Part shown: piece by piece, positions 1 to 64,000 of the stretch
Layout of the letters: the number at the start of each line of letters is the position of its first letter
Numbering within the stretch: position 1 is the stretch's first letter
Virus record (IMG/VR): IMGVR_UViG_3300035669_000001
Span: 1-64,000 of that record
Direction: 5' to 3' (one strand)
From: a virus
Length of the DNA stretch: 64,000 nt
The notes under the pieces: model-generated
The model's database searches: none
What the model saw: the letters and a program-made list of their open reading frames with translations, nothing else
What the model was told of the DNA's origin: nothing
Position numbers and translations under genes: made by a program

Positions 1-1
1 C

Positions 2-1354
2 TTCACCAAGCGCCGGGGCTACCTCAAGGCGCAGGGGAAGAAGGTCCCCTGGCCAGACGACTGGGACGCCGTGGACGCCGAGGACAAGGCCGAGATCGCC
101 GCCCTGGCCAAGAAGGAGGCCCTCTCTGGGTACGGGACGCACACCTGCGCCCTGGTGCTGGTGAACTCCCGGACCGAGCTTGAGTCGATGGTCCCGATGA
201 TGTGGGTGGCCTCCTCCAAGACCATGGTCACCCAGTACACCGGCAAGGTGATCGAGAGCATCGGGCTCATCAAGCTGGACCTGCTGGGGAGCAAGACGAT
301 GAGTGTGGTCAAGATGGCCTGCGACAACATCGGGATGACCCCGGCCGACCTGGACAAGATCCCCTTCAACTCCCCAGCGGTCTTCAGGATGATCTGTGAC
401 GGCGACACCGATGGCTTCTACCAGATGGAGGGGGCCACCACCAAGAAGGGCTGCAAGGAGGTCAAGCCCAAGAAGATCTCCGAGGTGATCGACATCATGG
501 CGCTGTTCCGGCCCGGGGTGATGAAGTCCGGTGCCGCCGACTCCTACATCGACCGGAAGTTCGGCCGGGAGGACCTGCCCAAGCGCCACGACCTGATCGC
601 CAGGCACACGGACTCCACCCGGGGCATCCTGCTCTACCAGGACCAGATCATCGCCATCCTGCGGGACCTGGGGATGGACCCGGACGACCTGACCCGGTTT
701 CTCAAGGCGGTCAAGGCGTCCAACAAGAACGTCACCGCCGCCAAGGTCGAGATCGACTACTACATGCCCATCGTGGAGCGGATGTGCCGGGACCGCGGGA
801 TGGGTACCGAGGACTGGGACTGGCTCCAGGGGGCCTTCACGGCCTTCGCGGAGTACTCCTTCAACGTGGCCCATGCCACCGTCTACGGGATCACCGCCTA
901 CCAGTGCGCCTACCTCGCGGTGCACTCCCCGGTGCATTTCCACGCCGCTCTGCTGGCCGTCGCGGCCGGTACCGACAAGGAGGTCCAGTACCTCCGGGTG
1001 ACCCGTCGTCGCAAGGTCAAGGTGAAGGGTCCCGACCTGAACGGCTCCGGTGCCGTCTACCGGGTGGACCCCACCGGCAGGTGGGTCCGGAAGGGCTTCC
1101 GGTCCATCGACGGCATCGGTCCCGGCACTGCTCCCGCGCTGGAACGCGGTCAGCCGTACATTGACTGGGAGGACTTCGTCACCAAGTCGATCGGGACGAG
1201 CATCGACGGGGTGAAGCCCTTCAAGAAGGGAAAGACGACGCCTGAGGAGCTGATAGGCACCGTCAAGGCCCTGTACGAGGCCGGGGCCTTCGAGGACTCA
1301 ATCGGCAACCCTCCGTTCGGAAGGAAAGAGAATGACACTGCTGCTGCTGTGTGA
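2..1354 (+). CDS. dnaE: DNA polymerase III alpha subunit, C-terminal part (5' partial)
   Basis: C-terminal part of a family C replicative polymerase that copies the phage genome. The frame is open to base 2, so the start, PHP domain and catalytic aspartates of the palm lie outside the window. DnaE signatures appear in the expected order: GYGTHTCALVL in place of the family's HAAGVV, GLIKLDLLG, TDGFYQMEG (family GVFQLES), ALFRPG (family ALYRPGP), LYQDQ (YQEQ) and FNVAHATVYG with YQCAYL (family FNKSHSAAYA with YQTAYL). A helix-hairpin-helix-like IDGIGPGTAPAL follows, and the protein ends soon after, without the OB fold and tau-binding tail of cellular DnaE. The identity is safe; the short C terminus suggests the phage enzyme works without the full host clamp-loader contacts, which is inference. 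Confidence 0.93.
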   Translation, partial: FTKRRGYLKAQGKKVPWPDDWDAVDAEDKAEIAALAKKEALSGYGTHTCALVLVNSRTELESMVPMMWVASSKTMVTQYTGKVIESIGLIKLDLLGSKTMSVVKMACDNIGMTPADLDKIPFNSPAVFRMICDGDTDGFYQMEGATTKKGCKEVKPKKISEVIDIMALFRPGVMKSGAADSYIDRKFGREDLPKRHDLIARHTDSTRGILLYQDQIIAILRDLGMDPDDLTRFLKAVKASNKNVTAAKVEIDYYMPIVERMCRDRGMGTEDWDWLQGAFTAFAEYSFNVAHATVYGITAYQCAYLAVHSPVHFHAALLAVAAGTDKEVQYLRVTRRRKVKVKGPDLNGSGAVYRVDPTGRWVRKGFRSIDGIGPGTAPALERGQPYIDWEDFVTKSIGTSIDGVKPFKKGKTTPEELIGTVKALYEAGAFEDSIGNPPFGRKENDTAAAV

Positions 1355-1613
1355 CGTATGCAAGGGGGAGATCGAGGACAACACCTCGTCCTTCTCACTC
1401 GTGGTCCCGGCCAGGTACACCGACAACGGCGAGGCCTTGGGGATAGACGTCTGTGACGCTGCCTGTCTGCGGAACGTTGCGTTGTCCCTGGAAGGGCTGG
1501 ACGAGCCGGATACCCAGCCGGAGCTGATCCCTGACGCTGGTACCAGGCTGGACATCGGCCCCAACCCGCTGATGGCTATGGACGGCGTGGGCCAGGTGGA
1601 GATGCGCTCGTGA
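1332..1613 (+). CDS. Small protein with N-terminal CxxC, function unknown
   Basis: 93 residues. The ATG is preceded by AAGGAAAG and lies inside the end of dnaE, so the two are translationally coupled. The N terminus has LLLCDVCKGEI with a CxxC pair and a second CDAAC pair near residues 41-45, a spacing that could hold one zinc ion, as in small actinobacterial zinc-ribbon proteins. The C-terminal half is acidic and low in complexity. Its stop overlaps the GTG of the next gene. No function can be named. Confidence 0.75.
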   Translation: MTLLLLCDVCKGEIEDNTSSFSLVVPARYTDNGEALGIDVCDAACLRNVALSLEGLDEPDTQPELIPDAGTRLDIGPNPLMAMDGVGQVEMRS

Positions 1614-2323
1614 CCCAGACCACCAACATCCCGTTCCGGGGCGGTCGGACGTGCATCTGCGTCGTTGTCTCACTGCCGCTGCTGGAGATGGTGCTGCTCA
1701 CCAAGGGCCTCCTCAACACCGAGATGGACATCTACCAGCTCGGCTACAACTCCGGCGGCGTCACGGCGTCCGCCGGCACTCACGACCTCGGTGGGAACAC
1801 CGACTGGGGTCAGTACTTCCAGGAGCAGATCGCGGTCGAGCGGTGGGCAGGCTGGACCACCCAGCGCCGCTACCCACCGAGCTTCAGCCCCCACGGCCAT
1901 GGCTGGCCGTGGAAGTGCCCCCACCTCTCCCGGGGTGGCAGGTCTCAAGCGGTCCAGTGGGCCAATCACACCAACGGCCTCGCCAACTACGGTCCCATCG
2001 AGGGTCCGTGGCCAGTCGTCAGCTGGCAACAAGGCGTCAAGAGAATGGAGAAGTACCTCATGGGATTCAAGGAAGACCTGGCTGACATGATCGATCGGCG
2101 AGTGTCAGCCTCACTGCCGGAGAAGATCTGGAACGCCGATGTGATCCCCAACCGCAGCATCGTCGGGGATCCCAAGAAGAACACGAACCTGGCGGCCAAG
2201 AACGCCATTGCCTTCCTGGGCGAGGACGCCAACAAGATCCCCGCCCTGGCCTCCAGGGTCACCAGTGTCGAGACGAAGCTCGACACCATCATCAAGCTGC
2301 TCGCCAAGCCACCGACCACCTGA
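1610..2323 (+). CDS. M15/hedgehog-type DD-peptidase-like protein, candidate endolysin
   Basis: 237 residues; the GTG start overlaps the previous stop by four bases. Residues about 45-60 hold GGVTASAGTHDLGG followed by an aspartate, and further on PHGHG. The pattern SAGTHDxGGxxD...HxH matches the zinc-ligand arrangement (His, Asp, His) of the M15/VanY-type peptidases that recur in actinophages as cell-wall hydrolases. The C-terminal 70 residues form a predicted coiled coil. The next gene is a holin-like membrane protein eight bases downstream, which supports a lysis role in cutting peptidoglycan stem peptides. The family call is from motif memory; substrate and activity are inferred. It could instead be a virion-associated hydrolase. 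Confidence 0.6.
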   Translation: MTQTTNIPFRGGRTCICVVVSLPLLEMVLLTKGLLNTEMDIYQLGYNSGGVTASAGTHDLGGNTDWGQYFQEQIAVERWAGWTTQRRYPPSFSPHGHGWPWKCPHLSRGGRSQAVQWANHTNGLANYGPIEGPWPVVSWQQGVKRMEKYLMGFKEDLADMIDRRVSASLPEKIWNADVIPNRSIVGDPKKNTNLAAKNAIAFLGEDANKIPALASRVTSVETKLDTIIKLLAKPPTT

Positions 2324-2330
2324 GGAAGAC

Positions 2331-2753
2331 ATGGTCACCTACGAGATCGTCCTGAACGAGCGGGCCACCGCTCTGATCGTCGCCTACGCGGCCGCTATCG
2401 GCCTGCTCTACCCGGTGTTCCAGGCCATGCTGCAGAAGCCCTGGTGGAGCCCGCGTACCAAGGCCCTGCTGACCGTTGGCGGCGCCGTCGTCTTCGGCCT
2501 GGCCGGCTACCTGATCACCACCGACTTCGACTTCTCCGACCCCTCCAAGATCGTGCTCTGGCTGATCGGCCTCTACTCGGCCATCCAGCTGGGGTACCAG
2601 GCCCTGAAACGGCCGGTGCTGGACAAGGTGGAGCTGTCGGTCAACGGGAACTACCACGACTACCTGACCAAGAAGGGGCTACCTGTCGAGGGGGACCACA
2701 CGTCCATGGACCTCAGCGACGGGGACCTCAAGCCTCCACAGAACCTGTCTTGA
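2331..2753 (+). CDS. Three-pass membrane protein, candidate holin
   Basis: 140 residues from an ATG with TGAGGAAG just upstream; an in-frame extension to the left is only an open frame inside the previous gene. By eye there are three hydrophobic segments, around residues 12-34 (ALIVAYAAAIGLLYPVF), 46-63 (LLTVGGAVVFGLAGYLI) and 73-92, then a charged tail of about 45 residues. Size, topology and position directly after a peptidoglycan peptidase gene fit a holin that permeabilises the cytoplasmic membrane. Holins share no diagnostic motif, so this rests on context. Confidence 0.6.
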   Translation: MVTYEIVLNERATALIVAYAAAIGLLYPVFQAMLQKPWWSPRTKALLTVGGAVVFGLAGYLITTDFDFSDPSKIVLWLIGLYSAIQLGYQALKRPVLDKVELSVNGNYHDYLTKKGLPVEGDHTSMDLSDGDLKPPQNLS

Positions 2754-3088
2754 CCGTCCATGACCTGGTGGTGGTTCGGTCGGACCGACACTGCGAGGCC
2801 ATGGTCAAGGTCAGGGGGATCTACACCCGCTGCGGGAAGTTCGCCGAGGACGTCCACCACCGGCTCACCAGGTCGCGTGGTGGAGACGTCCTCGACCGCG
2901 AGGGCGAGACCTACCACCTGATCAACCTGTGCCACAACCACCACATGTGGGTGCACGCCAACATCTCCGAGGCCACCCGGAGCGGGCTCTACCTGCTCGG
3001 TCAGGTCTTCATCGACGGAGGCCGGGTGCTCTACCTCGGTCCCGACCAGTACCTCTCACAGCGTTACGGAAGGAGTCTCAGTGCCTAA
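2750..3088 (+). CDS. HNH endonuclease
   Basis: About 112 residues. A TTG at 2750 overlaps the previous TGA (TTGA junction); GTG at 2768 is the alternative start. The protein carries HHRLTRSRGG, then LINLCHNHHMWVH, the His-His...Asn...His arrangement of the HNH beta-beta-alpha-metal nuclease fold. There is no CxxC zinc knuckle pair as in many terminase-linked HNH proteins. Such genes in phages are either DNA-processing nucleases, sometimes needed for packaging, or homing-type elements. Its tight packing between coupled genes argues for a fixed phage function. Confidence 0.85.
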   Translation: MTVHDLVVVRSDRHCEAMVKVRGIYTRCGKFAEDVHHRLTRSRGGDVLDREGETYHLINLCHNHHMWVHANISEATRSGLYLLGQVFIDGGRVLYLGPDQYLSQRYGRSLSA

Positions 3089-3857
3089 GTACGGGACGCT
3101 GGCCAAGGCCGCCGACACCTCGCGCAAGGTGCTGGACCTCTACGACGCCTACGTCCTCGGGCCGCGGAACCTCGCGAAGGAGGCCGAGGCGATCAGCTAC
3201 ATCCTCACCAAGAACCTGGAGAAGATCGAGACCGGGGAGCGGGACCGCACCCAGGCCTGGTCGGCGTCGTCCTCCGGAAGGTGCCTGCGCGAGCAGCAGT
3301 TCACCTTCCTCGGGATGCCCTCCAACCGCGGCGGCGTGGACCGGAAGAACATCTTCCTCAACGGCGACTACCTGCACCTGCGCTACCAGGTGGCCGGGCT
3401 GGTCGCCGGCTGGCTCACCGACGTCGAGGTCCCCCTCACCCACGAGGGGCTGGTCAAGGGCACGATGGATGGTGACCTGGTCTGGGGCGAGGTGCTGGAG
3501 CTCAAGAGCATCAATGACCGGGGCTACAAGCAGATCCTGGACCTCGGGCCGAAGGACGCCCACAAGGCCCAGGCCACCGCCTACATGCTCTGCAAGGGCT
3601 ACTCCACCACCAGGTTCGTCTACGAGAACAAGAACGACAACCAGAACTCCGAGTACGTCTTCGAGCTGACTGACGGCTGGGCCCTCAAGGTGCGTGAGGA
3701 GTGGGACCGGCTCAACGAGCTGACCGAGCAGCGGAAGCTCTCCCCGATGCTGCACGAGTGCATGAACCACCGGGGCTTCGACTGGAGGTACTGCGAGTTC
3801 TCCAAGATCTGTGAGGGGGCGAGATGGCCGAGGCGGCTCACCCTAGTATCCGACTGA
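3081..3857 (+). CDS. Cas4/RecB-like PD-(D/E)xK nuclease with iron-sulfur cysteines
   Basis: 258 residues; GTG start after AAGGAG. The nuclease core has GTMDGDL (D130/D132) and LELKS (E140, K142), the D...ExK metal site, with H99 in the place of the upstream RecB-motif histidine. One cysteine precedes the core (C68 in GRCLREQQ) and three follow it near the C terminus (C227, C238, C244), the one-plus-three layout that binds a 4Fe-4S cluster in Cas4 and AddB-type nucleases. Such phage proteins are exonucleases for recombination or end processing. No cas1 or cas2 and no CRISPR array are nearby, so a role in phage recombination together with the RuvC-like gene downstream is likelier than adaptation. 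Confidence 0.85.
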   Translation: MPKYGTLAKAADTSRKVLDLYDAYVLGPRNLAKEAEAISYILTKNLEKIETGERDRTQAWSASSSGRCLREQQFTFLGMPSNRGGVDRKNIFLNGDYLHLRYQVAGLVAGWLTDVEVPLTHEGLVKGTMDGDLVWGEVLELKSINDRGYKQILDLGPKDAHKAQATAYMLCKGYSTTRFVYENKNDNQNSEYVFELTDGWALKVREEWDRLNELTEQRKLSPMLHECMNHRGFDWRYCEFSKICEGARWPRRLTLVSD

Positions 3858-4270
3858 GGCTGATCGACGAGGAGCTTCCCGACCTCGCCGCACCGGGGCA
3901 CATCCAGTACGGCCAGCGGGTCACTGACGTCCCCCTCCCGGTGGGGCTGGGGACCTACGACGAGCTGGTGGACGAGCTCCTGGGCTACGCCCACATCCTC
4001 AAGGGGCTGGCGGACGCACCGATGGCCTCGCCCTACCTGACGCTGATGGAGACCGCCACCGCCTACCTGGTGCGCGCGTACGAGATCGAGATGCTCATCT
4101 ACACCGGGGAGCACAACAAGACCCTGGAGAAGGAGTACTCCAACCTCCGCACCCGCCAGCTGCAGTCCTTCATCGACATGGCCAGGAAGATGGCCGACCT
4201 CGGCTCCCGGCGGCTGACCATGGAGCAGGTGCTGACCGAGCAGCGCAGGACCGAAGGGGAGCGGTGGTAG
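3824..4270 (+). CDS. Helical protein of unknown function
   Basis: 148 residues; ATG start inside the end of the nuclease gene. Mostly helical, with a long amphipathic stretch from about residue 45 to 140 (DELVDELLGYAHILK, then YLVRAYEIEMLIY). No catalytic motif, metal site or membrane segment is visible. Overlap with both the Cas4-like nuclease before it and the RuvC-like gene after it suggests co-translation and perhaps a shared recombination or DNA-metabolism complex, but that is only context. Confidence 0.75.
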   Translation: MAEAAHPSIRLRLIDEELPDLAAPGHIQYGQRVTDVPLPVGLGTYDELVDELLGYAHILKGLADAPMASPYLTLMETATAYLVRAYEIEMLIYTGEHNKTLEKEYSNLRTRQLQSFIDMARKMADLGSRRLTMEQVLTEQRRTEGERW

Positions 4271-4764
4271 TCGTCGGGATCGACTCGGCCCAGGACCGGG
4301 TGGACGCCGTGGCTATGGAGGAGGGCTGTTTCGTCCCCGGCCTGGCGGCGTTCACCATCGACCTGGCCAAGGTGAACAAGATGTACCCGCGAGGCCTGGT
4401 GCTCACCCGGATGCAGATGGCGGTGGCCTTCTGGCTCTCCGGGGTTTCTGAGGTGACGGAACAGGAACCCCAAGTTTTCATCGAGGAGTCCATCGTGATG
4501 CGTCACAACCTCAGAGTGGCCGTTCTGCTCGCGGAGACTGTGGGTATGCTGCTCGCGTTGCCTTATACCACCGAGGTGGTGCCGATCGACTCCTGGAAGA
4601 TGGCAGTGATCGGCAAGGGCGGTGTGGACAAAGAGACGGTGAAGCAGGGGATCATCCGCCGCCTACCGCAGACTGAGCAGATGTTCGGGAAGAGGCAGGA
4701 TCTGTTCGATGCCACAGGGGTTGCTATCTACGGAGCCGGAGTGCTACGACACCGTCCTCGATGA
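4264..4764 (+). CDS. RuvC-like Holliday-junction resolvase
   Basis: 166 residues, GTG start. The RNase H-like fold is marked by VVVGIDSAQ (D7), VFIEES (E74/E75) and a C-terminal DLFDATGVAIYG (D146 and D149), with a basic K-rich loop GKGGVDKETVK between. These match the four acidic metal ligands of RuvC, which cuts four-way DNA junctions. In phages such enzymes debranch replicated DNA before packaging. Its place between a Cas4-like nuclease and a probable small terminase fits that job. Length is close to the family's usual 160-175 residues. Confidence 0.85.
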   Translation: MVVVGIDSAQDRVDAVAMEEGCFVPGLAAFTIDLAKVNKMYPRGLVLTRMQMAVAFWLSGVSEVTEQEPQVFIEESIVMRHNLRVAVLLAETVGMLLALPYTTEVVPIDSWKMAVIGKGGVDKETVKQGIIRRLPQTEQMFGKRQDLFDATGVAIYGAGVLRHRPR

Positions 4765-5059
4765 CCCTTTCGAGATCCCCTGGCACAAGTCCGCAGCCTG
4801 TTACAACAAGGGCACCGAGCTGTACTTCCACGAGGGGCTGAAGAACGCCAAGCCGGTGGCGAGGCAGGCTAAGGCCCAGTGCATGTCGTGTCCGGTGCGC
4901 GACCTCTGCCTCCAGTCCTCTCTCGAGCACCGGGACCGTTACGGCATCTGGGGTGGTCTTACCCCCAGCGAGAGAGCCCGGCTGCTGTCCCGGATAGACG
5001 CCGGTGACCTGACCATAGACCAGGCGGTCTGGGCGGTGACCCATGTTCAGGCCGCTTGA
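4709..5059 (+). CDS. WhiB-family iron-sulfur regulator
   Basis: 116 residues from an ATG that overlaps the resolvase gene by 56 bases. The four WhiB cysteines are present: C31, then C58, C61 and C67 in QCMSCPVRDLC, followed by the tryptophan turn GIWGG at 79-83 and the family's TPSERARL. WhiB proteins bind a 4Fe-4S cluster and contact the primary sigma factor; they occur only in actinobacteria and their phages. A phage copy could alter host transcription or block a host WhiB, as shown for mycobacteriophage TM4 WhiBTM4. This is the best host marker in the window. Which promoters it touches cannot be read from sequence. Confidence 0.93.
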   Translation: MPQGLLSTEPECYDTVLDDPFEIPWHKSAACYNKGTELYFHEGLKNAKPVARQAKAQCMSCPVRDLCLQSSLEHRDRYGIWGGLTPSERARLLSRIDAGDLTIDQAVWAVTHVQAA

Positions 5060-5618
5060 GGAGCCGGAGTCCCTGGCTGACGAGAACACCGACATCCGCG
5101 AGATCATCTACCACTACCGGATGGCCGGGGAGACCCTGGCCTGGATCGCCGCGAAGCTGAACCTCAGCCTCAACCGAACCGCCACCTACATGCGGCAGTA
5201 CACCGTCGAGATGAGCAAGCACGTCAACCTGGAGGACCGCCAGAGCGTCGTCCAGATGGAGCTCGACCGCCTCGACCAGCTGCAGGCGTCCCACTGGGTG
5301 CCGGCCACGGAGTACCACGAGGTGGCGACGTTGGTCGGCAAGGGCGAGAGCGCCCACGTCGAGCTGGTGGAGGCCCCGCCGGACATCAACCACGCGAAGT
5401 TCGTCCTGGACCTGATGCGCCACCGGGCCAAGCTGCAGGGCCTGGAGCAGCTCAACCCGACCGACCAGAACGTCGTCCACCAGGTGCTCGTGGTGGGTGC
5501 CAGCCAGCAGGCCTTCCTGGAGGCGCTGCAGGCGGGCCAGCATCCCGCGTTGCCCAGCGGGCACCGGGATAATGATGTGGAAGGGGAAGCAGTCGAGGTA
5601 GAGGAGTTCACGACGTGA
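5043..5618 (+). CDS. Probable terminase small subunit (helix-turn-helix)
   Basis: 191 residues. Residues 25-50 (YHYRMAGETLAWIAAKLNLS) look like a helix-turn-helix, and the middle has VLDLMRHRAKLQGLE, which resembles the conserved (I/L)xxRAxLxGL segment found after the HTH of many small terminases. The tail is acidic and disordered. The gene is coupled to WhiB upstream and to a tail-fibre gene downstream; the large terminase lies 11 kb away at 17061, an unusual separation. TerS recognises the packaging site and hands DNA to TerL. Alternative: a WhiB-linked transcription factor. Confidence 0.55.
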   Translation: MFRPLEEPESLADENTDIREIIYHYRMAGETLAWIAAKLNLSLNRTATYMRQYTVEMSKHVNLEDRQSVVQMELDRLDQLQASHWVPATEYHEVATLVGKGESAHVELVEAPPDINHAKFVLDLMRHRAKLQGLEQLNPTDQNVVHQVLVVGASQQAFLEALQAGQHPALPSGHRDNDVEGEAVEVEEFTT

Positions 5619-6013
5619 GTGCGGCGAAGGTGGACTTCGACATCTACGAGGGCGAGGACTGGGCCGTCCAGCTGTGGTGGACCAACGGCGACAACGTGCC
5701 CTACTTCGTGGCCCCGCCGATCCGGATGGAGATCCGCAACAGCGTCGGCGGCGTGGTCATCACCCTGCAGTCCAACGAGACCTCCACCGACTTCGACTCC
5801 GACCCGGACAACCAGTCGATCCTCTACAACTCCGAGTCCGGGCTGATCCAGCTGCACATCAAGTCAGAGGACACCGACAAGCTCGGTGCCAGTGGCGCCT
5901 ACCTTTACGACCTGTTCACCCACTACCGTGACCCGGTCACCGGCAAGGTCCGCAAGCGCCCCCTGATAACCGGCAAGGTCAACGTCACGCGGAGGGTCAC
6001 CCAGAATGTCTAA
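5615..6013 (+). CDS. Small beta-rich tail/baseplate-associated protein
   Basis: 132 residues, GTG start overlapping the previous stop. The pattern FDIYEGEDWAVQLWW near the start, a middle with NSESGLIQLHIKSEDT and the end YDLFTHYRDPVTGKVRK with LITGKVNV resembles a small immunoglobulin-like protein that recurs upstream of phage tail-fibre genes (N-terminal domain of BppU-like upper baseplate proteins). It heads the fibre cluster and overlaps the next, collagen-like gene. A structural role at the base of the fibres is inferred. Confidence 0.6.
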   Translation: MSAAKVDFDIYEGEDWAVQLWWTNGDNVPYFVAPPIRMEIRNSVGGVVITLQSNETSTDFDSDPDNQSILYNSESGLIQLHIKSEDTDKLGASGAYLYDLFTHYRDPVTGKVRKRPLITGKVNVTRRVTQNV

Positions 6014-6707
6014 CAGCGTCACGCGGCTGAGCTCCGGGGACATCATCCACGTCCGCGAGGGCGCCCTGGCCGGCATCGGCCCGGCCGGTCCCACGGGTCC
6101 CTCGGGTCCCCAGGGTCAGGAGGGCGAGCCCGGGCCCCAGGGCATCCCCGGTCCCACCGGCCAGATCGACGACTTCTACACCCGGGCGCACAACACCGGG
6201 AACTCCCTCAGCGTGGCCACCGGCACCTCCACCCTGGTCTCCTACCCCACGGTGGTCAAGGACGAGCCGTCCCTGGTCTCCTCGCTGACCAACTTCACCC
6301 TGCCCATCGGGCTGTGGCTGGTGCGGGTGGCGGTGACCTTCACCAAGCCCGGCTCGGCCAACGCGGCCGGCTGGCGCCGGGTCTCGCTGGTCTACGACAC
6401 CGTCGAGGTGGAGGCGACCACCCAGAACGCCATCCCCGACCTGGACACCCAGTTCGCCCTGACCGGCCTGATAGAGGCCGTGGCAGCAGGCAGGGTGCTG
6501 TCGGCGCGTGTGCAGCACTCGGACTCGGTGGCCATCGCCGTCGTCTCCAGCATCTACATCACCAGGCTCGGTCCCGGGCCGTCTGGCCCGGCTGGGCCGC
6601 AGGGACCCGCAGGTCCTCCCGGACAGACCGGTCCCACCGGACCGCAGGGACCTCCCGGCTCCCTGGTGAACAACACCACCACCTACGCATCCATCGGAGG
6701 CAGCTGA
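6006..6707 (+). CDS. Collagen-like tail fibre protein
   Basis: 233 residues. Two Gly-x-y tracts (residues about 24-50 and 190-217, for example GPTGPSGPQGQEGEPGPQG) flank a compact beta-rich domain of about 135 residues. Phage collagen repeats form trimeric rods in tail fibres. The repeat-domain-repeat order suggests a stalk with a globular domain in the middle and another attachment point at the C terminus. It overlaps the next gene by one base, as part of a single fibre operon. Confidence 0.85.
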   Translation: MSNSVTRLSSGDIIHVREGALAGIGPAGPTGPSGPQGQEGEPGPQGIPGPTGQIDDFYTRAHNTGNSLSVATGTSTLVSYPTVVKDEPSLVSSLTNFTLPIGLWLVRVAVTFTKPGSANAAGWRRVSLVYDTVEVEATTQNAIPDLDTQFALTGLIEAVAAGRVLSARVQHSDSVAIAVVSSIYITRLGPGPSGPAGPQGPAGPPGQTGPTGPQGPPGSLVNNTTTYASIGGS

Positions 6708-7063
6708 TGAGCACTCGGCTCGTGCAGCGTCCCACCAGCGACCTTCCTGCCTGGTACGTGTCCACCGTCCTGCGGCGTGGCAGCACAGAGGTGGAGTTCA
6801 CCGGCAGCGGTGCGCCGTCACAGATGCCCTGCTACGGCCGGGTCGGGCTGGTCGCCTGGACCTTCGCGGTGACCGGGACGGTGCCTCCCACCGGTGAGTG
6901 GACGTTGGACTGCCCGATCCTGTCCGAGATCCCTAGCCAGGCACTGGGTCTACTGATCCAGGAGGCGACCATGGTCCCCCTGCACATCTCCGGCGGGATC
7001 GTCGCCATCCCCGCTCTGGACCCGACCAAGCCGTTCGGCATCCAAGGGATGGTGGCGCTGTGA
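6707..7063 (+). CDS. Small tail-fibre-cluster protein
   Basis: 118 residues; ATG overlaps the previous TGA. Beta-rich sequence (TSDLPAWYVSTVLRRGSTEV and a WTFAVTGTVPPTGEWTLDCP segment) with no repeats, no signal peptide and no recognised domain. Context places it among fibre subunits, so it may be a fibre tip, connector or chaperone. Confidence 0.65.
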   Translation: MSTRLVQRPTSDLPAWYVSTVLRRGSTEVEFTGSGAPSQMPCYGRVGLVAWTFAVTGTVPPTGEWTLDCPILSEIPSQALGLLIQEATMVPLHISGGIVAIPALDPTKPFGIQGMVAL

Positions 7064-7395
7064 GCTTCCTCAAGACACCGATCAACGCCTGGGACGTCCC
7101 GGACGCCTCGGAGAACATCAACCGCGGTGCGCTGCACGTCCGGACGCTGGGGTACGAGGCCGAGCAGTTCACGGTCATGCGGTTCGCCAACATGGCCACC
7201 CTGCTGGCGAAGCTGGTGGGCGACAACGCTCCCAAGGACGGGATGGTCGCCTTCGTCGACGACGTCGACCAGCTGCTGTTGTACGCCGGCGGTGCCTGGC
7301 ACCGCGTCTACCCCACGGAACGGATGATCTACTCGGGAACGACCACCCCGGCAGCCTCGCTGGGCACGGTCGGCGACCTCTACTACCAGTTCTGA
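7060..7395 (+). CDS. Small tail-fibre-associated protein
   Basis: 111 residues, GTG start with a four-base overlap. The N-terminal half contains VRTLGYEAEQFTVMRFANM; the C-terminal part (DGMVAFVDDVDQLLLYAGGAWHRV) is like the carbohydrate-facing or trimerisation modules in phage fibres that read GMVAYxxxxxxLYxYxGGAWxxV. I place it in the adsorption apparatus by this resemblance and by neighbours. Confidence 0.65.
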   Translation: MSFLKTPINAWDVPDASENINRGALHVRTLGYEAEQFTVMRFANMATLLAKLVGDNAPKDGMVAFVDDVDQLLLYAGGAWHRVYPTERMIYSGTTTPAASLGTVGDLYYQF

Positions 7396-7399
7396 GCCC

Positions 7400-8419
7400 A
7401 TGGGAAAGCATCTGGTCAAGGACGAGACCGGGGTATGGCGCGACGCCCTGCCCTACATCCGCACGGCTGCTGGCTGGGCCCGGGTCAAGATCGGGTACCG
7501 CAAGACCAGCCCCACCGTCTGGACGCAGTTCTTCGTCCTCGACCTGACCATCCCGGCGGTCCCGGTGGTGACCTCCATCACCAGGGACGGCGCGCGGCTG
7601 AAGATCACCATCACGGCCCCGGCGAGCACCGACGTCAAGAGCCTCCGGGTCAAGGTGGGCAAGCGGATCGCCACCAACCTGGAGGTGGACTCCGACTACA
7701 TCACCACCGCCGACGCCAACGACCCGGCCTGGAGCGAGTGGCAGGTCACCCCCAACCAGGTGCGGACGAAGTACTACCCGGTGGCCGGCACGCTGACCAA
7801 CGGCGCCACCTACTACGTGACCGCCTGGGCGCAGGACGCCTCCCGGAACTTCAGCCCGCCAGCGGTGGCGAGCTTCAAGTACACCGAGCCGGTGGTCCCG
7901 GTGCCGGTCAAGAAGACCGCCTACGTCACCACCGTGGACACCACCACCTTCCGGCGGGTGCAGAACACCTACTACCGCGCCGACAAGCTGATGCGCCTCG
8001 GCAGCGTGAACGAGCTGGTCGGCCTGGCCTACTACTCGAACAAGATCGCCGCCACCTTGAAGAACGCCAAGCGGCTCACCCTGGTCAAGATCGGCCTGCA
8101 GCGCACCAACACCGACTACGTCGGCGCCGGGCAGTTCCGGCTGCTCGCTCACACCCAGACCGGCTACTCGGCGGTGGACATCGACACCGGCGGCCGGGTG
8201 GTGTTCTCCGATCCGGTCTGGCACACCCTCAACCGGGGGCAGTCGGCCTCTGTCGTGATCCCCGAGGCGTGGTACCCGGCGATCCTCGCGGGCAAGGTCA
8301 AGGGCTTCGGGCTGTACTCCCAGGTCTCCACCGGGATCGACACCATCGACCCCTACGCGGTGACGTTCCACGGTTTCGGCACAACCTCGGGCCGGGTCTA
8401 TCTCGAGTACGAGGAGTAG
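7400..8419 (+). CDS. Minor tail protein with fibronectin type III-like domain
   Basis: 339 residues from an ATG four bases after the previous stop. Residues about 50-145 resemble a fibronectin type III fold: VPVVTSITRDGARLKITI, later GATYYVTAWAQDASRNFS, then FKYTEP. The remaining 190 residues are a beta-rich domain (TTFRRVQNTYYRADKLMRLG onwards). FN3 modules in phage tails act as spacers or weak sugar binders. No enzyme motif is visible, so adhesion is the best guess for the C-terminal domain. Confidence 0.7.
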   Translation: MGKHLVKDETGVWRDALPYIRTAAGWARVKIGYRKTSPTVWTQFFVLDLTIPAVPVVTSITRDGARLKITITAPASTDVKSLRVKVGKRIATNLEVDSDYITTADANDPAWSEWQVTPNQVRTKYYPVAGTLTNGATYYVTAWAQDASRNFSPPAVASFKYTEPVVPVPVKKTAYVTTVDTTTFRRVQNTYYRADKLMRLGSVNELVGLAYYSNKIAATLKNAKRLTLVKIGLQRTNTDYVGAGQFRLLAHTQTGYSAVDIDTGGRVVFSDPVWHTLNRGQSASVVIPEAWYPAILAGKVKGFGLYSQVSTGIDTIDPYAVTFHGFGTTSGRVYLEYEE

Positions 8420-8426
8420 TTCCGTG

Positions 8427-8729
8427 ATGACGGTCAGCGGACACATCCTCGGCGTCCGGAAGCTGTTCTTCCGTCCCTCGGTGACTGAGTTCCGCGACGA
8501 CCTGGGCAGGGTGTTCTTCACCAACAGCATCGTCGTCGAGCCGGACTCCAAGAGCTGGTTCTCGGTCGACCTGTTCGACGGCGAGGAGGTTCGCGACCCG
8601 CGCGGGTTGCCCTGGCGGTGGATCTGCACCGAGCACGTCAGCCGGGTCCAGGAGTTCAAGTTCGCCTTCGCCCCACGTCCGGGAGGATGGGACTACGCGC
8701 TGCTGCGTCCGATCGGAGGCGGGTTGTGA
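8427..8729 (+). CDS. Small tail-cluster protein
   Basis: 100 residues from ATG 8427 (a GTG at 8424 is directly in front and could serve). Beta-rich, with TNSIVVEPDSKSWFSVDLFD and LPWRWICTEHVSRVQEF. The next gene begins with a similar domain type (VSGTYYLADFRPATN), so this may be a stand-alone relative of fibre N-terminal domains that attach to the tail. Function otherwise unknown. Confidence 0.6.
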   Translation: MTVSGHILGVRKLFFRPSVTEFRDDLGRVFFTNSIVVEPDSKSWFSVDLFDGEEVRDPRGLPWRWICTEHVSRVQEFKFAFAPRPGGWDYALLRPIGGGL

Positions 8730-10624
8730 GAACGGTCAACGTCTCGGGCACCTACTACCTGGCCGACTTCCGCCCGGCCACCAACATCCGGATGCGGTTC
8801 ACCCCCACCGGCGTGCTGAAGTCGGTCGCCGAGAACCTCGTCGTGCTGGACATCCCGCGGGAGGCGCTGGCCAACAACCACGGTGAGTTCTCCATCGACC
8901 TGGTCCCGATGCAGGACGAGGTCACCCCGAAGCAGTTCCTCTACAAGGTGGAGCGCATCCAAGAGGGCCAGGTGGTCGCCTCCTGGCACATCCGGCTGGA
9001 CAAGGACACCCCCGACAACGTCAGCCTCACCAGCATCTGGCCCACGGCCAAGCCGTCCTTCATCGAGGTCTACCCGACCCTGGACGACGTCCGCTCGATC
9101 GCGGCCGACATGGACAACCAGGTCTACACCCGGGTGGACACCCTGCGGGGCGAGGTCAGCACCTACCGGGCGATGCTGGGCTCCAAGCTGGACACCGACG
9201 TGCTGGGGTCGCAGGTCCCCACCCTGCAGGACGGTCTCATCCGCCCGGAGTTCCTCCCCTCGGTGCGGATCGGCTCCGCCTTCGCGGCCGCCTCCCACGC
9301 CGAGATGCTCGGCCATGCGGGCACCCAGCAGTTCGACATCTGCATCCGCTACGACATCACCCAGCGCTACATCCTGATCGGTGAGGACCCGGCGGTCTTC
9401 ACCAACTGGGTGCTGCTGGACGACAACCTCGCCGTCTCCTCCATCAACGGCCACGTCGGCCGGGTGCTGCTGAACTACACCGACGTCGGCGCGGCACCGG
9501 CCAACCACGACCACGAGTCCCTGGCGGGGATGGACTACGTCGCCACCTACATGACCGGTGAGGTGCTGACCGGCCAGAAGCGGCTGATCGTCGGCGACAC
9601 CGGTGACGTGGTGCAGGCCAGCAACCGCGAGGTGGTGTTCAAGGACGCAGCCGGCGACGAGATGTACGCCATCCGGCCCTACCAGGTCACCCCGTGGACG
9701 GCCATCCCGGTCCAGGTCTTCACCGCCGCCGGTGTGCTGATCCCCTCAGCAGTCGCCACCGCCTCGGTGCGCAAGATCAACACCGACACCGCCGAGATCC
9801 GCATCACCTGCTCCAACGTCCTCGGCCCGGTGTACTTCACCACCACCGACGCCGGGGTCAACTTCGCGATGACCGACGCCGTCATCGGCTCCTGGGTGCT
9901 GACCACCCAGGCCGACGTCATCCTCGACGCAGGCGTGGTGGGGCAGCAGAGCAAGCGGGTCACCCCGATCGGCCTCGTCGTTCCGCAGACCTCGAGCAAG
10001 GTCTCGGTCAAGGGCACCATCCCCGGTGTCTTCCTGACCACCCAGCAGGTGTTCAAGCCGGTCGACCCGGACGAGCAGTACTCCCTGGAGGTGGGAGAGC
10101 TCAACCAGGGCGACCTGAGCGCCGACATCACCGGCTCGGGCCTCCACCAGATGCTGCACCTGACCATCCCGTCCGGTGAGCCCGGTCCGCGTGGCCTGGC
10201 GGGGCCACAGGGCCCCCAGGGGCCGGTTGGTCCCATAGGTCCGCCCAACGGTCCGCCAGGGCCTCCTGGGCCTGCTGGGCGCAGCGCGTACCAGGTCTGG
10301 CTGGACCTGGGGAACTCAGGCACGGAGTTCGACTTCATCGTCTCGCTGCGCGGACCCTCGGGGACCGGAGGCACGGGAGGAGGCGGTGGTCAGTTCCTGC
10401 TGGACAGCAACGGGATGCCCTACTTCCAGAGCCTCGACCCCACCATTGGCGCTCTGGTGCTGGACGCCTTCGGCAACCCGACCTTCGACACGGCGGTGTC
10501 CGCCTCGGGGACGATCCAGGTGGACGCGCAGGGCTTCCCGTACTTCGACACCGCGACCACCCCGGGAGTGCCCACCGGGACCATCAGCGTGGACTCCAAC
10601 GGATTCCCGCTGCTTGCCACTTAG
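8726..10624 (+). CDS. Large tail fibre with collagen-like tract
   Basis: 632 residues from a GTG that overlaps the previous stop by four bases; a longer open frame to the left is only a shadow. Modules in order: N-terminal attachment domain (1-100), a helical linker, VSSINGHVGRVLLNYTDVGA with NHDHESLAG typical of phage fibre shafts, a beta domain, a short collagen tract (GPRGLAGPQGPQGPVGPIGP), the module GRSAYQVWLDLGNSGTEFDF, a glycine-rich hinge and a C-terminal triple repeat built on FDSNGxPxF-like units. The SAYxxWxxxG module recurs in the fibres at 15198 and 33043. It is a trimeric adsorption fibre by composition. Confidence 0.85.
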   Translation: MRTVNVSGTYYLADFRPATNIRMRFTPTGVLKSVAENLVVLDIPREALANNHGEFSIDLVPMQDEVTPKQFLYKVERIQEGQVVASWHIRLDKDTPDNVSLTSIWPTAKPSFIEVYPTLDDVRSIAADMDNQVYTRVDTLRGEVSTYRAMLGSKLDTDVLGSQVPTLQDGLIRPEFLPSVRIGSAFAAASHAEMLGHAGTQQFDICIRYDITQRYILIGEDPAVFTNWVLLDDNLAVSSINGHVGRVLLNYTDVGAAPANHDHESLAGMDYVATYMTGEVLTGQKRLIVGDTGDVVQASNREVVFKDAAGDEMYAIRPYQVTPWTAIPVQVFTAAGVLIPSAVATASVRKINTDTAEIRITCSNVLGPVYFTTTDAGVNFAMTDAVIGSWVLTTQADVILDAGVVGQQSKRVTPIGLVVPQTSSKVSVKGTIPGVFLTTQQVFKPVDPDEQYSLEVGELNQGDLSADITGSGLHQMLHLTIPSGEPGPRGLAGPQGPQGPVGPIGPPNGPPGPPGPAGRSAYQVWLDLGNSGTEFDFIVSLRGPSGTGGTGGGGGQFLLDSNGMPYFQSLDPTIGALVLDAFGNPTFDTAVSASGTIQVDAQGFPYFDTATTPGVPTGTISVDSNGFPLLAT

Positions 10625-10668
10625 GGAAGAATGGTGCCCTGAGGGCCCCAAAGAGATGAGGAGCATCC

Positions 10669-11385
10669 ATGGCTGTCACACGTCTCGCCAAGGCCGACGT
10701 AGACGGCGACATCGTCGACTACCAGGGACGCAAGCTCGCCACCAGGGACCGGATCACCCACACCGGGACCCAGCTGGCAGCCACCATCTCCGACCTGCCC
10801 GAGGCGGTGCAGGACCTCGTCGCGGCTGTCTTCGGCGGGACGCACACCGGGATCACCTTCACCTACGACGACGCGACCGGCCGGATCACCGCGGTAGCCG
10901 CCGGTGGTGGCGGTGGGGCGGGGCTCGACGCCGAGGCCTTGATGGACTTCCTGGCCGGGGTCACCACCGCCGGCAAGGGCCTGGTCCAGGGCACCAACAT
11001 CACCCTGGTCTACGACGACGTCAACGATAAGATCACCATCTCGACCACGGCCACCCCGAACTCCACCGACGCCCAGCTGCGCGACCGCGCCCTGCACACG
11101 AACACCCAGCTCGCGGCGACCATCTCGGACTTCCAGGCCAAGGTCAACCAGTACGCCAACCCCTACGTCGACACCTCGATCGCCGGCTTCTACACCTCCC
11201 ACCCGTACCCGCAGCGACAGTGGGACTCGGGCACGTCCTCGTGGAGCGCGCGACCCGCCGTCCCGGCCAACGTGAGGGTCTGGTCGGACTCCACCCTGGA
11301 CGTCGCGGCTGTCCCGCCCCCGGGCGGTCTCCGCTACGACAAGTGGATCCCGCACCCGGACTCCCCGTACTGGCCGGTGCAGTAG
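10669..11385 (+). CDS. Tail fibre protein with internal repeat
   Basis: 238 residues; the ATG follows a short 44-base gap holding a GAGGAG ribosome site. Two copies of a fibre motif, HTGTQLAATISDLPEAVQ and HTNTQLAATISDFQAKV, sit about 110 residues apart, joined by glycine-rich and beta-rich stretches (NITLVYDDVNDKITIS). The HTGTQLAATISD motif is a common shaft element in actinophage and streptococcal phage fibres. The C-terminal 60 residues are Pro/Trp-rich and may contact the next protein. Confidence 0.75.
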   Translation: MAVTRLAKADVDGDIVDYQGRKLATRDRITHTGTQLAATISDLPEAVQDLVAAVFGGTHTGITFTYDDATGRITAVAAGGGGGAGLDAEALMDFLAGVTTAGKGLVQGTNITLVYDDVNDKITISTTATPNSTDAQLRDRALHTNTQLAATISDFQAKVNQYANPYVDTSIAGFYTSHPYPQRQWDSGTSSWSARPAVPANVRVWSDSTLDVAAVPPPGGLRYDKWIPHPDSPYWPVQ

Positions 11386-12687
11386 ATGCCGCGGCACCAG
11401 GTACTGACCTATGACGGTGTCGGCTACTGGCGGGGACCCAGCGGCGTCGCCATCCCCGGCAGCGTCAGCACCGGCACGCTCTACCGCCCCACCAGGATCA
11501 CCCCGTCCGGAGGGACGGTCACCGTGGCCCAGCTGCAGGCAGCGGGCATCCAGGGGCTCACGGGTGTCACCAACTCCCAGCTGGTGATGTGGCCCGGTGC
11601 CAACCCGGACGCGGCGTTCTTCGATGACATCGTCAAGACGATGGCCGACACCGAGATCCTCATCCTGCCCGAGGCGACCCGTCCGGACGGCACCCCCTGG
11701 AAGTACCAGATCGACTCCGCGCCTGGCTTCCGCCGGGCCGCGAACATCAACTACTACTACTCGATGTCGCGCTACAAGAAGGGCGTGATCGGCCTCGGTC
11801 CCAACGTGCTGCTGGACACCAGCGTGTCCTCCTTCACGGCCCCGGCCCAGCCCAAGCCGGTGGCCAACGGCGGGACAGGCTTCTTCGACCCGGTGGACGG
11901 GGTGGAGAAGGTCGGCTGCCAGCACAAGATCCTGGAGACGACTGTCACCAAGTCCATCTTCGCCAACCTCTGCATGGTGGGCCGGTCCTTCGGCGGCATC
12001 GCCTACTCCGCAGTCGCCATGAGCAAGGGCGGCGGGATCATGCAGAACGTCTACATGAAGGGCGCCTCCCGGGGCTTCCAGAACTCTCCCAACGGCGAGT
12101 CCGGCGGCGTCTCCATCCGCTCGGGCAGCTCGGAGACCGGCGACCGTTCCGGGACGCTCATCAACTGTGAGATCGACTCCCGCGACGCCACCGGGGCTCG
12201 GGTCGGCACCTCCCCGTTCATGTTCAACAACAACGTCGGGGTCACCGCCATCGACGTCTACGCCCACCACGCGCGCGCCGGCATGCCCACCTGCTGGAGC
12301 GTGGACGGCCCGATCAACTACACCCGGGTGCGCAGCGAGTACAACGGCTCCTCCGGCAGCGGCCAGAACGGCCACTCGATGAACTTCGAGCTCTGCACCG
12401 GGGTGGCCGAGGTCAACGACTGCGACCTGATCTGCAACTACCTCGCCAACACCAACCCCAACGAGGCGAGCAACACCGGCATGCACATCGGCGGCGGCTC
12501 CGACGTCGCGCGCCTGCTGTTGAACGTCCGCAACACCCGGATCGACAAGGGCCCTCGCGCGCTCAACCCGAACGGCACCGCAGTGCTCGCCTGCCAGCTG
12601 TTCGGCTACGTCCCCCAGCAGGGCATCGACATGCACTACTACGACGCAGACGGCACCGAGCTGCCCTCGTTCATCTACGGAGGCTGA
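11386..12687 (+). CDS. Right-handed beta-helix tail spike
   Basis: 433 residues, ATG directly after the previous stop. From residue about 150 the sequence has repeating short strands with Asn/Gly turns and stacked aliphatics (IMQNVYMKGASRGFQNS, TLINCEIDSRDATG, VAEVNDCDLICNYL, LLNVRNTRIDKGP), as in pectate-lyase-like parallel beta-helices of phage tail spikes. The last strand pairs end in an aromatic cap. Such spikes bind or cleave surface polysaccharide. I see no unambiguous catalytic pair, so depolymerase activity is possible but not shown. Confidence 0.7.
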   Translation: MPRHQVLTYDGVGYWRGPSGVAIPGSVSTGTLYRPTRITPSGGTVTVAQLQAAGIQGLTGVTNSQLVMWPGANPDAAFFDDIVKTMADTEILILPEATRPDGTPWKYQIDSAPGFRRAANINYYYSMSRYKKGVIGLGPNVLLDTSVSSFTAPAQPKPVANGGTGFFDPVDGVEKVGCQHKILETTVTKSIFANLCMVGRSFGGIAYSAVAMSKGGGIMQNVYMKGASRGFQNSPNGESGGVSIRSGSSETGDRSGTLINCEIDSRDATGARVGTSPFMFNNNVGVTAIDVYAHHARAGMPTCWSVDGPINYTRVRSEYNGSSGSGQNGHSMNFELCTGVAEVNDCDLICNYLANTNPNEASNTGMHIGGGSDVARLLLNVRNTRIDKGPRALNPNGTAVLACQLFGYVPQQGIDMHYYDADGTELPSFIYGG

Positions 12688-12688
12688 G

Positions 12689-13687
12689 ATGGCACTGTCG
12701 ACCAACACCGCCGAGATCACCGGCGGCACCAACGGCATGGCGGTGGTCTCCAACTCCCAGCCCGGGACCGGCACGTCGTTCACGGTGACGCTGGCCCAGG
12801 GCGGCACCATCACCCTGGACAACACGGTCAAGCACCGCGGGAGCTTCTCCTACAAATGCACCGCTGCCGTGGCGGGCCAGGTGGCCCGCGCTGACCAGGC
12901 GTTCCCGGCCGACCCCAACTTCGCCGCCGAGCCGTACTTCTACTTCGGCAACGGCTACCCCGACATCGAGAACCGGCTGATGGAGGTGCGCTCGGACCTC
13001 GCCTCGGTCTCCTACATCAACATCATGCCCTCGGGGCTGATCCGGCTCTACACGGCAGCCTCGGCCGTCCTGCTGGTCTGGACCTCCACCTCCCCGGTCC
13101 CGCTGAACCAGTGGTGGCGGGCCGCGATGACCCTCACCAAGGGCGGTGCGGCAGGCACCGGGACGCTGAAGTTCCGGGTCCACCAAGGTGCCAACGCCGA
13201 CTCGGCCACCCCGAGCGAGGAGTACCTGCGCACCGGCAACGCCGACCTCGGGGTCAACGACTTCACCATCTACCGGCGCGGCAAGGTGGGCTCGGGCAAC
13301 GGCTGGACGCTCAACTTCGACGACGACCAGTGGAACCCGGGCTCGGCCGCCTTCATCGGGCCGGTCTCATCCGCACCTCCAGTGCTCAACGTCTCGACCA
13401 AGAACATCCGCGAGTACGACACCTCGCAGTCCTCGCTCTCCGGTGCGGTGCTGTCGCTGACCCAGTCCTCAGGACCCACGGTGACCATCACCGGGCCGGT
13501 CAACGGCAAGTTCACCGTCGAGGTTCCCTCGCCCATGAACACCGCAGCCGTGCTCGACCTGGTGGCCACGCCGACTGTCGGCAGCCCGGTGCACTACCCG
13601 ATCACCATCTCCCCCTCGGGCGGGTCTGTCACGGTGCTCGAGCGGATCGGTCTCACCAACGACGGCGCGGGGAACTGGGTGCTCTGA
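12689..13687 (+). CDS. Lectin-like (concanavalin/LamG fold) minor tail protein
   Basis: 332 residues. Residues about 40-200 read like a jelly-roll laminin-G/concanavalin domain: [20 protein letters not shown] near the start, YFYFGNGYP, and [14 protein letters not shown] before the last strands. A second beta domain (210-332) has an immunoglobulin-like look ([20 protein letters not shown]). Such folds in tails bind glycans. It overlaps the next gene by one base. Confidence 0.65.
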
Positions 13688-15198
13688 TGGACCTTCCGGC
13701 GTACCTTCGCTCGGGGACTGACACCTTCGTCTACGACGCGATACTCAACCACGAGTCGCGCATCCAGGTGGTGGAGACCACCGGTGGCGCGGGTACGGGT
13801 GGCACTAGGTGGTACCTCGGTGCCGGGGCTCCGGGGACTATCGCCGGCCAGGCAGTTGGGGACTTCTACCTCAACAGCACCAACGGTGACTACTACCAGC
13901 GTGACATCTCCTCCTGGACGCTGAAGGGCAGCCTCAGAGGTCCTCAGGGGGCCACAGGAGCCGCAGGAGCGACCGGGAGCACCGGACCCACTGGTGGTAC
14001 TGGCCCTGCTGGTCCAACGGGCTCTACGGGCCCACAGGGCGTCAAGGGCGACCCCGGGAACACCGGTGCCACCGGCCCCCAGGGACCACAGGGTGTGATC
14101 GGTCCTGCCGGTCCTCAGGGTGCCGAGGGTCCTGCGGGTCCGACAGGTCCCGCCGGCGGCGGCGGTACCGTCATCGACGCCTACAACGACATCTCGTCCC
14201 TTCCTGGCTACCCCACCACCTTCCCGCCAGCCATCGGGGCCACCTCCACAACTGCTGTAGCTGGCAACGACACACGGCTCACCGACCAGAGGGTGCCGAC
14301 CGACAACTCGGTCACCAACGCCAAGGTGCCAGTCGGTGCCGCCATCGCGGCCTCCAAGATCGCCGGTCTCGCCACGGTGGCCACCACTGGTGTCTACAGC
14401 GACCTCACCAGCAAGCCAGCGCTGGCAACGGTGGCTACCAGCGGGGCCTACAACGACCTCTCCGGTAAGCCAGCGCTCGCTGCTGTCGCTACGTCAGGCT
14501 CCTACACCGACCTGACCAATAAGCCGGCCGCTGTCCCCGAGTCCTTGCGGGGCAAGTCCCGGGCCTTCTCGGACCTGCTGGGCTCCAACAGCGGCAACTA
14601 CGCCCCGTTCATCTCCGCTGCCATCGCCACCGGGACCCTGGCTGTCGCTGCTGCTCCTGCTGCCAACCACATGGGTGTCATCCGGATCACCAGCTCGACC
14701 ACCACCAACTCCGGTGCCCGGATCCAGACCGACGTCAGTGCCATCCTGCTGGACGCAGGCGACTACGCCGAGTTCGTCTTCTCTATCGTCGCCACGGCCC
14801 TCACCACGATCCGGTGCGGGTTCCTCGACACCACCAGCGTCACCGACACCACTGACGGTGCCTACCTGGAGATCGTGGGTACGACAGCGTCCTTCAAGAC
14901 CGCGAACAACAACACCAGGTCGACCGCGGGCGCCACTGCCACTGTGGCGGCAGCCACCTGGTACCGGGCCGAGATCGAGATGGTCACTGCTACCGACGTG
15001 AGGTGCCGTCTCTACAACTCCGACACCGGGGCAGTGGTGCTGGCTGAGCAGACGCTGACCACCAACATCCCGGTTGCGGCCGGGCGTGCCACCGGGATGG
15101 GGATCGTCGTCACCAACTCCGGTACCACGGCTATCGACCTGGTGGACGTCGACCTTCTGAACTACGAGCGCAAGGCCGGTCTGGAGCGGGTGCGCTGA
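13687..15198 (+). CDS. Collagen-like tail fibre
   Basis: 503 residues from the ATG overlapping the previous TGA; the longer open frame to the left is not used. Modules: N-terminal domain, [20 protein letters not shown] (a common fibre connector), a 75-residue Gly-x-y tract, then three tandem copies of a 19-residue unit ([46 protein letters not shown]), a beta-sandwich and a short tail. The YxDLxxKP repeat is common in phage fibre shafts. A trimeric receptor-binding fibre. Confidence 0.85.
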
Positions 15199-16760
15199 TG
15201 GCCGGTTGGACAGCTGTCCCGGTCAAGGGGACCTTCGAGAACGCCGAGGGCATGCGCTCCGGCAAGTGGTCGGCAATTCTCGTCCAGAACGTCCTCAACA
15301 GTGACGCGGACGTGGTCCTCACCGCCGGCGAATGGGCCTCCGGGAAGCTCAACGTCACCCCAGGCTCTCCCAGCCTGGAGTTCGACGCACCGGCCCTGGA
15401 CGACCCGGCCAACTTTCCCAACGGCTTCGAGCTGGTCCTCCAGGTCTCCTTCGATAACGGGGGTCTGAGGTACAGGCTGCACCCGAGTGTTGACCTGCTC
15501 CCGGACGGTATCGACCTCTCCACGGTGGTGGTTCCCCAGGATCTTCCTGAGCTCTCTCCGCTGCTGGTGATGGGTGTCCCGAACGGATTGGCCACCCTGG
15601 GCGCTGATGGGCTCATCCCGGCCGACCAGCTGCCAGAAAGCGTTGGCGGCGTTGGCTACTCTGCGTACGACTTGGCTGTCCGGAACGGTTTTGAGGGCAC
15701 GTTGGCGGACTGGTTGATCTCCCTGGTGGGTGACCAGGGGCCACAAGGACCACAGGGGCCTCAGGGGGCTGTTGGTCCTAAGGGAGACGCTGGGAACACC
15801 GGTTCAGTAGGACCACAAGGTGCTCAAGGGACTACCGGAGGTACTGGTCCACAGGGACCGCAGGGCCTCAAGGGAGACGTCGGGGACACCGGTCCAGCAG
15901 GGCCACAGGGCCTTCAAGGGATTACCGGAGGTTCAGGGCTACAAGGCCCCAAGGGTGACAAGGGAGACGTCGGGGACACCGGTCCAGCAGGGCCACAGGG
16001 CTCTCAGGGTACGACCGGAGGCACTGGGCCTCAAGGACCGCAAGGCATCAAAGGTGACAAAGGTGATGTCGGTAATACCGGGTCGCAGGGGATACAAGGA
16101 CTCAAAGGTGACAAGGGTGATACCGGTACAACAGGAGCTACTGGGCCTCAAGGTCCGGTAGGCCCTGAAGGCCCCTCGGGTGCTTCTGGGTCTTCGCCTC
16201 GGCCATTCTCAGCCCAGTCAGACCAGTGGCAGAATCCTGTCAACCTGCAGACTCAGACAACTGGGACCCCAAACCAAGGCACGGTGTACCTGATGCCGTC
16301 CGATATAGGCCCGGTTGCGGCGGTTGTAAAAGGTCTAGGCTCTAACGTGTCCGTGGCGGCGGTGCTTGCCGCCGCCACCATTGTTGTTACGTATGGCATC
16401 TACAAGGACAACGGATCAGGTGGGGCGCCAGACTTTACACAACTGCTGGGCTCAGTCACCGTCGATCCGACCTCCACGGGCATCAAGCTAGGGTTGTTTG
16501 GCTCCCCACTCACTTTGCAGCCGGGACGCTATTGGGTGGCGTCACTGTATGTAGTTACTGGCAGCCCTACTACTGCACCATCCTTTACCTCTATTAGCAT
16601 TGCCAACACCAGCCTAGCGTTACCAGCAGCAACCGCTGTAGGGACAGTCAATAAAGCGTGGTTTATCTCATCACAAACGTCGCTACCGACGACTAACCCA
16701 CAAACGCTGGGCGTCTACGTCAACACTGCTGCACCCATCGTCGCGCTGAGATACAACTAG
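15198..16760 (+). CDS. Collagen-like tail fibre with atypical C-terminal domain
   Basis: 520 residues. An N-terminal domain (1-150) including NGLATLGADGLIPADQLPE, the SAYDLAVRNGFEGTLADWL module, then about 155 residues of Gly-x-y repeats with GDKGD charge pairs, and a C-terminal domain of about 185 residues. Codons of that last domain are clearly less GC-rich than those of the flanking genes (many NNT/NNA codons from about 16200 to 16755). The tract also contains a long exact DNA repeat. The C-terminal domain is the likely receptor binder and looks acquired separately. Confidence 0.85.
   Translation: MAGWTAVPVKGTFENAEGMRSGKWSAILVQNVLNSDADVVLTAGEWASGKLNVTPGSPSLEFDAPALDDPANFPNGFELVLQVSFDNGGLRYRLHPSVDLLPDGIDLSTVVVPQDLPELSPLLVMGVPNGLATLGADGLIPADQLPESVGGVGYSAYDLAVRNGFEGTLADWLISLVGDQGPQGPQGPQGAVGPKGDAGNTGSVGPQGAQGTTGGTGPQGPQGLKGDVGDTGPAGPQGLQGITGGSGLQGPKGDKGDVGDTGPAGPQGSQGTTGGTGPQGPQGIKGDKGDVGNTGSQGIQGLKGDKGDTGTTGATGPQGPVGPEGPSGASGSSPRPFSAQSDQWQNPVNLQTQTTGTPNQGTVYLMPSDIGPVAAVVKGLGSNVSVAAVLAAATIVVTYGIYKDNGSGGAPDFTQLLGSVTVDPTSTGIKLGLFGSPLTLQPGRYWVASLYVVTGSPTTAPSFTSISIANTSLALPAATAVGTVNKAWFISSQTSLPTTNPQTLGVYVNTAAPIVALRYN
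15869..16001 (+). repeat. 43-bp exact direct repeat inside the collagen tract
   Basis: Bases 15869-15911 and 15959-16001 are identical over 43 positions, offset by 90 bp, exactly 30 codons, so gain or loss of one unit keeps the reading frame. The repeat encodes Lys-Gly-Asp-Val-Gly-Asp-Thr-Gly and the following Gly-x-y units. This is a natural site for length change of the fibre rod by recombination or slippage. Confidence 0.9.
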
Positions 16761-16768
16761 GAGAACTG

Positions 16769-17032
16769 ATGGGCACCAGGCAGACGACGATTACCGAGTT
16801 CCGGGACGGTGTTATGGTCCGAACTGTTCCAGTCACCTACGAGACCACCCCGGAGCAGGACAACGACGAGGCGATACGGGGACAGGCGGCGCAGGCTCTA
16901 GCGACCAACCGGACATTCATCGGTCTCGCATCTCCGACCAACGCGCAGGTAGTCGCGCAGGTCAAAGCGTTGTCACGACAGAACAACGCACTGATTCGGT
17001 TGGCACTCGGGCTTCTCGACGGTACCGACTAA
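16769..17032 (+). CDS. Small protein closing the fibre cluster
   Basis: 87 residues; ATG after AGGAGAACTG. Begins TTITEFRDGVMVRTVPVTYE, then a helical C-terminal half (AQALATNRTFIGLASPTN, VKALSRQNNALIRLALGLL) that could form a helical bundle. Small proteins of this type next to fibre genes are often fibre-attachment or assembly factors. No specific family recognised. Confidence 0.65.
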   Translation: MGTRQTTITEFRDGVMVRTVPVTYETTPEQDNDEAIRGQAAQALATNRTFIGLASPTNAQVVAQVKALSRQNNALIRLALGLLDGTD

Positions 17033-17060
17033 CACCGTGGTCTGAGGACATACTTGACCT

Positions 17061-18563
17061 GTGACCCGCATCCACCTGGAGCGTCCTCCTCGTAACGACG
17101 AGGAGCTCTACGCACTGGTCAAGACGCTCTGGGGTGTCACCATCCCCCGTCACAAGGTCTGCGTGGAGCACAACGCCCCCTTCGAGGCCTTCAGTGACGC
17201 CTTCTTCGCCAGGCACCCCCAGGGGCTGATCCACGGCTCCCGTGGCCTCTCAGGCAAGAGTGTGCTGATGTCCACTCTGGGACAGACCGTTGCTGCCGTG
17301 CTGGGGGCTGACTGCAACATCCTGGGTGGGTCGCTGTCACAGTCAACAAACGTGATGGAGTCGATGCAGCGCAACTGGGAGTACGAGAACGCCCCCACCT
17401 ACATGCTCTCGGCCAACATGAAGACCGAGCAGAGGCTCACCAACAGGGCCAAGGTGAGGCCTCTCACGGCCTCCCAGAAGACCGTGCGTGGCCCTCACCC
17501 GGCACGTCTGCTGCTGGACGAGATAGACGAGATGGACCCGCTGATCCTCTCCGCTGCCAAGGGCCAGCCGATGCCCCAGAAGAACTGGCTGGGGGTGACT
17601 ATCCCTGCCCAGACCCTGATGGCCTCCACCTGGCAGTACCCGGACAAGACCTTCGCGGCCGAGTACAAGCGGTTCAAGGAGGAGGACATGCCCATCTACA
17701 CCTGGTGCTTCAAGGACTCCGCGAACCCTGTCGACGGCTGGCTCACAAGTGAGATCATCGAGCAGAAGCGCCGTGAGGTCTCCCGCGAGATGTGGCGGGT
17801 GGAGTACGAGCTCGGTGAGCCCTCCATCGGCTCGCGCGCGATCGACACCGAGAGCGTCGAGGCGATGTTCGACGTGGGCGCCCCAACCCCCTTGAAGTGG
17901 ACCCGCGAGCACCAGGAGTACCAGATCCTGCGCTACGCCCCTGATCGCGAGTACGTGGTGAGCGCCGACTGGGCCAAGGAGAACGACTGGACCGTGATCG
18001 GGGTCTGGGACGTCACCCAGACGCCCATCCGGCTGGCCTACTACGTCCGGCTGCAGCGCCGGCCCTACCCCTACATGATCGGCATCTTCAACGTGCTGAT
18101 GCAGCGCTACCACGCCGAGGGCATCCACGACAAGACCGGCCTGGGGGGCGTGGTGGCCGACTACATCGACGGGGACGCCCGGGGCTTCCTGATGACCGGT
18201 GAGAAGCGCGACAACATGCTGAGTGAGTTCGTGGCGGCGGTGGAGGCCAACAAGATCCGGGCCTCCCGCATCGATACCTTCTACACGGCCTGCAAGTACG
18301 TCAGCGTGGACGACCTCTACTCCCGGTCCAAGGAGTTCCACCTCCCCGACGAGGTGTGCTCGGCGGCACTGGCCTGGAAGATGGTCTCCTCGAGGTGGCC
18401 GGCGGTGACCCCCTACGCGGCCCCCAAGAACGACAACAACTGGATGGGCACCGCGGTCGAGACGAACTTCCAGACCGACTACATGGACTCCGCAGGCATC
18501 CGCAGGGAGGGTGAGGTGGCCGAGAAGGAGCCAGAGCTGGGCTTCTCCCTCACCGGGGTCTAG
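17061..18563 (+). CDS. terL: Terminase large subunit
   Basis: 500 residues, GTG start. The packaging ATPase has Walker A GSRGLSGKS (59-67) and Walker B LLLDEIDEMD with D153/E154. The C-terminal RNase H-like nuclease has VVSADWAKEND (D303) and IHDKTGLGG (D357), with a further acidic site expected near LPDEVCSAALAW. TerL translocates DNA into the prohead through the portal and cuts concatemers. It lies 11 kb after the probable small subunit, separated by fibre genes. Length and motif order match ordinary large terminases. Confidence 0.95.
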   Translation: MTRIHLERPPRNDEELYALVKTLWGVTIPRHKVCVEHNAPFEAFSDAFFARHPQGLIHGSRGLSGKSVLMSTLGQTVAAVLGADCNILGGSLSQSTNVMESMQRNWEYENAPTYMLSANMKTEQRLTNRAKVRPLTASQKTVRGPHPARLLLDEIDEMDPLILSAAKGQPMPQKNWLGVTIPAQTLMASTWQYPDKTFAAEYKRFKEEDMPIYTWCFKDSANPVDGWLTSEIIEQKRREVSREMWRVEYELGEPSIGSRAIDTESVEAMFDVGAPTPLKWTREHQEYQILRYAPDREYVVSADWAKENDWTVIGVWDVTQTPIRLAYYVRLQRRPYPYMIGIFNVLMQRYHAEGIHDKTGLGGVVADYIDGDARGFLMTGEKRDNMLSEFVAAVEANKIRASRIDTFYTACKYVSVDDLYSRSKEFHLPDEVCSAALAWKMVSSRWPAVTPYAAPKNDNNWMGTAVETNFQTDYMDSAGIRREGEVAEKEPELGFSLTGV

Positions 18564-18646
18564 TTATCTGATCGTTATACGTCTCCCCTTCCATCCATTA
18601 CACGATCTGCGTAATGTGACGTGTGAGGTCAAAAAGAGGAGGCGTG
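18564..18646 (+). promoter_or_regulatory. Non-coding gap with imperfect inverted repeat after terL
   Basis: One of the few gaps in this densely packed genome, 83 bases, and AT-richer than its surroundings. It holds TTACACG (18598-18604) and CGTGTGA (18620-18626), arms matching at six of seven positions around 15 bases, and a GTTAT direct repeat at its left end. It separates terL from the small-gene block, so a promoter or operator here would make sense. No clear -35/-10 pair is visible. Confidence 0.3.
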
Positions 18647-18946
18647 GTGGCGACGAAGATCAAGGACAAGTACGCGACAGCCAGACCCGGCGATGCCGGC
18701 TACCTGGCGATATTCGTCGACACCGCGAAGAAGTTCTGCAACGTCTACGGTCCCTACCCCACCCGGGGAAAGGCTCAGACCCAGATCAACCGGTTCAGAC
18801 GGGACTGGGCCAAGGCGGTCGAGGAATCCGGTGCTGAGCCTCTGGGCCTACAGCATCTGATGTTCGTGCGTCCACTGCTCACCGAGGACATGTTCGGCAT
18901 CATCTCACCGAAGGAGGTCGGAGATGCAGGTCCTGGAGTGCCCTGA
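18647..18946 (+). CDS. Small basic protein, function unknown
   Basis: 99 residues if the GTG at 18647 is used, four bases after GGAGG; GTGs at 18644 and 18623 are alternatives. Contains GYLAIFVDTAKKFCNVYGPY and KAQTQINRFRRDWAKAVEE; basic in the middle, no metal site. First gene after the gap, so first of the small-gene block. Confidence 0.6.
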   Translation: MATKIKDKYATARPGDAGYLAIFVDTAKKFCNVYGPYPTRGKAQTQINRFRRDWAKAVEESGAEPLGLQHLMFVRPLLTEDMFGIISPKEVGDAGPGVP

Positions 18947-19259
18947 CTGCCACCTGACGCTGCAGCGGGTCGAGGAGGTCACCGACAAGAACAAGACTGT
19001 CGGCACCACCCAGCTCTCGAAGCACTGCTTCGACTACCACACGCTGCCCCAGATCCACGAGATGCTGAGGTACACCGCGGACCTGGTGGCGCGCAAGCGC
19101 CTGTCGGTCGAGGACGTCAAGGGCGTGTTCGCCCTGAAGTGCCCCGGGTGCGGTAAGTGGGGTCCGCAGGACTCCTACCTGTACCTGAGGATGGGCAACC
19201 GCACCGTGCTGTGCTGCTCGGAGTACTGCCTGACCGTCGTCAAGAAGCGCATGCAGTGA
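18924..19259 (+). CDS. Zinc-ribbon-like small protein
   Basis: 111 residues; ATG with a strong AAGGAGG and a 23-base overlap with the previous gene. Cys pairs at CPDC (6-9), CPGC (74-77) and CCSEYC (97-102) plus HCFDYH suggest one or two bound zinc ions. The HCFDYHTLPQIHEM segment is helical. Possibly nucleic-acid binding; no family named. Confidence 0.7.
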   Translation: MQVLECPDCHLTLQRVEEVTDKNKTVGTTQLSKHCFDYHTLPQIHEMLRYTADLVARKRLSVEDVKGVFALKCPGCGKWGPQDSYLYLRMGNRTVLCCSEYCLTVVKKRMQ

Positions 19260-19474
19260 GAGGGCGTCCACCGGCCGACTACGCGGTGACCTACCAGCGC
19301 AGGGCCGACAACCTGCGCGGTGCCTGGCTGGTGGAGATCACCGAGCCGTCCGAGGCCGAGAAGATCGCGCGCAAGATCAGGCGGGACGGTGGCTACGAGG
19401 CCAGGTTCTTCCGCCTTGACCCAGAACTGTCCGTACTAGCAGTGAGGACTGCTGATGTTCCTGAAGTTGACTGA
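19256..19474 (+). CDS. Small protein, function unknown
   Basis: 72 residues from the GTG overlapping the previous TGA. Contains DYAVTYQRRADNLRG and EAEKIARKIRRDGGYEARFFRL, a compact alpha/beta pattern like many tiny actinophage proteins. No motif beyond that. Confidence 0.6.
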   Translation: MRGRPPADYAVTYQRRADNLRGAWLVEITEPSEAEKIARKIRRDGGYEARFFRLDPELSVLAVRTADVPEVD

Positions 19475-19718
19475 TCGAAATGGCGCGGTGGGCTGGTACA
19501 ACCTCAGCTCTGGCTGTGTGTTGCAACTGATCCCGACGAAGTTTCTTCCCGGAAAAGCCTATTGGGAGACCGGAGAGGAAGACGAGTACGTTCTTGGCAC
19601 CTTCATCTGTTGGGCAGTAGGGGTCGATGCGGTTGTCCAGGAGAGTGTTGACGAGATCATGGTCATGCTCAGCCGACCTCAGGCCATGATAAACGAGGGC
19701 AGGATGGCCTCGTGGTGA
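19455..19718 (+). CDS. Small protein, function unknown
   Basis: 87 residues, ATG inside the end of the previous gene. Sequence starts FLKLTDRNGAVGWYNLSSGC, then a beta-rich middle. Base use is slightly less GC-rich than its neighbours. Function unknown; it overlaps the RNase H gene. Confidence 0.65.
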   Translation: MFLKLTDRNGAVGWYNLSSGCVLQLIPTKFLPGKAYWETGEEDEYVLGTFICWAVGVDAVVQESVDEIMVMLSRPQAMINEGRMASW

Positions 19719-20194
19719 CCCTCGTGCTGGAGCCGCTGGTGTACTACACGGATGGCTCCTGCTGGCCCAACCCAGGCCCTGGTGGATGGGCAGTGGTGAA
19801 GGAGGTAGGCGAGGGTGAGTACGAGGCTGTGGGGGTCGGTTCTGCCATCCTCACGACCAACGTGCAGATGGAGGGCCAGGCGCTGATCGAGGCCATGGTC
19901 ATCACCTCGGGCCTGACAGCGGTGATCCACACGGACTCGCTGTTCTGGGTCCAGGCGATGACGGAGTGGGCGTCGGTCTGGGAGCGCAGCGGGTGGAAGA
20001 ACTCCAACCACGAGCAGGTCAAGAACCTGGTGATGGTCAAGCACCTGTGGGGCCTGTACCAGCGGGGCAACGTGGGCCTCAGGTGGGTGAGAGGCCACTC
20101 GGGCTTCGCCGGCAACGAGTACGCCGACCAGGTGGCAGATGCAGCACGCAGGGGCCGAGAGCCCTTCACACGACCAGAGATGAGGACGGCATGA
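19712..20194 (+). CDS. Ribonuclease H type I
   Basis: 160 residues, GTG start. The catalytic set of RNase HI is complete: YYTDGSCWPNPGPGGW (D14), VQMEGQALIEAM (E54), VIHTDSLFW (D75) and RGHSGFAGNEYADQVADAA (H129, D139). It cleaves the RNA strand of RNA/DNA hybrids and is used by phages to remove primers or R-loops. Length is that of a stand-alone enzyme. It overlaps both neighbours, so it is expressed with the small-gene block. Confidence 0.92.
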   Translation: MVTLVLEPLVYYTDGSCWPNPGPGGWAVVKEVGEGEYEAVGVGSAILTTNVQMEGQALIEAMVITSGLTAVIHTDSLFWVQAMTEWASVWERSGWKNSNHEQVKNLVMVKHLWGLYQRGNVGLRWVRGHSGFAGNEYADQVADAARRGREPFTRPEMRTA

Positions 20195-20493
20195 CGGCAG
20201 TAGTAGCCAAGCGCTGGCTCAGCGACCAGGTACTGGTCGCAAGTATCGAAGGACCCAACAACGTCTACTCCTCGGTAGTCAAACAGATGCTCGACCAGCT
20301 GGACTCCCTGCTCAAGGAGAGGCCACGTCCGGACGACGACCCAAGTCACACGATCGTCTTGGTGCATCCCTACCCGAGTCAGTTCTCCCGAGAGGTAGTG
20401 GTGTTCCGAGGTAACAGGACGGAGGTCATCCGTGAGCTGCAGCATCTTGCCGATGAGCTGAGGTACGAGATCTACCAGGAGGAGAAAGCATGA
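20191..20493 (+). CDS. Small alpha/beta protein, paralogue of the next gene
   Basis: 100 residues from the ATG overlapping the RNase H stop. The C-terminal half, HTIVLVHPYPSQFSREVVVF then RGNRTEVIRELQHLADEL, aligns with ITIMLIHPSADVPDAHEVRI and RGDTREMIHELKGFVDDL of the next protein. Function unknown; the pair probably arose by tandem duplication. Confidence 0.7.
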   Translation: MTAVVAKRWLSDQVLVASIEGPNNVYSSVVKQMLDQLDSLLKERPRPDDDPSHTIVLVHPYPSQFSREVVVFRGNRTEVIRELQHLADELRYEIYQEEKA

Positions 20494-20786
20494 CGATATT
20501 GGGGTCCAGGCAGATCGTTTCCAAGGAGGTGCTGATGAGGGGCTACGCGCCTGCCCAGGTGTGGGAGCAGGCAATCGGCAGGCAGCTGAGGAGCATGGAC
20601 GAGAAGGACAGGGAGCACCCAGGAGAGGTGGGGGACATCACGATCATGCTGATCCACCCCTCGGCGGATGTACCTGATGCTCACGAGGTCAGGATCTTGA
20701 GAGGGGACACCAGGGAGATGATCCATGAGCTCAAGGGCTTCGTGGACGACCTGGAGATGGACGCAATCGTAGGAGCCAAGAAGTGA
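20490..20786 (+). CDS. Small alpha/beta protein, tandem paralogue
   Basis: 98 residues, ATG with four-base overlap. Shares the strand-helix module (I-x-IMLIHP ... RGDTREMIHEL) with the upstream gene, while the N-terminal halves differ (KEVLMRGYAPAQVWEQAIGR here). May form a heterodimer with its partner; unproven. Confidence 0.7.
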   Translation: MTILGSRQIVSKEVLMRGYAPAQVWEQAIGRQLRSMDEKDREHPGEVGDITIMLIHPSADVPDAHEVRILRGDTREMIHELKGFVDDLEMDAIVGAKK

Positions 20787-20989
20787 GCTATGTCATCGGG
20801 AGGTTCTTCAACGGCCATCCCAACACCGTCTACGCGACCCCGTACCACACCCTGGAGGAGGCCCAGTACAAGCTCTCCCAGATCACCCCGCTGGGTGATG
20901 TGAGGATTTATGAGCTGGTGGAGCCTACCTTGCCTGCTCGTGAGCAGGATCTCGAGGACGAGGACACTACATTGCCTGAGGAGCACTAG
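20783..20989 (+). CDS. Small acidic-tailed protein
   Basis: 68 residues, GTG start. YVIGRFFNGHPNTVYATPYH then TLEEAQYKLSQI, ending in a very acidic tail (EQDLEDEDTTLPEEH). The N-terminal part resembles small beta-alpha proteins that handle a short peptide or nucleotide, but nothing is diagnostic. Confidence 0.6.
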   Translation: MSYVIGRFFNGHPNTVYATPYHTLEEAQYKLSQITPLGDVRIYELVEPTLPAREQDLEDEDTTLPEEH

Positions 20990-21310
20990 GTGAGCGACAG
21001 GTCGTACAACTGGGTCATCGACCAGATGGGTCTGGACCCCCGAGAACCCCAGCCCAAGTACTTCGGGCTGCAGAGCGGGCACGAGTATCACACCATCGAG
21101 ATGGCCTCCCCACTAGGGCTGAAGATCTTCGGCTTCGGGTGGGACGAGGACTTCTGGTTCTACCGCAGAGGCTGGAAGGGGCACTTCGACCGGGTGGCCA
21201 ACGGCTACTGGGAGGACGGCGACCCCAACTGGTCGAGGGTCAGGAAGGAGATGCGGACGGTGAGTGACTGGAACCCCGCTGCTGCCTTCAAGATCCCGGT
21301 GGTGTGGTGA
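20990..21310 (+). CDS. Aromatic-rich small protein
   Basis: 106 residues from a GTG touching the previous stop. Rich in Trp, Tyr and Phe (GFGWDEDFWFYRRGWKGHFD, NGYWEDGDPNW), suggesting a compact beta fold. No known family or membrane segment. Confidence 0.6.
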   Translation: MSDRSYNWVIDQMGLDPREPQPKYFGLQSGHEYHTIEMASPLGLKIFGFGWDEDFWFYRRGWKGHFDRVANGYWEDGDPNWSRVRKEMRTVSDWNPAAAFKIPVVW

Positions 21311-21314
21311 AGTT

Positions 21315-21749
21315 GTGAGCGTCTATGACCAGATGAGAGGCGAACTGTCAGATGCCCTGTACGGGGTATTTGATACCTCTCCCCAGTCGGTCCTGGTGAT
21401 GGCTGCGTTGCAGGTTCAGGCGATACAGGCAGAGGCCCTGGTGAGTATCGCCGAGACCTTGGCCAAGAGGGAGGAGCGGAAGACAAACCCGAAGCTCCGC
21501 ACCTTCGGGAAGGTGGGAGAGGTGGCCTGGACTCCTGACTTCCCGTCAGGAGTGGTCAAGCTGGCTGACATGGTGGTCCAGACCGAACTGGCTGACGAGA
21601 TCTACGGAGGTGACCCGACGCAGTACCACCGTCCCCAGGATCACAACAAGGGCAAGCGCGGGTACTTCCACATCGGGGACATCCATGAGTGCGACCGCTG
21701 CATCAAGGCAGCTACAGAGTCTCTACCGGAGGAGCAGGACAATGGCTGA
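21315..21749 (+). CDS. Small protein with C-terminal His/Cys cluster
   Basis: 144 residues from GTG 21315; ATG at 21333 is an alternative. N-terminal helices (SVLVMAALQVQAIQAEAL) and a C-terminal GYFHIGDIHECDRCIKAA with HxCxxC, which may hold a metal. Overlaps the next gene by eight bases. Function unknown. Confidence 0.65.
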   Translation: MSVYDQMRGELSDALYGVFDTSPQSVLVMAALQVQAIQAEALVSIAETLAKREERKTNPKLRTFGKVGEVAWTPDFPSGVVKLADMVVQTELADEIYGGDPTQYHRPQDHNKGKRGYFHIGDIHECDRCIKAATESLPEEQDNG

Positions 21750-21978
21750 CCAGGACATCAGGGACACAGCGCCCAACCAGTGCCCGAGCGAGTTCGGGGG
21801 CTACACCGCCAAGGGCAACGGAGAGCCCCACGACCACAGGTGCGCCTGGGACGAGGGTCACCCGGGGCACCACAACTGCTACTGCGACGGTGTGGAGTGG
21901 AGCAACCTGGTCTGGACCCAGACAGGCAAGGTTCCGGTCCAGAGCATCAAGCTGGACGGCAGTGTGGTGACGGCATGA
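21742..21978 (+). CDS. Cys/His-rich small protein
   Basis: 78 residues, ATG with GGAGCAGGAC before it. Contains CPSEFGGY, then HDHRCAWDEGHPGHHNCYCDG, a dense run of His and Cys that is likely to bind zinc. The CxWDxGHxGxH pattern (cysteine, then His-rich turn) recurs in actinophage small proteins. Role unknown. Confidence 0.65.
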   Translation: MADQDIRDTAPNQCPSEFGGYTAKGNGEPHDHRCAWDEGHPGHHNCYCDGVEWSNLVWTQTGKVPVQSIKLDGSVVTA

Positions 21979-22109
21979 TCGAGGAGGGTGAGGTCGTCGT
22001 GGTCTGGTGCTGGCAGTGCAAGCAGGACACCGCCCACGTCGTGGTCAGCAGCGGCGGGGAGATCACCCTGGCAGAGTGCGAGACCTGTGGTGCGGAGGAC
22101 GAGCTGTGA
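21975..22109 (+). CDS. 44-residue zinc-ribbon micro-protein
   Basis: Starts at ATG 21975 in a four-base overlap. Two pairs, CWQCKQDT and CETCGAEDEL, sit 26 residues apart and form a classic minimal zinc ribbon. Probably binds nucleic acid or a protein partner; function unknown. Confidence 0.65.
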   Translation: MIEEGEVVVVWCWQCKQDTAHVVVSSGGEITLAECETCGAEDEL

Positions 22110-22405
22110 GTATCAGGACTTCGCCGTACTACTGGCTGGAGTGTGATGCACCAGGGTGTGGTGCGAACAGCACTGAGGGTGATGACTACACCGCCTACGG
22201 GACCGAGGAGGGCGCCAAGGAGCAAGCGCAGGACGCAGAGTGGAAGCTCATCGAGGATGGTCGGCACTACTGCTACGAGCACGCCATGTATGTCTGCATG
22301 GAGTGTGGTGCTCTCGACCTGACCGAACTGGCCGGGGAGCGTGACTACCTCTGTGTGTCGTGCTTCTCCAAGACCAGAGAGGTCGAGGAGGTGGCTTCCC
22401 CGTGA
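22106..22405 (+). CDS. Zinc-binding small protein
   Basis: 99 residues, GTG in a four-base overlap. Cysteines at ECDAPGCG, HYCYEHAMYVCMECGA and YLCVSC make two possible zinc sites, with a helix (EEGAKEQAQDAEWKLIEDG) in between, as in small restriction-alleviation-like proteins (Lar type, CDxxGC...A...W). That resemblance is loose and the role is unknown. Confidence 0.65.
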   Translation: MSIRTSPYYWLECDAPGCGANSTEGDDYTAYGTEEGAKEQAQDAEWKLIEDGRHYCYEHAMYVCMECGALDLTELAGERDYLCVSCFSKTREVEEVASP

Positions 22406-22614
22406 ACCTCAACCTTCTGAGGCATGAGCACTACGCAGGAGAGCCTGCTGTGAGGAACGGCCGCACAGACCCCGTCCAGTGCTTCAAGTGCAAGCAGGCC
22501 TGGCCCTGTGCCACCCGGCTGCTGCTGGACGAGGTCGACAACCGGGACTACGAGATCAAGAGGTTCAGGGCTCTCCTGGAGGAGGCCGAGGTGGAGCAGG
22601 TGACACCACTGTGA
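22402..22614 (+). CDS. Small protein with CxxC...PC motif
   Basis: 70 residues, GTG in a four-base overlap. CFKCKQAWPCATRLLLDE has the pattern Cx2Cx4-5PCxTxxLL that returns in the gene at 23980 (CHEDGQKYPCTTIRLLE). Likely a zinc-binding micro-domain. C-terminal half is a charged helix. Confidence 0.65.
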   Translation: MNLNLLRHEHYAGEPAVRNGRTDPVQCFKCKQAWPCATRLLLDEVDNRDYEIKRFRALLEEAEVEQVTPL

Positions 22615-22850
22615 AGACCTACGCCTACGTCACTGTGGAGCCCTCCTATGCCTGGAACGGCAACGTCACGGGCTTCAAGATGACCAAGATCCGCCAGAAC
22701 AAGCCTGCAGATGGACGGATCATCAAGGTCACCATGGAGCTGCCGGACAAGTTCTTCGACCCCGAGAACATCCAGGTGCAGGTCAGCGTTCCCGAGACTC
22801 CAGACCTCCCTGAGCCCAGTGCCACAGGTGAGGAGATGTATCTGACATGA
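22611..22850 (+). CDS. Small protein, function unknown
   Basis: 79 residues, GTG in a four-base overlap. Beta-rich start (KTYAYVTVEPSYAWNGNVTG) and an acidic, proline-rich end. No motif recognised. Confidence 0.6.
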   Translation: MKTYAYVTVEPSYAWNGNVTGFKMTKIRQNKPADGRIIKVTMELPDKFFDPENIQVQVSVPETPDLPEPSATGEEMYLT

Positions 22851-23044
22851 GCGACCCTCCCTACGAGCAGGCTTCGGTCTACTGGGCGGCCTTTCTGGCG
22901 GCCTACAAGAGGGATCAGGTGGCGCTGATGGAGACTGTGCGTGAGCTGGGTGTTACTGACGCCATGGACCTCCAGCACATCTGTGTACGCATCACAGCGG
23001 CCTGTGAGGTCCAGATTCGGCTCAAGGTGAGGGAGGGCGAATGA
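22847..23044 (+). CDS. Small helical protein
   Basis: 65 residues, ATG in a four-base overlap. Two helices (YWAAFLAAYKRDQVALMETV and DLQHICVRITAACEVQIRL) suggest a helical hairpin or dimer. No known family. Confidence 0.6.
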   Translation: MSDPPYEQASVYWAAFLAAYKRDQVALMETVRELGVTDAMDLQHICVRITAACEVQIRLKVREGE

Positions 23045-23301
23045 GGTTCGTGATGCTGTCCCTGGAGATGCCCCTGCTGGACGAGTGGCGCGAGTGGCTC
23101 ACCCAGCACGGGCTGGTGCCAGACGACATTCCCAACGGCTCTGTGCTGTTGTGCGACGACGAGACAAGGACGGTCCAGGTGGAGGTGTACGTGCGGGACG
23201 AGAACGGCTACCTGGTCTCTGACGGCCGTGAGGGGGTCCTCAGTGACCTGAGGACAGTACAGCTGGAAGCGCCGGCGCTGTCCTTCCCCGGGGAGTCGTG
23301 A
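23041..23301 (+). CDS. Small protein, function unknown
   Basis: 86 residues, ATG in a four-base overlap. LDEWREWLTQHGLVPDDIPN is helical, then strands (RTVQVEVYVRDENGYLVS). Resembles small actinophage proteins of unknown role. Confidence 0.6.
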   Translation: MRFVMLSLEMPLLDEWREWLTQHGLVPDDIPNGSVLLCDDETRTVQVEVYVRDENGYLVSDGREGVLSDLRTVQLEAPALSFPGES

Positions 23302-23534
23302 TGGAGATCGAGGTGCTCGGCTACCAGGAGATCGACTACTGGATAGCCCGCAAGCAGCCCGGCTACAACGTCTGCAACGCCGTGGTCAGGCACCGCCTGG
23401 GGGCCACTGCGCCCTGTGTGCTGGAGAGGGGCCACGAACAGCCCCACGAGGCCATCTTCATCGTGAGGTACGAGGGTGAGGCCAAGGAGAGGCTTGCTGA
23501 GGACGGCTACCCGGAGGAGGAGATGGGCACATGA
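23301..23534 (+). CDS. Small protein, function unknown
   Basis: 77 residues from ATG 23301 (the GTG at 23298 is the alternative). NVCNAVVRHRLGATAPCVLE with RGHEQPHE shows a spaced Cys/Cys/His/His set that could bind metal. Acidic C terminus. Overlaps the next micro-gene. Confidence 0.6.
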   Translation: MEIEVLGYQEIDYWIARKQPGYNVCNAVVRHRLGATAPCVLERGHEQPHEAIFIVRYEGEAKERLAEDGYPEEEMGT

Positions 23535-23641
23535 CCATCAACCCCTGGGGCTGGGCTGTGATAGGGCTCAACGTGGTCCTGGTGGTCCTGGTGACGATGG
23601 TGCTGCCCTTCTTCTTCGTCCGGAACGGGAGGCACCAGTGA
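23531..23641 (+). CDS. 36-residue single-pass membrane micro-protein
   Basis: Short frame overlapping both neighbours by four bases. Reads MTINPWGWAVIGLNVV and on to VLPFFFVRNGRHQ: one hydrophobic span of about 24 residues and a short basic tail, so N-out/C-in is likely. The exact coupling at both ends is the main support that it is expressed. Function unknown. Confidence 0.6.
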   Translation: MTINPWGWAVIGLNVVLVVLVTMVLPFFFVRNGRHQ

Positions 23642-23841
23642 TTACTCCCGAGGGATACCAGATGGGGCCTGTGGTAGGGCACGTCTACTACTTGCGCTGC
23701 CTGAACTGCGGGATGACCATCGAGGACAACTCCAGCGGCCAGTGGACCTCGGTCCACACTGCCTGGCACGACCGGATGCTCGCCTACATCTCCGACATGC
23801 TCGGCGCCCTCAACACTCTCAAGGGAGACCAACGTGCCTAG
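23638..23841 (+). CDS. Small zinc-knuckle protein (CxxC...HxxxWH)
   Basis: 67 residues from a GTG in a four-base overlap. YLRCLNCGMTIEDNSSG then SVHTAWHDRM gives Cx2C...Hx3H with a WH pair, shared with the next gene (TCSCGALVF... HTSWH). A compact zinc site is likely. Helical C terminus. Confidence 0.65.
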   Translation: MITPEGYQMGPVVGHVYYLRCLNCGMTIEDNSSGQWTSVHTAWHDRMLAYISDMLGALNTLKGDQRA

Positions 23842-23983
23842 TGCCATCACCTACACAGACGCCTTCGAGGTCAACGGCCAGAAGATCAAGACCTGCTCCT
23901 GCGGCGCCCTGGTCTTCGACACCTCCAAGCACACCAGCTGGCACAACGACCAGTTGTCCAAGGGACAGGAGTACCGCAGATGA
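23834..23983 (+). CDS. 49-residue zinc-knuckle protein, paralogue of the previous gene
   Basis: GTG at 23834; overlaps both neighbours. The sequence has KIKTCSCGALVFDTS then KHTSWHNDQL, matching the CxxC/CxC...HT(A/S)WH pattern of the gene just upstream, which shows a tandem duplication. Probably a one-zinc micro-domain. Confidence 0.65.
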   Translation: MPSAITYTDAFEVNGQKIKTCSCGALVFDTSKHTSWHNDQLSKGQEYRR

Positions 23984-24171
23984 GTGACCTCACCCTGGCC
24001 CAGGAGAACTCCGTACGCCTGGCTCAGAGGTGCGCCAGGCAGGCTATGTCCATCCAGGCTGTCCAGAGGGTTCACTACTCGTCCTTCACGGACCCGAACG
24101 GGCTCACGCTGTGTCACGAGGACGGACAGAAGTACCCCTGCACGACCATTCGACTGTTGGAGATGGAATGA
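23980..24171 (+). CDS. Small protein with C...PCxT motif
   Basis: 63 residues, ATG in a four-base overlap. Ends TLCHEDGQKYPCTTIRLLE, related to the Cys motif at 22402. N-terminal helix RLAQRCARQAMSIQAVQ. Immediately precedes and overlaps the endolysin gene. Confidence 0.6.
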   Translation: MSDLTLAQENSVRLAQRCARQAMSIQAVQRVHYSSFTDPNGLTLCHEDGQKYPCTTIRLLEME

Positions 24172-25103
24172 GAGCGTCGGTACAGAAGGCCTGGTACCCC
24201 TGGGCGGCAGAACACGAAGGTGTCTGTACCTGGATGTACCCGGATACCCATAGGACCAAGGACGGCAGGTGGGATCCCCTTCCCACCACCGGGATAGGCA
24301 CCCAGTTCGGCGAGGGGCCCGAGACCCAACGCAACGTCAACTCCTTCGGGCTGTCACTGCCCTGGAAGACTGCTACCGGCAACTACGTGCGTGAAAGTGC
24401 GATCGTCAAGGAGTGGGAGAGGCTGAGGGGATTAGGCCTGATCGGAAGCGGTTTCGCTTATGAGTCCAAGGCCAAGCTCTTCCTGGACCAAGATGTGGTG
24501 CAGTGGTGCTTCGAGACCGACACCATCCTCAAGTGGGCCTCTGCTGACAAGACCTTCCCTAACACAGAGACCTGGCCTGCCTCAGCACAGCTGGCCTTCA
24601 TGGACATGCTCTGGTGGATGGGGGCTTCCTTCTTCGAGTCCTGGCCCAAGCTGAGCGCGGCACTGCACAGTGAGGACTTCTTCACCGCGGCCAGGGAGTG
24701 TGTCTCGGTGGCCAAGGCTGACCGGGACTACGAGCACCAGCAGCTGTTCACCAACGCTGGCAAGGTCGTGGCTGCCTACATCGACAAGGAGCACCTCTGG
24801 ATGCCCAAGGACGTCGTGATACCGATCACTCCACTCGGAGCAGAGACCTACCCGGCTCTGGTGGTCATCAAGGCCTCCCAGATAGCCAACACCCCCACCA
24901 AGTTCAACCTCCAGGCCTGGTACGTCCAGCGGATGCTCAAGAGGCTGGGGTTCTACACAGGGGCTGTAGACGGCCTGTGGGGCTCTGTGAGCGCCAAGGC
25001 CATGAACGCCTTCGTGGTTGACGCCAAGCACACTGGCGGGCTCTCAGCGGCCAACCTCAAGCTGCTCAGTGCCAAGTCCCGGTTCTTCCTGGACGTGGTC
25101 TGA
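24168..25103 (+). CDS. Endolysin: T4-type (GH24-like) lysozyme with peptidoglycan-binding domain
   Basis: 311 residues, ATG in a four-base overlap. The N terminus has HEGVCTWMYPDT followed by TTGIGTQFG, which matches the phage T4 lysozyme active site: E17 and D26 lie nine apart, as in T4 E11 and D20, and T40/T41 takes the place of T26 after a longer loop. Further on, WPASAQLAFMDMLWWMG and the SWPKLSAAL/FFTAAREC helices fit the lysozyme core. Residues 246-285 (LQAWYVQRMLKRLGFYTGAV, DGLWGSVSAKAMNAF) form a peptidoglycan-binding domain. It cleaves the glycan chain at lysis. Five tiny membrane proteins follow in coupled frames, so this looks like the main lysis cassette. Confidence 0.85.
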   Translation: MRASVQKAWYPWAAEHEGVCTWMYPDTHRTKDGRWDPLPTTGIGTQFGEGPETQRNVNSFGLSLPWKTATGNYVRESAIVKEWERLRGLGLIGSGFAYESKAKLFLDQDVVQWCFETDTILKWASADKTFPNTETWPASAQLAFMDMLWWMGASFFESWPKLSAALHSEDFFTAARECVSVAKADRDYEHQQLFTNAGKVVAAYIDKEHLWMPKDVVIPITPLGAETYPALVVIKASQIANTPTKFNLQAWYVQRMLKRLGFYTGAVDGLWGSVSAKAMNAFVVDAKHTGGLSAANLKLLSAKSRFFLDVV

Positions 25104-25255
25104 TGGACCCGCTGGCCAAGGCCTTCGCCGCGGCACTGGTGGTGACCGCTCCTGGGACGTTCGCCTTCATGGTGAACTGGCTCAGGTCCCACCGGGACAC
25201 CAGGCACAGGAGCAGGAAGTGGAAGAAGGCCCACAGGAAGCGCTGGAAGCGATGA
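25103..25255 (+). CDS. 50-residue membrane micro-protein with basic tail
   Basis: ATG overlaps the endolysin stop (TGATG). One hydrophobic span (KAFAAALVVTAPGTFAFMV), then a strongly basic tail of about 27 residues rich in Arg, Lys, His and Trp. One span plus a cationic tail, directly after a lysozyme, fits a holin or a membrane-disrupting accessory lysis peptide; inferred from position. Confidence 0.6.
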   Translation: MDPLAKAFAAALVVTAPGTFAFMVNWLRSHRDTRHRSRKWKKAHRKRWKR

Positions 25256-25329
25256 GCTGGCTGCCCACTGTGGCCTTTACAGTGATCGTGGTGGTGATGG
25301 TGATGTTCCTCTGGAGGCACCGTGGCTGA
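25252..25329 (+). CDS. 25-residue membrane peptide
   Basis: ATG in a four-base overlap with the gene before; nearly the whole peptide is hydrophobic (LPTVAFTVIVVVMVMFLW) and ends RHRG. Supported only by phase-perfect coupling on both sides and by codon use like its neighbours. Confidence 0.5.
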   Translation: MSWLPTVAFTVIVVVMVMFLWRHRG

Positions 25330-25435
25330 CGCACTGGCGTGGTTCCTGGTCTCCATCATGGTCGGCCTCATGGTCGGGGACATGGTGGGTGGTATCTGGT
25401 CGCACTACCTGAAACATCATGGGCATCGGCGCTGA
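25322..25435 (+). CDS. 37-residue membrane micro-protein
   Basis: GTG inside the end of the previous frame. Hydrophobic span WFLVSIMVGLMVGDMVGGIW with GxxxG-type spacing, which favours helix packing, then a His-rich basic tail (HYLKHHGHRR). Part of the coupled series after the lysozyme. Confidence 0.5.
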   Translation: MADALAWFLVSIMVGLMVGDMVGGIWSHYLKHHGHRR

Positions 25436-25514
25436 CCTCTGGCTGGCCTTCCTCGTGGGATGCTTGTACTGGCCCATGACGGGCCTTCGCATAACCTCAG
25501 AATGGAGCAGGTAA
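25419..25514 (+). CDS. 31-residue membrane micro-protein
   Basis: ATG overlaps the previous frame by 17 bases. One short hydrophobic span (LWLAFLVGCLYWPMTGL) and a small polar tail. Fourth in the membrane-peptide series. Confidence 0.45.
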   Translation: MGIGADLWLAFLVGCLYWPMTGLRITSEWSR

Positions 25515-25603
25515 TGACTCGGAACGGCTACTACGGCGTTGGTGGAGTGATCGTGGTCGTCATCATCGTGCTGATCTTCCTCAAGGTCTTCCACGTCATC
25601 TGA
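25514..25603 (+). CDS. 29-residue membrane micro-protein
   Basis: ATG shares its first base with the previous TAA; GGAGCAGG lies just upstream. Hydrophobic span GVIVVVIIVLIFLKVFHVI after a polar NGYYGVG start. Its stop overlaps the next ATG. Last of five consecutive single-span micro-proteins. Confidence 0.5.
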   Translation: MTRNGYYGVGGVIVVVIIVLIFLKVFHVI

Positions 25604-25860
25604 TGGACGAGCAGCTCCTCATCAAGGGCCTCGCCTATCTCTCGTGCTCCTCACTGGTCTGTTCTGACCTCGGGATCGGGGACAGGTCCGAGACCTCCCA
25701 GGTTCTCAAGCGCGCCCAGGCCCACATGGAGTCCTGGCCCGAGGACAGGGAGGACGAGGTCACCGACCAGGGTGAGGCCATGATGGCAACGCTCGCCAAC
25801 GACCTGTGGGAGCAGGGCGAGATGATGATCCGGGAGGCCCTGACTCTTGATGCACAGTGA
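25603..25860 (+). CDS. Small acidic helical protein
   Basis: 85 residues, ATG overlapping the previous stop. Helical and acidic (QAHMESWPEDREDEVTDQGE, ATLANDLWEQGEMMIREAL). Its TGA forms the first bases of the inverted repeat in front of the ribbon-helix-helix gene. Function unknown. Confidence 0.6.
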   Translation: MDEQLLIKGLAYLSCSSLVCSDLGIGDRSETSQVLKRAQAHMESWPEDREDEVTDQGEAMMATLANDLWEQGEMMIREALTLDAQ

Positions 25861-25883
25861 TACAAAGACTAGGTTTTGTATCA
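25858..25883. promoter_or_regulatory. Perfect 9-bp inverted repeat at a regulator's start codon
   Basis: TGATACAAA (25858-25866) and TTTGTATCA (25875-25883) are exact reverse complements around an 8-base centre. The right arm runs into the ATG of the ribbon-helix-helix gene and is AT-rich in a GC-rich genome. As DNA it looks like an operator for a dimeric repressor, and as RNA it would form a hairpin over the weak AGG ribosome site and the start codon. Either use implies control of the following gene. Confidence 0.65.
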
Positions 25884-26059
25884 TGGTGAATCAGACTGAA
25901 CGAACCCACCCGGTGATTACTCGGGTCAAGCCCGCAGGACTGGCGAAGATCAACGAGCTTCGAGGTGAGTGGAGCATCAGCGAGTACGTCAGGCAGGCAC
26001 TCGGCCTGGCTGTGAAGCAGGGCCTACGCGGTCCTCGGAAGGTTGACCTGTACCTATGA
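25883..26059 (+). CDS. Ribbon-helix-helix-like DNA-binding protein
   Basis: 58 residues from ATG 25883, chosen because it starts at the end of the inverted repeat; ATG 25847 would add 12 residues inside the previous gene. The strand VITRVKPAGLAKINELRG and the helix pair WSISEYVRQALGLAV match the RHH pattern (strand, helix, turn with Ser/Gly, helix). Such proteins bind inverted repeats as dimers, often next to their own gene. Likely autoregulator, possibly also of the next genes. No partner toxin is evident. Confidence 0.6.
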   Translation: MVNQTERTHPVITRVKPAGLAKINELRGEWSISEYVRQALGLAVKQGLRGPRKVDLYL

Positions 26060-26382
26060 CCACCCCTAGCCAGAACCTGCTGGCCTTCTTCGACTCAAGC
26101 CACTACGTCAACACCCGCCTGCAGCCCCTTGCCAAGATGTGCGAGCAGCTGGCCTGGAACATGGAGGACATCCTCCCGGACGGCCCAGAGAAGACCGCTG
26201 GCCTGAGGAAGCTCCTGGAGGCCAAGGACTGCTTCGTCAGGGCTGCCCTGACGATCTACCCCAACCCGAAGCCGGAGGACACAGATGTCCAGGAGTACGT
26301 CCCGGATACCCGGGAGGTCATCGGATTCAAGATCCCCCTGGCAGACCCCCGTGACGAGGACGTGATCGGGAGGGTGGAGTGA
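26056..26382 (+). CDS. Acb2/Tad1-like hairpin-domain protein (candidate anti-defence)
   Basis: 108 residues, ATG in a four-base overlap. Residues 14-66 form a helical hairpin with LAKMCEQLAWNMEDILPDGP, EKTAGLRKLLEAKDCFVRAA; the pattern LA...I...(C/L)P(D/E)xxEKxxALxKLxEAxxxxxxA is that of the small domain found in Acb2 and Tad1, phage proteins that sequester cyclic nucleotides or gcADPR made by CBASS and Thoeris defence. The C-terminal 40 residues are acidic and extra. The family call is from remembered motif; ligand binding is inferred. Many relatives in actinophages are uncharacterised. Confidence 0.55.
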   Translation: MTTPSQNLLAFFDSSHYVNTRLQPLAKMCEQLAWNMEDILPDGPEKTAGLRKLLEAKDCFVRAALTIYPNPKPEDTDVQEYVPDTREVIGFKIPLADPRDEDVIGRVE

Positions 26383-26693
26383 TGACCGGTGTGACAGATG
26401 ACCGCAACGACCCGGGCCTTGCCAAGGTCGACCCACAGACTGGACTACAGGAGACCTACCTAGTGCTCTCTGACGAGGAACGTACCAAAGACCTTGTCAG
26501 GCCTGTACGCCGTTCCTACCTGCACCTGAAGTGCGGTGGGGTGACCACGATGGGGCGCAAACTGGCTGAGACCTACGCGAGAGACCCGAAGTTCTACGAC
26601 GGAACCTACTGTGCAACTTGTCGGTACCACTATCCAGTGGGTGAGAACGGTGAGTTCGTCTGGGAGGGAACAGACGAGAAGGTGGGAACCTAA
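26382..26693 (+). CDS. Small protein with zinc-binding Cys set
   Basis: 103 residues from ATG 26382. RPVRRSYLHLKCGGVTTMG, then ETYARDPKFYDGTYCATCRY and FVWEGTDEKVG form a conserved-looking block; LKCGG plus CATC can bind zinc. This block is familiar from actinophage small proteins, without known function. Its stop overlaps the stop of the convergent protease gene by four bases. Confidence 0.65.
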   Translation: MTGVTDDRNDPGLAKVDPQTGLQETYLVLSDEERTKDLVRPVRRSYLHLKCGGVTTMGRKLAETYARDPKFYDGTYCATCRYHYPVGENGEFVWEGTDEKVGT

Positions 26694-27511
26694 CTGAACC
26701 CCTTGGCCTTGGCCCATGTCTCCAGGGCCTTCACAGCCTTCCCGGCCTTGGTGTAGCGGGAGACGATCCCCTTGCGCCAGTCCTGTGTGGAGGCCCACAG
26801 GAGGACGTCAGGGTCGGGCACAGGGGCAGGAGCGGTGACAGGAACGAGCACAGTGGCGTCTCCCTGGCGGTTCAGCAGCATCTCCTTGGTGTCTGCCTCG
26901 CTCATGTAGAAGCGTCCTCTCAGACCCCAGGTCTCCCTCCAGTGGTTGGTGAAGCCCACACGTCCCCTGTTCGGGTCCCACTCGTCCACGCAGAGCTCGT
27001 GGCCACCCCTCTCGATGGAGGTGGGGGTGATCTTCACCAGCCCCTCTGGATCAGGGTCGTCGAAGGTGTCCATCCAGCCCATGCCCATGATGATGCGGTG
27101 CTTCTGGAGGGCTCCCATGAAGTCGTCCCAGGTGAAGATGTGGGAGTAGCCCGACAGCAGCCCCAGCTGCACCGCAGCCTTGCCTCCTGCTAGCCCTGAG
27201 GTGCCGGTGTCGACCTTGCCGATCTTGGTGTCGTACCAGCCGGGAAAGGGGTCGAGCTTGGTCGCCAATGAGTAGCCCGCTACTCCGTACTCGAAGGTGA
27301 AGATCCCGGGTGGAACGGTCATGAAGAAGGGATCCGAGCCCAGCACGTCCAGGATGGAGAAGAACACGCACGCGCCCACGCCGTCCTGGTCCAGGATGCC
27401 GATGTTGGACTCGTGCTTGACAGGGCCGTAGGTGAGCCCTCTAGGCGCTGTGAACGCGTACGCCCTGCTCTTGGGGTCGTGTTCCAGCCTGCGTCCGAGT
27501 GTTCCTGGCAT
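26690..27511 (-). CDS. Papain-like cysteine protease
   Basis: 273 residues on the minus strand; ATG with GAGGAGAG upstream. The catalytic set of a C1-type protease is in order: LDQDGVGACVFFSI (Q42, C48), GGHELCVDEWD (H171) and FTNHWRETWG (N189, with the following tryptophans). The C-terminal 30 residues are basic (WRKGIVSRYTKAGKAVKALE). No signal peptide is seen. Phage papain-like proteins are poorly known; roles could be processing of phage or host protein, or cell-wall peptide cleavage. It overlaps the HNH gene upstream and meets the plus-strand block tail to tail. Confidence 0.75.
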   Translation of the reverse strand: MPGTLGRRLEHDPKSRAYAFTAPRGLTYGPVKHESNIGILDQDGVGACVFFSILDVLGSDPFFMTVPPGIFTFEYGVAGYSLATKLDPFPGWYDTKIGKVDTGTSGLAGGKAAVQLGLLSGYSHIFTWDDFMGALQKHRIIMGMGWMDTFDDPDPEGLVKITPTSIERGGHELCVDEWDPNRGRVGFTNHWRETWGLRGRFYMSEADTKEMLLNRQGDATVLVPVTAPAPVPDPDVLLWASTQDWRKGIVSRYTKAGKAVKALETWAKAKGFS

Positions 27512-27812
27512 TTCTCTCCTCAGTGTCTTGGGCCAAGGCCTCTGCGTGGGCCATCACCTGGTCGTAGCCCGACTGGGCCAGTGCGCGGATCTTCATGCCG
27601 TAGTCCCGAGGCTCCCAGGGCTTGCCCTTGAACATCAGCTCCATCAGGAAGTGGATGTCGGAGTGGGCGTTGCAGCAGATCTGGACCTTGTTCGAGGCCA
27701 CGTTCTTGCCCCCGTACCCGAGCGGGAAGACGTGATGGATCTCGTAGGAGACCTTGGACTCGTGGACGTGGCACACGAACCCGGTGTTACTCCTGGCCAC
27801 GGTGGCACTCAC
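27441..27812 (-). CDS. HNH endonuclease (minus strand)
   Basis: 123 residues. SYEIHHVFPLGYGGKNVASN then QICCNAHSDIHFLME gives the His-His...Asn...His HNH core with a single preceding cysteine (FVCHVH). The C-terminal 35 residues are charged and overlap the protease gene in another frame. On the opposite strand to the rest of the head module, it may be a homing-type or accessory nuclease. Confidence 0.8.
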   Translation of the reverse strand: MSATVARSNTGFVCHVHESKVSYEIHHVFPLGYGGKNVASNKVQICCNAHSDIHFLMELMFKGKPWEPRDYGMKIRALAQSGYDQVMAHAEALAQDTEERNARNTRTQAGTRPQEQGVRVHSA

Positions 27813-27906
27813 AGACGCAGGGGGCGTGACAGGTCTTGCAGGTCAGCCGGCAGTCGGCGTGGTTGCCGTGGAAGCAGTAGGTCGAGAGGTAGACGTGGTC
27901 CTCCAT
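27787..27906 (-). CDS. 39-residue Cys/His-rich micro-protein
   Basis: ATG at 27906, nine bases after AGGA; ATG at 27915 is the alternative. Reads HGNHADCRLTCKTC then HAPCVCECHRGQE, seven Cys and several His in 25 residues, enough for two zinc ions. First gene of the minus-strand trio; only about 40 bases separate it from the portal start. Confidence 0.6.
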   Translation of the reverse strand: MEDHVYLSTYCFHGNHADCRLTCKTCHAPCVCECHRGQE

Positions 27907-27952
27907 GGCTTTCATCCTAAGGTCGCGTGGACCCCGATGAGAGGATTGGCCT

Positions 27953-29950
27953 GTGAGTATCGACCAGTCCAACTACGCCCAGATGGTGGACGTCACCCAG
28001 GAGGGTGAGGTCAAGCAGCTGCCTGTCGGCGGGATGTTCGACGAGATGGGCGGGACCGGGCTCAAGCGCTCTGCGGGGGTCATCGACGAGGAGTTCATGC
28101 CCGCCCTCCGGGGCACCAAGGGCGTCGCGGTCTTCCGGGAGATGTCGCTCAACGACTACACCGTGGGCTCGTTGCTGTTCACGATCGAGATGCTGCTGCG
28201 CCAGATCGACTGGACGGTGACCGGGGACGACACCTCACCGGAGCAGTCAGAGGCTGTGCAGTTCGTGGAGGAGTGCATGGACGACATGTCCCACTCCTGG
28301 AACGACATGATCGCCGAGATCCTCTCGATGCTCACCTACGGGTGGGCCTGGCACGAAATCGTCTACAAGAAGCGGGTAGGGCCCTGGGAGACCGACCCCA
28401 AGAAGCGCTCCAAGTTCACCGATGGCCGGATCGGGTGGCGCAAGATGCCCATCCGGGCCCAGGAGACGCTGTTCCGGTGGATCTTCGACGTCGACGGCGG
28501 CATCAAGGGGCTCGTGCAGATCCCTCCCCCGGACTACACCCAGCGCACCTTGAGCATCGAGAAGGGCCTGCTGTTCCGCACCGGGATCCACAAGGGCAAC
28601 CCCGAGGGCCGGTCAATCCTTCGGAACGCGTACCGCCCGTGGTACTTCAAGAAGCGCCTGGAGGAGTTCGAGGCGATCGGGGTCGAGCGTGATCTTGCGG
28701 GCCTTCCATTCGCCAAGATCCCCAGCCGGCTGATGGACCCGAACGCCTCCCCTGCTGAGAAGCAGATGTACGCAGCGTTCAAGAAGCTCGTGGCCAACGT
28801 CCGGCGGGACGAGCACGAAGGGGTAGTGATTCCCAGCGACGTCGACGCCGAATCCAAGGCCCCCAAGTACGACTTCCAGCTCCTCGCCTCCGGGGGCAGC
28901 CGCACCTTCGACACCAACGCGCTGATCGGCCGCTACGAGCTGGCCATCCTCTCGACCGTTCTGGCCGACTTCCTCAAGCTGGGTCACGAGGGTCAGGGCT
29001 CCTACGCCATGCACGTGGACAAGACCGGCATCTTCCGGGCTGCTCTCAACACCATAGCCACTGCCATCGCCGACGTCTTCAACCGCTACGCGATCCCGAG
29101 GCTGTTCGCGGCCAACTCCTGGAAGCTGGACAAGCTCCCCAAGATCGAGCCCTCCAACGTCGACCCGCCCAACCTGGCCGAGCTGGGCCAGTTCATGACG
29201 TCCATGGCGGGCCTGGGGATGACCTTCTTCCCCGACCCCGACCTCGAGAAGTACCTGCGTGACACCGCGCACCTCCCCGCCCTCTCAGAGGAGCAGGAGG
29301 AGATGCACCGGATGATGAGCGAGCAGGCCAACGCGATGGAGTTCATGGGGGCCAAGCAGAAGGCCGAGATGGTGGGCCAGGGGATGACCCCCGAACAGGC
29401 CCAGATGCAGTCGGAGATGCCCACCCCGGAGATGCAGGCCCAGGATCCCCAGGCCCAGGCGACCAACCAGAAGATGCAGATGGACCAGGCGGCCTCTGAG
29501 CAGAAGATGGCCCAGGAGGCACAGTCCCACTCACTGCAGCAGGCCACCCAGGCCCAGGGGCTGGAGCAGGCCACCAAGGAGACCGACCTCAAGGCCAAGC
29601 AGGGCGAGGCCGAGCTGGCGACCGAGATGAAGCGGATGCAGATGGAGCTCGACGCCATGAAGGCCAAGATGGGCCTGGAGGCAGAGGGTTCCAAGCAGAC
29701 CCTGGACGCCAAGGCCAAGGGCTCCGCGCTCGACCTCAAGGCCAAGGAGGCGAGCACCAAGGCCGACCTGGACGCCAAGAGGCGGGGCAACGTGATCGAC
29801 CTGAAGGCCAAGCAGGCCCAGGCGAAGCTGCGTCCACAGCCGGCCGCAGGAAGGTCCAAGGGACGCGGAAGGGTGAGCAAGAACGGCAATCTCGGGCCTT
29901 CCAACGGCTGGGGCTGGCCGAACGATGACAACCCGTTCCGTAGGTCCTGA
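27953..29950 (+). CDS. Portal protein (DUF935/Mu gp29-like) with long coiled-coil tail
   Basis: 665 residues, GTG start with GAGAGGA upstream. The core resembles Mu-type portals: VFREMSLNDYTVGSLLFTIE with MLLRQIDWTV near residues 55-85, a PIRAQETLFRWIFD segment, LLFRTGIHKGNPEGRSILRN, then EGVVIPSD and the long helix region. The portal ring is the vertex through which DNA enters and leaves. Residues about 445-640 are unusual: an Ala/Gln/Lys/Glu-rich coiled coil with imperfect repeats of the type LDLKAK/LDAKAK, and a basic end. It overlaps the next gene by one base. Confidence 0.9.
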   Translation: MSIDQSNYAQMVDVTQEGEVKQLPVGGMFDEMGGTGLKRSAGVIDEEFMPALRGTKGVAVFREMSLNDYTVGSLLFTIEMLLRQIDWTVTGDDTSPEQSEAVQFVEECMDDMSHSWNDMIAEILSMLTYGWAWHEIVYKKRVGPWETDPKKRSKFTDGRIGWRKMPIRAQETLFRWIFDVDGGIKGLVQIPPPDYTQRTLSIEKGLLFRTGIHKGNPEGRSILRNAYRPWYFKKRLEEFEAIGVERDLAGLPFAKIPSRLMDPNASPAEKQMYAAFKKLVANVRRDEHEGVVIPSDVDAESKAPKYDFQLLASGGSRTFDTNALIGRYELAILSTVLADFLKLGHEGQGSYAMHVDKTGIFRAALNTIATAIADVFNRYAIPRLFAANSWKLDKLPKIEPSNVDPPNLAELGQFMTSMAGLGMTFFPDPDLEKYLRDTAHLPALSEEQEEMHRMMSEQANAMEFMGAKQKAEMVGQGMTPEQAQMQSEMPTPEMQAQDPQAQATNQKMQMDQAASEQKMAQEAQSHSLQQATQAQGLEQATKETDLKAKQGEAELATEMKRMQMELDAMKAKMGLEAEGSKQTLDAKAKGSALDLKAKEASTKADLDAKRRGNVIDLKAKQAQAKLRPQPAAGRSKGRGRVSKNGNLGPSNGWGWPNDDNPFRRS

Positions 29951-32900
29951 TGCCCTGGGAGCGCACCGGCAGCGGCTACAAGACCGCCAAGGGCGGCTTC
30001 GTCCGTAATCCTGGTCAGTACGAGACCCTTAGGTCCAAGGGGATGTCCAAGAGACGTGCGGCCATGATCTCCAACTCGGTGGGCAAGTCCTACATCGGCG
30101 GCAAGTTCGTCCGGGCGGTGGACCTGACCGCCGAGCAGCGCAAGGTCCTGGGCGCAGGCAAGTACATCCTTTACCGCGGCCGCAACAAGCATGTCAGCAG
30201 AGGTCTTGAGAGGTTCGGACCGAACAACCAATGGAGGCAGTCTCGAGGAGCCAGCGGCAACCGGGGCACCCACCTCAACGAGTACAGGGCAGGGTGGAGC
30301 GCTACCAAGAACGTCGTCGCAGCGCCAGGGAACATGGGTGGTGCTCGCCGGAACAAGCAGGCGTACCGCCGGCTTGAGCAGGTCAACGGGGAGACCAACA
30401 CCGCTGCCTTCACCATCCGTACCGGGTCCAAGAGCACAGGCAAGTCCCACGTCTTCTACAACCGGAAGCGGATGCAGGAGGCCGAGAGTCATAAGCCCGG
30501 CTACCTGGCTGCCGTAGCTCCACACGAGCACGCCCATGCCGCTCCCAAGAGGTCCGGCTACCGGCTCTTCCAGGTCATCCAGGACCCTGCCACGCTGGGA
30601 CGCGAGGAGGCCAGGGCGGACTTCATCGCCTCAGGTGGGAAGCCGGTCAGGGGGCTGAAACGCACGTCCTTCTACGCCCACAACGCCCTGCGGGATCGAC
30701 AGGCGTCCAAGTACAAGTACGTGAAGGACGTCGGGGGCAAGCAGGGCGAGTTCGGTGCGTCCTACATCGCGCACACCCGGATGCTGCACAACAAGATCAG
30801 CAAGCCAAAGAAGGTGTCCAAGGCGTTCGGCGGGGTCAAGCGGGTGGCAGGAGCCTTCGCCAGGAAGCCCACAGCAGAGGCCGCGACCTTCGTGGACAAC
30901 CGGGTGGCTCAGGTTGCTCCCGGGATCACCAGGGCCGCTGCACCGCCGAAGAACGCCACCCAGTCACTGGTCAGCGACACGTTGGCCCACATCAACCGGG
31001 TCAAGGCCAGCCCTCCTGCTGCTGTCCCCTTCGCCCCGCACAAGCCCAAGACCATCGGGTCACTGGGGGCCGAGTGGCATCCCAAGCCACAGGCAGCCGC
31101 TGCGTCCGGGGCTCTCAGCTTCAAGGGCCACAAGGCGCCTCCGCTGACCAAGCCCGCACCAGCGAAGGCAAAGCCTGTTCAGGCACCCCCACCCGCTGCT
31201 CCTCGGCTCTCCCGTGTTGGTGCCCAGCGGAGCAGGTCGGGGTTCCAGGGGTTCACCCGGAGGCCCAGGGTTGTTCCTGCGGCCCCCAGTGCCCCTCCCA
31301 GGGCCGCTCCTGCAGTCACCAGGCCACCTAGTGCCCAGCCGGTGAGCACACCGACCCAGGCTCCGCGTGGCAACGGCCGGCGCAACGCCGGCATTGCAGC
31401 AGCCGGTGCAGGTGCGGTAGGTCTTACCGGAGCAGCGGTCTACTCGAGGAGGAAAAAGGTGGACGGCGTATCAAAGGCGTTCTCCCTACGCGGGGTCGCC
31501 CCGCGCCGGATGGGGGTCAACGTCGGCCAGCATGCCGGTGTGAACACACCACGCAGGGCCGGTGGCTTGTCGAGCATGTTCCAGCGGGGCAGTGCGCCGA
31601 AGCGCGCCATGCAGGCAGGCTCGCGGGAGATGGGTGTCGCTGCCAGCCCTCGTCGGCTGATGGGTCCAGGTGCCGCCCCAGGTGGCGGCATCAACCCCCG
31701 CGGGACTGGACGCCCTGCCAGTGCTGTGGGCCGTCCAGGACTGGCTGCTGCTCCCTCGGTGGCCGCCGGTGGTCCTGCCGCGGCCGCACCCAAGGTGGGA
31801 GGCATCGCCCGTCCGGTCGGTTCCGGCAGCAGGCCGGCGCCGAAGACCGGCGGGATGGCCCGGCCCTACGCCCCGGTGCCCAAGCCTCCGGTGACCACTC
31901 CCAAGCTGCCAGGGGCTGCTGCAGCGCGTCCGTACGCGCCTGTCCCTGTCGCTCCGAGGACCAGCAACCGGAACCGTAACCTTGCCCTGGGAGCAGGCGC
32001 TGTGGGTGCTGGCGGGCTCGGCATGGCCGGTGGTGCTCTCGGGCAGCGCAAGGTCCGCAAGTCCTTCTCGCCCAACCAGGCACGAGACGAAAGGGGCAGG
32101 TTCATGCCCATGGTGCAGATGCTCCAGGTCAACGACTTCGAGCAGACCGAGGACAACGTCGAGAAGAAGTTCGACCGGACCGACAAGATCATCGCCGGAC
32201 TGTCAGCAGTCGGGTTGGCCGGTGCCGGGGCTGCCGCCTACAAGGGCAACAAGGAGGCCAAGCGTCTGGGTGGCACGAAGGGACTCACCACCAAGGAGAA
32301 GATCTTCGGTGTCCGGGGCAAGGTTGCCCAGTGGGCCGGTACCGAGAAGCCCAAAGGTTGGAAGCCCTCGGACCGGGTGCACAAGTCTCTGCGGGTCACA
32401 GGGGCACGTCGGCTCCCGGGGTACAAGCCACATCCTGACGACGTGGAGGAAGCGGTCGCCCTGGCACGCAAGCAGTTCCCCGGTCGCAAGACGACCAAGA
32501 AGGAGGTCCTGGAGGAGCTTCAACCCTCTGGTGGTCTGGGTGGTGTAGCAGGTAGGGGCTTCGGGGCAAGGTCGAACCGCATCTCCAAGGGCTCTCCCGA
32601 CATGGCCGACGTCCACATCGAGGGTGTGCTGCGTCCGGTCGGCAAGATGCGTCGTGCCCGGGTGGAGAAGGGCATGGTCGTGGTGGGCAAGGCCGACGAG
32701 CCCCGCAAGCCCGGCCAGTGGAACGCCAACCAGCGTGCTGGCGCTGCTGGACTGGTGAGCACGTTGGCCGGTGGTGCCATTCCCCTCGGGGTAGGGATCG
32801 GCGCTGGCAGTGCTGCGCGCAAGGGCAAGCGGTTCAAGACCGGCGGCAACGCCTTCGTCCGCACCGGCGCGGAGGGCGGCGTCGGGGGTGCTGTGGGAGC

Positions 32901-33039
32901 AGGTGCGGGTATGTTGACCCGCAACCGTATGGCTACGAAGATCGGCGCAGCTCTCGGTGGAGGTGTCGGGACCGTCCACGGTGCCAATCGGTCGATCGCC
33001 AACTCACGTCGCAAGGGATACCTGAGGAGCGGTTTCTAG
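29950..33039 (+). CDS. 1029-residue basic polyprotein-like head protein with metallopeptidase motif
   Basis: Not recognised as a whole. The N-terminal domain (1-260) has APHEHAHAAP, an HExxH zinc motif (H192, E193, H196), then EEARAD (219-224), an order like that of gluzincin metallopeptidases. The rest is Pro/Ala/Arg/Lys-rich and low in complexity. It contains several Gly/Ala-rich hydrophobic stretches (480-498, 677-698, 747-763, 930-955, 978-1007) next to basic clusters. Short V/I-x-K-A/S/G motifs occur at V289, V507, V702, V810, I878 and V912. PDMADVHI (883-890) copies the start of the major capsid protein, and RDERGRF (712-718) recurs in other head proteins. It overlaps the portal gene by one base. 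I infer an internal head protein that may be cut into pieces. Confidence 0.7.
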   Translation: MPWERTGSGYKTAKGGFVRNPGQYETLRSKGMSKRRAAMISNSVGKSYIGGKFVRAVDLTAEQRKVLGAGKYILYRGRNKHVSRGLERFGPNNQWRQSRGASGNRGTHLNEYRAGWSATKNVVAAPGNMGGARRNKQAYRRLEQVNGETNTAAFTIRTGSKSTGKSHVFYNRKRMQEAESHKPGYLAAVAPHEHAHAAPKRSGYRLFQVIQDPATLGREEARADFIASGGKPVRGLKRTSFYAHNALRDRQASKYKYVKDVGGKQGEFGASYIAHTRMLHNKISKPKKVSKAFGGVKRVAGAFARKPTAEAATFVDNRVAQVAPGITRAAAPPKNATQSLVSDTLAHINRVKASPPAAVPFAPHKPKTIGSLGAEWHPKPQAAAASGALSFKGHKAPPLTKPAPAKAKPVQAPPPAAPRLSRVGAQRSRSGFQGFTRRPRVVPAAPSAPPRAAPAVTRPPSAQPVSTPTQAPRGNGRRNAGIAAAGAGAVGLTGAAVYSRRKKVDGVSKAFSLRGVAPRRMGVNVGQHAGVNTPRRAGGLSSMFQRGSAPKRAMQAGSREMGVAASPRRLMGPGAAPGGGINPRGTGRPASAVGRPGLAAAPSVAAGGPAAAAPKVGGIARPVGSGSRPAPKTGGMARPYAPVPKPPVTTPKLPGAAAARPYAPVPVAPRTSNRNRNLALGAGAVGAGGLGMAGGALGQRKVRKSFSPNQARDERGRFMPMVQMLQVNDFEQTEDNVEKKFDRTDKIIAGLSAVGLAGAGAAAYKGNKEAKRLGGTKGLTTKEKIFGVRGKVAQWAGTEKPKGWKPSDRVHKSLRVTGARRLPGYKPHPDDVEEAVALARKQFPGRKTTKKEVLEELQPSGGLGGVAGRGFGARSNRISKGSPDMADVHIEGVLRPVGKMRRARVEKGMVVVGKADEPRKPGQWNANQRAGAAGLVSTLAGGAIPLGVGIGAGSAARKGKRFKTGGNAFVRTGAEGGVGGAVGAGAGMLTRNRMATKIGAALGGGVGTVHGANRSIANSRRKGYLRSGF

Positions 33040-33042
33040 GCC

Positions 33043-35121
33043 ATGACCCAGCCCAAGGTCGTGATCCACGGGAAGTTCGAGGACGGAGACCTCCCCGCCC
33101 AGGGGACGCTGACGTTCTCCGACTTCGCCTTCTCCACCGACACGGTGGAGAACGTCATCCACGTCCCCCACACGGAGAAGGCCTACCTCGACCAGAACGG
33201 TGAGTTCTGGGTGGAGCTGCCCCTGAACGTGGGCATCAACTCCACCCCCACGCCCCGCCGGTACTCCGTGGACATCGCCGTCTCGGGGTTCGCCGACTCC
33301 TGGGAGTTCGTGCTCGACCCGACTTCCCTGCAGGTCGAGCTCTCCTCCCTGATGCCGGTCAACGCCCCGCCGGTGATCCCCTACCAGTACGTCTCCTCGC
33401 TGATGGGCATGACGGGCCCGATCACCTACTCCGACTTCATTGAGCGCGTCCCACAGCTGGCCCCGGACGCCGGCAAGAGCGCCTACGAGCTCTGGGTGGA
33501 CCAGGGCAACACCGGGTCGTTCTCCGACTTCCTGGACGACATCTCAGGCCCTCCTGGGATCATGGGGCCGCGCGGTGCCCAGGGAGACATAGGCACCGAG
33601 GGCCCACGGGGGCTGAGAGGCCCGGCTGGACCCCAGGGCAGGCCCTTCCACCTCGACGCCATCGTGATGACCGAGTCGGCTCTCAGTGGCGGTGGAGGGG
33701 TGCTCACCGACGACGAGCAGACCGTCCTGATGCCCAAGTGGAGCATCGTCGCCGTCTTGGAGAACCAGTCCTTCTACCACTTCGACGGGGTCGAGTGGCG
33801 CAACCTCGGCTCCTACAAGGGCGCGCAGGGGGAGCCGGGCAACACCCCGACCGCGGCCGACCTCGGGCTCGGGACCTTCGTGGGCCTCACCCCGGCCACG
33901 ATGCCCATCCCCGGCTCGGTGCAGATCGCCCTGAACACCCTGGCGGCCAACGTGGGCCAGGTGCAGAGTGTCAACGGCCAGGTCGGTGAGGTGGAGATCG
34001 GCGCGGACGACGTGGGTCTCGGCAACGTCGCCAACCTGGCTCCCTCCCAGATGCCCGTCTCGGCCGACACCCAGGCGGCCCTGAACGCCCTGAGCGTCCT
34101 GCTGGGGGGCAAGGAGCCCCTGCTGCCCTCGGGCGGCACGGTGACCACCTTCCTGCGCGGGGACAAGTCCTGGCGCACCCTGATCCCCGCTGACGTGGGT
34201 CTGGGGCAGGTGCGGAACTTCGCCTCGATGAACGTGCTGGGCTCGGTGAGCCTGGACGCCGTGACCTCCACCGGCACCTACCACCAGCCCTTTGACACGG
34301 TCGCCTCCACCGACCTGGGCTACCCGGTGAACAGGGCGGGCTTCCTGGTGGTGGTGGCCAACAACGACGGCACCAAGATGGTCGCCCAGAGCTACACCAC
34401 CTACGGCTACGCGGGGTCGGAGTCCCGGGTCTATCTGCGCGCGATCTACGCCACCAACTCCTGGGGCCCCTGGCGGCAGGTCTACACCTCATCGGGTGCT
34501 GACCCCTTCACGGCGCAGTCCTACCGGGGCACCTCGGGTGGAGGGGTGTCAGCCTCCGGTGTGGTGCATGCGCGGTCCTTCGTGGCCAGTGCGGGCATCT
34601 CGGCTTTTGACCTGGACTCCGCAGCAGGGGTGACGGTGTCCTACCCGCTGGCCCCGGTGGTCGGCACCCTGCCGGACGCCTTCCCACAGGGGTACTCGGT
34701 CTGGCGCCTGCAGGCCGGTGCAGCCGGCAGCCCCACCGGCTACCCGGTTCTCTCGGGCACACTGGAGAGCTACCGCAACACCTTCTACCCCAGGCAGCGC
34801 CTCACAGCAGTCGACGGCACGGTCTACACCAGGACCTTCTCGGGAACCTGGTCGCCCTGGAAGGTCAGCGACAACCTCCAGTTCCTGGCCGGTCAGGTGG
34901 CCATCCTGCCCTCTGCCATCGACGTCCCCACCTCGGTGGTGGTCAACCTTCCGGCTGGGAGGTTCAGCGTCCCGCCTGTTACCGTCGTCTCGGCCAACTC
35001 CTCGGTGCCCGACCGGATCCACGTCAGCACCCAGCTCGCCACGGTGGACTCCTTCACCGTCACCATGACCCGGTCGTCCGTGGCCAACACCTTCATCAAC
35101 TGGCTGGCCGTAGGAGTCTGA
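33043..35121 (+). CDS. Tail fibre within the head module
   Basis: 692 residues. Attachment domain (1-110), the GKSAYELWVDQGNTGSFSDF module, a short collagen tract (GPPGIMGPRGAQGDIGTEGP), fibre shaft repeats (ADLGLGTFVGLTPATMPIPG, ADDVGLGNVANLAPSQMPVS) and a C-terminal region with WGPWRQVYTS and WSPWKVSDN, the strand pairs of pyocin/knob-like fibre ends. Related in design to the fibres at 8726 and 15198. Its place between the head protein genes is unusual. Confidence 0.85.
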   Translation: MTQPKVVIHGKFEDGDLPAQGTLTFSDFAFSTDTVENVIHVPHTEKAYLDQNGEFWVELPLNVGINSTPTPRRYSVDIAVSGFADSWEFVLDPTSLQVELSSLMPVNAPPVIPYQYVSSLMGMTGPITYSDFIERVPQLAPDAGKSAYELWVDQGNTGSFSDFLDDISGPPGIMGPRGAQGDIGTEGPRGLRGPAGPQGRPFHLDAIVMTESALSGGGGVLTDDEQTVLMPKWSIVAVLENQSFYHFDGVEWRNLGSYKGAQGEPGNTPTAADLGLGTFVGLTPATMPIPGSVQIALNTLAANVGQVQSVNGQVGEVEIGADDVGLGNVANLAPSQMPVSADTQAALNALSVLLGGKEPLLPSGGTVTTFLRGDKSWRTLIPADVGLGQVRNFASMNVLGSVSLDAVTSTGTYHQPFDTVASTDLGYPVNRAGFLVVVANNDGTKMVAQSYTTYGYAGSESRVYLRAIYATNSWGPWRQVYTSSGADPFTAQSYRGTSGGGVSASGVVHARSFVASAGISAFDLDSAAGVTVSYPLAPVVGTLPDAFPQGYSVWRLQAGAAGSPTGYPVLSGTLESYRNTFYPRQRLTAVDGTVYTRTFSGTWSPWKVSDNLQFLAGQVAILPSAIDVPTSVVVNLPAGRFSVPPVTVVSANSSVPDRIHVSTQLATVDSFTVTMTRSSVANTFINWLAVGV

Positions 35122-35122
35122 C

Positions 35123-35665
35123 ATGGGTCGTCTGGTCGAGAGACTGAGATGGCTTGCATCCAAGCCACTGCTGTTCGGGCACTGGATTGTGGAGAAGATC
35201 GACGACTCCAGGATCAAGGCGTGTCCGGTCACCCGGGCCCTGATCCGGCTCATCTCCTCGGCGACCTTCGTCTACGCGATGGCGATCATGGTCGGTGGTG
35301 AGAAGCGCTGGTCCCAGGTCACCTACTCGGTCCTCAACCAGTTTCCTGGTTCTCCGTACAGCTGGGCCTCGATCCTGATGACCACGACGGTGATGGTGAT
35401 GGCCGGGTCGCTGCTGGCCTCGCACGACCACTCCTGGGGCCAGTGGCTGAAAGACGCCGGGTTCTTCCTCGGGTGCCTGTGGTGGATCACCTTCGGGCTC
35501 TGCGTGGCCAGCGCGGTCACCCCCACCAACTCGGTGCCCTTCTCCACTGCGGTATTCCCGTTGCTGCCTATCGTCGTCTACGTCTGTCTGGGCATGGTCG
35601 ACGAGCGCAACTCCTTCGACGACGAGGAGATCTTCGCCAGGCCCTACCACTCACACCCCGCGTAG
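35123..35665 (+). CDS. Four-pass membrane protein
   Basis: 180 residues, ATG right after the fibre stop. Hydrophobic segments, by eye, near 64-82 (LISSATFVYAMAIMVG), 99-120 (WASILMTTTVMVMAGSLLA), 130-152 (GFFLGCLWWITFGLCVASAV) and 158-178 (FPLLPIVVYVCLGMV), then an acidic end. No known family. Precedes two further membrane proteins; a role in lysis, exclusion or DNA entry is possible. Confidence 0.7.
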   Translation: MGRLVERLRWLASKPLLFGHWIVEKIDDSRIKACPVTRALIRLISSATFVYAMAIMVGGEKRWSQVTYSVLNQFPGSPYSWASILMTTTVMVMAGSLLASHDHSWGQWLKDAGFFLGCLWWITFGLCVASAVTPTNSVPFSTAVFPLLPIVVYVCLGMVDERNSFDDEEIFARPYHSHPA

Positions 35666-35673
35666 GAGCCGCC

Positions 35674-36135
35674 ATGATCCAGAAACACTCCATCCCCTCG
35701 CCCAACCCTGTCGCGTTCGGGATGAGCGTTCTGCTGATGGTGGCGTTGGTACAGATAGCCAGGGGCCAGGGTGACGTGCCGGTCTCTCTCCAGGAGATGC
35801 CTACCACCGGGATCGTCGCGCTCTACGGGATGGCACTGGGCTGCCTGATGGTCATCGGGGGCAGCGCGTTCCAGGTCCCGTCGCGCTTCCTCTCGCTCCG
35901 CACCAGGATCAACGGCTTCTGGGTGGAGTTCTTCGGCAGTGTGCTGGTCGGCTTCGGTACGGTGGCCTACTGGCTGGCGATCTACCTGGTCAACCCGGTG
36001 CAGGGCACCCTTGCGGGGTTCTCCAGCGCCTGTCTCACACTCATGTTCTGTGGTCGGGGGATCCAGATCATCCGTCTCGTCCTCCGAGTGGGGAGGGAGG
36101 CGGATGCTCTCCGGGCGAAGGAGTCCCTCGAGTGA
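35674..36135 (+). CDS. Four-pass membrane protein
   Basis: 153 residues; ATG eight bases after the previous stop with TAGGAGCC before it. Four hydrophobic segments (VAFGMSVLLMVALVQIA, GIVALYGMALGCLMVIGGSA, FFGSVLVGFGTVAYWLAIYL, FSSACLTLMFCGRGIQII) and a basic, charged C terminus. Overlaps the following gene by four bases. Function unknown. Confidence 0.7.
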   Translation: MIQKHSIPSPNPVAFGMSVLLMVALVQIARGQGDVPVSLQEMPTTGIVALYGMALGCLMVIGGSAFQVPSRFLSLRTRINGFWVEFFGSVLVGFGTVAYWLAIYLVNPVQGTLAGFSSACLTLMFCGRGIQIIRLVLRVGREADALRAKESLE

Positions 36136-36539
36136 ACACGCAGCTGGTCTACAACGTGATCCTGGCGGTCGTCGGGACCACGTGGTTCGGCAGTGCCTTG
36201 ATGTTCTTCCTGACCCGGAGGCGCTTCCGCGCCGACGTCCGGAAGGTGGAGGCCACCATCACCACCGACGAGGCCAACACCGCACGGATCATCACCGAGA
36301 CCTCCTCCGGGCTGCTCAAGGACGTCAACGCCCAGTTGGCGGCCCAGGCCAACCGGATCGCCAGCCTGGAGCAGTCCCGGGTCGCCACCATCGCCTTCAT
36401 GCGCCGGCAGGGGATGGCCCTGCGGCAGATGCGGGACATCGTTCTCGTGCTCAACAAGGAGCTCGAGAAGGTCGACGGGAAGTCCCATCCGGTGCCCGAC
36501 ATCGACGAGATCCTCAACACCGACATCACTAGCCTGTGA
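36132..36539 (+). CDS. Single-pass membrane protein with coiled coil
   Basis: 135 residues, GTG in a four-base overlap. N-terminal span LVYNVILAVVGTTWFGSALM followed by RRRF, so the rest should lie in the cytoplasm, and a long coiled coil (residues 40-110, with NAQLAAQANRIASLEQSRVA). Could be a holin partner, spanin-like or scaffold for the two membrane proteins before it. Confidence 0.65.
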   Translation: MNTQLVYNVILAVVGTTWFGSALMFFLTRRRFRADVRKVEATITTDEANTARIITETSSGLLKDVNAQLAAQANRIASLEQSRVATIAFMRRQGMALRQMRDIVLVLNKELEKVDGKSHPVPDIDEILNTDITSL

Positions 36540-36554
36540 TGGGAGAATCCTGGT

Positions 36555-39338
36555 ATGGCGTTCAACGAACACTGCGCTCAGCGCGTCTACGACATCGTCT
36601 CCAAGATGGACGACGACGAGGCCCAGATGTTCGGCCTCCTGGTGGCCCACGACGTGTGGTCGCGTGACGTCCGGGCCAACGAGCGGTACCTCCGCCGGCT
36701 GAAGGACTCCTACGATGCCGAGGTCACGGACACGGTTGCCAAGGCCCTCCTCGAGCACCTGGACGAGGGCGGCGACCCTGAGGCTGCTGTGGCGGTCGCA
36801 GCGGCTGTGGCAGTCGCGAAGGACGACGACGACTGGTGGAAGTTCCAGGAGCGCGACAAGCAGGGTCGCTTCGGCCGGATGACCGGTGCCCAGTACCGGG
36901 CCAACCTGAAGGCGATCAAGGCCAGTGCCAAGCTGACCCAGGCTGAGCGCAAGGCGCAGCTGAAGGACGCCAGGTCCGGACGGGCCAACTACCTCAGCGG
37001 CTCGGGGCTCTACGTCGACGTCAAGGGAGGCGGTCAGGGAGTCGTCCGAGGTACCCAGAGGTTCGAGCAGGACTGGAACCGCCCACCGGACGAGGAGTCC
37101 AACGCCACCACCACCTTCAACCGGCTGAAGACCGGCGGCCAGACGGTGCAGGCCATCGGCGCCGCCACGGGCAGCCAGAAGCTAGCCATCGCGGGTGCGG
37201 TGGGCAACTACGCCGGTCAGTTCGGCCCGGAGGCCGAGAAGGTCGTCGGGCCCTCCATCCGGCGGACCGCCTACCGCTACCGGGGGACAGAGCGTCGTCC
37301 CGACGCTGCCTACGTGCAGATCGCCCAGGCCAACCTCAACGAGGTCAAGCGTGAGGGGCAGCCGGTCACTGCGGAGCAGAAAGCCTTCGCGGCCGAGACC
37401 GCGGCGATCCGGTACTTCCTCGGTGACGACCCGACGGCTGGCAAGCGGGGCGGTGGCTCACGCATCCCCAGTGCGAAGCTCTCCGGGCTGCACCGCGCCT
37501 CGGGCCGGATCACCCCCTCCGAGGGCATCATGATCGACGCCAACGGCAACATCGCCCACCAGGCGGTCGGCTACGGCGAGGACCACTACCTGCCCTTCAA
37601 CCTCAAGAACCTCTCCGCGCTCAAGGGCGGCTCCTACATCCGGACGCGCGAGAGCGGCGGTCTGACCACCGAGGACATCTACACCGGTCTGGTGGCCGGT
37701 GCGCGCTCGATGACGGTGGTGAGCAACTCCGGGGTCTTCACAGTGGACTACGCCGACGACCTGCGCGGAGGCAGGCGCTACAACGACAAGGCCCGGCAGA
37801 TGGTCAGCCGCTACGGCCAGACCCTGGACGCGATCCAGTCCGAGAAGGTGGCCAACCCGGAGCGCGGCCTGTCCTCGCGGGAGAGGGCGAAGATCCAGGT
37901 CGAGACCGAGCAGAAGATCAACGAGGACCCGATCCTGCGGTCCTTCCCCGACGACCAGAAGAAGTCCTGGGTCAAGGAGGCGATCCAGCGCGCCGAGTCC
38001 ACCACCCAGCTGTCCGAGGACGAGATCGCCGAGATCGACCGGAAGTCCAAGGAGCAGGGCAAGACCAAGTCCGACCAGGACATCTTGTTCCGTCAGCTGT
38101 ACGACGAGAAGATCGACGCGGTCAGCCGCCGGCACTACCGGTTGGACGGTGAGGGTTACGCCACCTCGATGGAGGCGCTGCGCGAGCAGTTCCCCTACTA
38201 CATCTCCAACATCAGCTACCGCACGGTCAAGAGCAACGACTCGCTGGCTCCCGACAGGTTCAACCGGGCCACCGACAAGGGCTACGTCAAGCCGCGGTTC
38301 AACCGGCCCGAGGGAGCCCAGTCGGGCTACTACGACGACACCATCACCGGCAGGGGCAAGACCAGCGCCGACCGGACGGACTACCAGAACTGGCGGGTCC
38401 GGGCCAAGCGCGGGGGAGATGTTGCGGCTGTTGCGGATGTTGCGGCAACCACGGGTGCCCCCAACAGCATGAAGGCCACCCAGGACAAGTTCGCGGCCGA
38501 GGCCAAGGAGAAGGCCGGCGACCCGTTGATGAACAACGCCATCATCTCCGACGCCGACTCCCTCAAGGCCACCCACGAGGCCTCCCGCGAGGCCAAGGCC
38601 GGTGGCATCGGGATGCAGTACGAGGGTGTGCACGAGTGGTTCAACGCCGACGACTCCGAGCGGCACGCCATCATGGCCGACCCGGCCCGCAGGGCGAAGC
38701 TCAAGGCCGACATCACCAAGGTGAAGCGGGACTACGCCAAGGAGTTCGGTTCCTCCGCGCCGCAGAACATCGAGTTTGCCGAGAAGAAGGCGAAGACCGC
38801 CATGATGAGCGACGAGGTCCTCGCGGCCGAGAAGGCCCCGGACACCCCGCTGCGGATCACCGACGAGCAGTTCGAGCAGGCGGCTCAGACCGACCACATC
38901 CGCAACCTCACCCAGCAGGAGGACCACGACCTGCAGGCGATCAGCCAGGACCTGCGTACCCAGCGCGCCCTCACGGCGAAGGCGGGCAACGACAAGGAGA
39001 CCACGTCGCTCACCCAGCAGATCACCGCGCTGGAGTACGCCCGCGCCCTCAAGGCCCGCACCACCGAGGTGCCGACCGACGTCTACGCCGAGATCGCCCA
39101 GCGCACCAGCCCGACCAAGGGCACGCTCACCCCGGTGCCGAAGGTCTCGTCGAGGGCCACGCTCACGTCCACCCAGGCCACTGAGCAGGTCCGCCGGCTG
39201 CACAACCAGCACCGGCTCGGGCTGATCGACGCCAACGAGTTCGAGCGGAGCGTCAGAGAGGTCATCGAGGACTCCGACATGGACGATAACGAGAAGCAGG
39301 TTGAGTACCGCCGTGCTACCGGGAACATCATGCGGTGA
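36555..39338 (+). CDS. 927-residue orphan head-module protein
   Basis: Not recognised. The N-terminal 110 residues are helical and carry TVAKALLEHLDEGG, an Ala/Val run and VAKDDDDWW followed by RDKQGRF, the element also found in two other head proteins. A folded middle (about 290-440: SGRITPSEGIMIDANGNIA, YGEDHYLPFNLKNL, SGVFTVDYADDLRGGRRY) is followed by long charged helices to the end. Only non-GC-rich hints of repeats; no Walker, HExxH or nuclease motif. It overlaps the MuF-type gene. An internal head or ejection protein is my best guess. Confidence 0.65.
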   Translation: MAFNEHCAQRVYDIVSKMDDDEAQMFGLLVAHDVWSRDVRANERYLRRLKDSYDAEVTDTVAKALLEHLDEGGDPEAAVAVAAAVAVAKDDDDWWKFQERDKQGRFGRMTGAQYRANLKAIKASAKLTQAERKAQLKDARSGRANYLSGSGLYVDVKGGGQGVVRGTQRFEQDWNRPPDEESNATTTFNRLKTGGQTVQAIGAATGSQKLAIAGAVGNYAGQFGPEAEKVVGPSIRRTAYRYRGTERRPDAAYVQIAQANLNEVKREGQPVTAEQKAFAAETAAIRYFLGDDPTAGKRGGGSRIPSAKLSGLHRASGRITPSEGIMIDANGNIAHQAVGYGEDHYLPFNLKNLSALKGGSYIRTRESGGLTTEDIYTGLVAGARSMTVVSNSGVFTVDYADDLRGGRRYNDKARQMVSRYGQTLDAIQSEKVANPERGLSSRERAKIQVETEQKINEDPILRSFPDDQKKSWVKEAIQRAESTTQLSEDEIAEIDRKSKEQGKTKSDQDILFRQLYDEKIDAVSRRHYRLDGEGYATSMEALREQFPYYISNISYRTVKSNDSLAPDRFNRATDKGYVKPRFNRPEGAQSGYYDDTITGRGKTSADRTDYQNWRVRAKRGGDVAAVADVAATTGAPNSMKATQDKFAAEAKEKAGDPLMNNAIISDADSLKATHEASREAKAGGIGMQYEGVHEWFNADDSERHAIMADPARRAKLKADITKVKRDYAKEFGSSAPQNIEFAEKKAKTAMMSDEVLAAEKAPDTPLRITDEQFEQAAQTDHIRNLTQQEDHDLQAISQDLRTQRALTAKAGNDKETTSLTQQITALEYARALKARTTEVPTDVYAEIAQRTSPTKGTLTPVPKVSSRATLTSTQATEQVRRLHNQHRLGLIDANEFERSVREVIEDSDMDDNEKQVEYRRATGNIMR

Positions 39339-41506
39339 GCGTCCCCGCCTTTGACCAGGAGCCACTGACGCCCCAGGAGGCCTACCAGGTCGACTACGTC
39401 ATCCGAGGGGCACAGGGGGGCTCCACGCTGGCTGTGGCGGCCGCACTGGGCGGGGCCTTCCTGGTGTACCGGGCGTACATGCGGAGACGCCTGCGGGAGC
39501 GCATGGGCTCGCTGGAGGGCACCACGCCCGAGGAGGTGATGCGCGAGACCAACCAGGTGTTCTCCACCTTCATGCCCACCTGGACGGCGATGGCCGCACC
39601 TGCTCTCTTGCAGGGCTACCTGTCCGGGGTGGCCGAGACGGAGTTCGGGCTGGACGAGGCGTTCCTGTCCGAGCTGGCCGATAACTACGCCTACTCCCTC
39701 GGGATGCACATCAACCAGGTCTCCGGCGACGCTCTCGTGCGCGGGTACGCGGCCCAGGTGAACCGGAAGGTCCCGGCCAAGGTCGCCCTGGGCAACGTGA
39801 TCGACGCGGTCGGGGTGACCAACTCCCACATGCGGACTCTGAACGTGATGCTCTCGGGCAAGGAGGACGCCAAGCTCAGCGAGACCCTGATCCCCTCGGT
39901 CAAGAAGGCCAGGGCACAGCGCCAGGTGATGGCCGCCCTCAACCAGCGCGCCGAGGTGATCGGCGACTCGGAGTCCTGGAACGCCAAGCAGCAGGGCAAG
40001 CAGATCGCCTGGTTGTACGCCCAGCGTCAGGGGTTCATCCCCTCCACCGCTACCCGGGAGTGGATCACCGCCGACGACGAGCGGGTCTGCCCGTCCTGCG
40101 GCCCGCTGCACAAGGTGGAGCTGCCGGTCGCCGAGCAGTTCGACATCCCGAACGTCGGCAAGTTCTGGTCCCCGCCCGTGCACCCGAGGTGCCGCTGCGA
40201 CGTGCGTCTCAAGGTCGGCCTGGGGCAGATCATCGCCAACAACGTGGTCTTCGGGCAGTTCGGCCGGCAGTGGCTCAAGCCCGACGACGTCGAGGAGGTC
40301 GGAAAGTCCGACAACCCCCACGACAACGACTGGGACACCCAGCCGAGACAGAAGACCGGCAGGTTCGGCGCGCGTCCTGAGGTTCGTTTCAAGGAGGCTG
40401 ACGTCGACCTCGATGCGGCCATCGCCCAGGCCACCCAGGCGGCGCAGATCGAGGACGCGGTACCCAAGGGTCCGATCCTCGGGCGAACGGTGCTGGGAAA
40501 GCCAGGGGTGATAGGCGAGACGACACTGGGCAAGCCTCCGGTGCTCGGCCAGGTCGTCCTCGGCAAGCCTCCTGTCCTCGGCGGGTCCAAGCTCGAGTCG
40601 CAGGGTCTGCAGGCCCAGCGGATGAAGTCTCACGCCCTGCAGGGCCGCAAGCTGGACAAGAGCAAGCTGGACCATGCCAGGCGGATGGCCCGGGCCGAGA
40701 TGGACGGCCGGATCATGGCACTGCCCGGGGACATCTCGGGCACGGTGGTGGACGACGAGGTCAAGGCACCCGAACCCGACTACTCCGACCTGGTGCCCAC
40801 TCCGGAACCCATGTTCGCCGTTGCCGATCCGCGTTGGGTTATTCGTGGACCAAACACCGACTCGCGTTCAATCAACGCTTCCAACGGTATGTACCGGCTG
40901 GACGGAGCCGAGGTGATAGGCGGGGTGGACAAGCTCCAGGCCAAGATCGAGGAGCTCGAGGCCGAAGCTGACGACGAGTACCTGGAGTACCTCTTTGACA
41001 GTAATGAGGCGAGCTACTTCGACAACGAAACCGGTTGGGAGAGTCCCGTCCCCGAGCACGTCTACGCCGCAGCTATGGAGTGGGTTCGGGCCCAGGAACA
41101 GACAAACATGGCGGTGGCGGACTTCACGGTCGAGCTTGATGCGTACGGGCCGCTGTGGACCAAGGACGGCACGCCGGTGGAGGGAGGGTACAACCATCCT
41201 GACTACGAGGCCCTCTACGAGAACGGGGATATTGAGTTTGACCTGGTTGACAGCCAGTACGTGCAGATCTCTGACATCGCGGACAAACTGAGTCTTTGGG
41301 AGCACGTCAGCGATACTCAGCCCCGGATCATCCAGCTGGACAAGGTCAGGGGCAACGACGTCGACTACGACCCTGACGGTGCTCCTTATGCCCAGGTGAG
41401 CGATAGCTACAAGATGGACGGGATGTCCACGGTCACCATCAACGGGAGGCACTATGTGACCGCCCGACTCGAACCGGCCTGGCTGGACGAAGGCGGGAGA
41501 ATGTAG
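39335..41506 (+). CDS. MuF-type minor head protein with long C-terminal extension
   Basis: 723 residues, GTG start. The MuF-type core ends with WITADDERVCPSCGPLHK (C252, C255) and SPPVHPRCRCDV (H283, C286, C288), the zinc-like signature of head-morphogenesis proteins. A hydrophobic span lies near residues 30-46. Then V322-G-K-S, RQKTGRF (338-344), three LGKPxVxG repeats (387-417) and, from about residue 490, an acidic domain with different codon habits (WVIRGPNTDSRSINASNG onwards). MuF proteins sit at the portal vertex inside the head, and some carry effector domains at the C terminus. Confidence 0.8.
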   Translation: MSVPAFDQEPLTPQEAYQVDYVIRGAQGGSTLAVAAALGGAFLVYRAYMRRRLRERMGSLEGTTPEEVMRETNQVFSTFMPTWTAMAAPALLQGYLSGVAETEFGLDEAFLSELADNYAYSLGMHINQVSGDALVRGYAAQVNRKVPAKVALGNVIDAVGVTNSHMRTLNVMLSGKEDAKLSETLIPSVKKARAQRQVMAALNQRAEVIGDSESWNAKQQGKQIAWLYAQRQGFIPSTATREWITADDERVCPSCGPLHKVELPVAEQFDIPNVGKFWSPPVHPRCRCDVRLKVGLGQIIANNVVFGQFGRQWLKPDDVEEVGKSDNPHDNDWDTQPRQKTGRFGARPEVRFKEADVDLDAAIAQATQAAQIEDAVPKGPILGRTVLGKPGVIGETTLGKPPVLGQVVLGKPPVLGGSKLESQGLQAQRMKSHALQGRKLDKSKLDHARRMARAEMDGRIMALPGDISGTVVDDEVKAPEPDYSDLVPTPEPMFAVADPRWVIRGPNTDSRSINASNGMYRLDGAEVIGGVDKLQAKIEELEAEADDEYLEYLFDSNEASYFDNETGWESPVPEHVYAAAMEWVRAQEQTNMAVADFTVELDAYGPLWTKDGTPVEGGYNHPDYEALYENGDIEFDLVDSQYVQISDIADKLSLWEHVSDTQPRIIQLDKVRGNDVDYDPDGAPYAQVSDSYKMDGMSTVTINGRHYVTARLEPAWLDEGGRM

Positions 41507-41508
41507 CC

Positions 41509-42360
41509 ATGGACGTACTGGAGGCTCTGCGCGCGCACGGTGAGGCTGGGGCGGCTGTCGTGGACCTGCTCTACGGCGAGGGTGCGGAGGAGGTTGTCAA
41601 GGCTCTCAGTGAGGACCGCAAGCGGAAGATCGCCACCGCCTCCAACGTGGTCGGGATCGGCGCTGGGCTGGCTGCCATCCCCGGTGCCACCCGCGACTTC
41701 CGGAACGCCGCGAAGACTGCCAGGGGTGCCAGTGACAAACCGGTCGGCGTCCTGAAGCCGGTGGGCAAGATCCGGGGCAACATCCGCGGTGGTCTCAAGG
41801 CCACCAAGAACTTCCTGGGCAAGCCGAAGACCGCGCTGGCACTGGCCGGCGGCGGTCTGGCCCTGCAGGCGGGGAACGTCGGCGGGGACTTCGTGACCAA
41901 CCAGGTCCTCCGCGCCGACCAGAAGAAGTCGGGCGTCTCCAAGGGGCTGACCGACATCGAGTGGACCGGCGAGTTCTCCAAGATGGACACCGACAAGCGC
42001 CAGGTGTTCGGGTGGGCCTCGGTCACCGCGGTCGACGGCGTCCCGGTGACCGACCTCCAGGAGGACGAGATCGACCTCGAGGAGATCGAGAAGGCCGCCT
42101 ACTCCTACGTGGCCAAGTCCCGGGTCGGCGGCAACATGCACAAGAAGACCATCGACGGCTCCCCGGTGCACGTCTCCGACATGATCGAGTCCTTCGTGGT
42201 CACCCCGGAGAAGAAGCAGACGCTGCACCTGGGCAACGACACCCCGGAAGGGTGGTGGGTCGGCTTCCAGGTCAACGACGACGAGACCTGGGACGCGGCC
42301 AAGAACGGCGAGCTGGTGGGCTTCTCGATCCACGGAACGGGAAAGAGGCGTGACGGCTGA
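41509..42360 (+). CDS. XkdF-like head maturation protease
   Basis: 283 residues. The C-terminal 130 residues match the XkdF family: FSKMDTDKRQVFGWASV, EEIEKAAYSYVAKS, NMHKKTIDGS and VSDMIESFVVTPEK, ending GWWVGFQVNDDETW and GELVGFSIHG. XkdF-like proteins are predicted serine-type prohead proteases of Bacillus PBSX and many actinophages. The N-terminal 150 residues contain Gly/Ala hydrophobic stretches and V-x-K-A/G/S motifs (VVKAL, VSKGL), so the protease may cut itself. It lies directly before the basic protein and scaffold genes, the usual position. Confidence 0.75.
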   Translation: MDVLEALRAHGEAGAAVVDLLYGEGAEEVVKALSEDRKRKIATASNVVGIGAGLAAIPGATRDFRNAAKTARGASDKPVGVLKPVGKIRGNIRGGLKATKNFLGKPKTALALAGGGLALQAGNVGGDFVTNQVLRADQKKSGVSKGLTDIEWTGEFSKMDTDKRQVFGWASVTAVDGVPVTDLQEDEIDLEEIEKAAYSYVAKSRVGGNMHKKTIDGSPVHVSDMIESFVVTPEKKQTLHLGNDTPEGWWVGFQVNDDETWDAAKNGELVGFSIHGTGKRRDG

Positions 42361-43589
42361 TGCCCATGGTGAAGCTGGTGTTCGTCCCGGAGACGACGAA
42401 CAAGCCGACCAGGCAGTCCCACAACATCGTGGCGCTGCCCAAGATCGAGCCTCTGCAGGGCAAGGGGAAGCCCCAGTTCGGGCGCAACGGCAAGCCGGTC
42501 AGCAACGTCTCCGATGCGCTGTTCGGGCGCGGGGGAGGCGTCCACACCGACGTGATCCGCAAGGCCCTGAGCAGGGAGCAGAAGGTGGGCGTGGGAGCCG
42601 CCGGCGTGGTAGGTGCCGGGCTGGCAGCAGGTTCGGTCGGACGAGCGGTCAGATACGGCGGCCAGGCGCGCAACGCCTTCCGGGTGGCCCAGGGTTTTAG
42701 TCATGGCCCCGCCCACCAGGCCGGGGCCACCCTCAAGCAGTACGGCGCACATCGCAGGAAGATGGCTCTCCGCAACGTGGGTGCGGCGACAGTGGCGGGC
42801 GGGCTCCTGGCTGGCGGTACGGCCGCCACGATGTCCAGTGCCAACGCAGCGAACCAGCGCCGCACCGGTGTGGCCAAGATGAGTGACGCGGAGCTTCGCC
42901 ACCGCAAGCGCGTCCAGGCCGGGATCAGCATCGGCACCTCCACCCTCGGTCTCTCCGCGCTGGGGTCAAAGGCCGGGGCCGGTGTGCTCCGCAAGCTCAA
43001 CAAGGCCCCGGGTGCGGCCCATCGGCTGGACAAGGCAACCACCAACCTGCTCACCAGCGGTGCAGGACTGGGTGGGGTCGGTGGGTTCAACTTCGCCTCG
43101 GTGCAGCGCCAGGAGGCCAGGAAGCGGACGCCGGTGGTAAAGGCTTACGACCCCGAGCGCAACCGGGAACGCAGGGCCAGGCAGGAGGCCAAGGTGGCAG
43201 GAGTCGTCGGAGGTGCAGCGTCCGGCGGTGCGCTAGCGGCTGGAGGTCTCGCAGCACGACGTGGGTTTCAACGCCGGGACGAGACCACCCGGATAGGTAG
43301 TCCGGTGGAGCTCGAACAGGAGGTTCTCCCCGGTGGCGGCAAGACCCGACTGGACCCGAGGGGGCGAGTTCACCACGGGCCTGCTCGGAAGTTCCGGACG
43401 GCGAACTTCGGGGAGAAGATGTCCTCGGCGACCAAGGTCAAAGGGCTCAAGGCCAGCCAGGTGAGGGCGGGCAAGGTCGGTGTCGGACTGGCCGCGCTGG
43501 GCGTCGGCGGGCTGGTTGCGTCGGACCGGATCGCCTCCTACTCCCGGGGGAAGGGGCGGAAGTACTCACCCCGGTTCAAGCGGGACTGA
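42360..43589 (+). CDS. 409-residue basic, glycine-rich head protein
   Basis: ATG overlaps the protease stop by one base. Strongly basic, with six Gly/Ala-rich hydrophobic stretches (about 76-96, 139-160, 186-209, 232-246, 279-300, 372-392), each next to Arg/Lys clusters, and motifs I66-R-K-A and V259-V-K-A. No enzyme motif. The build is the same as the C-terminal two thirds of the 29950 protein. An internal, possibly processed, head protein is inferred; it might also bind DNA. Confidence 0.65.
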   Translation: MPMVKLVFVPETTNKPTRQSHNIVALPKIEPLQGKGKPQFGRNGKPVSNVSDALFGRGGGVHTDVIRKALSREQKVGVGAAGVVGAGLAAGSVGRAVRYGGQARNAFRVAQGFSHGPAHQAGATLKQYGAHRRKMALRNVGAATVAGGLLAGGTAATMSSANAANQRRTGVAKMSDAELRHRKRVQAGISIGTSTLGLSALGSKAGAGVLRKLNKAPGAAHRLDKATTNLLTSGAGLGGVGGFNFASVQRQEARKRTPVVKAYDPERNRERRARQEAKVAGVVGGAASGGALAAGGLAARRGFQRRDETTRIGSPVELEQEVLPGGGKTRLDPRGRVHHGPARKFRTANFGEKMSSATKVKGLKASQVRAGKVGVGLAALGVGGLVASDRIASYSRGKGRKYSPRFKRD

Positions 43590-43627
43590 ACGGGTTGCAG
43601 GCTAAGACAGAATTGTGGGTGAGGAAC

Positions 43628-44806
43628 ATGCCAAAGCTCAGTGATCTGAACATCGACGAGGTCAGCCTCGTGCGCAAGGGCGCCAACCAACATGCCCGGG
43701 TGGCAATCGCGAAGTCAGCAGGAGGAGAAGTGGACGAGGAGTACTTCGACCAGGAAGGAAACGCGGTCGACGTCGAGGAGCTCGAGCATGGCGACATCGT
43801 CTTCGACTCTGACGGTGAGGCCTACCAGTACGACGAGCCTGGTGACGATGACGACGAGGTCGAGAAGGCCCTGTACGTCGGTGGCCGCGAGGTCACCAGC
43901 CGGGTCGGACGTGCCGCTGGCAAGGCGTACATCGGAGCCGGCCGCAAGGCCAAGTCCGCCAACAAGTTCCGGATCCAGACAGGTGCGATTGCCGGGCAGG
44001 CAGCCCGCAGGGGCGCCAAGCGTGTATCCAGCGCTGCCGGTACGGGTGCCGGGTTCGTCGCCGGCAACGCCAAGCGTGGTGCAGGGGCAGTGGCGGGAGC
44101 CGCACGTAGCACCGGCACGGCAGCCGGGAACGCGGGCAACGCCATGGGCGGGGCGATCCGCGGGGCCGCGGCGCAGACCGAGGGCTTCCTGCGCACCGAG
44201 AACAACGCCTTCAACACCCGCGGCCGGATCGGCGCCCTCGGTGCCGGTGGTGTGCTCGCCGGTGCCGGTGGCGGCTACGCGGCAGGCAGCAACGGCCGGG
44301 TCCGCAAGAGCGCGTCCGACGACCTCCGGGAGGAGCTCTCCAAGGCACTCACCGACGACGACCGGGACGAGGTGATCGCGAAGGCCTTCGGGTACGTCGA
44401 ACAGGCCGAGCAGGTCGCCCAGGAGGCCTGGGAGATCGCCGAGGAGGAGCGGGAGAACCGCCGGGCTGCGGAGTTCTACGAGGTGGCCAAGTCCTACGAC
44501 ATGGTCCCGGTGGATACCGAGGACCTCGCGATCGCCATGATGCACATGGCCGACCTGCTGCCCGAGGAGGACGTGCAGGTCATCGCCAAGGCCCTGGGCT
44601 TTGCGGCCGACGTGGCCGACGAGCTCTACGAGGAGCAGGGCAACGTGGGCGGTGGCGACAACTCCGACGTGATGGAGCAGCTGCAGACGTTCGCGCGCAA
44701 CCGGGTCGCCAAGTCCGGTGAGGGCTCAGCCGAGCAGTACCTGGTCGATGCCCTCAACCATGACCCAGCGGTGTACGACCAGTACCTCGCGGACAACAGC
44801 CGCTGA
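43628..44806 (+). CDS. Scaffold-like capsid assembly protein
   Basis: 392 residues from ATG 43628, with GTGAGGAAC in front; a TTG 33 bases upstream is the alternative. It begins LNIDEVSLVRKGANQHARVA, a phrase found where prohead protease and capsid genes meet. Then an acidic part, a Gly/Ala-rich basic stretch (95-220) and an acidic helical C-terminal half (LREELSKALTDDDRDEVIAK, QVAQEAWEIAEEERENRRAA) typical of scaffolds that precede decoration and capsid genes in actinophages. Nine V/I/L-x-K-A/S/G motifs occur, most in the helical half, consistent with destruction by the neighbouring protease. Confidence 0.7.
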   Translation: MPKLSDLNIDEVSLVRKGANQHARVAIAKSAGGEVDEEYFDQEGNAVDVEELEHGDIVFDSDGEAYQYDEPGDDDDEVEKALYVGGREVTSRVGRAAGKAYIGAGRKAKSANKFRIQTGAIAGQAARRGAKRVSSAAGTGAGFVAGNAKRGAGAVAGAARSTGTAAGNAGNAMGGAIRGAAAQTEGFLRTENNAFNTRGRIGALGAGGVLAGAGGGYAAGSNGRVRKSASDDLREELSKALTDDDRDEVIAKAFGYVEQAEQVAQEAWEIAEEERENRRAAEFYEVAKSYDMVPVDTEDLAIAMMHMADLLPEEDVQVIAKALGFAADVADELYEEQGNVGGGDNSDVMEQLQTFARNRVAKSGEGSAEQYLVDALNHDPAVYDQYLADNSR

Positions 44807-44829
44807 CCGGCGAAGGAGGATAGAACACC

Positions 44830-45249
44830 ATGGCTTACGACGAAGCGTGGCGGGCGGTCACTTTCAACGCTGACTCCTCGCTCGCCGGGTACACGGGTGT
44901 TCCTGGCGTGCCAGGATCAGTTAGCCCGAACTACGGCAAGGCGCTCTACAGGTTTGTGAAGGTCGTGGGCAAGCGCCTGGTGGGTCGAACCACCGGTGTT
45001 GCCGACCGCAACAAGACCGTGGGCATCTGTCAGAGCAAACCACAGGTGACCGGTGAGGCCGCTACCATCGCGATCCGGGGCGAGTCCCTGGTGTTCGCGG
45101 GCGGTGTCATCGCGGCCGGTGACATGGTCACCTCAGACGCCACTGGACGAGCTGTGACCACTGCGGTGGTGGCGGACCATCTTGGCCTCGCTGTCGAAGA
45201 CGCATCCGGAGCCGACGTGCTCACCACCGTGCTGCTTCGGTGCAACTGA
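44830..45249 (+). CDS. Head decoration protein (DUF2190-like)
   Basis: 139 residues; ATG with a strong AAGGAGGA. The sequence AIRGESLVFAGGVIAAGDMV, then TSDATGRAVTTAVVADHLG and ADVLTTVLLRC, matches the small trimeric cap proteins of the DUF2190 type that stabilise the capsid. It sits between scaffold and major capsid genes, the usual place. Confidence 0.8.
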   Translation: MAYDEAWRAVTFNADSSLAGYTGVPGVPGSVSPNYGKALYRFVKVVGKRLVGRTTGVADRNKTVGICQSKPQVTGEAATIAIRGESLVFAGGVIAAGDMVTSDATGRAVTTAVVADHLGLAVEDASGADVLTTVLLRCN

Positions 45250-45262
45250 GAGGAGATGACCA

Positions 45263-46258
45263 ATGCCTCGTCCTGACATGGCAGATGTCCATATCAACAC
45301 CCCGCTGACCAACGTCAGCATCGCCTACATCCAGAACGCCTCCAACTTCATCGCCACCAAGGTCTTTCCCAAGCTCCCGGTGGACAAGAGGTCGGACCTG
45401 TACTGGAAGTACTCCAAGAGCGACTGGCGGCGTACCGACGTCCAGCGTCGTGCTCCCAGCACCGAGTCTCCGGGCACGGGCTGGAACACCTCGATGGACC
45501 AGTACTTCTGCCACGTCTACGCAGTGCACAAGGACATCGACGACCAGCTCCGGGCGAACGCGGACTCGGTCTTCCGGCTGGACAGCGATGCCACTGCCTT
45601 CGTGACGAACCAGATGCTCATCAAGCGCGACCTGGACTGGACCGCCTCGTTCTTCAAGACCGGGGTATGGGGCACGGACAAGGCGCTGCTGGCGACCGAT
45701 GCCAACCCGGAGAACATCCGCTGGGACCGGGCCACCTCGGACCCGATCGGTCTGTTCGGCACGCTGCAGCTCGCCTTCATCCAGCAGACGGGCTTCAAGG
45801 CCAACACCGCCGTGTGCGGTGCCAACGTCCTGAAGGCGCTGAAGAACCACCCGGCCATCATCGACCGGATCAAGTACACCCAGAAGGGCATCGTGACGAC
45901 CGACCTGATCGCCACCCTGCTCGACGTCGACCGGGTGTTCGCGGCCTACGCCACCTACTCCACCGGACCCACCATCCCTGATGCGGTGGCCCAGGACGCA
46001 GCGGCGACCAACACCTTCATCGCGGACCCCAACTCGGTGCTGTTGTGCTACTCCCCGGCCAGCCCGTCTCTGATGAGCCCGGCCGCTGGGTACACCTTCA
46101 CCTGGAAGGGCTACCTCGGAGGGAACGCGCAGGGGATCCGGATGACCCGGTTCCGCATGCCGGCCATCCGGTCGGACCGCATCGAGGCCGAGATGACCTA
46201 CGACATGCACGTGATCTCCCCGGACTGCGGTGTGTTCCTGACGAGTGTTGTCGGCTGA
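45263..46258 (+). CDS. Major capsid protein
   Basis: 331 residues, ATG after AGAGGAGAT. Starts PRPDMADVHINTPLTNVSIA, the opening of the HK97-fold capsid proteins of this phage type, and continues with FIATKVFPKLPVDKRSDLYW, KDIDDQLRANADS and a C-terminal RMPAIRSDRIEAEMTYDMHV. The protein has no N-terminal delta domain, so scaffolding is by the separate upstream gene. The short length fits this. The N-terminal PDMADVHI is copied inside the 29950 protein. Confidence 0.92.
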   Translation: MPRPDMADVHINTPLTNVSIAYIQNASNFIATKVFPKLPVDKRSDLYWKYSKSDWRRTDVQRRAPSTESPGTGWNTSMDQYFCHVYAVHKDIDDQLRANADSVFRLDSDATAFVTNQMLIKRDLDWTASFFKTGVWGTDKALLATDANPENIRWDRATSDPIGLFGTLQLAFIQQTGFKANTAVCGANVLKALKNHPAIIDRIKYTQKGIVTTDLIATLLDVDRVFAAYATYSTGPTIPDAVAQDAAATNTFIADPNSVLLCYSPASPSLMSPAAGYTFTWKGYLGGNAQGIRMTRFRMPAIRSDRIEAEMTYDMHVISPDCGVFLTSVVG

Positions 46259-46286
46259 GCCGATACTGGGAAGCAAGACAAGCCTT

Positions 46287-46319
46287 GAGGGCGTTCGGTC
46301 ATACAGGCTGGGCGCCCTC
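46287..46319 (+). terminator. Stem-loop after the major capsid gene
   Basis: GAGGGCG (46287-46293) pairs exactly with CGCCCTC (46313-46319) around a 19-base loop in the 78-base gap after the capsid gene. No clear T-run follows (TTGCAT), so it may weaken rather than end transcription, or protect the 3' end of the abundant capsid message. Confidence 0.4.
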
Positions 46320-46336
46320 TTGCATGAGGAGGACAG

Positions 46337-47053
46337 ATGGCCCTCGGGGACGTCAAGTACATCGTGGCCCGCGGTTTCCAGTCGCACCTGGGCTGGCACG
46401 TGATGGGAGAGCTAGCGCCCAAGGAGGCTGCCGAGTGGCACAACGTCATGTCCATCGTCGCCGCCGGCTACCTCATCCCCTACACCTACGAGACCGGCTA
46501 CGACCGGCTACCGCCCCACGTCTTCTCTGCAGTGGTGACGCTGCAGGAGGCCAAGGGCCTGATCGCGAAGGGAGACGCTCCGATGGCACTGGACTGGGAA
46601 CCGGCCCCTGAGCTGGTCGAGGCACAGCAGGTGATCGAGGCCGAGAAGGCCTCGGCAGAGCGCAACCGGGAGGAGGCCCAGGAGCGCGCGGTCAAGCAGA
46701 TCGCCGAGCTGCGCAACAACGAGGTCGACCCCCGTCCGGTGCTGGTACCGGACAAGACTGTCCTGGTGGACGCCAAGCGGCGCGAGGCCGAGAAGGCCGC
46801 AGGGTCGGACCGCCGCGAGGAGTACGAGGACTGGAACAAGGACCGGCTGGTCGAGGAGATCAACCTCCGCAACGAGGAGGACGACACGACCGACCGGATG
46901 CCGGTGGGCGGCACCAAGGGCGACCTGGTGCAGCGGCTCGTCGAGTACGACCTCACCAGTGCGCGGACGCAGCGCAAGGCCGCTCGGAAGACGTCCGAGC
47001 CGAAGAAGAAGGAGACGGACAGTGACCGAGAAGAAGCAGTCAAAGAAGGCTGA
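46337..47053 (+). CDS. Head-module protein with SAP/HeH-like C terminus
   Basis: 238 residues, ATG with GAGGAGGACAG. The N-terminal 85 residues are globular (WHVMGELAPKEAAEWHNVMS), then a charged coiled coil, then YEDWNKDRLVEEINLRNEED with GGTKGDLVQRLVEYD, which resembles the SAP-type helix-extended-loop-helix found at the end of head-tail connector genes. Possibly DNA-binding or head completion. Confidence 0.6.
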   Translation: MALGDVKYIVARGFQSHLGWHVMGELAPKEAAEWHNVMSIVAAGYLIPYTYETGYDRLPPHVFSAVVTLQEAKGLIAKGDAPMALDWEPAPELVEAQQVIEAEKASAERNREEAQERAVKQIAELRNNEVDPRPVLVPDKTVLVDAKRREAEKAAGSDRREEYEDWNKDRLVEEINLRNEEDDTTDRMPVGGTKGDLVQRLVEYDLTSARTQRKAARKTSEPKKKETDSDREEAVKEG

Positions 47054-47393
47054 GGACCAGGAGAGCACCGGCCCGGGCACCGAGAGGAACGCCGAGGCCG
47101 AGCGTCGCAGAGACCTGGTCACCGGCGAGGAGGTACCCACCGACGACGTGGTCCTGGAGGAGGTGCCGCCGGAGGAGAACCCGGCCTTCACCGAGTCCAC
47201 CCTGCGCCAGAGCGACGCCGGGATCGTTGACGACGCCGACCGCGAGGCGGCCGAGAACACCGAGGACCCAGGCCCCAACGAGGCCGTGCTGGCCAAGGAG
47301 GAGGCCGACGCCGAGAAGGCCGAGGAGGCCCGCGCGGAAGCCAAGCGGCGCAACGAGGAAGACGACGAGAAGCGGGCCGCAGAGGACTCGTGA
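47022..47393 (+). CDS. Charged, disordered small protein
   Basis: 123 residues from GTG 47022, overlapping the previous gene by 32 bases. Almost entirely Glu, Asp, Lys, Arg and Ala (EEADAEKAEEARAEAKRRNE), so disordered or coiled coil. Acidic proteins of this type near connectors may be assembly chaperones. No family. Confidence 0.6.
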   Translation: MTEKKQSKKAEDQESTGPGTERNAEAERRRDLVTGEEVPTDDVVLEEVPPEENPAFTESTLRQSDAGIVDDADREAAENTEDPGPNEAVLAKEEADAEKAEEARAEAKRRNEEDDEKRAAEDS

Positions 47394-47399
47394 CTACGG

Positions 47400-47504
47400 A
47401 TGAGCGGGGCTGACATCGCGCTGGTGATCAGCCTCGTCCTCATCGACGTAGTCGTCGTAGGTAGCCTGCTGGTGATCGGTCTGACCCTGAGGAGGAGAAG
47501 GTGA
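47400..47504 (+). CDS. 34-residue membrane micro-protein
   Basis: ATG six bases after the previous stop; its end overlaps the next GTG. Reads MSGADIALVISLVLIDVVVV, then GSLLVIGLTLRRRR: one span of about 26 residues with an Arg-rich end. Membrane peptides are unusual inside a connector cluster. Function unknown. Confidence 0.55.
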   Translation: MSGADIALVISLVLIDVVVVGSLLVIGLTLRRRR

Positions 47505-47968
47505 CGTTCAGCTACCTGGACCCGAGCACCAACTTCCGGGACGGCCTGCGGCTGCTGTGCGGGGACACGACGCCCTCCCAGGTGCTCCTGCAGGACGAGG
47601 AGTACGACTTCGTCCGGGTCCAGTGGCCCGACGAGAGAAGCCCCTACATCCTGGCCTCCTACGCCTGCGAGATGATCGCGGCCAAGTTCGCCCGTGAGAT
47701 CAACATCTCGGCGGACTCCCAGACGGTGGGAGCGGACGTCCTGCAGCAGAAGTACCTCACCCTCGCAGAGCGGCTCCGCACCATCGCAAAGACGGCTCAC
47801 CCAGGCGAGGTCTATGTGGGTGGCATGGACTCCTGGGTGAGCTACGACCCATCGGTGGCGCCGCTAGCCTTCGGCACCCAGATGCACGACAACCCGGCCG
47901 CCGGCCAGCAGGACTACGGCGACAACCGGCAGCTGTTCGGCGACCCGCTGGTGGACTACGGACGATGA
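47501..47968 (+). CDS. Head-tail adaptor (connector) protein
   Basis: 155 residues, GTG start. LDPSTNFRDGLRLLCGDTTP and helical ILASYACEMIAAKFAREINI match the gp6/gp15-like helical adaptors that bind under the portal; LTLAERLRTIAKTA is the long final helix. First of the ordered connector set (adaptor, stopper, completion, terminator). Confidence 0.75.
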   Translation: MTFSYLDPSTNFRDGLRLLCGDTTPSQVLLQDEEYDFVRVQWPDERSPYILASYACEMIAAKFAREINISADSQTVGADVLQQKYLTLAERLRTIAKTAHPGEVYVGGMDSWVSYDPSVAPLAFGTQMHDNPAAGQQDYGDNRQLFGDPLVDYGR

Positions 47969-48417
47969 CACTCGCAGACGACTCACCGATCTTCATGCGG
48001 GTCTCGCCCTACTCGCAGGCCTACATCCAGAACAAGGCCCAGGAGCTGATGAACTCCCGGGTCAAGATCTTCACCCCGGACCTGGGCGGCGGCACCTACG
48101 ACCCCGTCACCGGCGACGTGACACCCGGGGAGGGGACCTTCAAGTACGAGGGTCCCGCGCGCATCTGGGAGGTCCCCGGTGGCCAGAACATCGTCATCGG
48201 TGAGGAGGAGGTCACGGTCACCCAGACCTACCTCTCCATCCCCTACTGGGTAATGCCGCTGCCGGAGATGGACGACGTCATCGCCGTGCTCGAGTCCGAC
48301 GACCCGGACCTGGTGGGCCGGACGGTCATCATCCAGAACACCATCCGGGGCGGCGGGCTGCGGGCCTCACGGAGGTTCCAGGTCCAGGTCAGCGACTCGA
48401 AGAAGTCAGAGTGGTAG
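47965..48417 (+). CDS. Head-tail stopper-like protein
   Basis: 150 residues, ATG in a four-base overlap. Helix then beta barrel: AYIQNKAQELMNSRVKIFTP, VPGGQNIVIGEEEVTVTQTY, LEMDDVIAVLE-like turn and GRTVIIQNTIRGGGLRASRR. Pattern and place fit the small beta-barrel stopper that plugs the connector after packaging. Confidence 0.7.
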   Translation: MTLADDSPIFMRVSPYSQAYIQNKAQELMNSRVKIFTPDLGGGTYDPVTGDVTPGEGTFKYEGPARIWEVPGGQNIVIGEEEVTVTQTYLSIPYWVMPLPEMDDVIAVLESDDPDLVGRTVIIQNTIRGGGLRASRRFQVQVSDSKKSEW

Positions 48418-48867
48418 ATGAGCTTCGACCTCGACTACTCACAGGTGTCCGACCTGTCCCGCCGGCTGAGGCTGGCGCAGACCCTCGCGCCCAAGCGGAT
48501 GGACATCTGGCTGCACGAGGTGGTCGGCCCCAAGCTCAAGACCGCCATGCAGGACGCGGCCCCGGTGGACACCGGAAACCTCAAGTCCAAGATCATCCTG
48601 ATCACCGAGCCGGGGAAGATCCGGGTGGGCACCCACGGCGTCCCCTACACCAAGTACGTGGTGGAGGGCACCGCCCCGCACGACATCGTCCCCAAGACCT
48701 CCTCGGTGCTGGTGTTCAAGGTGGGCGGGAAGACGGTGTACGCGAAAAAGGTCCGCCACCCAGGCACCAAGCCCAATCCCTTCATGAAGGTCAGCGTCGA
48801 GCGGGTCATCGCGGAGTCCAAGTCCTCCCTGCACGGCATGGTGTTCAGCCTGAGGTCCGGTGGCTAG
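48418..48867 (+). CDS. Tail completion protein (HK97 gp10-like)
   Basis: 149 residues, ATG directly after the previous stop. Contains AAPVDTGNLKSKI and PYTKYVVEGTAPHDI, the typical VxTGxLxxS and YAxxVExGT...H phrases of the HK97 gp10/neck completion family, and a late RHPGTKPNPFM. It links the tail to the head. Confidence 0.85.
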   Translation: MSFDLDYSQVSDLSRRLRLAQTLAPKRMDIWLHEVVGPKLKTAMQDAAPVDTGNLKSKIILITEPGKIRVGTHGVPYTKYVVEGTAPHDIVPKTSSVLVFKVGGKTVYAKKVRHPGTKPNPFMKVSVERVIAESKSSLHGMVFSLRSGG

Positions 48868-49321
48868 CGCGCCCGCCCGCGGGGACCTGTCCCGCTGGCT
48901 GAAGAACCTGCTGACCTCCAAAGGGCTGCTGGTGGAGCTGCTCAAGGCCCCCGCTGCCGGAGGCTGGGATAACGACCCGGGACAGCCGTCGAGCAAGTTC
49001 AAGCAGTACGTCACCTTGCTCCCGCTGGACGCCAGCGCCCCCACCGGGTCGATGGAGGACCCCGCGGAGATGTGGGCCTTCCCCTACATCCTGGCCTCGA
49101 CCGGCGTGAACCACGATCAGGTCGAGGGTCAGGCAGACAAGGCCCGTAGGATTGTCAATGAGATCGGGCGTGTGAATGTCACTCTCGGTGGTGAGGTCTG
49201 GCGGGTCTACGACGCGAGGATCAACTCCATCGGTGGGGTGGACATCACCCGGGCGATCGACCCGAATGAGTACACCCAGCGTGACGTGGTCATGGTTCGG
49301 ATCAGTAAGGAGAGACCGTAG
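48860..49321 (+). CDS. Tail terminator protein
   Basis: 153 residues, GTG with an eight-base overlap. DPAEMWAFPYILASTGVNHD and QADKARRIVNEIGRVNVTL fit the tail terminator family (lambda gpU-like position), which caps the tube. It follows the completion gene in the normal order. Confidence 0.7.
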   Translation: MASAPARGDLSRWLKNLLTSKGLLVELLKAPAAGGWDNDPGQPSSKFKQYVTLLPLDASAPTGSMEDPAEMWAFPYILASTGVNHDQVEGQADKARRIVNEIGRVNVTLGGEVWRVYDARINSIGGVDITRAIDPNEYTQRDVVMVRISKERP

Positions 49322-49546
49322 ATGCCCAGCAAGAAAGCAGAGGCGCCGGAGCAGAAGCGCTCCGTTGACCGACAGGGCTACGTCACCATCGAGAAGGGTG
49401 GCGTCCAGGCCAAGATCGTCCCGAGCTCCTTCGCGGTGTGGGAGAAGAAGGGCTGGACGGAAGTATCCGGCGAGGCCGACCCGGCGAAGCTCGTCCCGAG
49501 CGACCTGTCGAAGCCTGTCGACGAAGACGAGAGCCAGGAGGGCTGA
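49322..49546 (+). CDS. Small protein before the tail tube gene
   Basis: 74 residues, ATG directly after the previous stop. Lys/Glu-rich ends around PSSFAVWEKKGWTEVSG; a small protein with this AxWxxKGW phrase is common between terminator and tube genes of actinophages. Probably a tail or head-tail accessory. Confidence 0.65.
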   Translation: MPSKKAEAPEQKRSVDRQGYVTIEKGGVQAKIVPSSFAVWEKKGWTEVSGEADPAKLVPSDLSKPVDEDESQEG

Positions 49547-49549
49547 TTC

Positions 49550-50029
49550 GTGTCCAAGCTGATTCCGAATGAGAACACCTGGCTCGGGTTCTCGTTGGCA
49601 TGTCTGGACCTGGCCGAGCCACTCCTGTCCGAGGTGACCGGGGCCGTCAACCTGACGAAGCTCCTGATGAGCATCAACGCCTCGACCACCGGCAACACGG
49701 TGCCCACCCCGACCCTGGACACCAAGTTCGAGACCTCCATCCCAGGCACGGTGACCGCCGCCTTCTCGGCGGACTTCTACCGCGACGACGAGAACGACCT
49801 CGCCTGGGAGACCCTCCCCCGCAACACTAAGGGGTTCTTCTTCCTCTGCCGCTTCGGTGGCAGCGGCCCGTTGAACCGCCCCAACACCGGGGACCCGCTG
49901 GAGGTATGGCCGGTCATGGTCACCTCCCGCTCCAACAGCAACAACACCAACAACGCGGTGATGACCTTCACGGCCACCTGCTCCATCCCGGTCGAGCCGG
50001 TAGAGGACGCGGTAGTCGCTGCGGCGTAG
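49550..50029 (+). CDS. Major tail (tube) protein
   Basis: 159 residues, GTG start. Beta-rich: TLDTKFETSIPGTVTAAFSA, then DFYRDDENDLAWETLPRNTK and TFTATCSIPVEPVED near the end. This phrase set (DFYRDDxxDxAWxTLPRxTxG) is that of actinophage tail tube subunits, which stack as hexamers around the tape measure. Followed directly by the tail chaperones. Confidence 0.88.
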   Translation: MSKLIPNENTWLGFSLACLDLAEPLLSEVTGAVNLTKLLMSINASTTGNTVPTPTLDTKFETSIPGTVTAAFSADFYRDDENDLAWETLPRNTKGFFFLCRFGGSGPLNRPNTGDPLEVWPVMVTSRSNSNNTNNAVMTFTATCSIPVEPVEDAVVAAA

Positions 50030-50067
50030 CCTGAGACCAACCTATCCACCCAATAGGAAGGGCTCCT

Positions 50068-50478
50068 GTGCCTGCCTTGAAGCTCCAGTCCGAGGAGAGC
50101 CTGGCCGATGCCGCGGTGTCGGCCAAGGACGCTTTCCTGAAGAAGACCCGCCGGATCGACCGGCCGAAGATCACCCTCGGTGACCAGACCTACACCCTGG
50201 AGATCCACGCGCTCACGAACAAAGAGCTGAACACCCTCATCGACGAGCACCCGGCGCGCAAGAACAACGACGAGGACAAGCCCTACGGCTACAACCGGAC
50301 CACGCTGCCCCCTGCGCTGTTCGCGATGAGCGTCAAGGACCCGCAGATGACCCGCGAGGAGTGGGAGCAGGTCTGGATCTCCCCGGAGTGGTCCCCCGGT
50401 GAGCTGAGCCACCTCCTCGACCTGGTGATGTCCACCTCGACCCGGGGCTTCGACGTCCCTTTTGGCGCGAGAAGCTAA
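50068..50478 (+). CDS. Tail assembly chaperone, short form (gpG-like)
   Basis: 136 residues, GTG with AGGAAGGG upstream. Helical, with TYTLEIHALTNKELNTLIDE and the ending LDLVMSTSTRGFDVPFGARS. It binds the tape measure during tube assembly. A slippery sequence near its 3' end allows a minus-one shift to the longer form. Confidence 0.88.
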   Translation: MPALKLQSEESLADAAVSAKDAFLKKTRRIDRPKITLGDQTYTLEIHALTNKELNTLIDEHPARKNNDEDKPYGYNRTTLPPALFAMSVKDPQMTREEWEQVWISPEWSPGELSHLLDLVMSTSTRGFDVPFGARS

Positions 50479-50882
50479 GGAGCGACCCGGAGTTCAACAT
50501 GGAGATGGCGTGGTGCACCGACAAGGGCATCCCGCACTCGGTGCTGTTGGACTGGGACTCCGAAGACCGGGCCAAGCTCCACGCCTACCTGCTGGAGGAG
50601 TCGCTGCGCTGTGTGATGTGCGGCACCCAGCCCTGGGAGTGGGACCCGGAGCAGGGGGGCTCGCGGAGGGCCTACATCCCGGTCGAGCTGTTCTGTCCCG
50701 GCTGTTATGCCAAGCAGACGACTGCTGACGGCAACGACGCCCCGAAGGGCACCACGATCCAACTGGTTCCCCACTCCGAGACAATAGTGGAGGAGCAGAG
50801 ACAGCGGTACCTCAAGGAGCAACGACGGAAGGCCGAGGGTGGACGAGGACTACACAGTAGGCCTGAGAGCCGACACCCGTAG
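50068..50882 (+). CDS. Tail assembly chaperone, frameshifted long form (gpGT-like)
   Basis: Join of 50068-50463 with the minus-one frame from 50463 to 50882. The extension reads FWREKLRSDPEFNMEMAWCT, then GIPHSVLLDWDSEDRAKLHA and two Cys pairs (CVMCGTQPW, CPGCYAKQT) that may bind zinc. As in lambda gpG/gpGT, the T part recruits tube protein to the tape measure. The region after the last Cys pair is basic. The end overlaps the tape-measure gene by 44 bases. Confidence 0.87.
50457..50463 (+). other. Minus-one ribosomal frameshift site CCCTTTT
   Basis: The heptamer C CCT TTT lies in frame as X-XXY-YYZ five codons before the stop of the short chaperone. After slippage reading continues TTT TGG CGC GAG AAG, giving FWREKLRSDPEFN, a phrase shared by actinophage chaperone fusions, and joins the downstream frame at 50499. 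Site and product together make programmed frameshifting very likely. Confidence 0.9.
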
Positions 50883-53800
50883 CTACGAGTCGTCCATCAG
50901 TGGTGCTGCCAGCATCACCAACACTCTCACCGCCTCTCTCGTACGGCTCGGTCAGACCCTCGGGTCGGTAGCCCAGCGGGCGGACCGCCGGCTCACCTTG
51001 ATCTCGGCGGCCGAGGCTGCCACCATCGTCGGCGTCACGGTGGCCGCGGCCCGGCTGGACCAGCAGATGTCCCAGCTGCAGGCCCGCCAGGTGATGTTGG
51101 ACCGGGGCACCAACAACTACCTCAAGACGGTCAACCAGCTGCGCACCGGGCTCGGGCTGACCTCGCAGGAGAGCATCGGCCTGGTCACCCAGCTGAACCG
51201 GCTCAACGTGCCCTTCAGCCAGCAGAAGACCTCGATCGAGAGCTACGTCCGGCTGGCCGCTGTCACCGGCGACTCCGTACAGGGGCTGGCCCAGGCCAAC
51301 ACCCAGTTCATGCGGACGATGGGCAACACCCAGCCGGTGGAGCGCTACTCCTCCATGGTGGCCAACCTGTCCGAGAAGTACGGCGCCGGTGCCCAGTCCA
51401 CCCTGGACTTCGCAAACCAGATCGCTCCGCTGTCGAAGGTGATGGGCATGAACGCCCAGGAGATCACCGGGATCTCCGCTGCCTTCTCCAAGGCCGGGCA
51501 GGACGGCTCCGCAGCGGGCAACGTCTACACCAAGATCCTCTCCGACGTGAACCGAGCCATCCAGTACGGCTCCCCGGAGGTGCAGGTCTACTCCGACATG
51601 CTCGGCAAGAGCGTGGAGCAGTTCAAGGCCATGCCCAAGGCCGAGGTCGTCACGGCCATCTTCGAGTCCCTCAACAAGGAGGGCCCGCAGGCCATCAAGA
51701 CCCTGGAGCGCCTCGGCCTGGAGGGGGTGCGCTCCCAGCGGGCCATCACCGCAGTGGTCCAGCAGGGCGGCCTGCGCCAGGGCATCGCCGACGCCAACGC
51801 TGGCTGGAACGACCCGGCCCGCTTCCGGGGTGCCTCCGACCAGGCCCTGAAGGGCATGAACGACCAGCTGGCCCGGGCGGGGGAGACCACCAAGGCTTTC
51901 GCGCAGGGAGTTGGTCAGACCTTCCTGCCGGCCGCCAACTCACTGGCCAAGGGCTTCAACGTCCTGCTCTCCCCGCTGCGGGTGCTGACCGACCTGTTCA
52001 ACTCCGACTCAGGGCTGGCGGGGGCGGTCAAGACACTGCTCGCCTTCGGGGCTGGAGCGGCTGTTCTGGCCCCTCTGATCCCACGGCTGCTGATGGGGCT
52101 GGCCGGAGCCTCCCTGCTGCCCACACTGGCCCGCGGGAGCCTGGGACAGGGCTTCCTGCTCGGCCGCAACCCCAACATGGCCCTGGGTGCCAACCAGCGG
52201 TCGTTCATGGAGGGCGGGGGCACCGCTGGCACCCGCACGCTGTTCCGCGGCGGCATGGCCCTGGGCGGGATGCTCAACGTCGGTGGGCGGCGGGGTGACC
52301 TCTCCCAGCACCGGTTCGTCGACCCGGTCACCGGGCGGGTGCGCGAGCACAGGTCGCTGCCCGGCTACGCGGAGTCGATGGTCCGCCTGGGGCTGATGAC
52401 CGAGGAGGACGCCGCCCGCAGCCTCAACCGCGAGGGCAGGGCACCGTACACCGGCGAGCTGACCGGGAGGGCGGCCAGCCTGGCAGCAGCGGGGCTGCCG
52501 GTCCCGGCGGGCGTGGCCAGGGACATCGAGAACGCCCGGCCGCGGGAGCGGCTCGGCACCCGCACGATCAACCGCGGAATCGGGTTCGCCGGCGACATGT
52601 TCCGGGCCCAGCTGAACCCGTGGACCAAGAGCTACCTGGACAAGTCGATGGAGGGCGGGCCGGACGCCGTCACCCAGGAGTCCCGCTGGCGCGACACCAA
52701 GCCGATCGCGAGCGTGCGGAGGTTCTTCAGCCAGGACGCCCTGGACGAGCAGGTCAAGGCGACCAAGGAGCACGCGGGCAACATCCGGTCCCAGACCAAG
52801 ATGCTCACCGAGATGACGGCCGAGCAGCGCCGGGTCTACCGGGAGTCCCACTCCATCGTGCGGAACTTCGGCAAAGAGCTGCTGATGACCGCTGGGACGG
52901 GCGCCAGGGCCACCGCAGGGCTCGGGTACGGCGCGGCCCGGCTGGGTGCCACCGGGCTGATGAAGGCCGGTGGAGGGCTGCTGAACCTCGCCGGTGGCCC
53001 CGCCGGGGTAGCCCTCGCCGCCGGGCTGGGTGCCTACACCTTGAACAAGGAGAACCGGGCCAGTTGGGAGGAGGGCATCAGGGGACGCGAGGGCGACCAG
53101 TCCGCCGGTGCCGACTACCGCAACGCCCTGGGGCTCGGGGAGAAGTCGCTCAAGAGCTTCGCTGAAGTGGTCAACCAGACCAACGCGGCGCTGAAGACCT
53201 CGGTCTCCTCGGTCGGTGAGGCCATCACGATCTCTGCCGAGGACATCGCCAGGGCGTCCGGGCGGGTCAACCTGATCGTGGACAACAACATCAAGACCAT
53301 GTCCGCGAACCAGGCGAAGATCTACGCCGGGGCCATCCTGCCCACCGCGGACCCGCGCGAGGCCCAGGCCCTCAAGCTCGACCTGATCGCCAGGTACGGC
53401 GGTGCCGAAGCCAAGAACATCCTGTCGGCCGGGATGGAGGGCGGCACCCAGAGCAACGCCTTCGGGATGATCGCCAACCAGCAACAGCAGTCCTGGGTGC
53501 CGAAGTGGCTCGGGACCTGGCAGGGGACGCAGACCCAGGCCACCAAGGACGCCGTGCAGATGGTGGCGGACACCAACAAGACCCAGATCGCGGCAGTGGA
53601 GCAACGCTCGGGTGCCTCGGGGGTGGGACAGCTCCAGCAGTCGAAGATGAACGAGTTCTTCGCAGCGGTGGACGACCGGGGACGCGCCGGCGGCAACGCC
53701 CGCGGCTACAGCCTCGGGGCGATGGGCTCCCAGACGTCCAAGGGCATGTACCAGAGCATGGCCCAGACCCTGGGGCTGGACGTCAACGACAACGCCTCCA

Positions 53801-56800
53801 AGGAGGCCGTGCAGCGGGTGCTGGACCGGCTGCGCAAGTCCGACACGACGGGGATGACCGACCCGCAGCGGCAGGCGCTGATCCAGCGGCTGCAGAACGA
53901 GGAGTTCGCCAACACCAGCATCGGCGCGCGCAGGGCCGAGATGATCGGGATGGGAGGCCAGTTCAGCGGGCTGGGGTACGAGGTCAAGGGGCTCTCGGAG
54001 GAGAAGCCCTTCCTGGCCATCCAGGGGATGGGCCTGGAGAACCTCCGCAAGACCTCGGTCGGGCGGACGGCCACCTCCTTCACCGGAGGGGGCACGGGCA
54101 GCAGCTTCAACGAGGCGCTGGCCAACGAGGGCAACCCGGACATCCAAGCCCACGCGGTGCGCGAGCTGCTGGACCGGACGATGACGGAGAACCAGGGCAA
54201 CTGGGCCTTCATCAACGCCGCGATGGTGGACTTCAAGCAGAACGCCGGCGCTGCCTCCCAGCAGTCCTCCCAGCTCGCGGACGCGCTGATGGCGGCCGGT
54301 GCAGCGGCCCGGCAGTTCTCCAACAACATGGAGGGGCGGAACACCCTGCCCCAGCGCGCCCAGTCGGCACTGACCGACCTGGCGGACGCCCAGAACGCCT
54401 ACCGGACCAACCCCAACGCACCGGGTGCCTACACCCGGGTCGAGGAGACCCGCAAGGGCGTGGAGGCCACCCTGGTCGAGGGCAAGGAGCGGATGGACTC
54501 CCTGGCCACCCAGATCCGCCAGGCCGAGGTGCAGCGCCGCCAGGGGATCGAGGCGATGGACCGCCAGCAGGCCAGGTCGCTGGAGAGCTACTACCGCCAG
54601 GCCGGGAACGCCGAGACCGACTTCGCCCGCTCGCGTGCGCGGAACACCGAGCAGTTCCAGCTCTCTCAGGCACGCGCGCAGGAGGACTTCACCCGGCAGC
54701 GCCGCAGGGGCGAGGCGGACTTCTTCAAGCAGCGCCGCCGCGGCGAGGAGGACTACAACCACCAGGTCGTCACGATGGCCAACGCGGCGGCCAAGAGCGT
54801 CTCCGACGTCTACGCCAGGATCAACGTGTCCAGGACGTGGAGCGCGCCCAACCTGCTGTCGAACATGGCCGACCAGCAGCGCAGGCTGGACGAGCAGCAG
54901 GCCAACCTGGCCCGCGCACGGCGGGCGGGCCTGTCCAACGCGGCCATCCAGCAGCTGGGGCTGAACGAGGCGGCCAACGCCCAGCAGCTCGAGCGGATGG
55001 TGCAGGACATGATCGACGACCCGCGGCTGGCTGCGCAGATGAACGCCGCGGTGAACAAGCGCCGCAAGACCGCCGGTGCCCTGATGAAGGACCCCGCCAA
55101 CGAGCAGTGGACCGAGATGGAGCGCCAGCGCAAGCTCGGCCTGCGTCGGTCCCAGGAGGACTTCAACGAGGCCATGGACCGCCAGGCCGCGGACTTCCGC
55201 AGGTCGGTGTCTCGAGGGCGCAGGGACTTCTCCCGGCAGATGAGCCAGGCTGCCGAGGACTTCTCGATCATGCGGGAGCGCCAGCGCAAGGAGCTGGACA
55301 TCTCCTTCCAGCAGATGCGCACGGACTTCAGGATCCAGCAGCGGATCAGCAAAGAGAACATGAGCACCTTCGCCAAGGACATCTCGCAGTCCTGGGCCGA
55401 CGTCTACAAGGTCATCCACGCCAACACCACCGGTGAGACCCGCAGGCAGTTCGAGGAGATCAACCGGATCTTCGGCATCTACGACAAGGTCACCAAGGAC
55501 CACAACAACACCCTGGTCGCCGACGTCACCGAGCCCTACCGGGCCCTCACCGCGGCCAAGCCGTTCCGGCTGACCAAGGGCGGGCCGCTGATGGCCATGG
55601 GCGGTCCAGAGAGTCCCTCGGACGTCGCACACGCCGCGGCCCTGGGAGGACCCGGTGGAGCCTCCGGGAACCCCGCCCAGGCCGATGGGGACACCTCCAA
55701 GAAGTGGAACCCGCTGGCCACGATGCACGTCAACACCCCCTACGGCAAGCGGGGCGCGTGGGCGGCCGGCTACCACACCGGCACGGACCTGCGGGGAACC
55801 ACCGGGACGCCCATCCACGCCGTCGCCCCCGGCAGGGTGGTGTTCGTCGGCTGGGGAGGGGCCTACGGGAACTTCACCAAGCTCGACCACGGCAAGGACG
55901 GCGCGGGGCGCAACGTGCAGTCCTGGTACGCCCACCAGTCCGCCCAGAACGTCCGCCGCGGCGAGGTCGTGGACGGCGGCGAGCAGATCGGCAAGGTCGG
56001 CTACACCGGTCGCGTCTTCCCCAAGGGGCCCGGAGGCTCCCACCTGCACCTGGAGATCCGGCTCAACGGCCGCGACGTCAACCCGATGTCCTGGCTGCGC
56101 GGGTCCTCGGGGGTGTCGGGTGCCGGTGGCACTGACGTCGGCGACCCCACCCAGATGCCCGACTGGTCGAAGATGAAGGGGGTCAAGGCGCACGCCGACT
56201 GGCTGGACGCCCTGGGCATGTTCGACCAGGGCTGGGCGAGCAAGAAGACCCTCCCGGCACTGCTGTCCGCCAGGTTCGCTGCCGACCTGGAGAAGGCCGG
56301 GCTCACCCCAGGCACCTCCAGCACACCGGGCAACCTCTCCAAGGGGGTCAGCGGGACCAACCAGGAGATCGGCCGGCAGATGATGCTCCGGATGGGCTGG
56401 GCGGCCAACCAGTGGCCCTCCCTGAAGGCGCTGTGGACCGGTGAGTCCAACTGGGACGAGCACGCCTACAACCGCTCCTCCGGGGCCACCGGCATCCCCC
56501 AGGCCCTGCCGGGGTCCAAGATGCGCTCCGCTGGTGCGGACTGGCGCACCAACGCCGCCACCCAGATCGAGTGGGGGCTGGGCTACATCAAGGACCGCTA
56601 CGGCTCGCCCTCCAAGGCCTACTCCACCTGGAACAACCGGCACCCGCACTGGTACGCCCAGGGCACCGAGTCCGCCCAGACCGGCTGGGGCGTGGTCGGC
56701 GAGAATGGTCCCGAGCTGCGCTACTTCAGGGGCGGGGAGCGGGTCCGCAACAACACCCAGCTGATGCAGACGGTGCTGTCCTCCAAGGCGCACGAGGTGG

Positions 56801-56961
56801 TCACCCCGTCCTCGACCGTGACCAACAACAACCGCTACGACCACTCGGTCACCTACACAGGTGAGATCAAGGTGGAGGCCAACGACCCGCTCGACTTCGA
56901 GCGGAAGCTGGAGAACAGGAACCGGCTGCGGAGCCTGACCACGCCGAGGAGGAGCAGATGA
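50839..56961 (+). CDS. Tape measure protein with M23 peptidase and transglycosylase domains
   Basis: 2040 residues, GTG start. N-terminal TP901-type core (YTVGLRADTRSYESSI and helices to about 400), two hydrophobic regions (about 390-425 and 690-735), long helices with Arg/Asp/Phe-rich imperfect repeats (1250-1550, RQRRRGEADFFKQRRRGEED). Then an M23 metallopeptidase: GYHTGTDL (H1646, D1650) and HLHLE (H1735, H1737), about 1620-1755. Next a lytic transglycosylase: TGESNWDEHAYN with E1869 and SGATGIPQALP (about 1835-1945). The protein sets tail length and, by these domains, should open peptidoglycan during DNA entry. Confidence 0.93.
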   Translation: MDEDYTVGLRADTRSYESSISGAASITNTLTASLVRLGQTLGSVAQRADRRLTLISAAEAATIVGVTVAAARLDQQMSQLQARQVMLDRGTNNYLKTVNQLRTGLGLTSQESIGLVTQLNRLNVPFSQQKTSIESYVRLAAVTGDSVQGLAQANTQFMRTMGNTQPVERYSSMVANLSEKYGAGAQSTLDFANQIAPLSKVMGMNAQEITGISAAFSKAGQDGSAAGNVYTKILSDVNRAIQYGSPEVQVYSDMLGKSVEQFKAMPKAEVVTAIFESLNKEGPQAIKTLERLGLEGVRSQRAITAVVQQGGLRQGIADANAGWNDPARFRGASDQALKGMNDQLARAGETTKAFAQGVGQTFLPAANSLAKGFNVLLSPLRVLTDLFNSDSGLAGAVKTLLAFGAGAAVLAPLIPRLLMGLAGASLLPTLARGSLGQGFLLGRNPNMALGANQRSFMEGGGTAGTRTLFRGGMALGGMLNVGGRRGDLSQHRFVDPVTGRVREHRSLPGYAESMVRLGLMTEEDAARSLNREGRAPYTGELTGRAASLAAAGLPVPAGVARDIENARPRERLGTRTINRGIGFAGDMFRAQLNPWTKSYLDKSMEGGPDAVTQESRWRDTKPIASVRRFFSQDALDEQVKATKEHAGNIRSQTKMLTEMTAEQRRVYRESHSIVRNFGKELLMTAGTGARATAGLGYGAARLGATGLMKAGGGLLNLAGGPAGVALAAGLGAYTLNKENRASWEEGIRGREGDQSAGADYRNALGLGEKSLKSFAEVVNQTNAALKTSVSSVGEAITISAEDIARASGRVNLIVDNNIKTMSANQAKIYAGAILPTADPREAQALKLDLIARYGGAEAKNILSAGMEGGTQSNAFGMIANQQQQSWVPKWLGTWQGTQTQATKDAVQMVADTNKTQIAAVEQRSGASGVGQLQQSKMNEFFAAVDDRGRAGGNARGYSLGAMGSQTSKGMYQSMAQTLGLDVNDNASKEAVQRVLDRLRKSDTTGMTDPQRQALIQRLQNEEFANTSIGARRAEMIGMGGQFSGLGYEVKGLSEEKPFLAIQGMGLENLRKTSVGRTATSFTGGGTGSSFNEALANEGNPDIQAHAVRELLDRTMTENQGNWAFINAAMVDFKQNAGAASQQSSQLADALMAAGAAARQFSNNMEGRNTLPQRAQSALTDLADAQNAYRTNPNAPGAYTRVEETRKGVEATLVEGKERMDSLATQIRQAEVQRRQGIEAMDRQQARSLESYYRQAGNAETDFARSRARNTEQFQLSQARAQEDFTRQRRRGEADFFKQRRRGEEDYNHQVVTMANAAAKSVSDVYARINVSRTWSAPNLLSNMADQQRRLDEQQANLARARRAGLSNAAIQQLGLNEAANAQQLERMVQDMIDDPRLAAQMNAAVNKRRKTAGALMKDPANEQWTEMERQRKLGLRRSQEDFNEAMDRQAADFRRSVSRGRRDFSRQMSQAAEDFSIMRERQRKELDISFQQMRTDFRIQQRISKENMSTFAKDISQSWADVYKVIHANTTGETRRQFEEINRIFGIYDKVTKDHNNTLVADVTEPYRALTAAKPFRLTKGGPLMAMGGPESPSDVAHAAALGGPGGASGNPAQADGDTSKKWNPLATMHVNTPYGKRGAWAAGYHTGTDLRGTTGTPIHAVAPGRVVFVGWGGAYGNFTKLDHGKDGAGRNVQSWYAHQSAQNVRRGEVVDGGEQIGKVGYTGRVFPKGPGGSHLHLEIRLNGRDVNPMSWLRGSSGVSGAGGTDVGDPTQMPDWSKMKGVKAHADWLDALGMFDQGWASKKTLPALLSARFAADLEKAGLTPGTSSTPGNLSKGVSGTNQEIGRQMMLRMGWAANQWPSLKALWTGESNWDEHAYNRSSGATGIPQALPGSKMRSAGADWRTNAATQIEWGLGYIKDRYGSPSKAYSTWNNRHPHWYAQGTESAQTGWGVVGENGPELRYFRGGERVRNNTQLMQTVLSSKAHEVVTPSSTVTNNNRYDHSVTYTGEIKVEANDPLDFERKLENRNRLRSLTTPRRSR

Positions 56962-57452
56962 GGTACGACTACCAGGGCGGACCGGCCCGCCTCGCCAACG
57001 ACTTCGCGCTGGCCCTGGACGTAGAGGTCTCCTACGCGGGCCTGTGGCACAGCCTCAACGACCACTTCAACTACCGGATGGGCACCGAGGGGTTCGGGGT
57101 CGCCGAGCAGACCAGGCGCCGCAAGAGCGTCTCCAACGACTTCTTCGAGGGCGACTTCGAGGTGCGCTCGGTGCGTGCCAGCGTGAAGCGGACCCTGGAC
57201 GTCTGGGTGTACGGCGCCGACCAGGTAGAGGTCCAGGAGAACATCGCCAGGCTCGTGGACGAGGACAGCGGGTGGTTCTCCCAGGACGCCTACAACGTCC
57301 GGGTGCGCCTGAACGAGTACGCCGAGACCTGGCTCTGCGACTCCGCTGACTACTCGGTGGACGGGTCCCACATCTTCCTGCACAACTGCATGGCCCGGGT
57401 GCGGCTGACCTTCTCGACCGCGCCCAAGGTCTCCAAGGAGATCCTGCTGTGA
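56958..57452 (+). CDS. Minor tail protein (distal tail-like)
   Basis: 164 residues, ATG in a four-base overlap with the tape measure. Begins RYDYQGGPARLANDFALALD and has VRSVRASVKRTLDVWVYGAD and VQENIARLVDEDSG. First gene after the tape measure is commonly the distal tail protein; the sequence is beta-rich and compatible. Confidence 0.65.
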   Translation: MRYDYQGGPARLANDFALALDVEVSYAGLWHSLNDHFNYRMGTEGFGVAEQTRRRKSVSNDFFEGDFEVRSVRASVKRTLDVWVYGADQVEVQENIARLVDEDSGWFSQDAYNVRVRLNEYAETWLCDSADYSVDGSHIFLHNCMARVRLTFSTAPKVSKEILL

Positions 57453-57886
57453 GCGCCGGCGGGATCACCCAGGCCGGGATCGGCTACCTGCTGGACCTGC
57501 TCCGCAACGCCGTGGCACCGGCGCCCACCTACTACGTCGCCCTGGTGGCCCAGCTGCCGCCGGGGTTCACCATCGGCGGGGAGGAGCTCGACGAGCCGGA
57601 CTTCGCCGAGTACGCCCGCGCGGAGATAGTCAACGACTCCGCGTCCTGGGAGATCACCGACAATGTGATGTCCAACACCGGCGAGGTCACCTTCCCCACC
57701 GCCGGTGCGGAGTGGGGCCAGGTGAGCTACTGGGCGATCTGCGACCAGCCCCAGTCTCTGGGAGGATCGGTGCTGTGGTGCGGGCAGTTCTCCGAGCCGC
57801 TGTGGGTCGAGGACGGACAGCAGGTCTACCTCAACCCCGGCGAGCTCGGGCTGCCCATCTCGGGCAACCAGTGGCTGATGAGGTAG
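57449..57886 (+). CDS. Minor tail protein, fibre-type small subunit
   Basis: 145 residues, GTG in a four-base overlap. YYVALVAQLPPGFTIGGEEL, later VTFPTAGAEWGQVSYWAICD and LNPGELGLPISG follow the familiar YLALxT...FPxxxxxWGxVxxWAIxD...G phrase of small actinophage tail proteins. Likely a tip or fibre-base subunit. Confidence 0.7.
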   Translation: MSAGGITQAGIGYLLDLLRNAVAPAPTYYVALVAQLPPGFTIGGEELDEPDFAEYARAEIVNDSASWEITDNVMSNTGEVTFPTAGAEWGQVSYWAICDQPQSLGGSVLWCGQFSEPLWVEDGQQVYLNPGELGLPISGNQWLMR

Positions 57887-57889
57887 CAG

Positions 57890-58741
57890 ATGAGCGTCAC
57901 CCCGTACGGCTTCGCCTCCGCGCAGGTGCGCTCCTTCGCACCGGTCGAGGACGACGGCGTCATCCCCCAGTCGGTCGTCGCCGTGGCCACCGAGGACTTC
58001 GTGCTGCTGGACGGCCAGCCGGTCGTGCCGGCCGTCTGGGCCGAGGCGGTGGGGGAGGTCACTGCGGAGGGCCTGTACTACGTGGAGCGTCCCTCCATCC
58101 TCGACATCCACTCCGACGCCATGGTGCGCTTCGTGGCGACCGAGGAGACCTTCGACACCGTCTCCTACGTCTGGAGCCCGCTGGCCTCTGAGATGGTCAG
58201 CAGGTACCAGCTGGACGGGTCCCCGCTGAGCGCCCCCGTCCTGGGGGAGAGCCGCTACCAGATCGGCCGGGAGATCTTCACCCCGGGCCACCTGGACTTC
58301 GCCGGGGCGGTGCTGACGAGCGACTTCAACGACGGCTTCGACGACGCCTTCTCCTTCACCATCGCGATGGCCCTCAACCTGTCCGACACCGGCTACAACC
58401 TCGTCACCTTCCTGGACGGCTCCTTCGTCTCGGTGGTCGACGGCGGGCTGCTGGCAGAGGTGGACGGGCACCGCTTCGGCGTCGACATCCCCCAGGGCCC
58501 CGCGGCCGCCACCCCGTTGTATGTCGTGCTGGACGTCACACCCCCCGTAGCGACCCTGATCGGTGCCACCGGCCCGGCCAAGATCTTCCGGGGGTCGTCC
58601 GCGGTGAGCGCGCGGACCACGTCCTTCGTCTTCACCCTGACCGGGGAGATGGAGCTGTTCAGCCTGGACGTCTGGGGCGACGAGAAGCCCGGGGTGGCCG
58701 AGATCGTGGCCCGCTACGCCTCCGTGCTGGGTGCCTCGTGA
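57890..58741 (+). CDS. Minor tail protein
   Basis: 283 residues. Beta-rich throughout: QVRSFAPVEDDGVIPQSVVA, DAFSFTIAMALNLSDTGYNL and ARTTSFVFTLTGEMELFSLD; the second half resembles a lectin-like jelly roll. No enzyme motif. Between tip genes, so a tail-tip component. Confidence 0.65.
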   Translation: MSVTPYGFASAQVRSFAPVEDDGVIPQSVVAVATEDFVLLDGQPVVPAVWAEAVGEVTAEGLYYVERPSILDIHSDAMVRFVATEETFDTVSYVWSPLASEMVSRYQLDGSPLSAPVLGESRYQIGREIFTPGHLDFAGAVLTSDFNDGFDDAFSFTIAMALNLSDTGYNLVTFLDGSFVSVVDGGLLAEVDGHRFGVDIPQGPAAATPLYVVLDVTPPVATLIGATGPAKIFRGSSAVSARTTSFVFTLTGEMELFSLDVWGDEKPGVAEIVARYASVLGAS

Positions 58742-60900
58742 GGGCACCGGGAGCGACCAAGCACTACGGGGGCAAGGGCTACTTCCGGGTCCGGGTCAAG
58801 CACCCCTCGGGCAGGTGGCGCGACATCACCATGTTCCGGAGCAAGCCGGTCCTGGTGACCTCCTACTCCTCGGCCGACCCCTTCGGGGACACCTCGGCGG
58901 TGCTGACCTTCCCGCAGGTCACCGCCTTCGAGCGGCCGGGCTCGGGCGACCTGTGGTGGCTGGTGCCCTGGGCGGGCGTGGAGATCGTCTGGTACGACCT
59001 GGTGGACGGGGTCTCGATCCCCTCCGACTGGGTCTGGGAGGGCAACATCGTCTCCGAGGAGATCAGCAGCGACTACTCGGTGCAGTGCAAGGGCGCGCTC
59101 TACATGAGCGACAACTTCCAGGCCGCGCCCTTCTACCCCCAGTACCCGGTCCCCTACGAGAAGCTGATCGTGATGGCGCTGGACCCGGTCACCCACCCGT
59201 CGCTTAGGAACAAGCCCTGCAAGGTGGTCTGGCCGGAGGGGTGGAACGTGCGGGTGCCGGCCTTCGACGAGCCCTCCTACCTGTGGTTCCTGCGGCCCTG
59301 GGGCGTCGCCAAGGGCGAGCGCTGGTCGAGCCTGACGACACGCTCCACGGGCTCGTGGGAGCCGGTGCTGACCGGCTTCGTGCAGACCCTGCTGTCGACG
59401 ATGTACACCCCCGAGGGCGACCAGTGGACGCTGCTGAAGGAGCGCGGGAGGGTGCCGGTCCTGCGGGTTCGGAACCCGGTCCGGGCCCCTCAGGCGGACA
59501 CCCTGACGGTCTACCACGGCGCACCCGGGGTGACGGTGAGCCTCAGCCGCGACTTCAACCAGAGCGCGAACGTGATCTACGGGTCCGGAACCGACCTCGC
59601 GGGGAGCACGTTCTCCGGGGCCCAGGTCTCCACGGACGGCGAGAGCACCTACTACGAGCCCTTCGCGGCCCTCCCCCAGGTGCACCCGGCAAGCGGTGCC
59701 AACCCCCGGCTGGTCTCGACCATGACCCGCAAGGAGTCCCGGCTCACCTTCCCCTCCGGGATCGACGAGCTTGCGGCCAGGGACATCTCGACCACCCAGA
59801 TCCGGCGCTTCGCCGACCCGGGCTACACCGGCACGGTGACGCTGGAGAGCGACCCGTTCTCCGATGGCGAGCCCTTCAACCGGATGCTCGTCACCGCCGG
59901 CGTCTCGCTGCTGGTGAAGAACCTGCGGGGCGACGACGTGCTGTTCCACGTCTCGTCGGTGGAGGTGTCCCCGATGGACGGCACGGCCTCCCTCACGGTC
60001 GACACCAAGTTCCGGGACGCCGTCAGCGTGGCCGAGGTGCGCGCGCGTACGCGGGACGCCCTGGACCCCGTCTACGCCCTGCAGGTGGGCAAGGCCTCCA
60101 CCACGGTGCCCGACCTGCTCAAGCCCTGGTCCTACTCCGCTGGGTCGGGTGTGATCCCCTCCGGGTCGAGCCTGGACGCCACCCCGCTGTTCAAACAGAT
60201 GCCGCCGACCACCGCGTTCCCCTGGACGGAGTGGACCCGGAGGTTCCCGCCGAAGAAGTACCCGAAGTACTACGTCAAGGTCTCCCGCAAGGGACCCAAG
60301 GCCTCCGACCGCTGGCAAGACAACGGCTACAAGCCGACCGCCAAGCGCTCGATCGCGGTTCCCGTCAAGGCCTCCCAGACCGGGGAGGTCAGGCTGACCC
60401 AGATCGCGGCCTACGACGCGGACGGCAACCAGGTCAAGGTGCGCTTCCACGTCGGGGTCTACTTCAACTCCGGCGTCACCACCAACGACATGCCGATGAT
60501 TCCCAAGGGGGCCAAGGGCCTCCCCTACGCCGCGTCCGACCGCTACCCGTTCTTCCCCGAGGCCTTCGAGACCCACAAGCCCAACGGGGAGGAGCAGGAC
60601 AACCCGGCTGTGCTGCTGCCCCAGGGGGCCGAGATGGTGGTGGGCTGGGGGAACGTGAACGACCCGGCCGGCTACTCACCCGGTCTGTTCTCCTCCGGTG
60701 GGGCGAAGACCGGCAGGCTGGTCGACGAGACCGGGTGGTCCTTCGACACCTCCGGCTACGGGGACTTCGACAAGTACTCGGTCAAGAACAACGCCAAGAA
60801 CAAGTCGGCCGGAATGCTCTACATGATGGTGTTCTGTGACGATACGGCCGAGGATGTGTACTTCCTGGGCAGACTTTTCAGGAAGGAGCCTGGGACGTGA
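58738..60900 (+). CDS. Large minor tail protein (tail hub/tip)
   Basis: 720 residues, GTG in a four-base overlap. N-terminal half contains ADPFGDTSAVLTFPQVTAFE and SDYSVQCKGALYMSDNF, phrases of tail hub proteins that bridge tube and tip; a second domain (480-720) carries ARDLEVTL-like strands and VKVRFHVGVYFNSGVTTNDM. It should form the central hub. Beta-rich with no enzyme motif seen. Confidence 0.7.
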   Translation: MRAPGATKHYGGKGYFRVRVKHPSGRWRDITMFRSKPVLVTSYSSADPFGDTSAVLTFPQVTAFERPGSGDLWWLVPWAGVEIVWYDLVDGVSIPSDWVWEGNIVSEEISSDYSVQCKGALYMSDNFQAAPFYPQYPVPYEKLIVMALDPVTHPSLRNKPCKVVWPEGWNVRVPAFDEPSYLWFLRPWGVAKGERWSSLTTRSTGSWEPVLTGFVQTLLSTMYTPEGDQWTLLKERGRVPVLRVRNPVRAPQADTLTVYHGAPGVTVSLSRDFNQSANVIYGSGTDLAGSTFSGAQVSTDGESTYYEPFAALPQVHPASGANPRLVSTMTRKESRLTFPSGIDELAARDISTTQIRRFADPGYTGTVTLESDPFSDGEPFNRMLVTAGVSLLVKNLRGDDVLFHVSSVEVSPMDGTASLTVDTKFRDAVSVAEVRARTRDALDPVYALQVGKASTTVPDLLKPWSYSAGSGVIPSGSSLDATPLFKQMPPTTAFPWTEWTRRFPPKKYPKYYVKVSRKGPKASDRWQDNGYKPTAKRSIAVPVKASQTGEVRLTQIAAYDADGNQVKVRFHVGVYFNSGVTTNDMPMIPKGAKGLPYAASDRYPFFPEAFETHKPNGEEQDNPAVLLPQGAEMVVGWGNVNDPAGYSPGLFSSGGAKTGRLVDETGWSFDTSGYGDFDKYSVKNNAKNKSAGMLYMMVFCDDTAEDVYFLGRLFRKEPGT

Positions 60901-61256
60901 GCTTCTCCGACTACCTCGTGGAGAAGTGGCTGGGGGACTTCTCGACCTGTTTCGTGGCGCTGCACTACGACGACCCGAGGACCGCCGGCGCCTACGCCTC
61001 GGAGGTGTGGGGCGGGGCGTACGCGCGCTGCAGGGCCACCTTCTCCCTGCCCGGCAACCGGGTCACCTGGAACTCCACGGTGCTGCACTTCGCCGGTCTC
61101 CCCGGCACCCTCATCACCCACCTGGCGATCTGGGACGTGGAGGTGAACGGGAACTTCATGGCCTCCGGGGTGGTCCCCAACGGCCCCGTCCGGGTCGCTC
61201 CGGGCGGACGGTACGACCTCGGGGTCAACCAGTTCGCGGTCAGCATCCGGTCTTGA
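60897..61256 (+). CDS. Small minor tail protein
   Basis: 119 residues, GTG in a four-base overlap. LVEKWLGDFSTCFVALHYDD, FSLPGNRVTWNSTVLHFAGL and ITHLAIWDVEVNGNFMASGV: a beta sandwich familiar as a tail-tip subunit in actinophages (WNxxxLxFxxLPxxxVTHLAIWD). Last gene of the plus-strand structural module. Confidence 0.7.
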   Translation: MSFSDYLVEKWLGDFSTCFVALHYDDPRTAGAYASEVWGGAYARCRATFSLPGNRVTWNSTVLHFAGLPGTLITHLAIWDVEVNGNFMASGVVPNGPVRVAPGGRYDLGVNQFAVSIRS

Positions 61257-61264
61257 TTCTGGGC

Positions 61265-61304
61265 AAAAAAAAAGGCCAGAGGCCCGCCCCCGAAGGGGCG
61301 GGCC
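61265..61304 (-). terminator. Intrinsic terminator of the minus-strand operon
   Basis: GGCCCGCCCC (61281-61290) and GGGGCGGGCC (61295-61304) form a perfect 10-bp stem with a CGAA loop, and an A9 run at 61265-61273 is the U-tract when read leftwards. It ends the minus-strand genes. Read rightwards it lacks a U-tract but the stem may still slow polymerase leaving the tail operon. Confidence 0.9.
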
Positions 61305-61310
61305 AGAGGC

Positions 61311-61598
61311 TCATTTGTAGGGACCGAACGAGCGGACGCGTGTGGGTTGACCGATGACCCCGTTGTCGTACAGGTCGATGATCTCCCCGCGGATCTTCTT
61401 GTTCGTCTGCTCGGCCACCAGACGTTCCAGGTCGGCCTTCATCTCCGGGGACGAACGGTAGACGATCTGCTGCGGTGGAGGGGGCTCGTACTTGTACTTG
61501 AGCACCTTGACGCACAGATACAACACGCTCCAGGTCAGGTTCACCAGGAACCCTGCAGCACCGACGACCTCGGCAGTGGACATCATCTCCGGGATCAT
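61311..61598 (-). CDS. Small single-pass membrane protein with cytoplasmic tail
   Basis: 95 residues. Hydrophobic segment AAGFLVNLTWSVLYLCVKVL near the N terminus, then PPPPQQIVYRSSPEMKADLE and a charged helix. Last gene of the minus-strand operon, overlapping the gene before it. Could be an exclusion or lysis-linked protein; unknown. Confidence 0.65.
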   Translation of the reverse strand: MIPEMMSTAEVVGAAGFLVNLTWSVLYLCVKVLKYKYEPPPPQQIVYRSSPEMKADLERLVAEQTNKKIRGEIIDLYDNGVIGQPTRVRSFGPYK

Positions 61599-61699
61599 GG
61601 GCGCCTCCGAACATAGAGGACTGTCCCGATGACGTACCCGATGATGCCAGCAGCGGCGACAAGGGAGATGATGAGGAGGACCTGGTTCATGACGCTCAT
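61595..61699 (-). CDS. 34-residue membrane micro-protein
   Basis: ATG at 61699, six bases after AGGA, overlapping both neighbours by four bases. Span QVLLIISLVAAAGIIGYVIG then VRRRP. Holin-like in build; role unknown. Confidence 0.6.
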   Translation of the reverse strand: MSVMNQVLLIISLVAAAGIIGYVIGTVLYVRRRP

Positions 61700-61953
61700 G
61701 GGTGGTCCTGAGGGTGCTTGTGCGCCCACGGGACGATCAGCCAAGTCGTCACGTACTTTCCGGTGGGGAAGGCTTTGTCGCCCGGAACGAACTCGCGGAT
61801 GACGTACTTTTGCATCCCGGTCTTGTGATGACGGATGCCGACCAGTCGTCCCCAACGCTCAGCAGGCTCACACCCGGCCCCGAGGGTCACACCCAGCTCC
61901 ACCTGGTCACCTGACTCTGGGGCGACATCGCGCCCGCAGATGCAGACAGTCAT
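61696..61953 (-). CDS. Small protein, function unknown
   Basis: 85 residues. CICGRDVAPESGDQVELGVT opens with CxC, and GVTLGAGCEPAERWGRLVGI follows; His-rich end (PWAHKHPQDHP). Coupled by four bases on both sides. Confidence 0.6.
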   Translation of the reverse strand: MTVCICGRDVAPESGDQVELGVTLGAGCEPAERWGRLVGIRHHKTGMQKYVIREFVPGDKAFPTGKYVTTWLIVPWAHKHPQDHP

Positions 61954-62177
61954 GGTTGGCTCCTCGGCTTTCGGTAGGGCGATTTAAGCCAGCTTGGTTG
62001 GGGGTCACCGCGGTAGACCCCAGTTGCTTCCGAGAGACCGACCGTGTGTCCCTCACGCCATGCCTCGTAGCGCAGCCTTCGGAACTTACGGTCTTGGAGG
62101 AGGATGACTGCTGTCGCAAGGACTACGACCAGGAGAACGATGAAGCCTGCGAGGACGTAAGCAGCCCACGTGGTCAT
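61950..62177 (-). CDS. Small single-pass membrane protein
   Basis: 75 residues from ATG 62177. Span AAYVLAGFIVLLVVVLATAV then basic FRRLRYEAWREGHTVGLSEA and a Pro/Arg-rich tail. Third membrane protein in this operon. Confidence 0.65.
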   Translation of the reverse strand: MTTWAAYVLAGFIVLLVVVLATAVILLQDRKFRRLRYEAWREGHTVGLSEATGVYRGDPQPSWLKSPYRKPRSQP

Positions 62178-62518
62178 TCCTGGCCCTTCGCGATCTCGTC
62201 GGATGAGGGTAACGTTTGCCGATCCCTGACCTTGACAGTGATCTGAAACATGTCGTCTGGGTCGATGCTCCACCGGCACTCGATGATCTCGCCCACGGCC
62301 GTCCCGTAGGCCGTACGCCAGATCAGTTGATCTCCCACCCGAACACCAGGCGAAGACCAACAGAAGCCACGCAAGAGGCCGTCCTGGCCTTGCTTAATGC
62401 TGAGGTCGTGACCCCAGTATTTGCGGGTGTAGTCGACAGTTCTCGTCATGCCGTCCCCCCCGACCTTACGGTGCTCGGCCATGATCGCGGCCGGGTCGAG
62501 CGGCTCAGAGGTAGACAT
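62174..62518 (-). CDS. Small beta-rich protein
   Basis: 114 residues from ATG 62518 with GGAG before it; ATG 62447 is the other option. Second half reads VGDQLIWRTAYGTAVGEIIE with FQITVKVRDRQTLPSSDE, an SH3-like small barrel by eye. Function unknown. Confidence 0.6.
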   Translation of the reverse strand: MSTSEPLDPAAIMAEHRKVGGDGMTRTVDYTRKYWGHDLSIKQGQDGLLRGFCWSSPGVRVGDQLIWRTAYGTAVGEIIECRWSIDPDDMFQITVKVRDRQTLPSSDEIAKGQE

Positions 62519-62858
62519 ACTCCACCCCGATGCCGCTGACCTTGTTCCCGTCCTTGTCGATCTCCGTTCCGGTGACGGAGATCCTTCGTCCTGAGGCGGG
62601 GTGGCGGTGCCAGCCCTTGGGCTCTCCCTCCCCGTCCCAGGCCTCGAGCGCGGCATGAGCAGCCTCGGTGGAGTGGTAGCACCAGCGGTCGGTGAAGCTG
62701 TAGTCGTCCCCGATGTCCCCGGTGATGATCGCCGCCGTGAACAGCATCGGCGACACCAGGGCGTACCTGTCACCGGGGAGGATCTTGGGTCCCTCGTAGT
62801 GGCACTTCTCGGCGAAGTCGGTGAGCCACTCCTCGGGGGTGGTTGTCAGTTCGGTCAT
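62505..62858 (-). CDS. Small protein, function unknown
   Basis: 117 residues from ATG 62858. TPEEWLTDFAEKCHYEGPKI and TDRWCYHSTEAAHAALEAWD, then a beta-rich end (GRRISVTGTEIDKDGNKVSG). It overlaps the nuclease/lipase-like gene before it by four bases. No family recognised. Confidence 0.65.
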   Translation of the reverse strand: MTELTTTPEEWLTDFAEKCHYEGPKILPGDRYALVSPMLFTAAIITGDIGDDYSFTDRWCYHSTEAAHAALEAWDGEGEPKGWHRHPASGRRISVTGTEIDKDGNKVSGIGVEYVYL

Positions 62859-64000
62859 GTCTGTCCTAGCTCGGCCTCCTCGGCCGTGGTCAGGGGCTCG
62901 TGCCCGGCGTTTTTCGCTTTGGCGACGTCGAAGGTGATCCGGGTGGAGAAGCGCATCCGCTGTCCCCACCACCTGTTCATCTCGGCGACGTCTTCCTTGG
63001 AGGAGACCGTCCTGATGATGGTCTCGTTTCCTCGGTGGACGGCGTTGCCGGAAAGGTTGTGCGAGCCCTGGTAGATGCTCGCACGTCCCTTCCCGTACAA
63101 CGTCCCGTCGACCCAGAAGGTCTTGTCGTGAAGGTAGATCCCCAACCTCGGGTCCTTAGGCGTCCAGTGACCGTCCCAGGTCGGTAGACGGGCCGCGGTG
63201 ACCAGGTAGCGCACGATCCGCGGAGAAGTGTCCCCCGCGTTGTTGACCGCTACTTGGACGATGCAGCCGGCATCCCTAAGAGCTTTCAGCTGGACCGCTA
63301 CGGCCTTGCGCGCATCACTCCAGAAGAAGACCGCGACCCGGATGAGAGTACGTCCCCCGACGCCGTATCCGGGCTTGGCCTTGCAGCTGACATGTTTCAG
63401 AGCGTTGACCCATGGGTCCGGCTTCCCCGAGGTTGGGAAGTACTGCATCTGCAGGTTGCCGCACGAGACACCAGGGAAGTTGCGTCTCGTCCTGTCAGCC
63501 TGCAGAGCTTTGTGGAAGGCCACCAGCGAGCGGTACATGCACTCACCTGCGAACACCTGGGTGGAGTTCCAGGAACCGGCGTTGGTGCTGCCGGTGAAGT
63601 GCTGGGTACCGACTGCGCCCACCATGCGGTAGTAGCCACCGCCCGGCTTGGCGACGCTGGAGGCCGTCCAGATCTTGGCGTGCATCACCCCCGATGAGTC
63701 GGAGGTGAAGCAGGAGCCCTCGCAGACCCGCACGTAGGACTTCGCACGGGTGTTGGTGCCGAGGGTCTTGATGAGGGCATTGATCTTCCCGCTCGGCGGG
63801 ATACGCCTCTGCATCACCCCCTGGACGTGGACCCCGCGGCGGTAGGTCCGCTGCAGGGCGGCCAGGACATCCTGGTCGGCCCCGACGTAGGCGGACGACG
63901 GCTTGGCGGGGTCCCTGCCCAGGTCCAGGTTGGGGATGACGAACCGGAAGACCGACCCCCGAGGCATCGCGTCGAGGACCCCGATGGTCGTCCGGATGTA
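62855..64000 (-). CDS. Phospholipase D-like (HKD) enzyme, 5' partial
   Basis: More than 381 residues; the frame runs past ATG 63967 to the window edge (YIRTTIGVLDA precedes it and fits the family), so the true start lies outside. Two HKD-type sites are visible: VMHAKIWTA with GSTNAGSW, and LHDKTFWVD with GSHNLSGNAVHRGNE, the HxK(x4)D...GSxN pattern duplicated as in the PLD superfamily. Members hydrolyse phosphodiesters in lipid or DNA. No membrane segment is seen in this part; a secretion signal could lie upstream. First gene of the minus-strand operon. Confidence 0.85.
   Translation of the reverse strand, partial: YIRTTIGVLDAMPRGSVFRFVIPNLDLGRDPAKPSSAYVGADQDVLAALQRTYRRGVHVQGVMQRRIPPSGKINALIKTLGTNTRAKSYVRVCEGSCFTSDSSGVMHAKIWTASSVAKPGGGYYRMVGAVGTQHFTGSTNAGSWNSTQVFAGECMYRSLVAFHKALQADRTRRNFPGVSCGNLQMQYFPTSGKPDPWVNALKHVSCKAKPGYGVGGRTLIRVAVFFWSDARKAVAVQLKALRDAGCIVQVAVNNAGDTSPRIVRYLVTAARLPTWDGHWTPKDPRLGIYLHDKTFWVDGTLYGKGRASIYQGSHNLSGNAVHRGNETIIRTVSSKEDVAEMNRWWGQRMRFSTRITFDVAKAKNAGHEPLTTAEEAELGQT

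Follow-up and report, generated by a model that had tools for sequence, protein, structure and literature searches.

A Predicted Zincin-Like Metallopeptidase Domain in a Putative Leader-Tagged Head Polyprotein of an Uncultivated, Probably Siphovirus-Like Phage

The Portal-Coupled Reading Frame and Its Neighbours

The stretch of DNA analysed here (64,000 nucleotides, hereafter the window) is part of a 77.9 kb virus record, and its head gene cluster includes the following features, where residues refer to the product of ORF 29950–33039:

27953–29950, + strand: portal protein (Portal_Mu, phrog_113), upstream of ORF 29950–33039 and overlapping it
29950–33039, + strand: whole ORF, i.e., leader, metallopeptidase module, and basic Pro/Ala-rich and Gly/Ala-hydrophobic modules
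29950–30087, + strand: N-terminal leader, residues 1–46, with DUF7218 (PF23855) at 18–47 (Pfam E 7.7e-8, above cut-off)
30088–30822, + strand: predicted metallopeptidase (zincin-like) module, residues 47–291, 27.3 kDa if both ends are cut
30523–30537, + strand: HEHAH, residues 192–196, predicted zinc ligands H192 and H196, predicted general base E193
30604–30621, + strand: EEARAD, residues 219–224, predicted third ligand (E220 favoured, E219 possible)
31387–31446, + strand: Gly/Ala hydrophobic stretch, residues 480–499
31978–32031, + strand: Gly/Ala hydrophobic stretch, residues 677–694
32083–32103, + strand: RDERGRF, a short motif common to head proteins of these phages
32185–32241, + strand: Gly/Ala hydrophobic stretch, residues 746–764
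32737–32817, + strand: Gly/Ala hydrophobic stretch, residues 930–956
39335–41506, + strand: MuF-like head morphogenesis protein (phrog head morphogenesis families, E down to 4e-11; PF04233 just below its cut-off)
41509–42360, + strand: Peptidase_S78_2/XkdF-like head maturation protease (PF14550, E 4.2e-19; phrog head maturation proteases)
45263–46258, + strand: major capsid protein (phrog_1005, E 1.6e-82)

A preliminary description of the window had proposed that ORF 29950–33039 is coupled to the portal gene, and its ATG does overlap the portal stop codon TGA (TGATG). Translation likewise bears out the 1029 residues of that description, with HEHAH at 192–196 and EEARAD at 219–224, for a product of 107 kDa with a pI of 11.7 and devoid of Cys. 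Its Pro/Ala/Arg/Lys-rich C-terminal part is also recovered (residues 280–1029: 41% Pro + Ala + Gly, net charge +94), but only four of the five hydrophobic stretches reported there exceed the threshold of a Kyte–Doolittle scan, the fifth remaining below it. A second contig carries an identical N-terminal part and the whole ORF unchanged. When residues 1–290 were shuffled, HExxH alone appeared in 1.5% of the shuffles, while HExxH followed by EEx(x)AD appeared in none of 20,000. Pfam and PHROGs recognised only DUF7218 plus low-complexity or hydrophobic modules in the chain, and no sequence homologue of the C-terminal 750 residues was found among the relatives; a Pfam match to MC1, with a score under its cut-off, was judged spurious.

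The tape-measure protein encoded among these neighbours (2040 aa, with peptidase and transglycosylase matches) points to a long-tailed phage, probably siphovirus-like. Since Arthrobacter and Microbacterium phages rank first among the cultured relatives of the portal (41–47% identity), an actinobacterial host can be guessed from sequence.

A Domain Family beside Mu-Type Portal Genes

Residues 47–291 represent a phage domain family that is absent from lists, of which we collected 15 non-identical copies, all beside Mu-type portal genes. Through relatives of the portal, we reached homologues of the HExxH part in locus L005 and in locus L010, the latter with a tandem pair; profile-guided scans with the isolated domain recovered seven contigs out of 2.9 million, the gene lying near a portal in all seven; further copies came from an HMM search of 80 more portal loci. 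The domain occurs in 5 of 25 well-flanked non-redundant portal loci, and its gene is therefore optional.

Other searches were negative. A profile search of the N-terminal part, as suggested in the preliminary description, identified the DUF7218 leader, but for residues 47–291 no Pfam, NCBIfam or PHROGs model reached cut-off or significance; HtpX, deuterolysin, Peptidase_M91, M76 and SprT-like, all of them HExxH families, were rejected as the family of the domain on profile matches below significance. Neither tblastn against 50,697 phage records, with P0001 and two homologues as queries, nor one scan of genome contigs returned a match, and the 1029-aa protein had no significant match to any solved structure or phage record searched.

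In spite of their divergence (22–55% identity to the first row of the alignment, n = 15), all 15 copies share ten residues (homologue L020 numbering): K3, S4, G82, H106, E107, H110, R119, R133, E134 and E135, while an Asp lies four residues past E135 in 12 of the 15. The conserved motifs of the family are RSxxR and REE[AG]. Free variation of the two His and the downstream Glu, which would have spoken against the gluzincin-like layout proposed earlier, is thus contradicted by invariance in 15/15 copies. In thermolysin, the ligand Glu lies four residues before an Asp, and because of this spacing E220 is favoured by analogy over E219 as the third zinc ligand.

In three of these phages, the metallopeptidase gene has a papain-like cysteine peptidase gene nearby: in the window at 26690–27511 (− strand; phrog_16701 “peptidase”, E 5.9e-28), in L010 at 3928–4587 and in L005 at 6930–7577, the latter two copies having been assigned by eye.

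Predicted Fold

An early AlphaFold2 model of window residues 45–290, based on 8 rows, had a pLDDT of 49.8, and fold searches with it gave no match. The model computed from the alignment of 15 rows, with homologue L020 as the query, reached a pLDDT of 81.5 and a pTM of 0.75. Its elements (L020 numbering) are a helix at 38–54, strands at 62–65, 74–81 and 88–95, and helices at 97–112 and 128–143, with an extra short helix (117–124) between the last two. HExxH falls within helix 97–112 and both invariant Glu fall within the following helix 128–143, so that the predicted model shows a minimal zincin topology. Concerning the comparison with metallopeptidases suggested in the preliminary description, the predicted topology gives no sign that H192, H196 and E219/E220 would fail to come together, and, along with the invariance of these residues, it lends support to the gluzincin-like layout.

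Foldseek returned no significant match for the 15-row model. In a VIA fold comparison, the first four of 37 rows were HExxH peptidases, including Pz peptidase A, a carboxypeptidase of B. subtilis (family M32) and oligoendopeptidase F, which were grouped as M3/M32, albeit at low Z scores (3.8–4.0, the latter being the maximum). Scores of at most 4.0 are no proof alone, but the presence of several HExxH peptidases among the 37 rows agrees with the motif in the modelled domain. Altogether, we regard residues 47–291 with good confidence as a predicted zincin-type peptidase.

It is unlikely, in our opinion, that the domain merely keeps a zincin fold and a metal site without protease activity, the protein then being a scaffold or a DNA-condensing core protein. 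The chain is indeed very basic (net +94 over residues 280–1029) and the fold evidence is silent on catalysis, yet inactive domains usually lose some catalytic or ligand residues, and here neither the general-base Glu nor any putative ligand varies among 15 copies as divergent as 22–55% identity. Even less probable is a virion-associated wall peptidase that would aid DNA entry through the cell envelope: a structural-cluster protein with a predicted metallopeptidase-like fold and membrane-like stretches would suit this role, but the gene belongs to the head cluster rather than to the tail, the tape-measure protein already has peptidase and transglycosylase matches, and no wall-binding domain was found in the 1029-aa protein with Pfam and PHROGs.

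The preliminary description states that no such phage protein had, to its author's knowledge, been described, which proves too strong. Zincin metallopeptidases are the commonest (hub) domain of phage polyvalent proteins, for which packaging and injection have been proposed (Iyer et al. 2017, PMC5512222), and their core consists of a three-stranded sheet, an N-terminal helix and, at the C-terminus, two helices that bear HExxH and Glu (PMC5512222). The 15-row model predicts the same core topology, preceding helix included, as in these proteins (PMC5512222; e.g., P1 DdrB and N4 virion RNAP). These, too, are large proteins of several parts encoded in virion gene clusters, and in some of them, as in L010, one chain holds two copies. 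In contrast, no library model reaches cut-off for the family of the window, which has its own conserved RSxxR and REE[AG], and the partners recognised in the chain are basic Pro/Ala-rich and Gly/Ala-hydrophobic modules instead of other enzymes. Hence, a zincin peptidase within a phage multi-part protein is of an already known kind, while the proposed processing anatomy is new.

A Motif That Brackets the Domain and Recurs in Head Proteins

The metallopeptidase module is bracketed by tetrapeptides of the type [VI]xK[SA], which occur at six places in the chain (arrows mark the predicted cut):

30079–30090, + strand: VGK↓S, residues 44–47, start of the metallopeptidase module (K and S in 15/15 copies)
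30814–30825, + strand: VSK↓A, residues 289–292, end of the metallopeptidase module (same bracketing in L040 and in both L010 copies)
31468–31479, + strand: VSK↓A, residues 507–510
32053–32064, + strand: VRK↓S, residues 702–705
32377–32388, + strand: VHK↓S, residues 810–813
32683–32694, + strand: VGK↓A, residues 912–915

In L040, the module begins at VQK↓S and ends at VRK↓S, whereas the L010 copies run from VSK↓S to VQK↓S (copy one) and from VQK↓S to VKK↓S (copy two). Together with the portal linkage, this bracketing supports the head-internal, processed chain of the preliminary description, the cutting itself being predicted from sequence.

In a census of all a-x-b-c residue triples across 434 non-redundant proteins of the relatives, VxKA, VxKS, IxKA and IxKS all ranked in the top 20. 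As a class, [VI]xK[SA] was observed 267 times against 125.8 expected, while LxK[SA], [VI]xK[TG], [VI]K[SA] and [VI]xxK[SA] were near or below expectation and [VI]xR[SA] reached 1.2-fold. The excess is concentrated downstream of the portals (200 vs. 76.3 expected, 2.6-fold, z 13.7) rather than upstream (59 vs. 47.1, 1.25-fold, z 2.0), these expectations coming from shuffles that only partly remove kinship among the sequences and the gene calls of the relatives being heuristic. As a positive control, T4 head-core proteins show the known gp21 motif [LI]xE[AGS] 3.9-fold; an excess of [VI]xK[SA] was found neither in these proteins nor in E. coli proteins. Within the present record, the motif is frequent from portal to capsid (22 vs. 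6.2 expected) and rare in the tail region (1 vs. 3.4), but it is also raised in the early region 61301–77900 (11 vs. 3.4 expected; e.g., 73682–74302, − strand), which counts against a head-processing reading. That a hydrophobic stretch precedes the motif as a rule is unconvincing (14% vs. 10%), and our literature search found no description of the motif or of a function for DUF7218.

As regards the enzyme that would cut at these sites, one candidate is the metallopeptidase itself, which might cleave at [VI]xK↓[SA] both the polyprotein that contains it and further head proteins; such a role has been proposed for polyvalent proteins of the DdrB type. The motif flanks the module in the fused versions, and autoprocessing by such domains has been proposed (PMC5512222). 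We nevertheless find this hypothesis unlikely, because the enrichment downstream of portals is just as strong in loci without the metallopeptidase (2.70-fold, vs. 2.35-fold with it), which disfavours this domain as the source of the motif, and because a separate S78_2 head protease is encoded. As the excess does not depend on the presence of the metallopeptidase, the S78/XkdF-type protease (S78_2), which has 26 matches among the relatives, appears from sequence to be the likelier cutter, and cleavage of the polyprotein by this enzyme is, in our view, somewhat probable.

HK97, whose gp4 is an S78-type protease, would provide a precedent, combining such a protease with K↓S at the cut as predicted for the phage of the window. 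The sequence of HK97 gp5 reads ...FNKSLG... (K103–S104), and its mature chain starts at Ser104 (PMC5701804). However, HK97 has Phe at P3 (FNK↓S) instead of Val/Ile, and it is the capsid delta domain that is cut, whereas here many accessory head proteins contain [VI]xK[SA], which does not mark a delta-domain border in the capsid protein.

Leaders and Possible Module Exchange

Three types of N-terminal leaders precede [VI]xK[SA] in head-cluster ORFs of the relatives, namely SAFGV[DE]HG, MPYKSxKQxxFMHAxHPxIA and the DUF7218 type. The first two recur on many different head-cluster proteins, usually with the motif right after them (e.g., L046 13648–14691, L051 7981–8241, L064 9078–9962 and L082 8914–9924). 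In L040, the DUF7218 leader opens a different, separate gene and is then followed by VNK↓A, on account of which it looks, from the sequences, as if modules were exchanged at [VI]xK↓[SA] borders.

Giant-phage ejection proteins carry propeptides and are processed by a prohead protease (SPN3US gp245, PMC10052503), as are the internal head proteins of T4 (by gp21), and module exchange at [VI]xK↓[SA] borders would be comparable in logic to the propeptides of T4 and giant phages (PMC10052503). In both groups, as predicted here, an N-terminal leader or propeptide precedes a short motif that places a charged residue before the cut and a small residue after it, and many head proteins carry this motif, as in the relatives of the window. 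Yet, their motif is [LI]xE or AxE, against [VI]xK↓[SA] here, where the candidate protease is S78_2/XkdF-like and the phage is probably siphovirus-like.

Alternatively, [VI]xK[SA] could be a docking or capsid-targeting motif that is no cut site, the protein then staying whole in the head; that the motif follows three kinds of leaders would fit such a role. We hold this for a rather weak contender, though a stronger one than self-processing, given that further copies of the motif lie inside the chains and between domains, as is typical of cut sites, and that it resembles the K↓S cut of HK97.

A Possible Route from Prohead to Host

We infer cutting at [VI]xK[SA] from the above, and the 1029-aa protein would then be a leader-tagged head polyprotein. 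It would be synthesised after the portal and probably be guided into the prohead by its DUF7218 leader, where the S78/XkdF-type protease would cut after the Lys of [VI]xK↓[SA] during maturation. This would release about seven basic pieces, of which one would be a gluzincin-type metallopeptidase (residues 47–291, 27 kDa), while several others would be very basic, some with a Gly/Ala membrane-like stretch. To this account as a whole, i.e., peptidase, processing and packaging jointly, we commit about half of our confidence.

The packaging and delivery steps are modelled on polyvalent proteins and internal head proteins. By this analogy, the basic pieces would sit with the DNA in the head, and it is likely that the metallopeptidase is packaged too. 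It would then most likely enter the host with the DNA and might cleave host or phage proteins there, an action in the host that we suggest tentatively. More speculative still, and on balance unlikely as a whole, is a picture in which an uncultivated, probably actinobacterial siphophage lineage would build its head interior from leader-tagged polyproteins of interchangeable modules, all cut at [VI]xK↓[SA] by an HK97-type protease, and would inject one of these modules, a metallopeptidase of a new family, into the host.

Should [VI]xK[SA] prove to be a cleavage code, proteins entering the head and their cut points would be readable from sequence alone, as with LxE for T4. If the account is true, extensive head-protein processing and probable protein ejection would also apply to siphophages that encode S78-type proteases, residues 47–291 would be a new candidate for a metallopeptidase that is injected, and the bacterium may receive an enzyme carried in the phage head. 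The account makes a concrete prediction, about seven fragments with Ser or Ala N-termini; cuts that leave S47, A292, A510, S705, S813 and A915 as new ends would yield pieces of 27.3, 22.0, 18.9, 11.9, 11.0 and 11.2 kDa, respectively.

Further Segments Shared among Head Proteins

Around residues 875–885 of the 1029-aa protein, the segment SPDMADVHIEG resembles the N-terminus of the capsid protein 45263–46258, MPRPDMADVHINTPL, and similar D[VL]H[VI] pieces are also present in a few other head proteins. The RDxxGRF-type motif is found in several head proteins of the window (32083–32103, 36555–39338 and 39335–41506), and RD..GRF was observed 14 times in the relatives against 0.1 expected. The product of 36555–39338 (927 aa) has no Pfam or PHROG match, its N-terminal 300 residues having 63 matches among the relatives. 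Finally, 42360–43589 and 43595–44806 encode head-cluster proteins of the same basic and Gly/Ala-hydrophobic build, with several [VI]xK[SA], and the product of the latter begins with the conserved segment LNIDEVSLVxKGANQHA.

Follow-up and report, generated by a model that had tools for sequence, protein, structure and literature searches.

The window, that is, the whole stretch of DNA that was analysed, comprises 64 kb out of a 77.9 kb IMG/VR record and contains a phage head module with genes for the portal, a protein of 1029 aa, a collagen-containing fibre-like protein, a MuF-containing protein, an XkdF-type protease, two more internal proteins, a cement-like protein and the major capsid protein (MCP). 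By profile match, the MCP belongs with Phage_cap_E (Pfam E 4.6e-06) and phrog_1005 (E 1.6e-82), and the product of 41509-42360 with Peptidase_S78_2 (XkdF; E 4.2e-19). The short segment that copies the start of the MCP within another head protein is called the tag below. The features are as follows.

27953-29950: portal gene
29950..33039, + strand: cargo- or polyprotein-like gene of 1029 aa, the tag carrier, with a DUF7218 stretch at residues 18-47 and an HExxH-type module near residues 190-230
32581..32589, + strand: I-S-K, the psi-x-K site directly before the tag, with a predicted head-protease cut after K880
32590..32619, + strand: tag G-S-P-D-M-A-D-V-H-I, residues 881-890, copy of the MCP N-arm
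32620..32670, + strand: basic stretch behind the tag, EGVLRPVGKMRRARVEK
41509..42360, + strand: XkdF-type head protease (Peptidase_S78_2), the usual tag carrier in relatives, tag-less in the window
41593..41601, + strand: V-V-K in the protease N-terminus, where the psi-x-K is kept and the tag is gone, with ALSEDRKRK in its place
43595..44806, + strand: acidic, probably scaffold-like protein, whose counterpart is tagged in two relatives (L163 and L166)
45263..46258, + strand: MCP (phrog_1005 head protein; Phage_cap_E)
45266..45313, + strand: MCP N-arm, residues 2-17, PRPDMADVHINTPLTN

The peptide PDMADVHI is found at residues 883-890 of the 1029-aa protein (32596-32619), where K880-G881 of an ISKG motif immediately precedes it, and at residues 4-11 of the MCP (45272-45295). 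The underlying DNA, CCCGACATGGCCGACGTCCACATC in the 1029-aa ORF and CCTGACATGGCAGATGTCCATATC in the MCP gene, is equal at 20 of 24 bases, the four differences, spread across eight codons, being silent. The original prediction, which described a peptide shared at protein level, written in differing codons and preceded by I-S-K-G, is thus confirmed at these positions. Outside collagen-like repeats, PDMADVHI is the sole 8-mer common to ORFs of the window (83 ORFs on the + strand, 20,504 aa), with 0.04 shared 8-mers expected from shuffled window ORFs. A shared 8-mer alone is modest evidence, and relatives were therefore examined; the recurrence of the pattern among them is stronger evidence than the 8-mer statistics of the window.

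Recurrence of the capsid protein start in related phages

A tblastn search with P0002 gave nothing in 50,697 phage records and, in IMG/VR, only a contig carrying an identical gene, so that relatives were gathered via the MCP and the portal. A degenerate DNA pattern for K-M-x-P-D-x-[AST]-[DE]-[LV]-H-[VI], outside which AGY serines fall, retrieved no viral contigs. The MCPs of 80 relatives begin with MPNPTQSDLHVNVPLTN or close to it, following the pattern xxP-T-Q-[SA]-D-L-H-V-N, and P4, D8, H10, N12, P14, L15 and N17 of the arm are invariant among 23 aligned relatives. The AlphaFold monomer model of the MCP (pLDDT 49) has an unreliable N-arm and is unfit for placing the arm. Two contigs from IMG/VR, of 105.7 and 136.0 kb, have two closely similar MCP loci each (L019/L024 and L020/L022), which is probably due to the assembly of more than one genome length or to the presence of two related phages.

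A second copy of the MCP-start pattern, located in another head protein, occurs in about 45 related contigs. It takes the form [VI]-x-K-x-x-P-[DT]-x-[SA]-[DE]-[LV]-[HA], followed by a basic stretch, and the regular expression for it matches 33 same-strand vs 2 opposite-strand ORFs of the relatives. A profile built from the MCP arms of 11 other phages, of which the K is not part, yielded 13 matches with a score of at least 14 (1.8 expected from shuffles), 11 of them in protease or cargo genes; a K is placed exactly at -3 from the P in 11 of the 13, against a K background of 2.8%. Scored without the K column, the proteases fall into two groups, 33 tagged ones, all with K at -3, vs about 10 intact untagged ones, including that of the window. 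Each of the 40 listed instances has psi-x-K, with I, V or F two positions before K; directly after K, 25 instances have M and the others A, S, G or I. A basic tail stands behind 36 of the 40, with a mean charge of +4.2 vs +0.27 in control windows. Tagged phages are deeply diverged, with MCP identity down to 38%, and the tag was found independently in L151, L159, L162, L163, L166 and L170. When each locus was searched with its own MCP arm, L166 scored 33 and L170 scored 40, both against a null maximum of 26. Counted over the stretch from portal to MCP, where available, the tag occurs about once per genome.

The M6 of PDMADVHI is confined to the window's own two copies: other listed MCPs have Q there, and none of the other listed tags has M. 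The window peptide is an unusual form of the family's MCP arm, and the letter-for-letter identity of two copies is particular to this phage. In other phages only the core pattern is kept. Related phages in which one copy changes without the other had been named as what would refute the original prediction and, exact identity being lost elsewhere, such phages do exist as far as letter-for-letter identity is concerned. The arm is also copied only in part, since H10, invariant in MCPs, is replaced by A or S in many protease tags and N12 is missing from most. Co-variation between the two copies, the proposed check, is suggestive: at position 7 (S/A) tag and MCP are associated with a Fisher p of 0.0009, uncorrected for phylogeny, and on the tree the comparison reduces to 3 independent pairs, 2 of them agreeing on average, too few for significance.

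Every tagged relative is a contig from IMG/VR or from binned metagenomes, and no tagged phage was found among the named isolates checked. Pattern and own-arm searches gave no second copy in the regions covered of KPP23, Kovu, Kharcho, ValentiniPuff, RHph_Y60, RDJL Phi 1, Laroye, Mulvp2, Tedan, R6L and S0112, several of which have no definable arm. KPP23, RDJL Phi 1, RHph_Y60, Tedan and S0112 have the same MCP family and gave no second copy in the own-arm search, from which it follows that the tag is not a general need.

Carriers of the tag

The commonest site of the tag in relatives is the N-terminal extension of the XkdF-type protease. The original prediction saw in the segment a means of tethering the cargo to the shell; the tag is not specific to this cargo, as the protease is the carrier in most relatives. 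The ten untagged proteases all lie within the MCP clade of the window (10 MCPs, support 97/92), throughout which the protease has no tag, and are nested among tagged ones, corresponding to one change on the tree. Where the genomes of this clade are fully covered from portal to MCP, the tag is found outside the protease in 6 of 7. It lies inside the 1029-aa gene in the window, close to the C-terminal end of cargo-like genes in G006, G007 and G010, and, in G004 and G005, in tiny genes of 43 and 57 residues that are situated just upstream of a large gene and encode hardly more than the tag and its basic tail. The close relative G001 has only a doubtful candidate, KDSPAGPDV with a basic tail, encoded by an 81-aa gene that immediately precedes the fibre gene. 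In L163 and L166 the scaffold-like gene is the carrier. Finally, in L170, a phage-like contig in a Thiotrichales MAG, a head-module protein of 1046 aa (L170:3198-6335) starts with MPNITPSDVHVDQEV and the MCP with MPNILPGDVHVNREL; this copy, the sole such case, is a true N-terminus with no K before it, and the protein ends in a topoisomerase IB core (PF01028, E 1.4e-18). The tag moves between genes while about one per genome is kept.

Several features of the carriers were noted besides. The C-terminal ~105 residues of the 1029-aa protein (32716-33036) match separate genes in G005 and G010 (L086, L089), which gives the window gene the appearance of a fusion in which a once C-terminal tag became internal. 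Right behind the window tag, GVLRPVGKMR (32623-32652) resembles GVLKPVGKIR in the N-extension of the window protease (41509-42360), possibly a remnant of the tag moving out of the protease. The cargo-like genes of the window clade (window ~30517-30640; L118, L119, L115, L117) share a module of the HExxH type, behind which come RS.YR or RS.WR and EEARAD or EEGRAD; this unit is present twice in L119 and could be zinc-peptidase-like.

Predicted cleavage, register and a possible docking role

The sequence psi-x-K-[ASGM] is enriched in the head genes of the window (35 vs 15.8 expected), including the scaffold-like protein (43595..44806; 9 vs 1.0 expected), and psi-x-K sites are likewise in excess in the internal head proteins of relatives (991 vs 681), S, M and A (and C) being favoured at P1'. 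The K before the tag is a predicted cut site of the head protease. Translation starting internally at K-M is an alternative that was rejected, M being absent from 15 of the 40 tags, that of the window among them. Relatives' MCPs start with M-[PA]-x-P or M-N-P, and the initiator Met is normally removed by Met aminopeptidase from M-[PA] starts and normally kept in M-N, so that two residues precede the P of the predicted mature protein either way. Assuming a cut after K, the same number precedes the P of the tag in 39 of 39 pairs; under this assumption the tags have the same pattern at the same distance from a free N-terminus as their own MCP. Mimicry of a free N-terminus would require just such a shared register, and the free form itself is seen in L170. 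For cutting after a basic residue there is precedent, as the phi12 capsid protein is cut between R128 and L129 and the SaPIbov5 Ccm between K87 and Q88, the N-arm of the capsid protein being traceable from the cut (PMC8569155). A search of open-licence papers gave no paper on XkdF cleavage.

One model, to which we give about even odds, can accommodate the sequence findings: conservation of the tag, K at -3, the register, the basic tail, a single copy or so per genome, the changes of carrier and the one true N-terminus. The segment may be a portable tag for docking that reproduces the N-arm of the MCP of the same phage; cleavage by the head protease would expose it, and it would fasten internal proteins to the inside of the shell. 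Within the procapsid, it would bind an inner-face shell site of the type filled by the MCP N-arm and so hold its carrier (a protease, a scaffold-like protein or cargo) against the shell. Cleavage after the K of psi-x-K by the XkdF-type protease would then leave an arm-like peptide with the free N-terminus x-x-P-..., in the register of the mature MCP, while the basic tail could face DNA or an acidic scaffold. Docking, cleavage and the role of the tail are deduced steps. The proposal of the original prediction that the segment replaces an MCP N-arm is partly supported: it gains from the occurrence in ~45 relatives, from a register common to tag and MCP, from the basic tail and from the carrier changes.

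Several known systems share some of these properties. Like the tag, the capsid targeting sequence (CTS) of T4 IPI-III and Alt is short, takes internal proteins into the prohead and involves processing by the head protease; as described in the relevant part of PMC7411985, however, the CTS lies on the upstream side of the cut, is cleaved away and interacts with the core, whereas the tag copies the MCP N-terminus and lies downstream of psi-x-K, the predicted cut, in 40 of 40 listed instances rather than in an N-terminal propeptide. The same part of that source proposes that the C-terminal propeptide of the SPN3US protease gp245 targets the protease into the prohead, but this is at the other protein end and is removed, and no MCP likeness is reported there (PMC7411985). 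Family-1 encapsulin targeting peptides are also short and hold cargo to the inner face of a shell with the HK97 fold. The pocket that they occupy is built in part from the N-terminal helix of the shell protein, a helix that takes the place of the extended N-arm seen in other HK97-fold shells (PMC8346489). They differ in being usually C-terminal on the cargo, in involving neither a shell-protein copy nor a protease, and in their consensus, SDGSLGIGSLKRS; the tag sits internally, at the N-terminus or 30-40 residues before the C-terminus. The C-terminal helix-and-hook of the 80alpha scaffold belongs to an internal protein that contacts the MCP at the N-arm, but it binds beside the arm and is not reported as its sequence copy (PMC5644958). 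In HK97 and phi12, with their delta domain and N-arm, and in SaPIbov5 Ccm, P1 is basic and the N-arm starts right at the cut, but the arm is on the capsid protein or a capsid homologue, not on a protease, cargo or tiny protein (PMC8569155). The tag would work like a capsid targeting sequence or an encapsulin targeting peptide and, given its position downstream of the predicted cut and its different consensus, is a member of neither group. No paper on capsid-N-terminus mimicry by internal phage proteins, or on such a tag, was found in a search limited to open-licence papers.

The strongest rival to docking, to which we assign about one chance in four, is that tag and MCP N-arm share a third partner, such as a scaffold-like protein, the portal or the protease, and that the tag is not on the shell site of the MCP arm. 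The scaffold of 80alpha does touch the MCP N-arm (PMC5644958), basic tails would fit an acidic scaffold-like protein, and some phages carry the tag in the scaffold-like or protease gene itself; this last point cuts both ways, as a tagged scaffold-like protein (L163, L166) would need to bind itself or yet another protein. It is rather improbable that the motif is a mere substrate signal of the head protease, K followed after the cut by x-x-P-x-x-S-D-L-H, the MCP N-terminus resembling a cut product through descent from a once-cleaved MCP. This would explain the psi-x-K before each listed tag, its enrichment in internal head proteins and the preference for S, M, A (and C) at P1', but the same proteins contain dozens of further psi-x-K sites that have no tag and the L170 copy has no K, which makes a pure cleavage signal less likely; a general signal would also be unexpected at about one tag per genome. 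That the MCP start region was once duplicated into a neighbouring gene, the copy being retained by chance alone, is improbable to a still greater degree: the residue most often found after K is M (25 of 40), as though the MCP start codon had come along, and the window copies are close at the DNA level (20/24), but the persistence of the tag across deeply diverged phages, the K at -3 in 33/33 tagged proteases and the presence of the tag in another gene where the protease lost it point to selection. A chance match, for which the shortness of eight residues might speak, can practically be dismissed given the 0.04 shared 8-mers expected in the whole window, the 33 vs 2 strand matches in relatives and the MCP-arm profile result.

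Extending the docking model beyond this family is a more tentative step. Tailed phages might use N-terminus mimicry as a general capsid-targeting code, in which a tag exposed by proteolysis or present at a true N-terminus takes MCP-arm positions, anchors a protease, scaffold, cargo enzymes or a small basic peptide, and switches host genes at about one copy per genome. Detailed knowledge of how enzymes are loaded into phage heads exists for few systems (T4, giant phages). If the model is true, a tag of ~10 residues on several unrelated carriers would be a simple predictor of head cargo in uncultured phages, would give a direct handle for cargo-loading tests, and would link phage cargo loading to encapsulins through a pocket formed partly from the N-terminal region of the shell protein.

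Two further features were observed in the head proteins of the window. Gly/Ala-rich hydrophobic stretches with basic flanks, resembling membrane-inserting segments, are present in the internal head proteins encoded at 42360-43589, 41509-42360 and 29950-33039. Another short motif, R-[DQ]-x-x-G-R-F, is found in three head genes, namely the 1029-aa gene (RDERGRF, 32083-32103), the gene at 36555-39338 (RDKQGRF, 36852-36872) and the MuF-containing gene (RQKTGRF, 40346-40366), and the topoisomerase cargo of L170 contains the related LRDAHGRW and IRDFHGRW.
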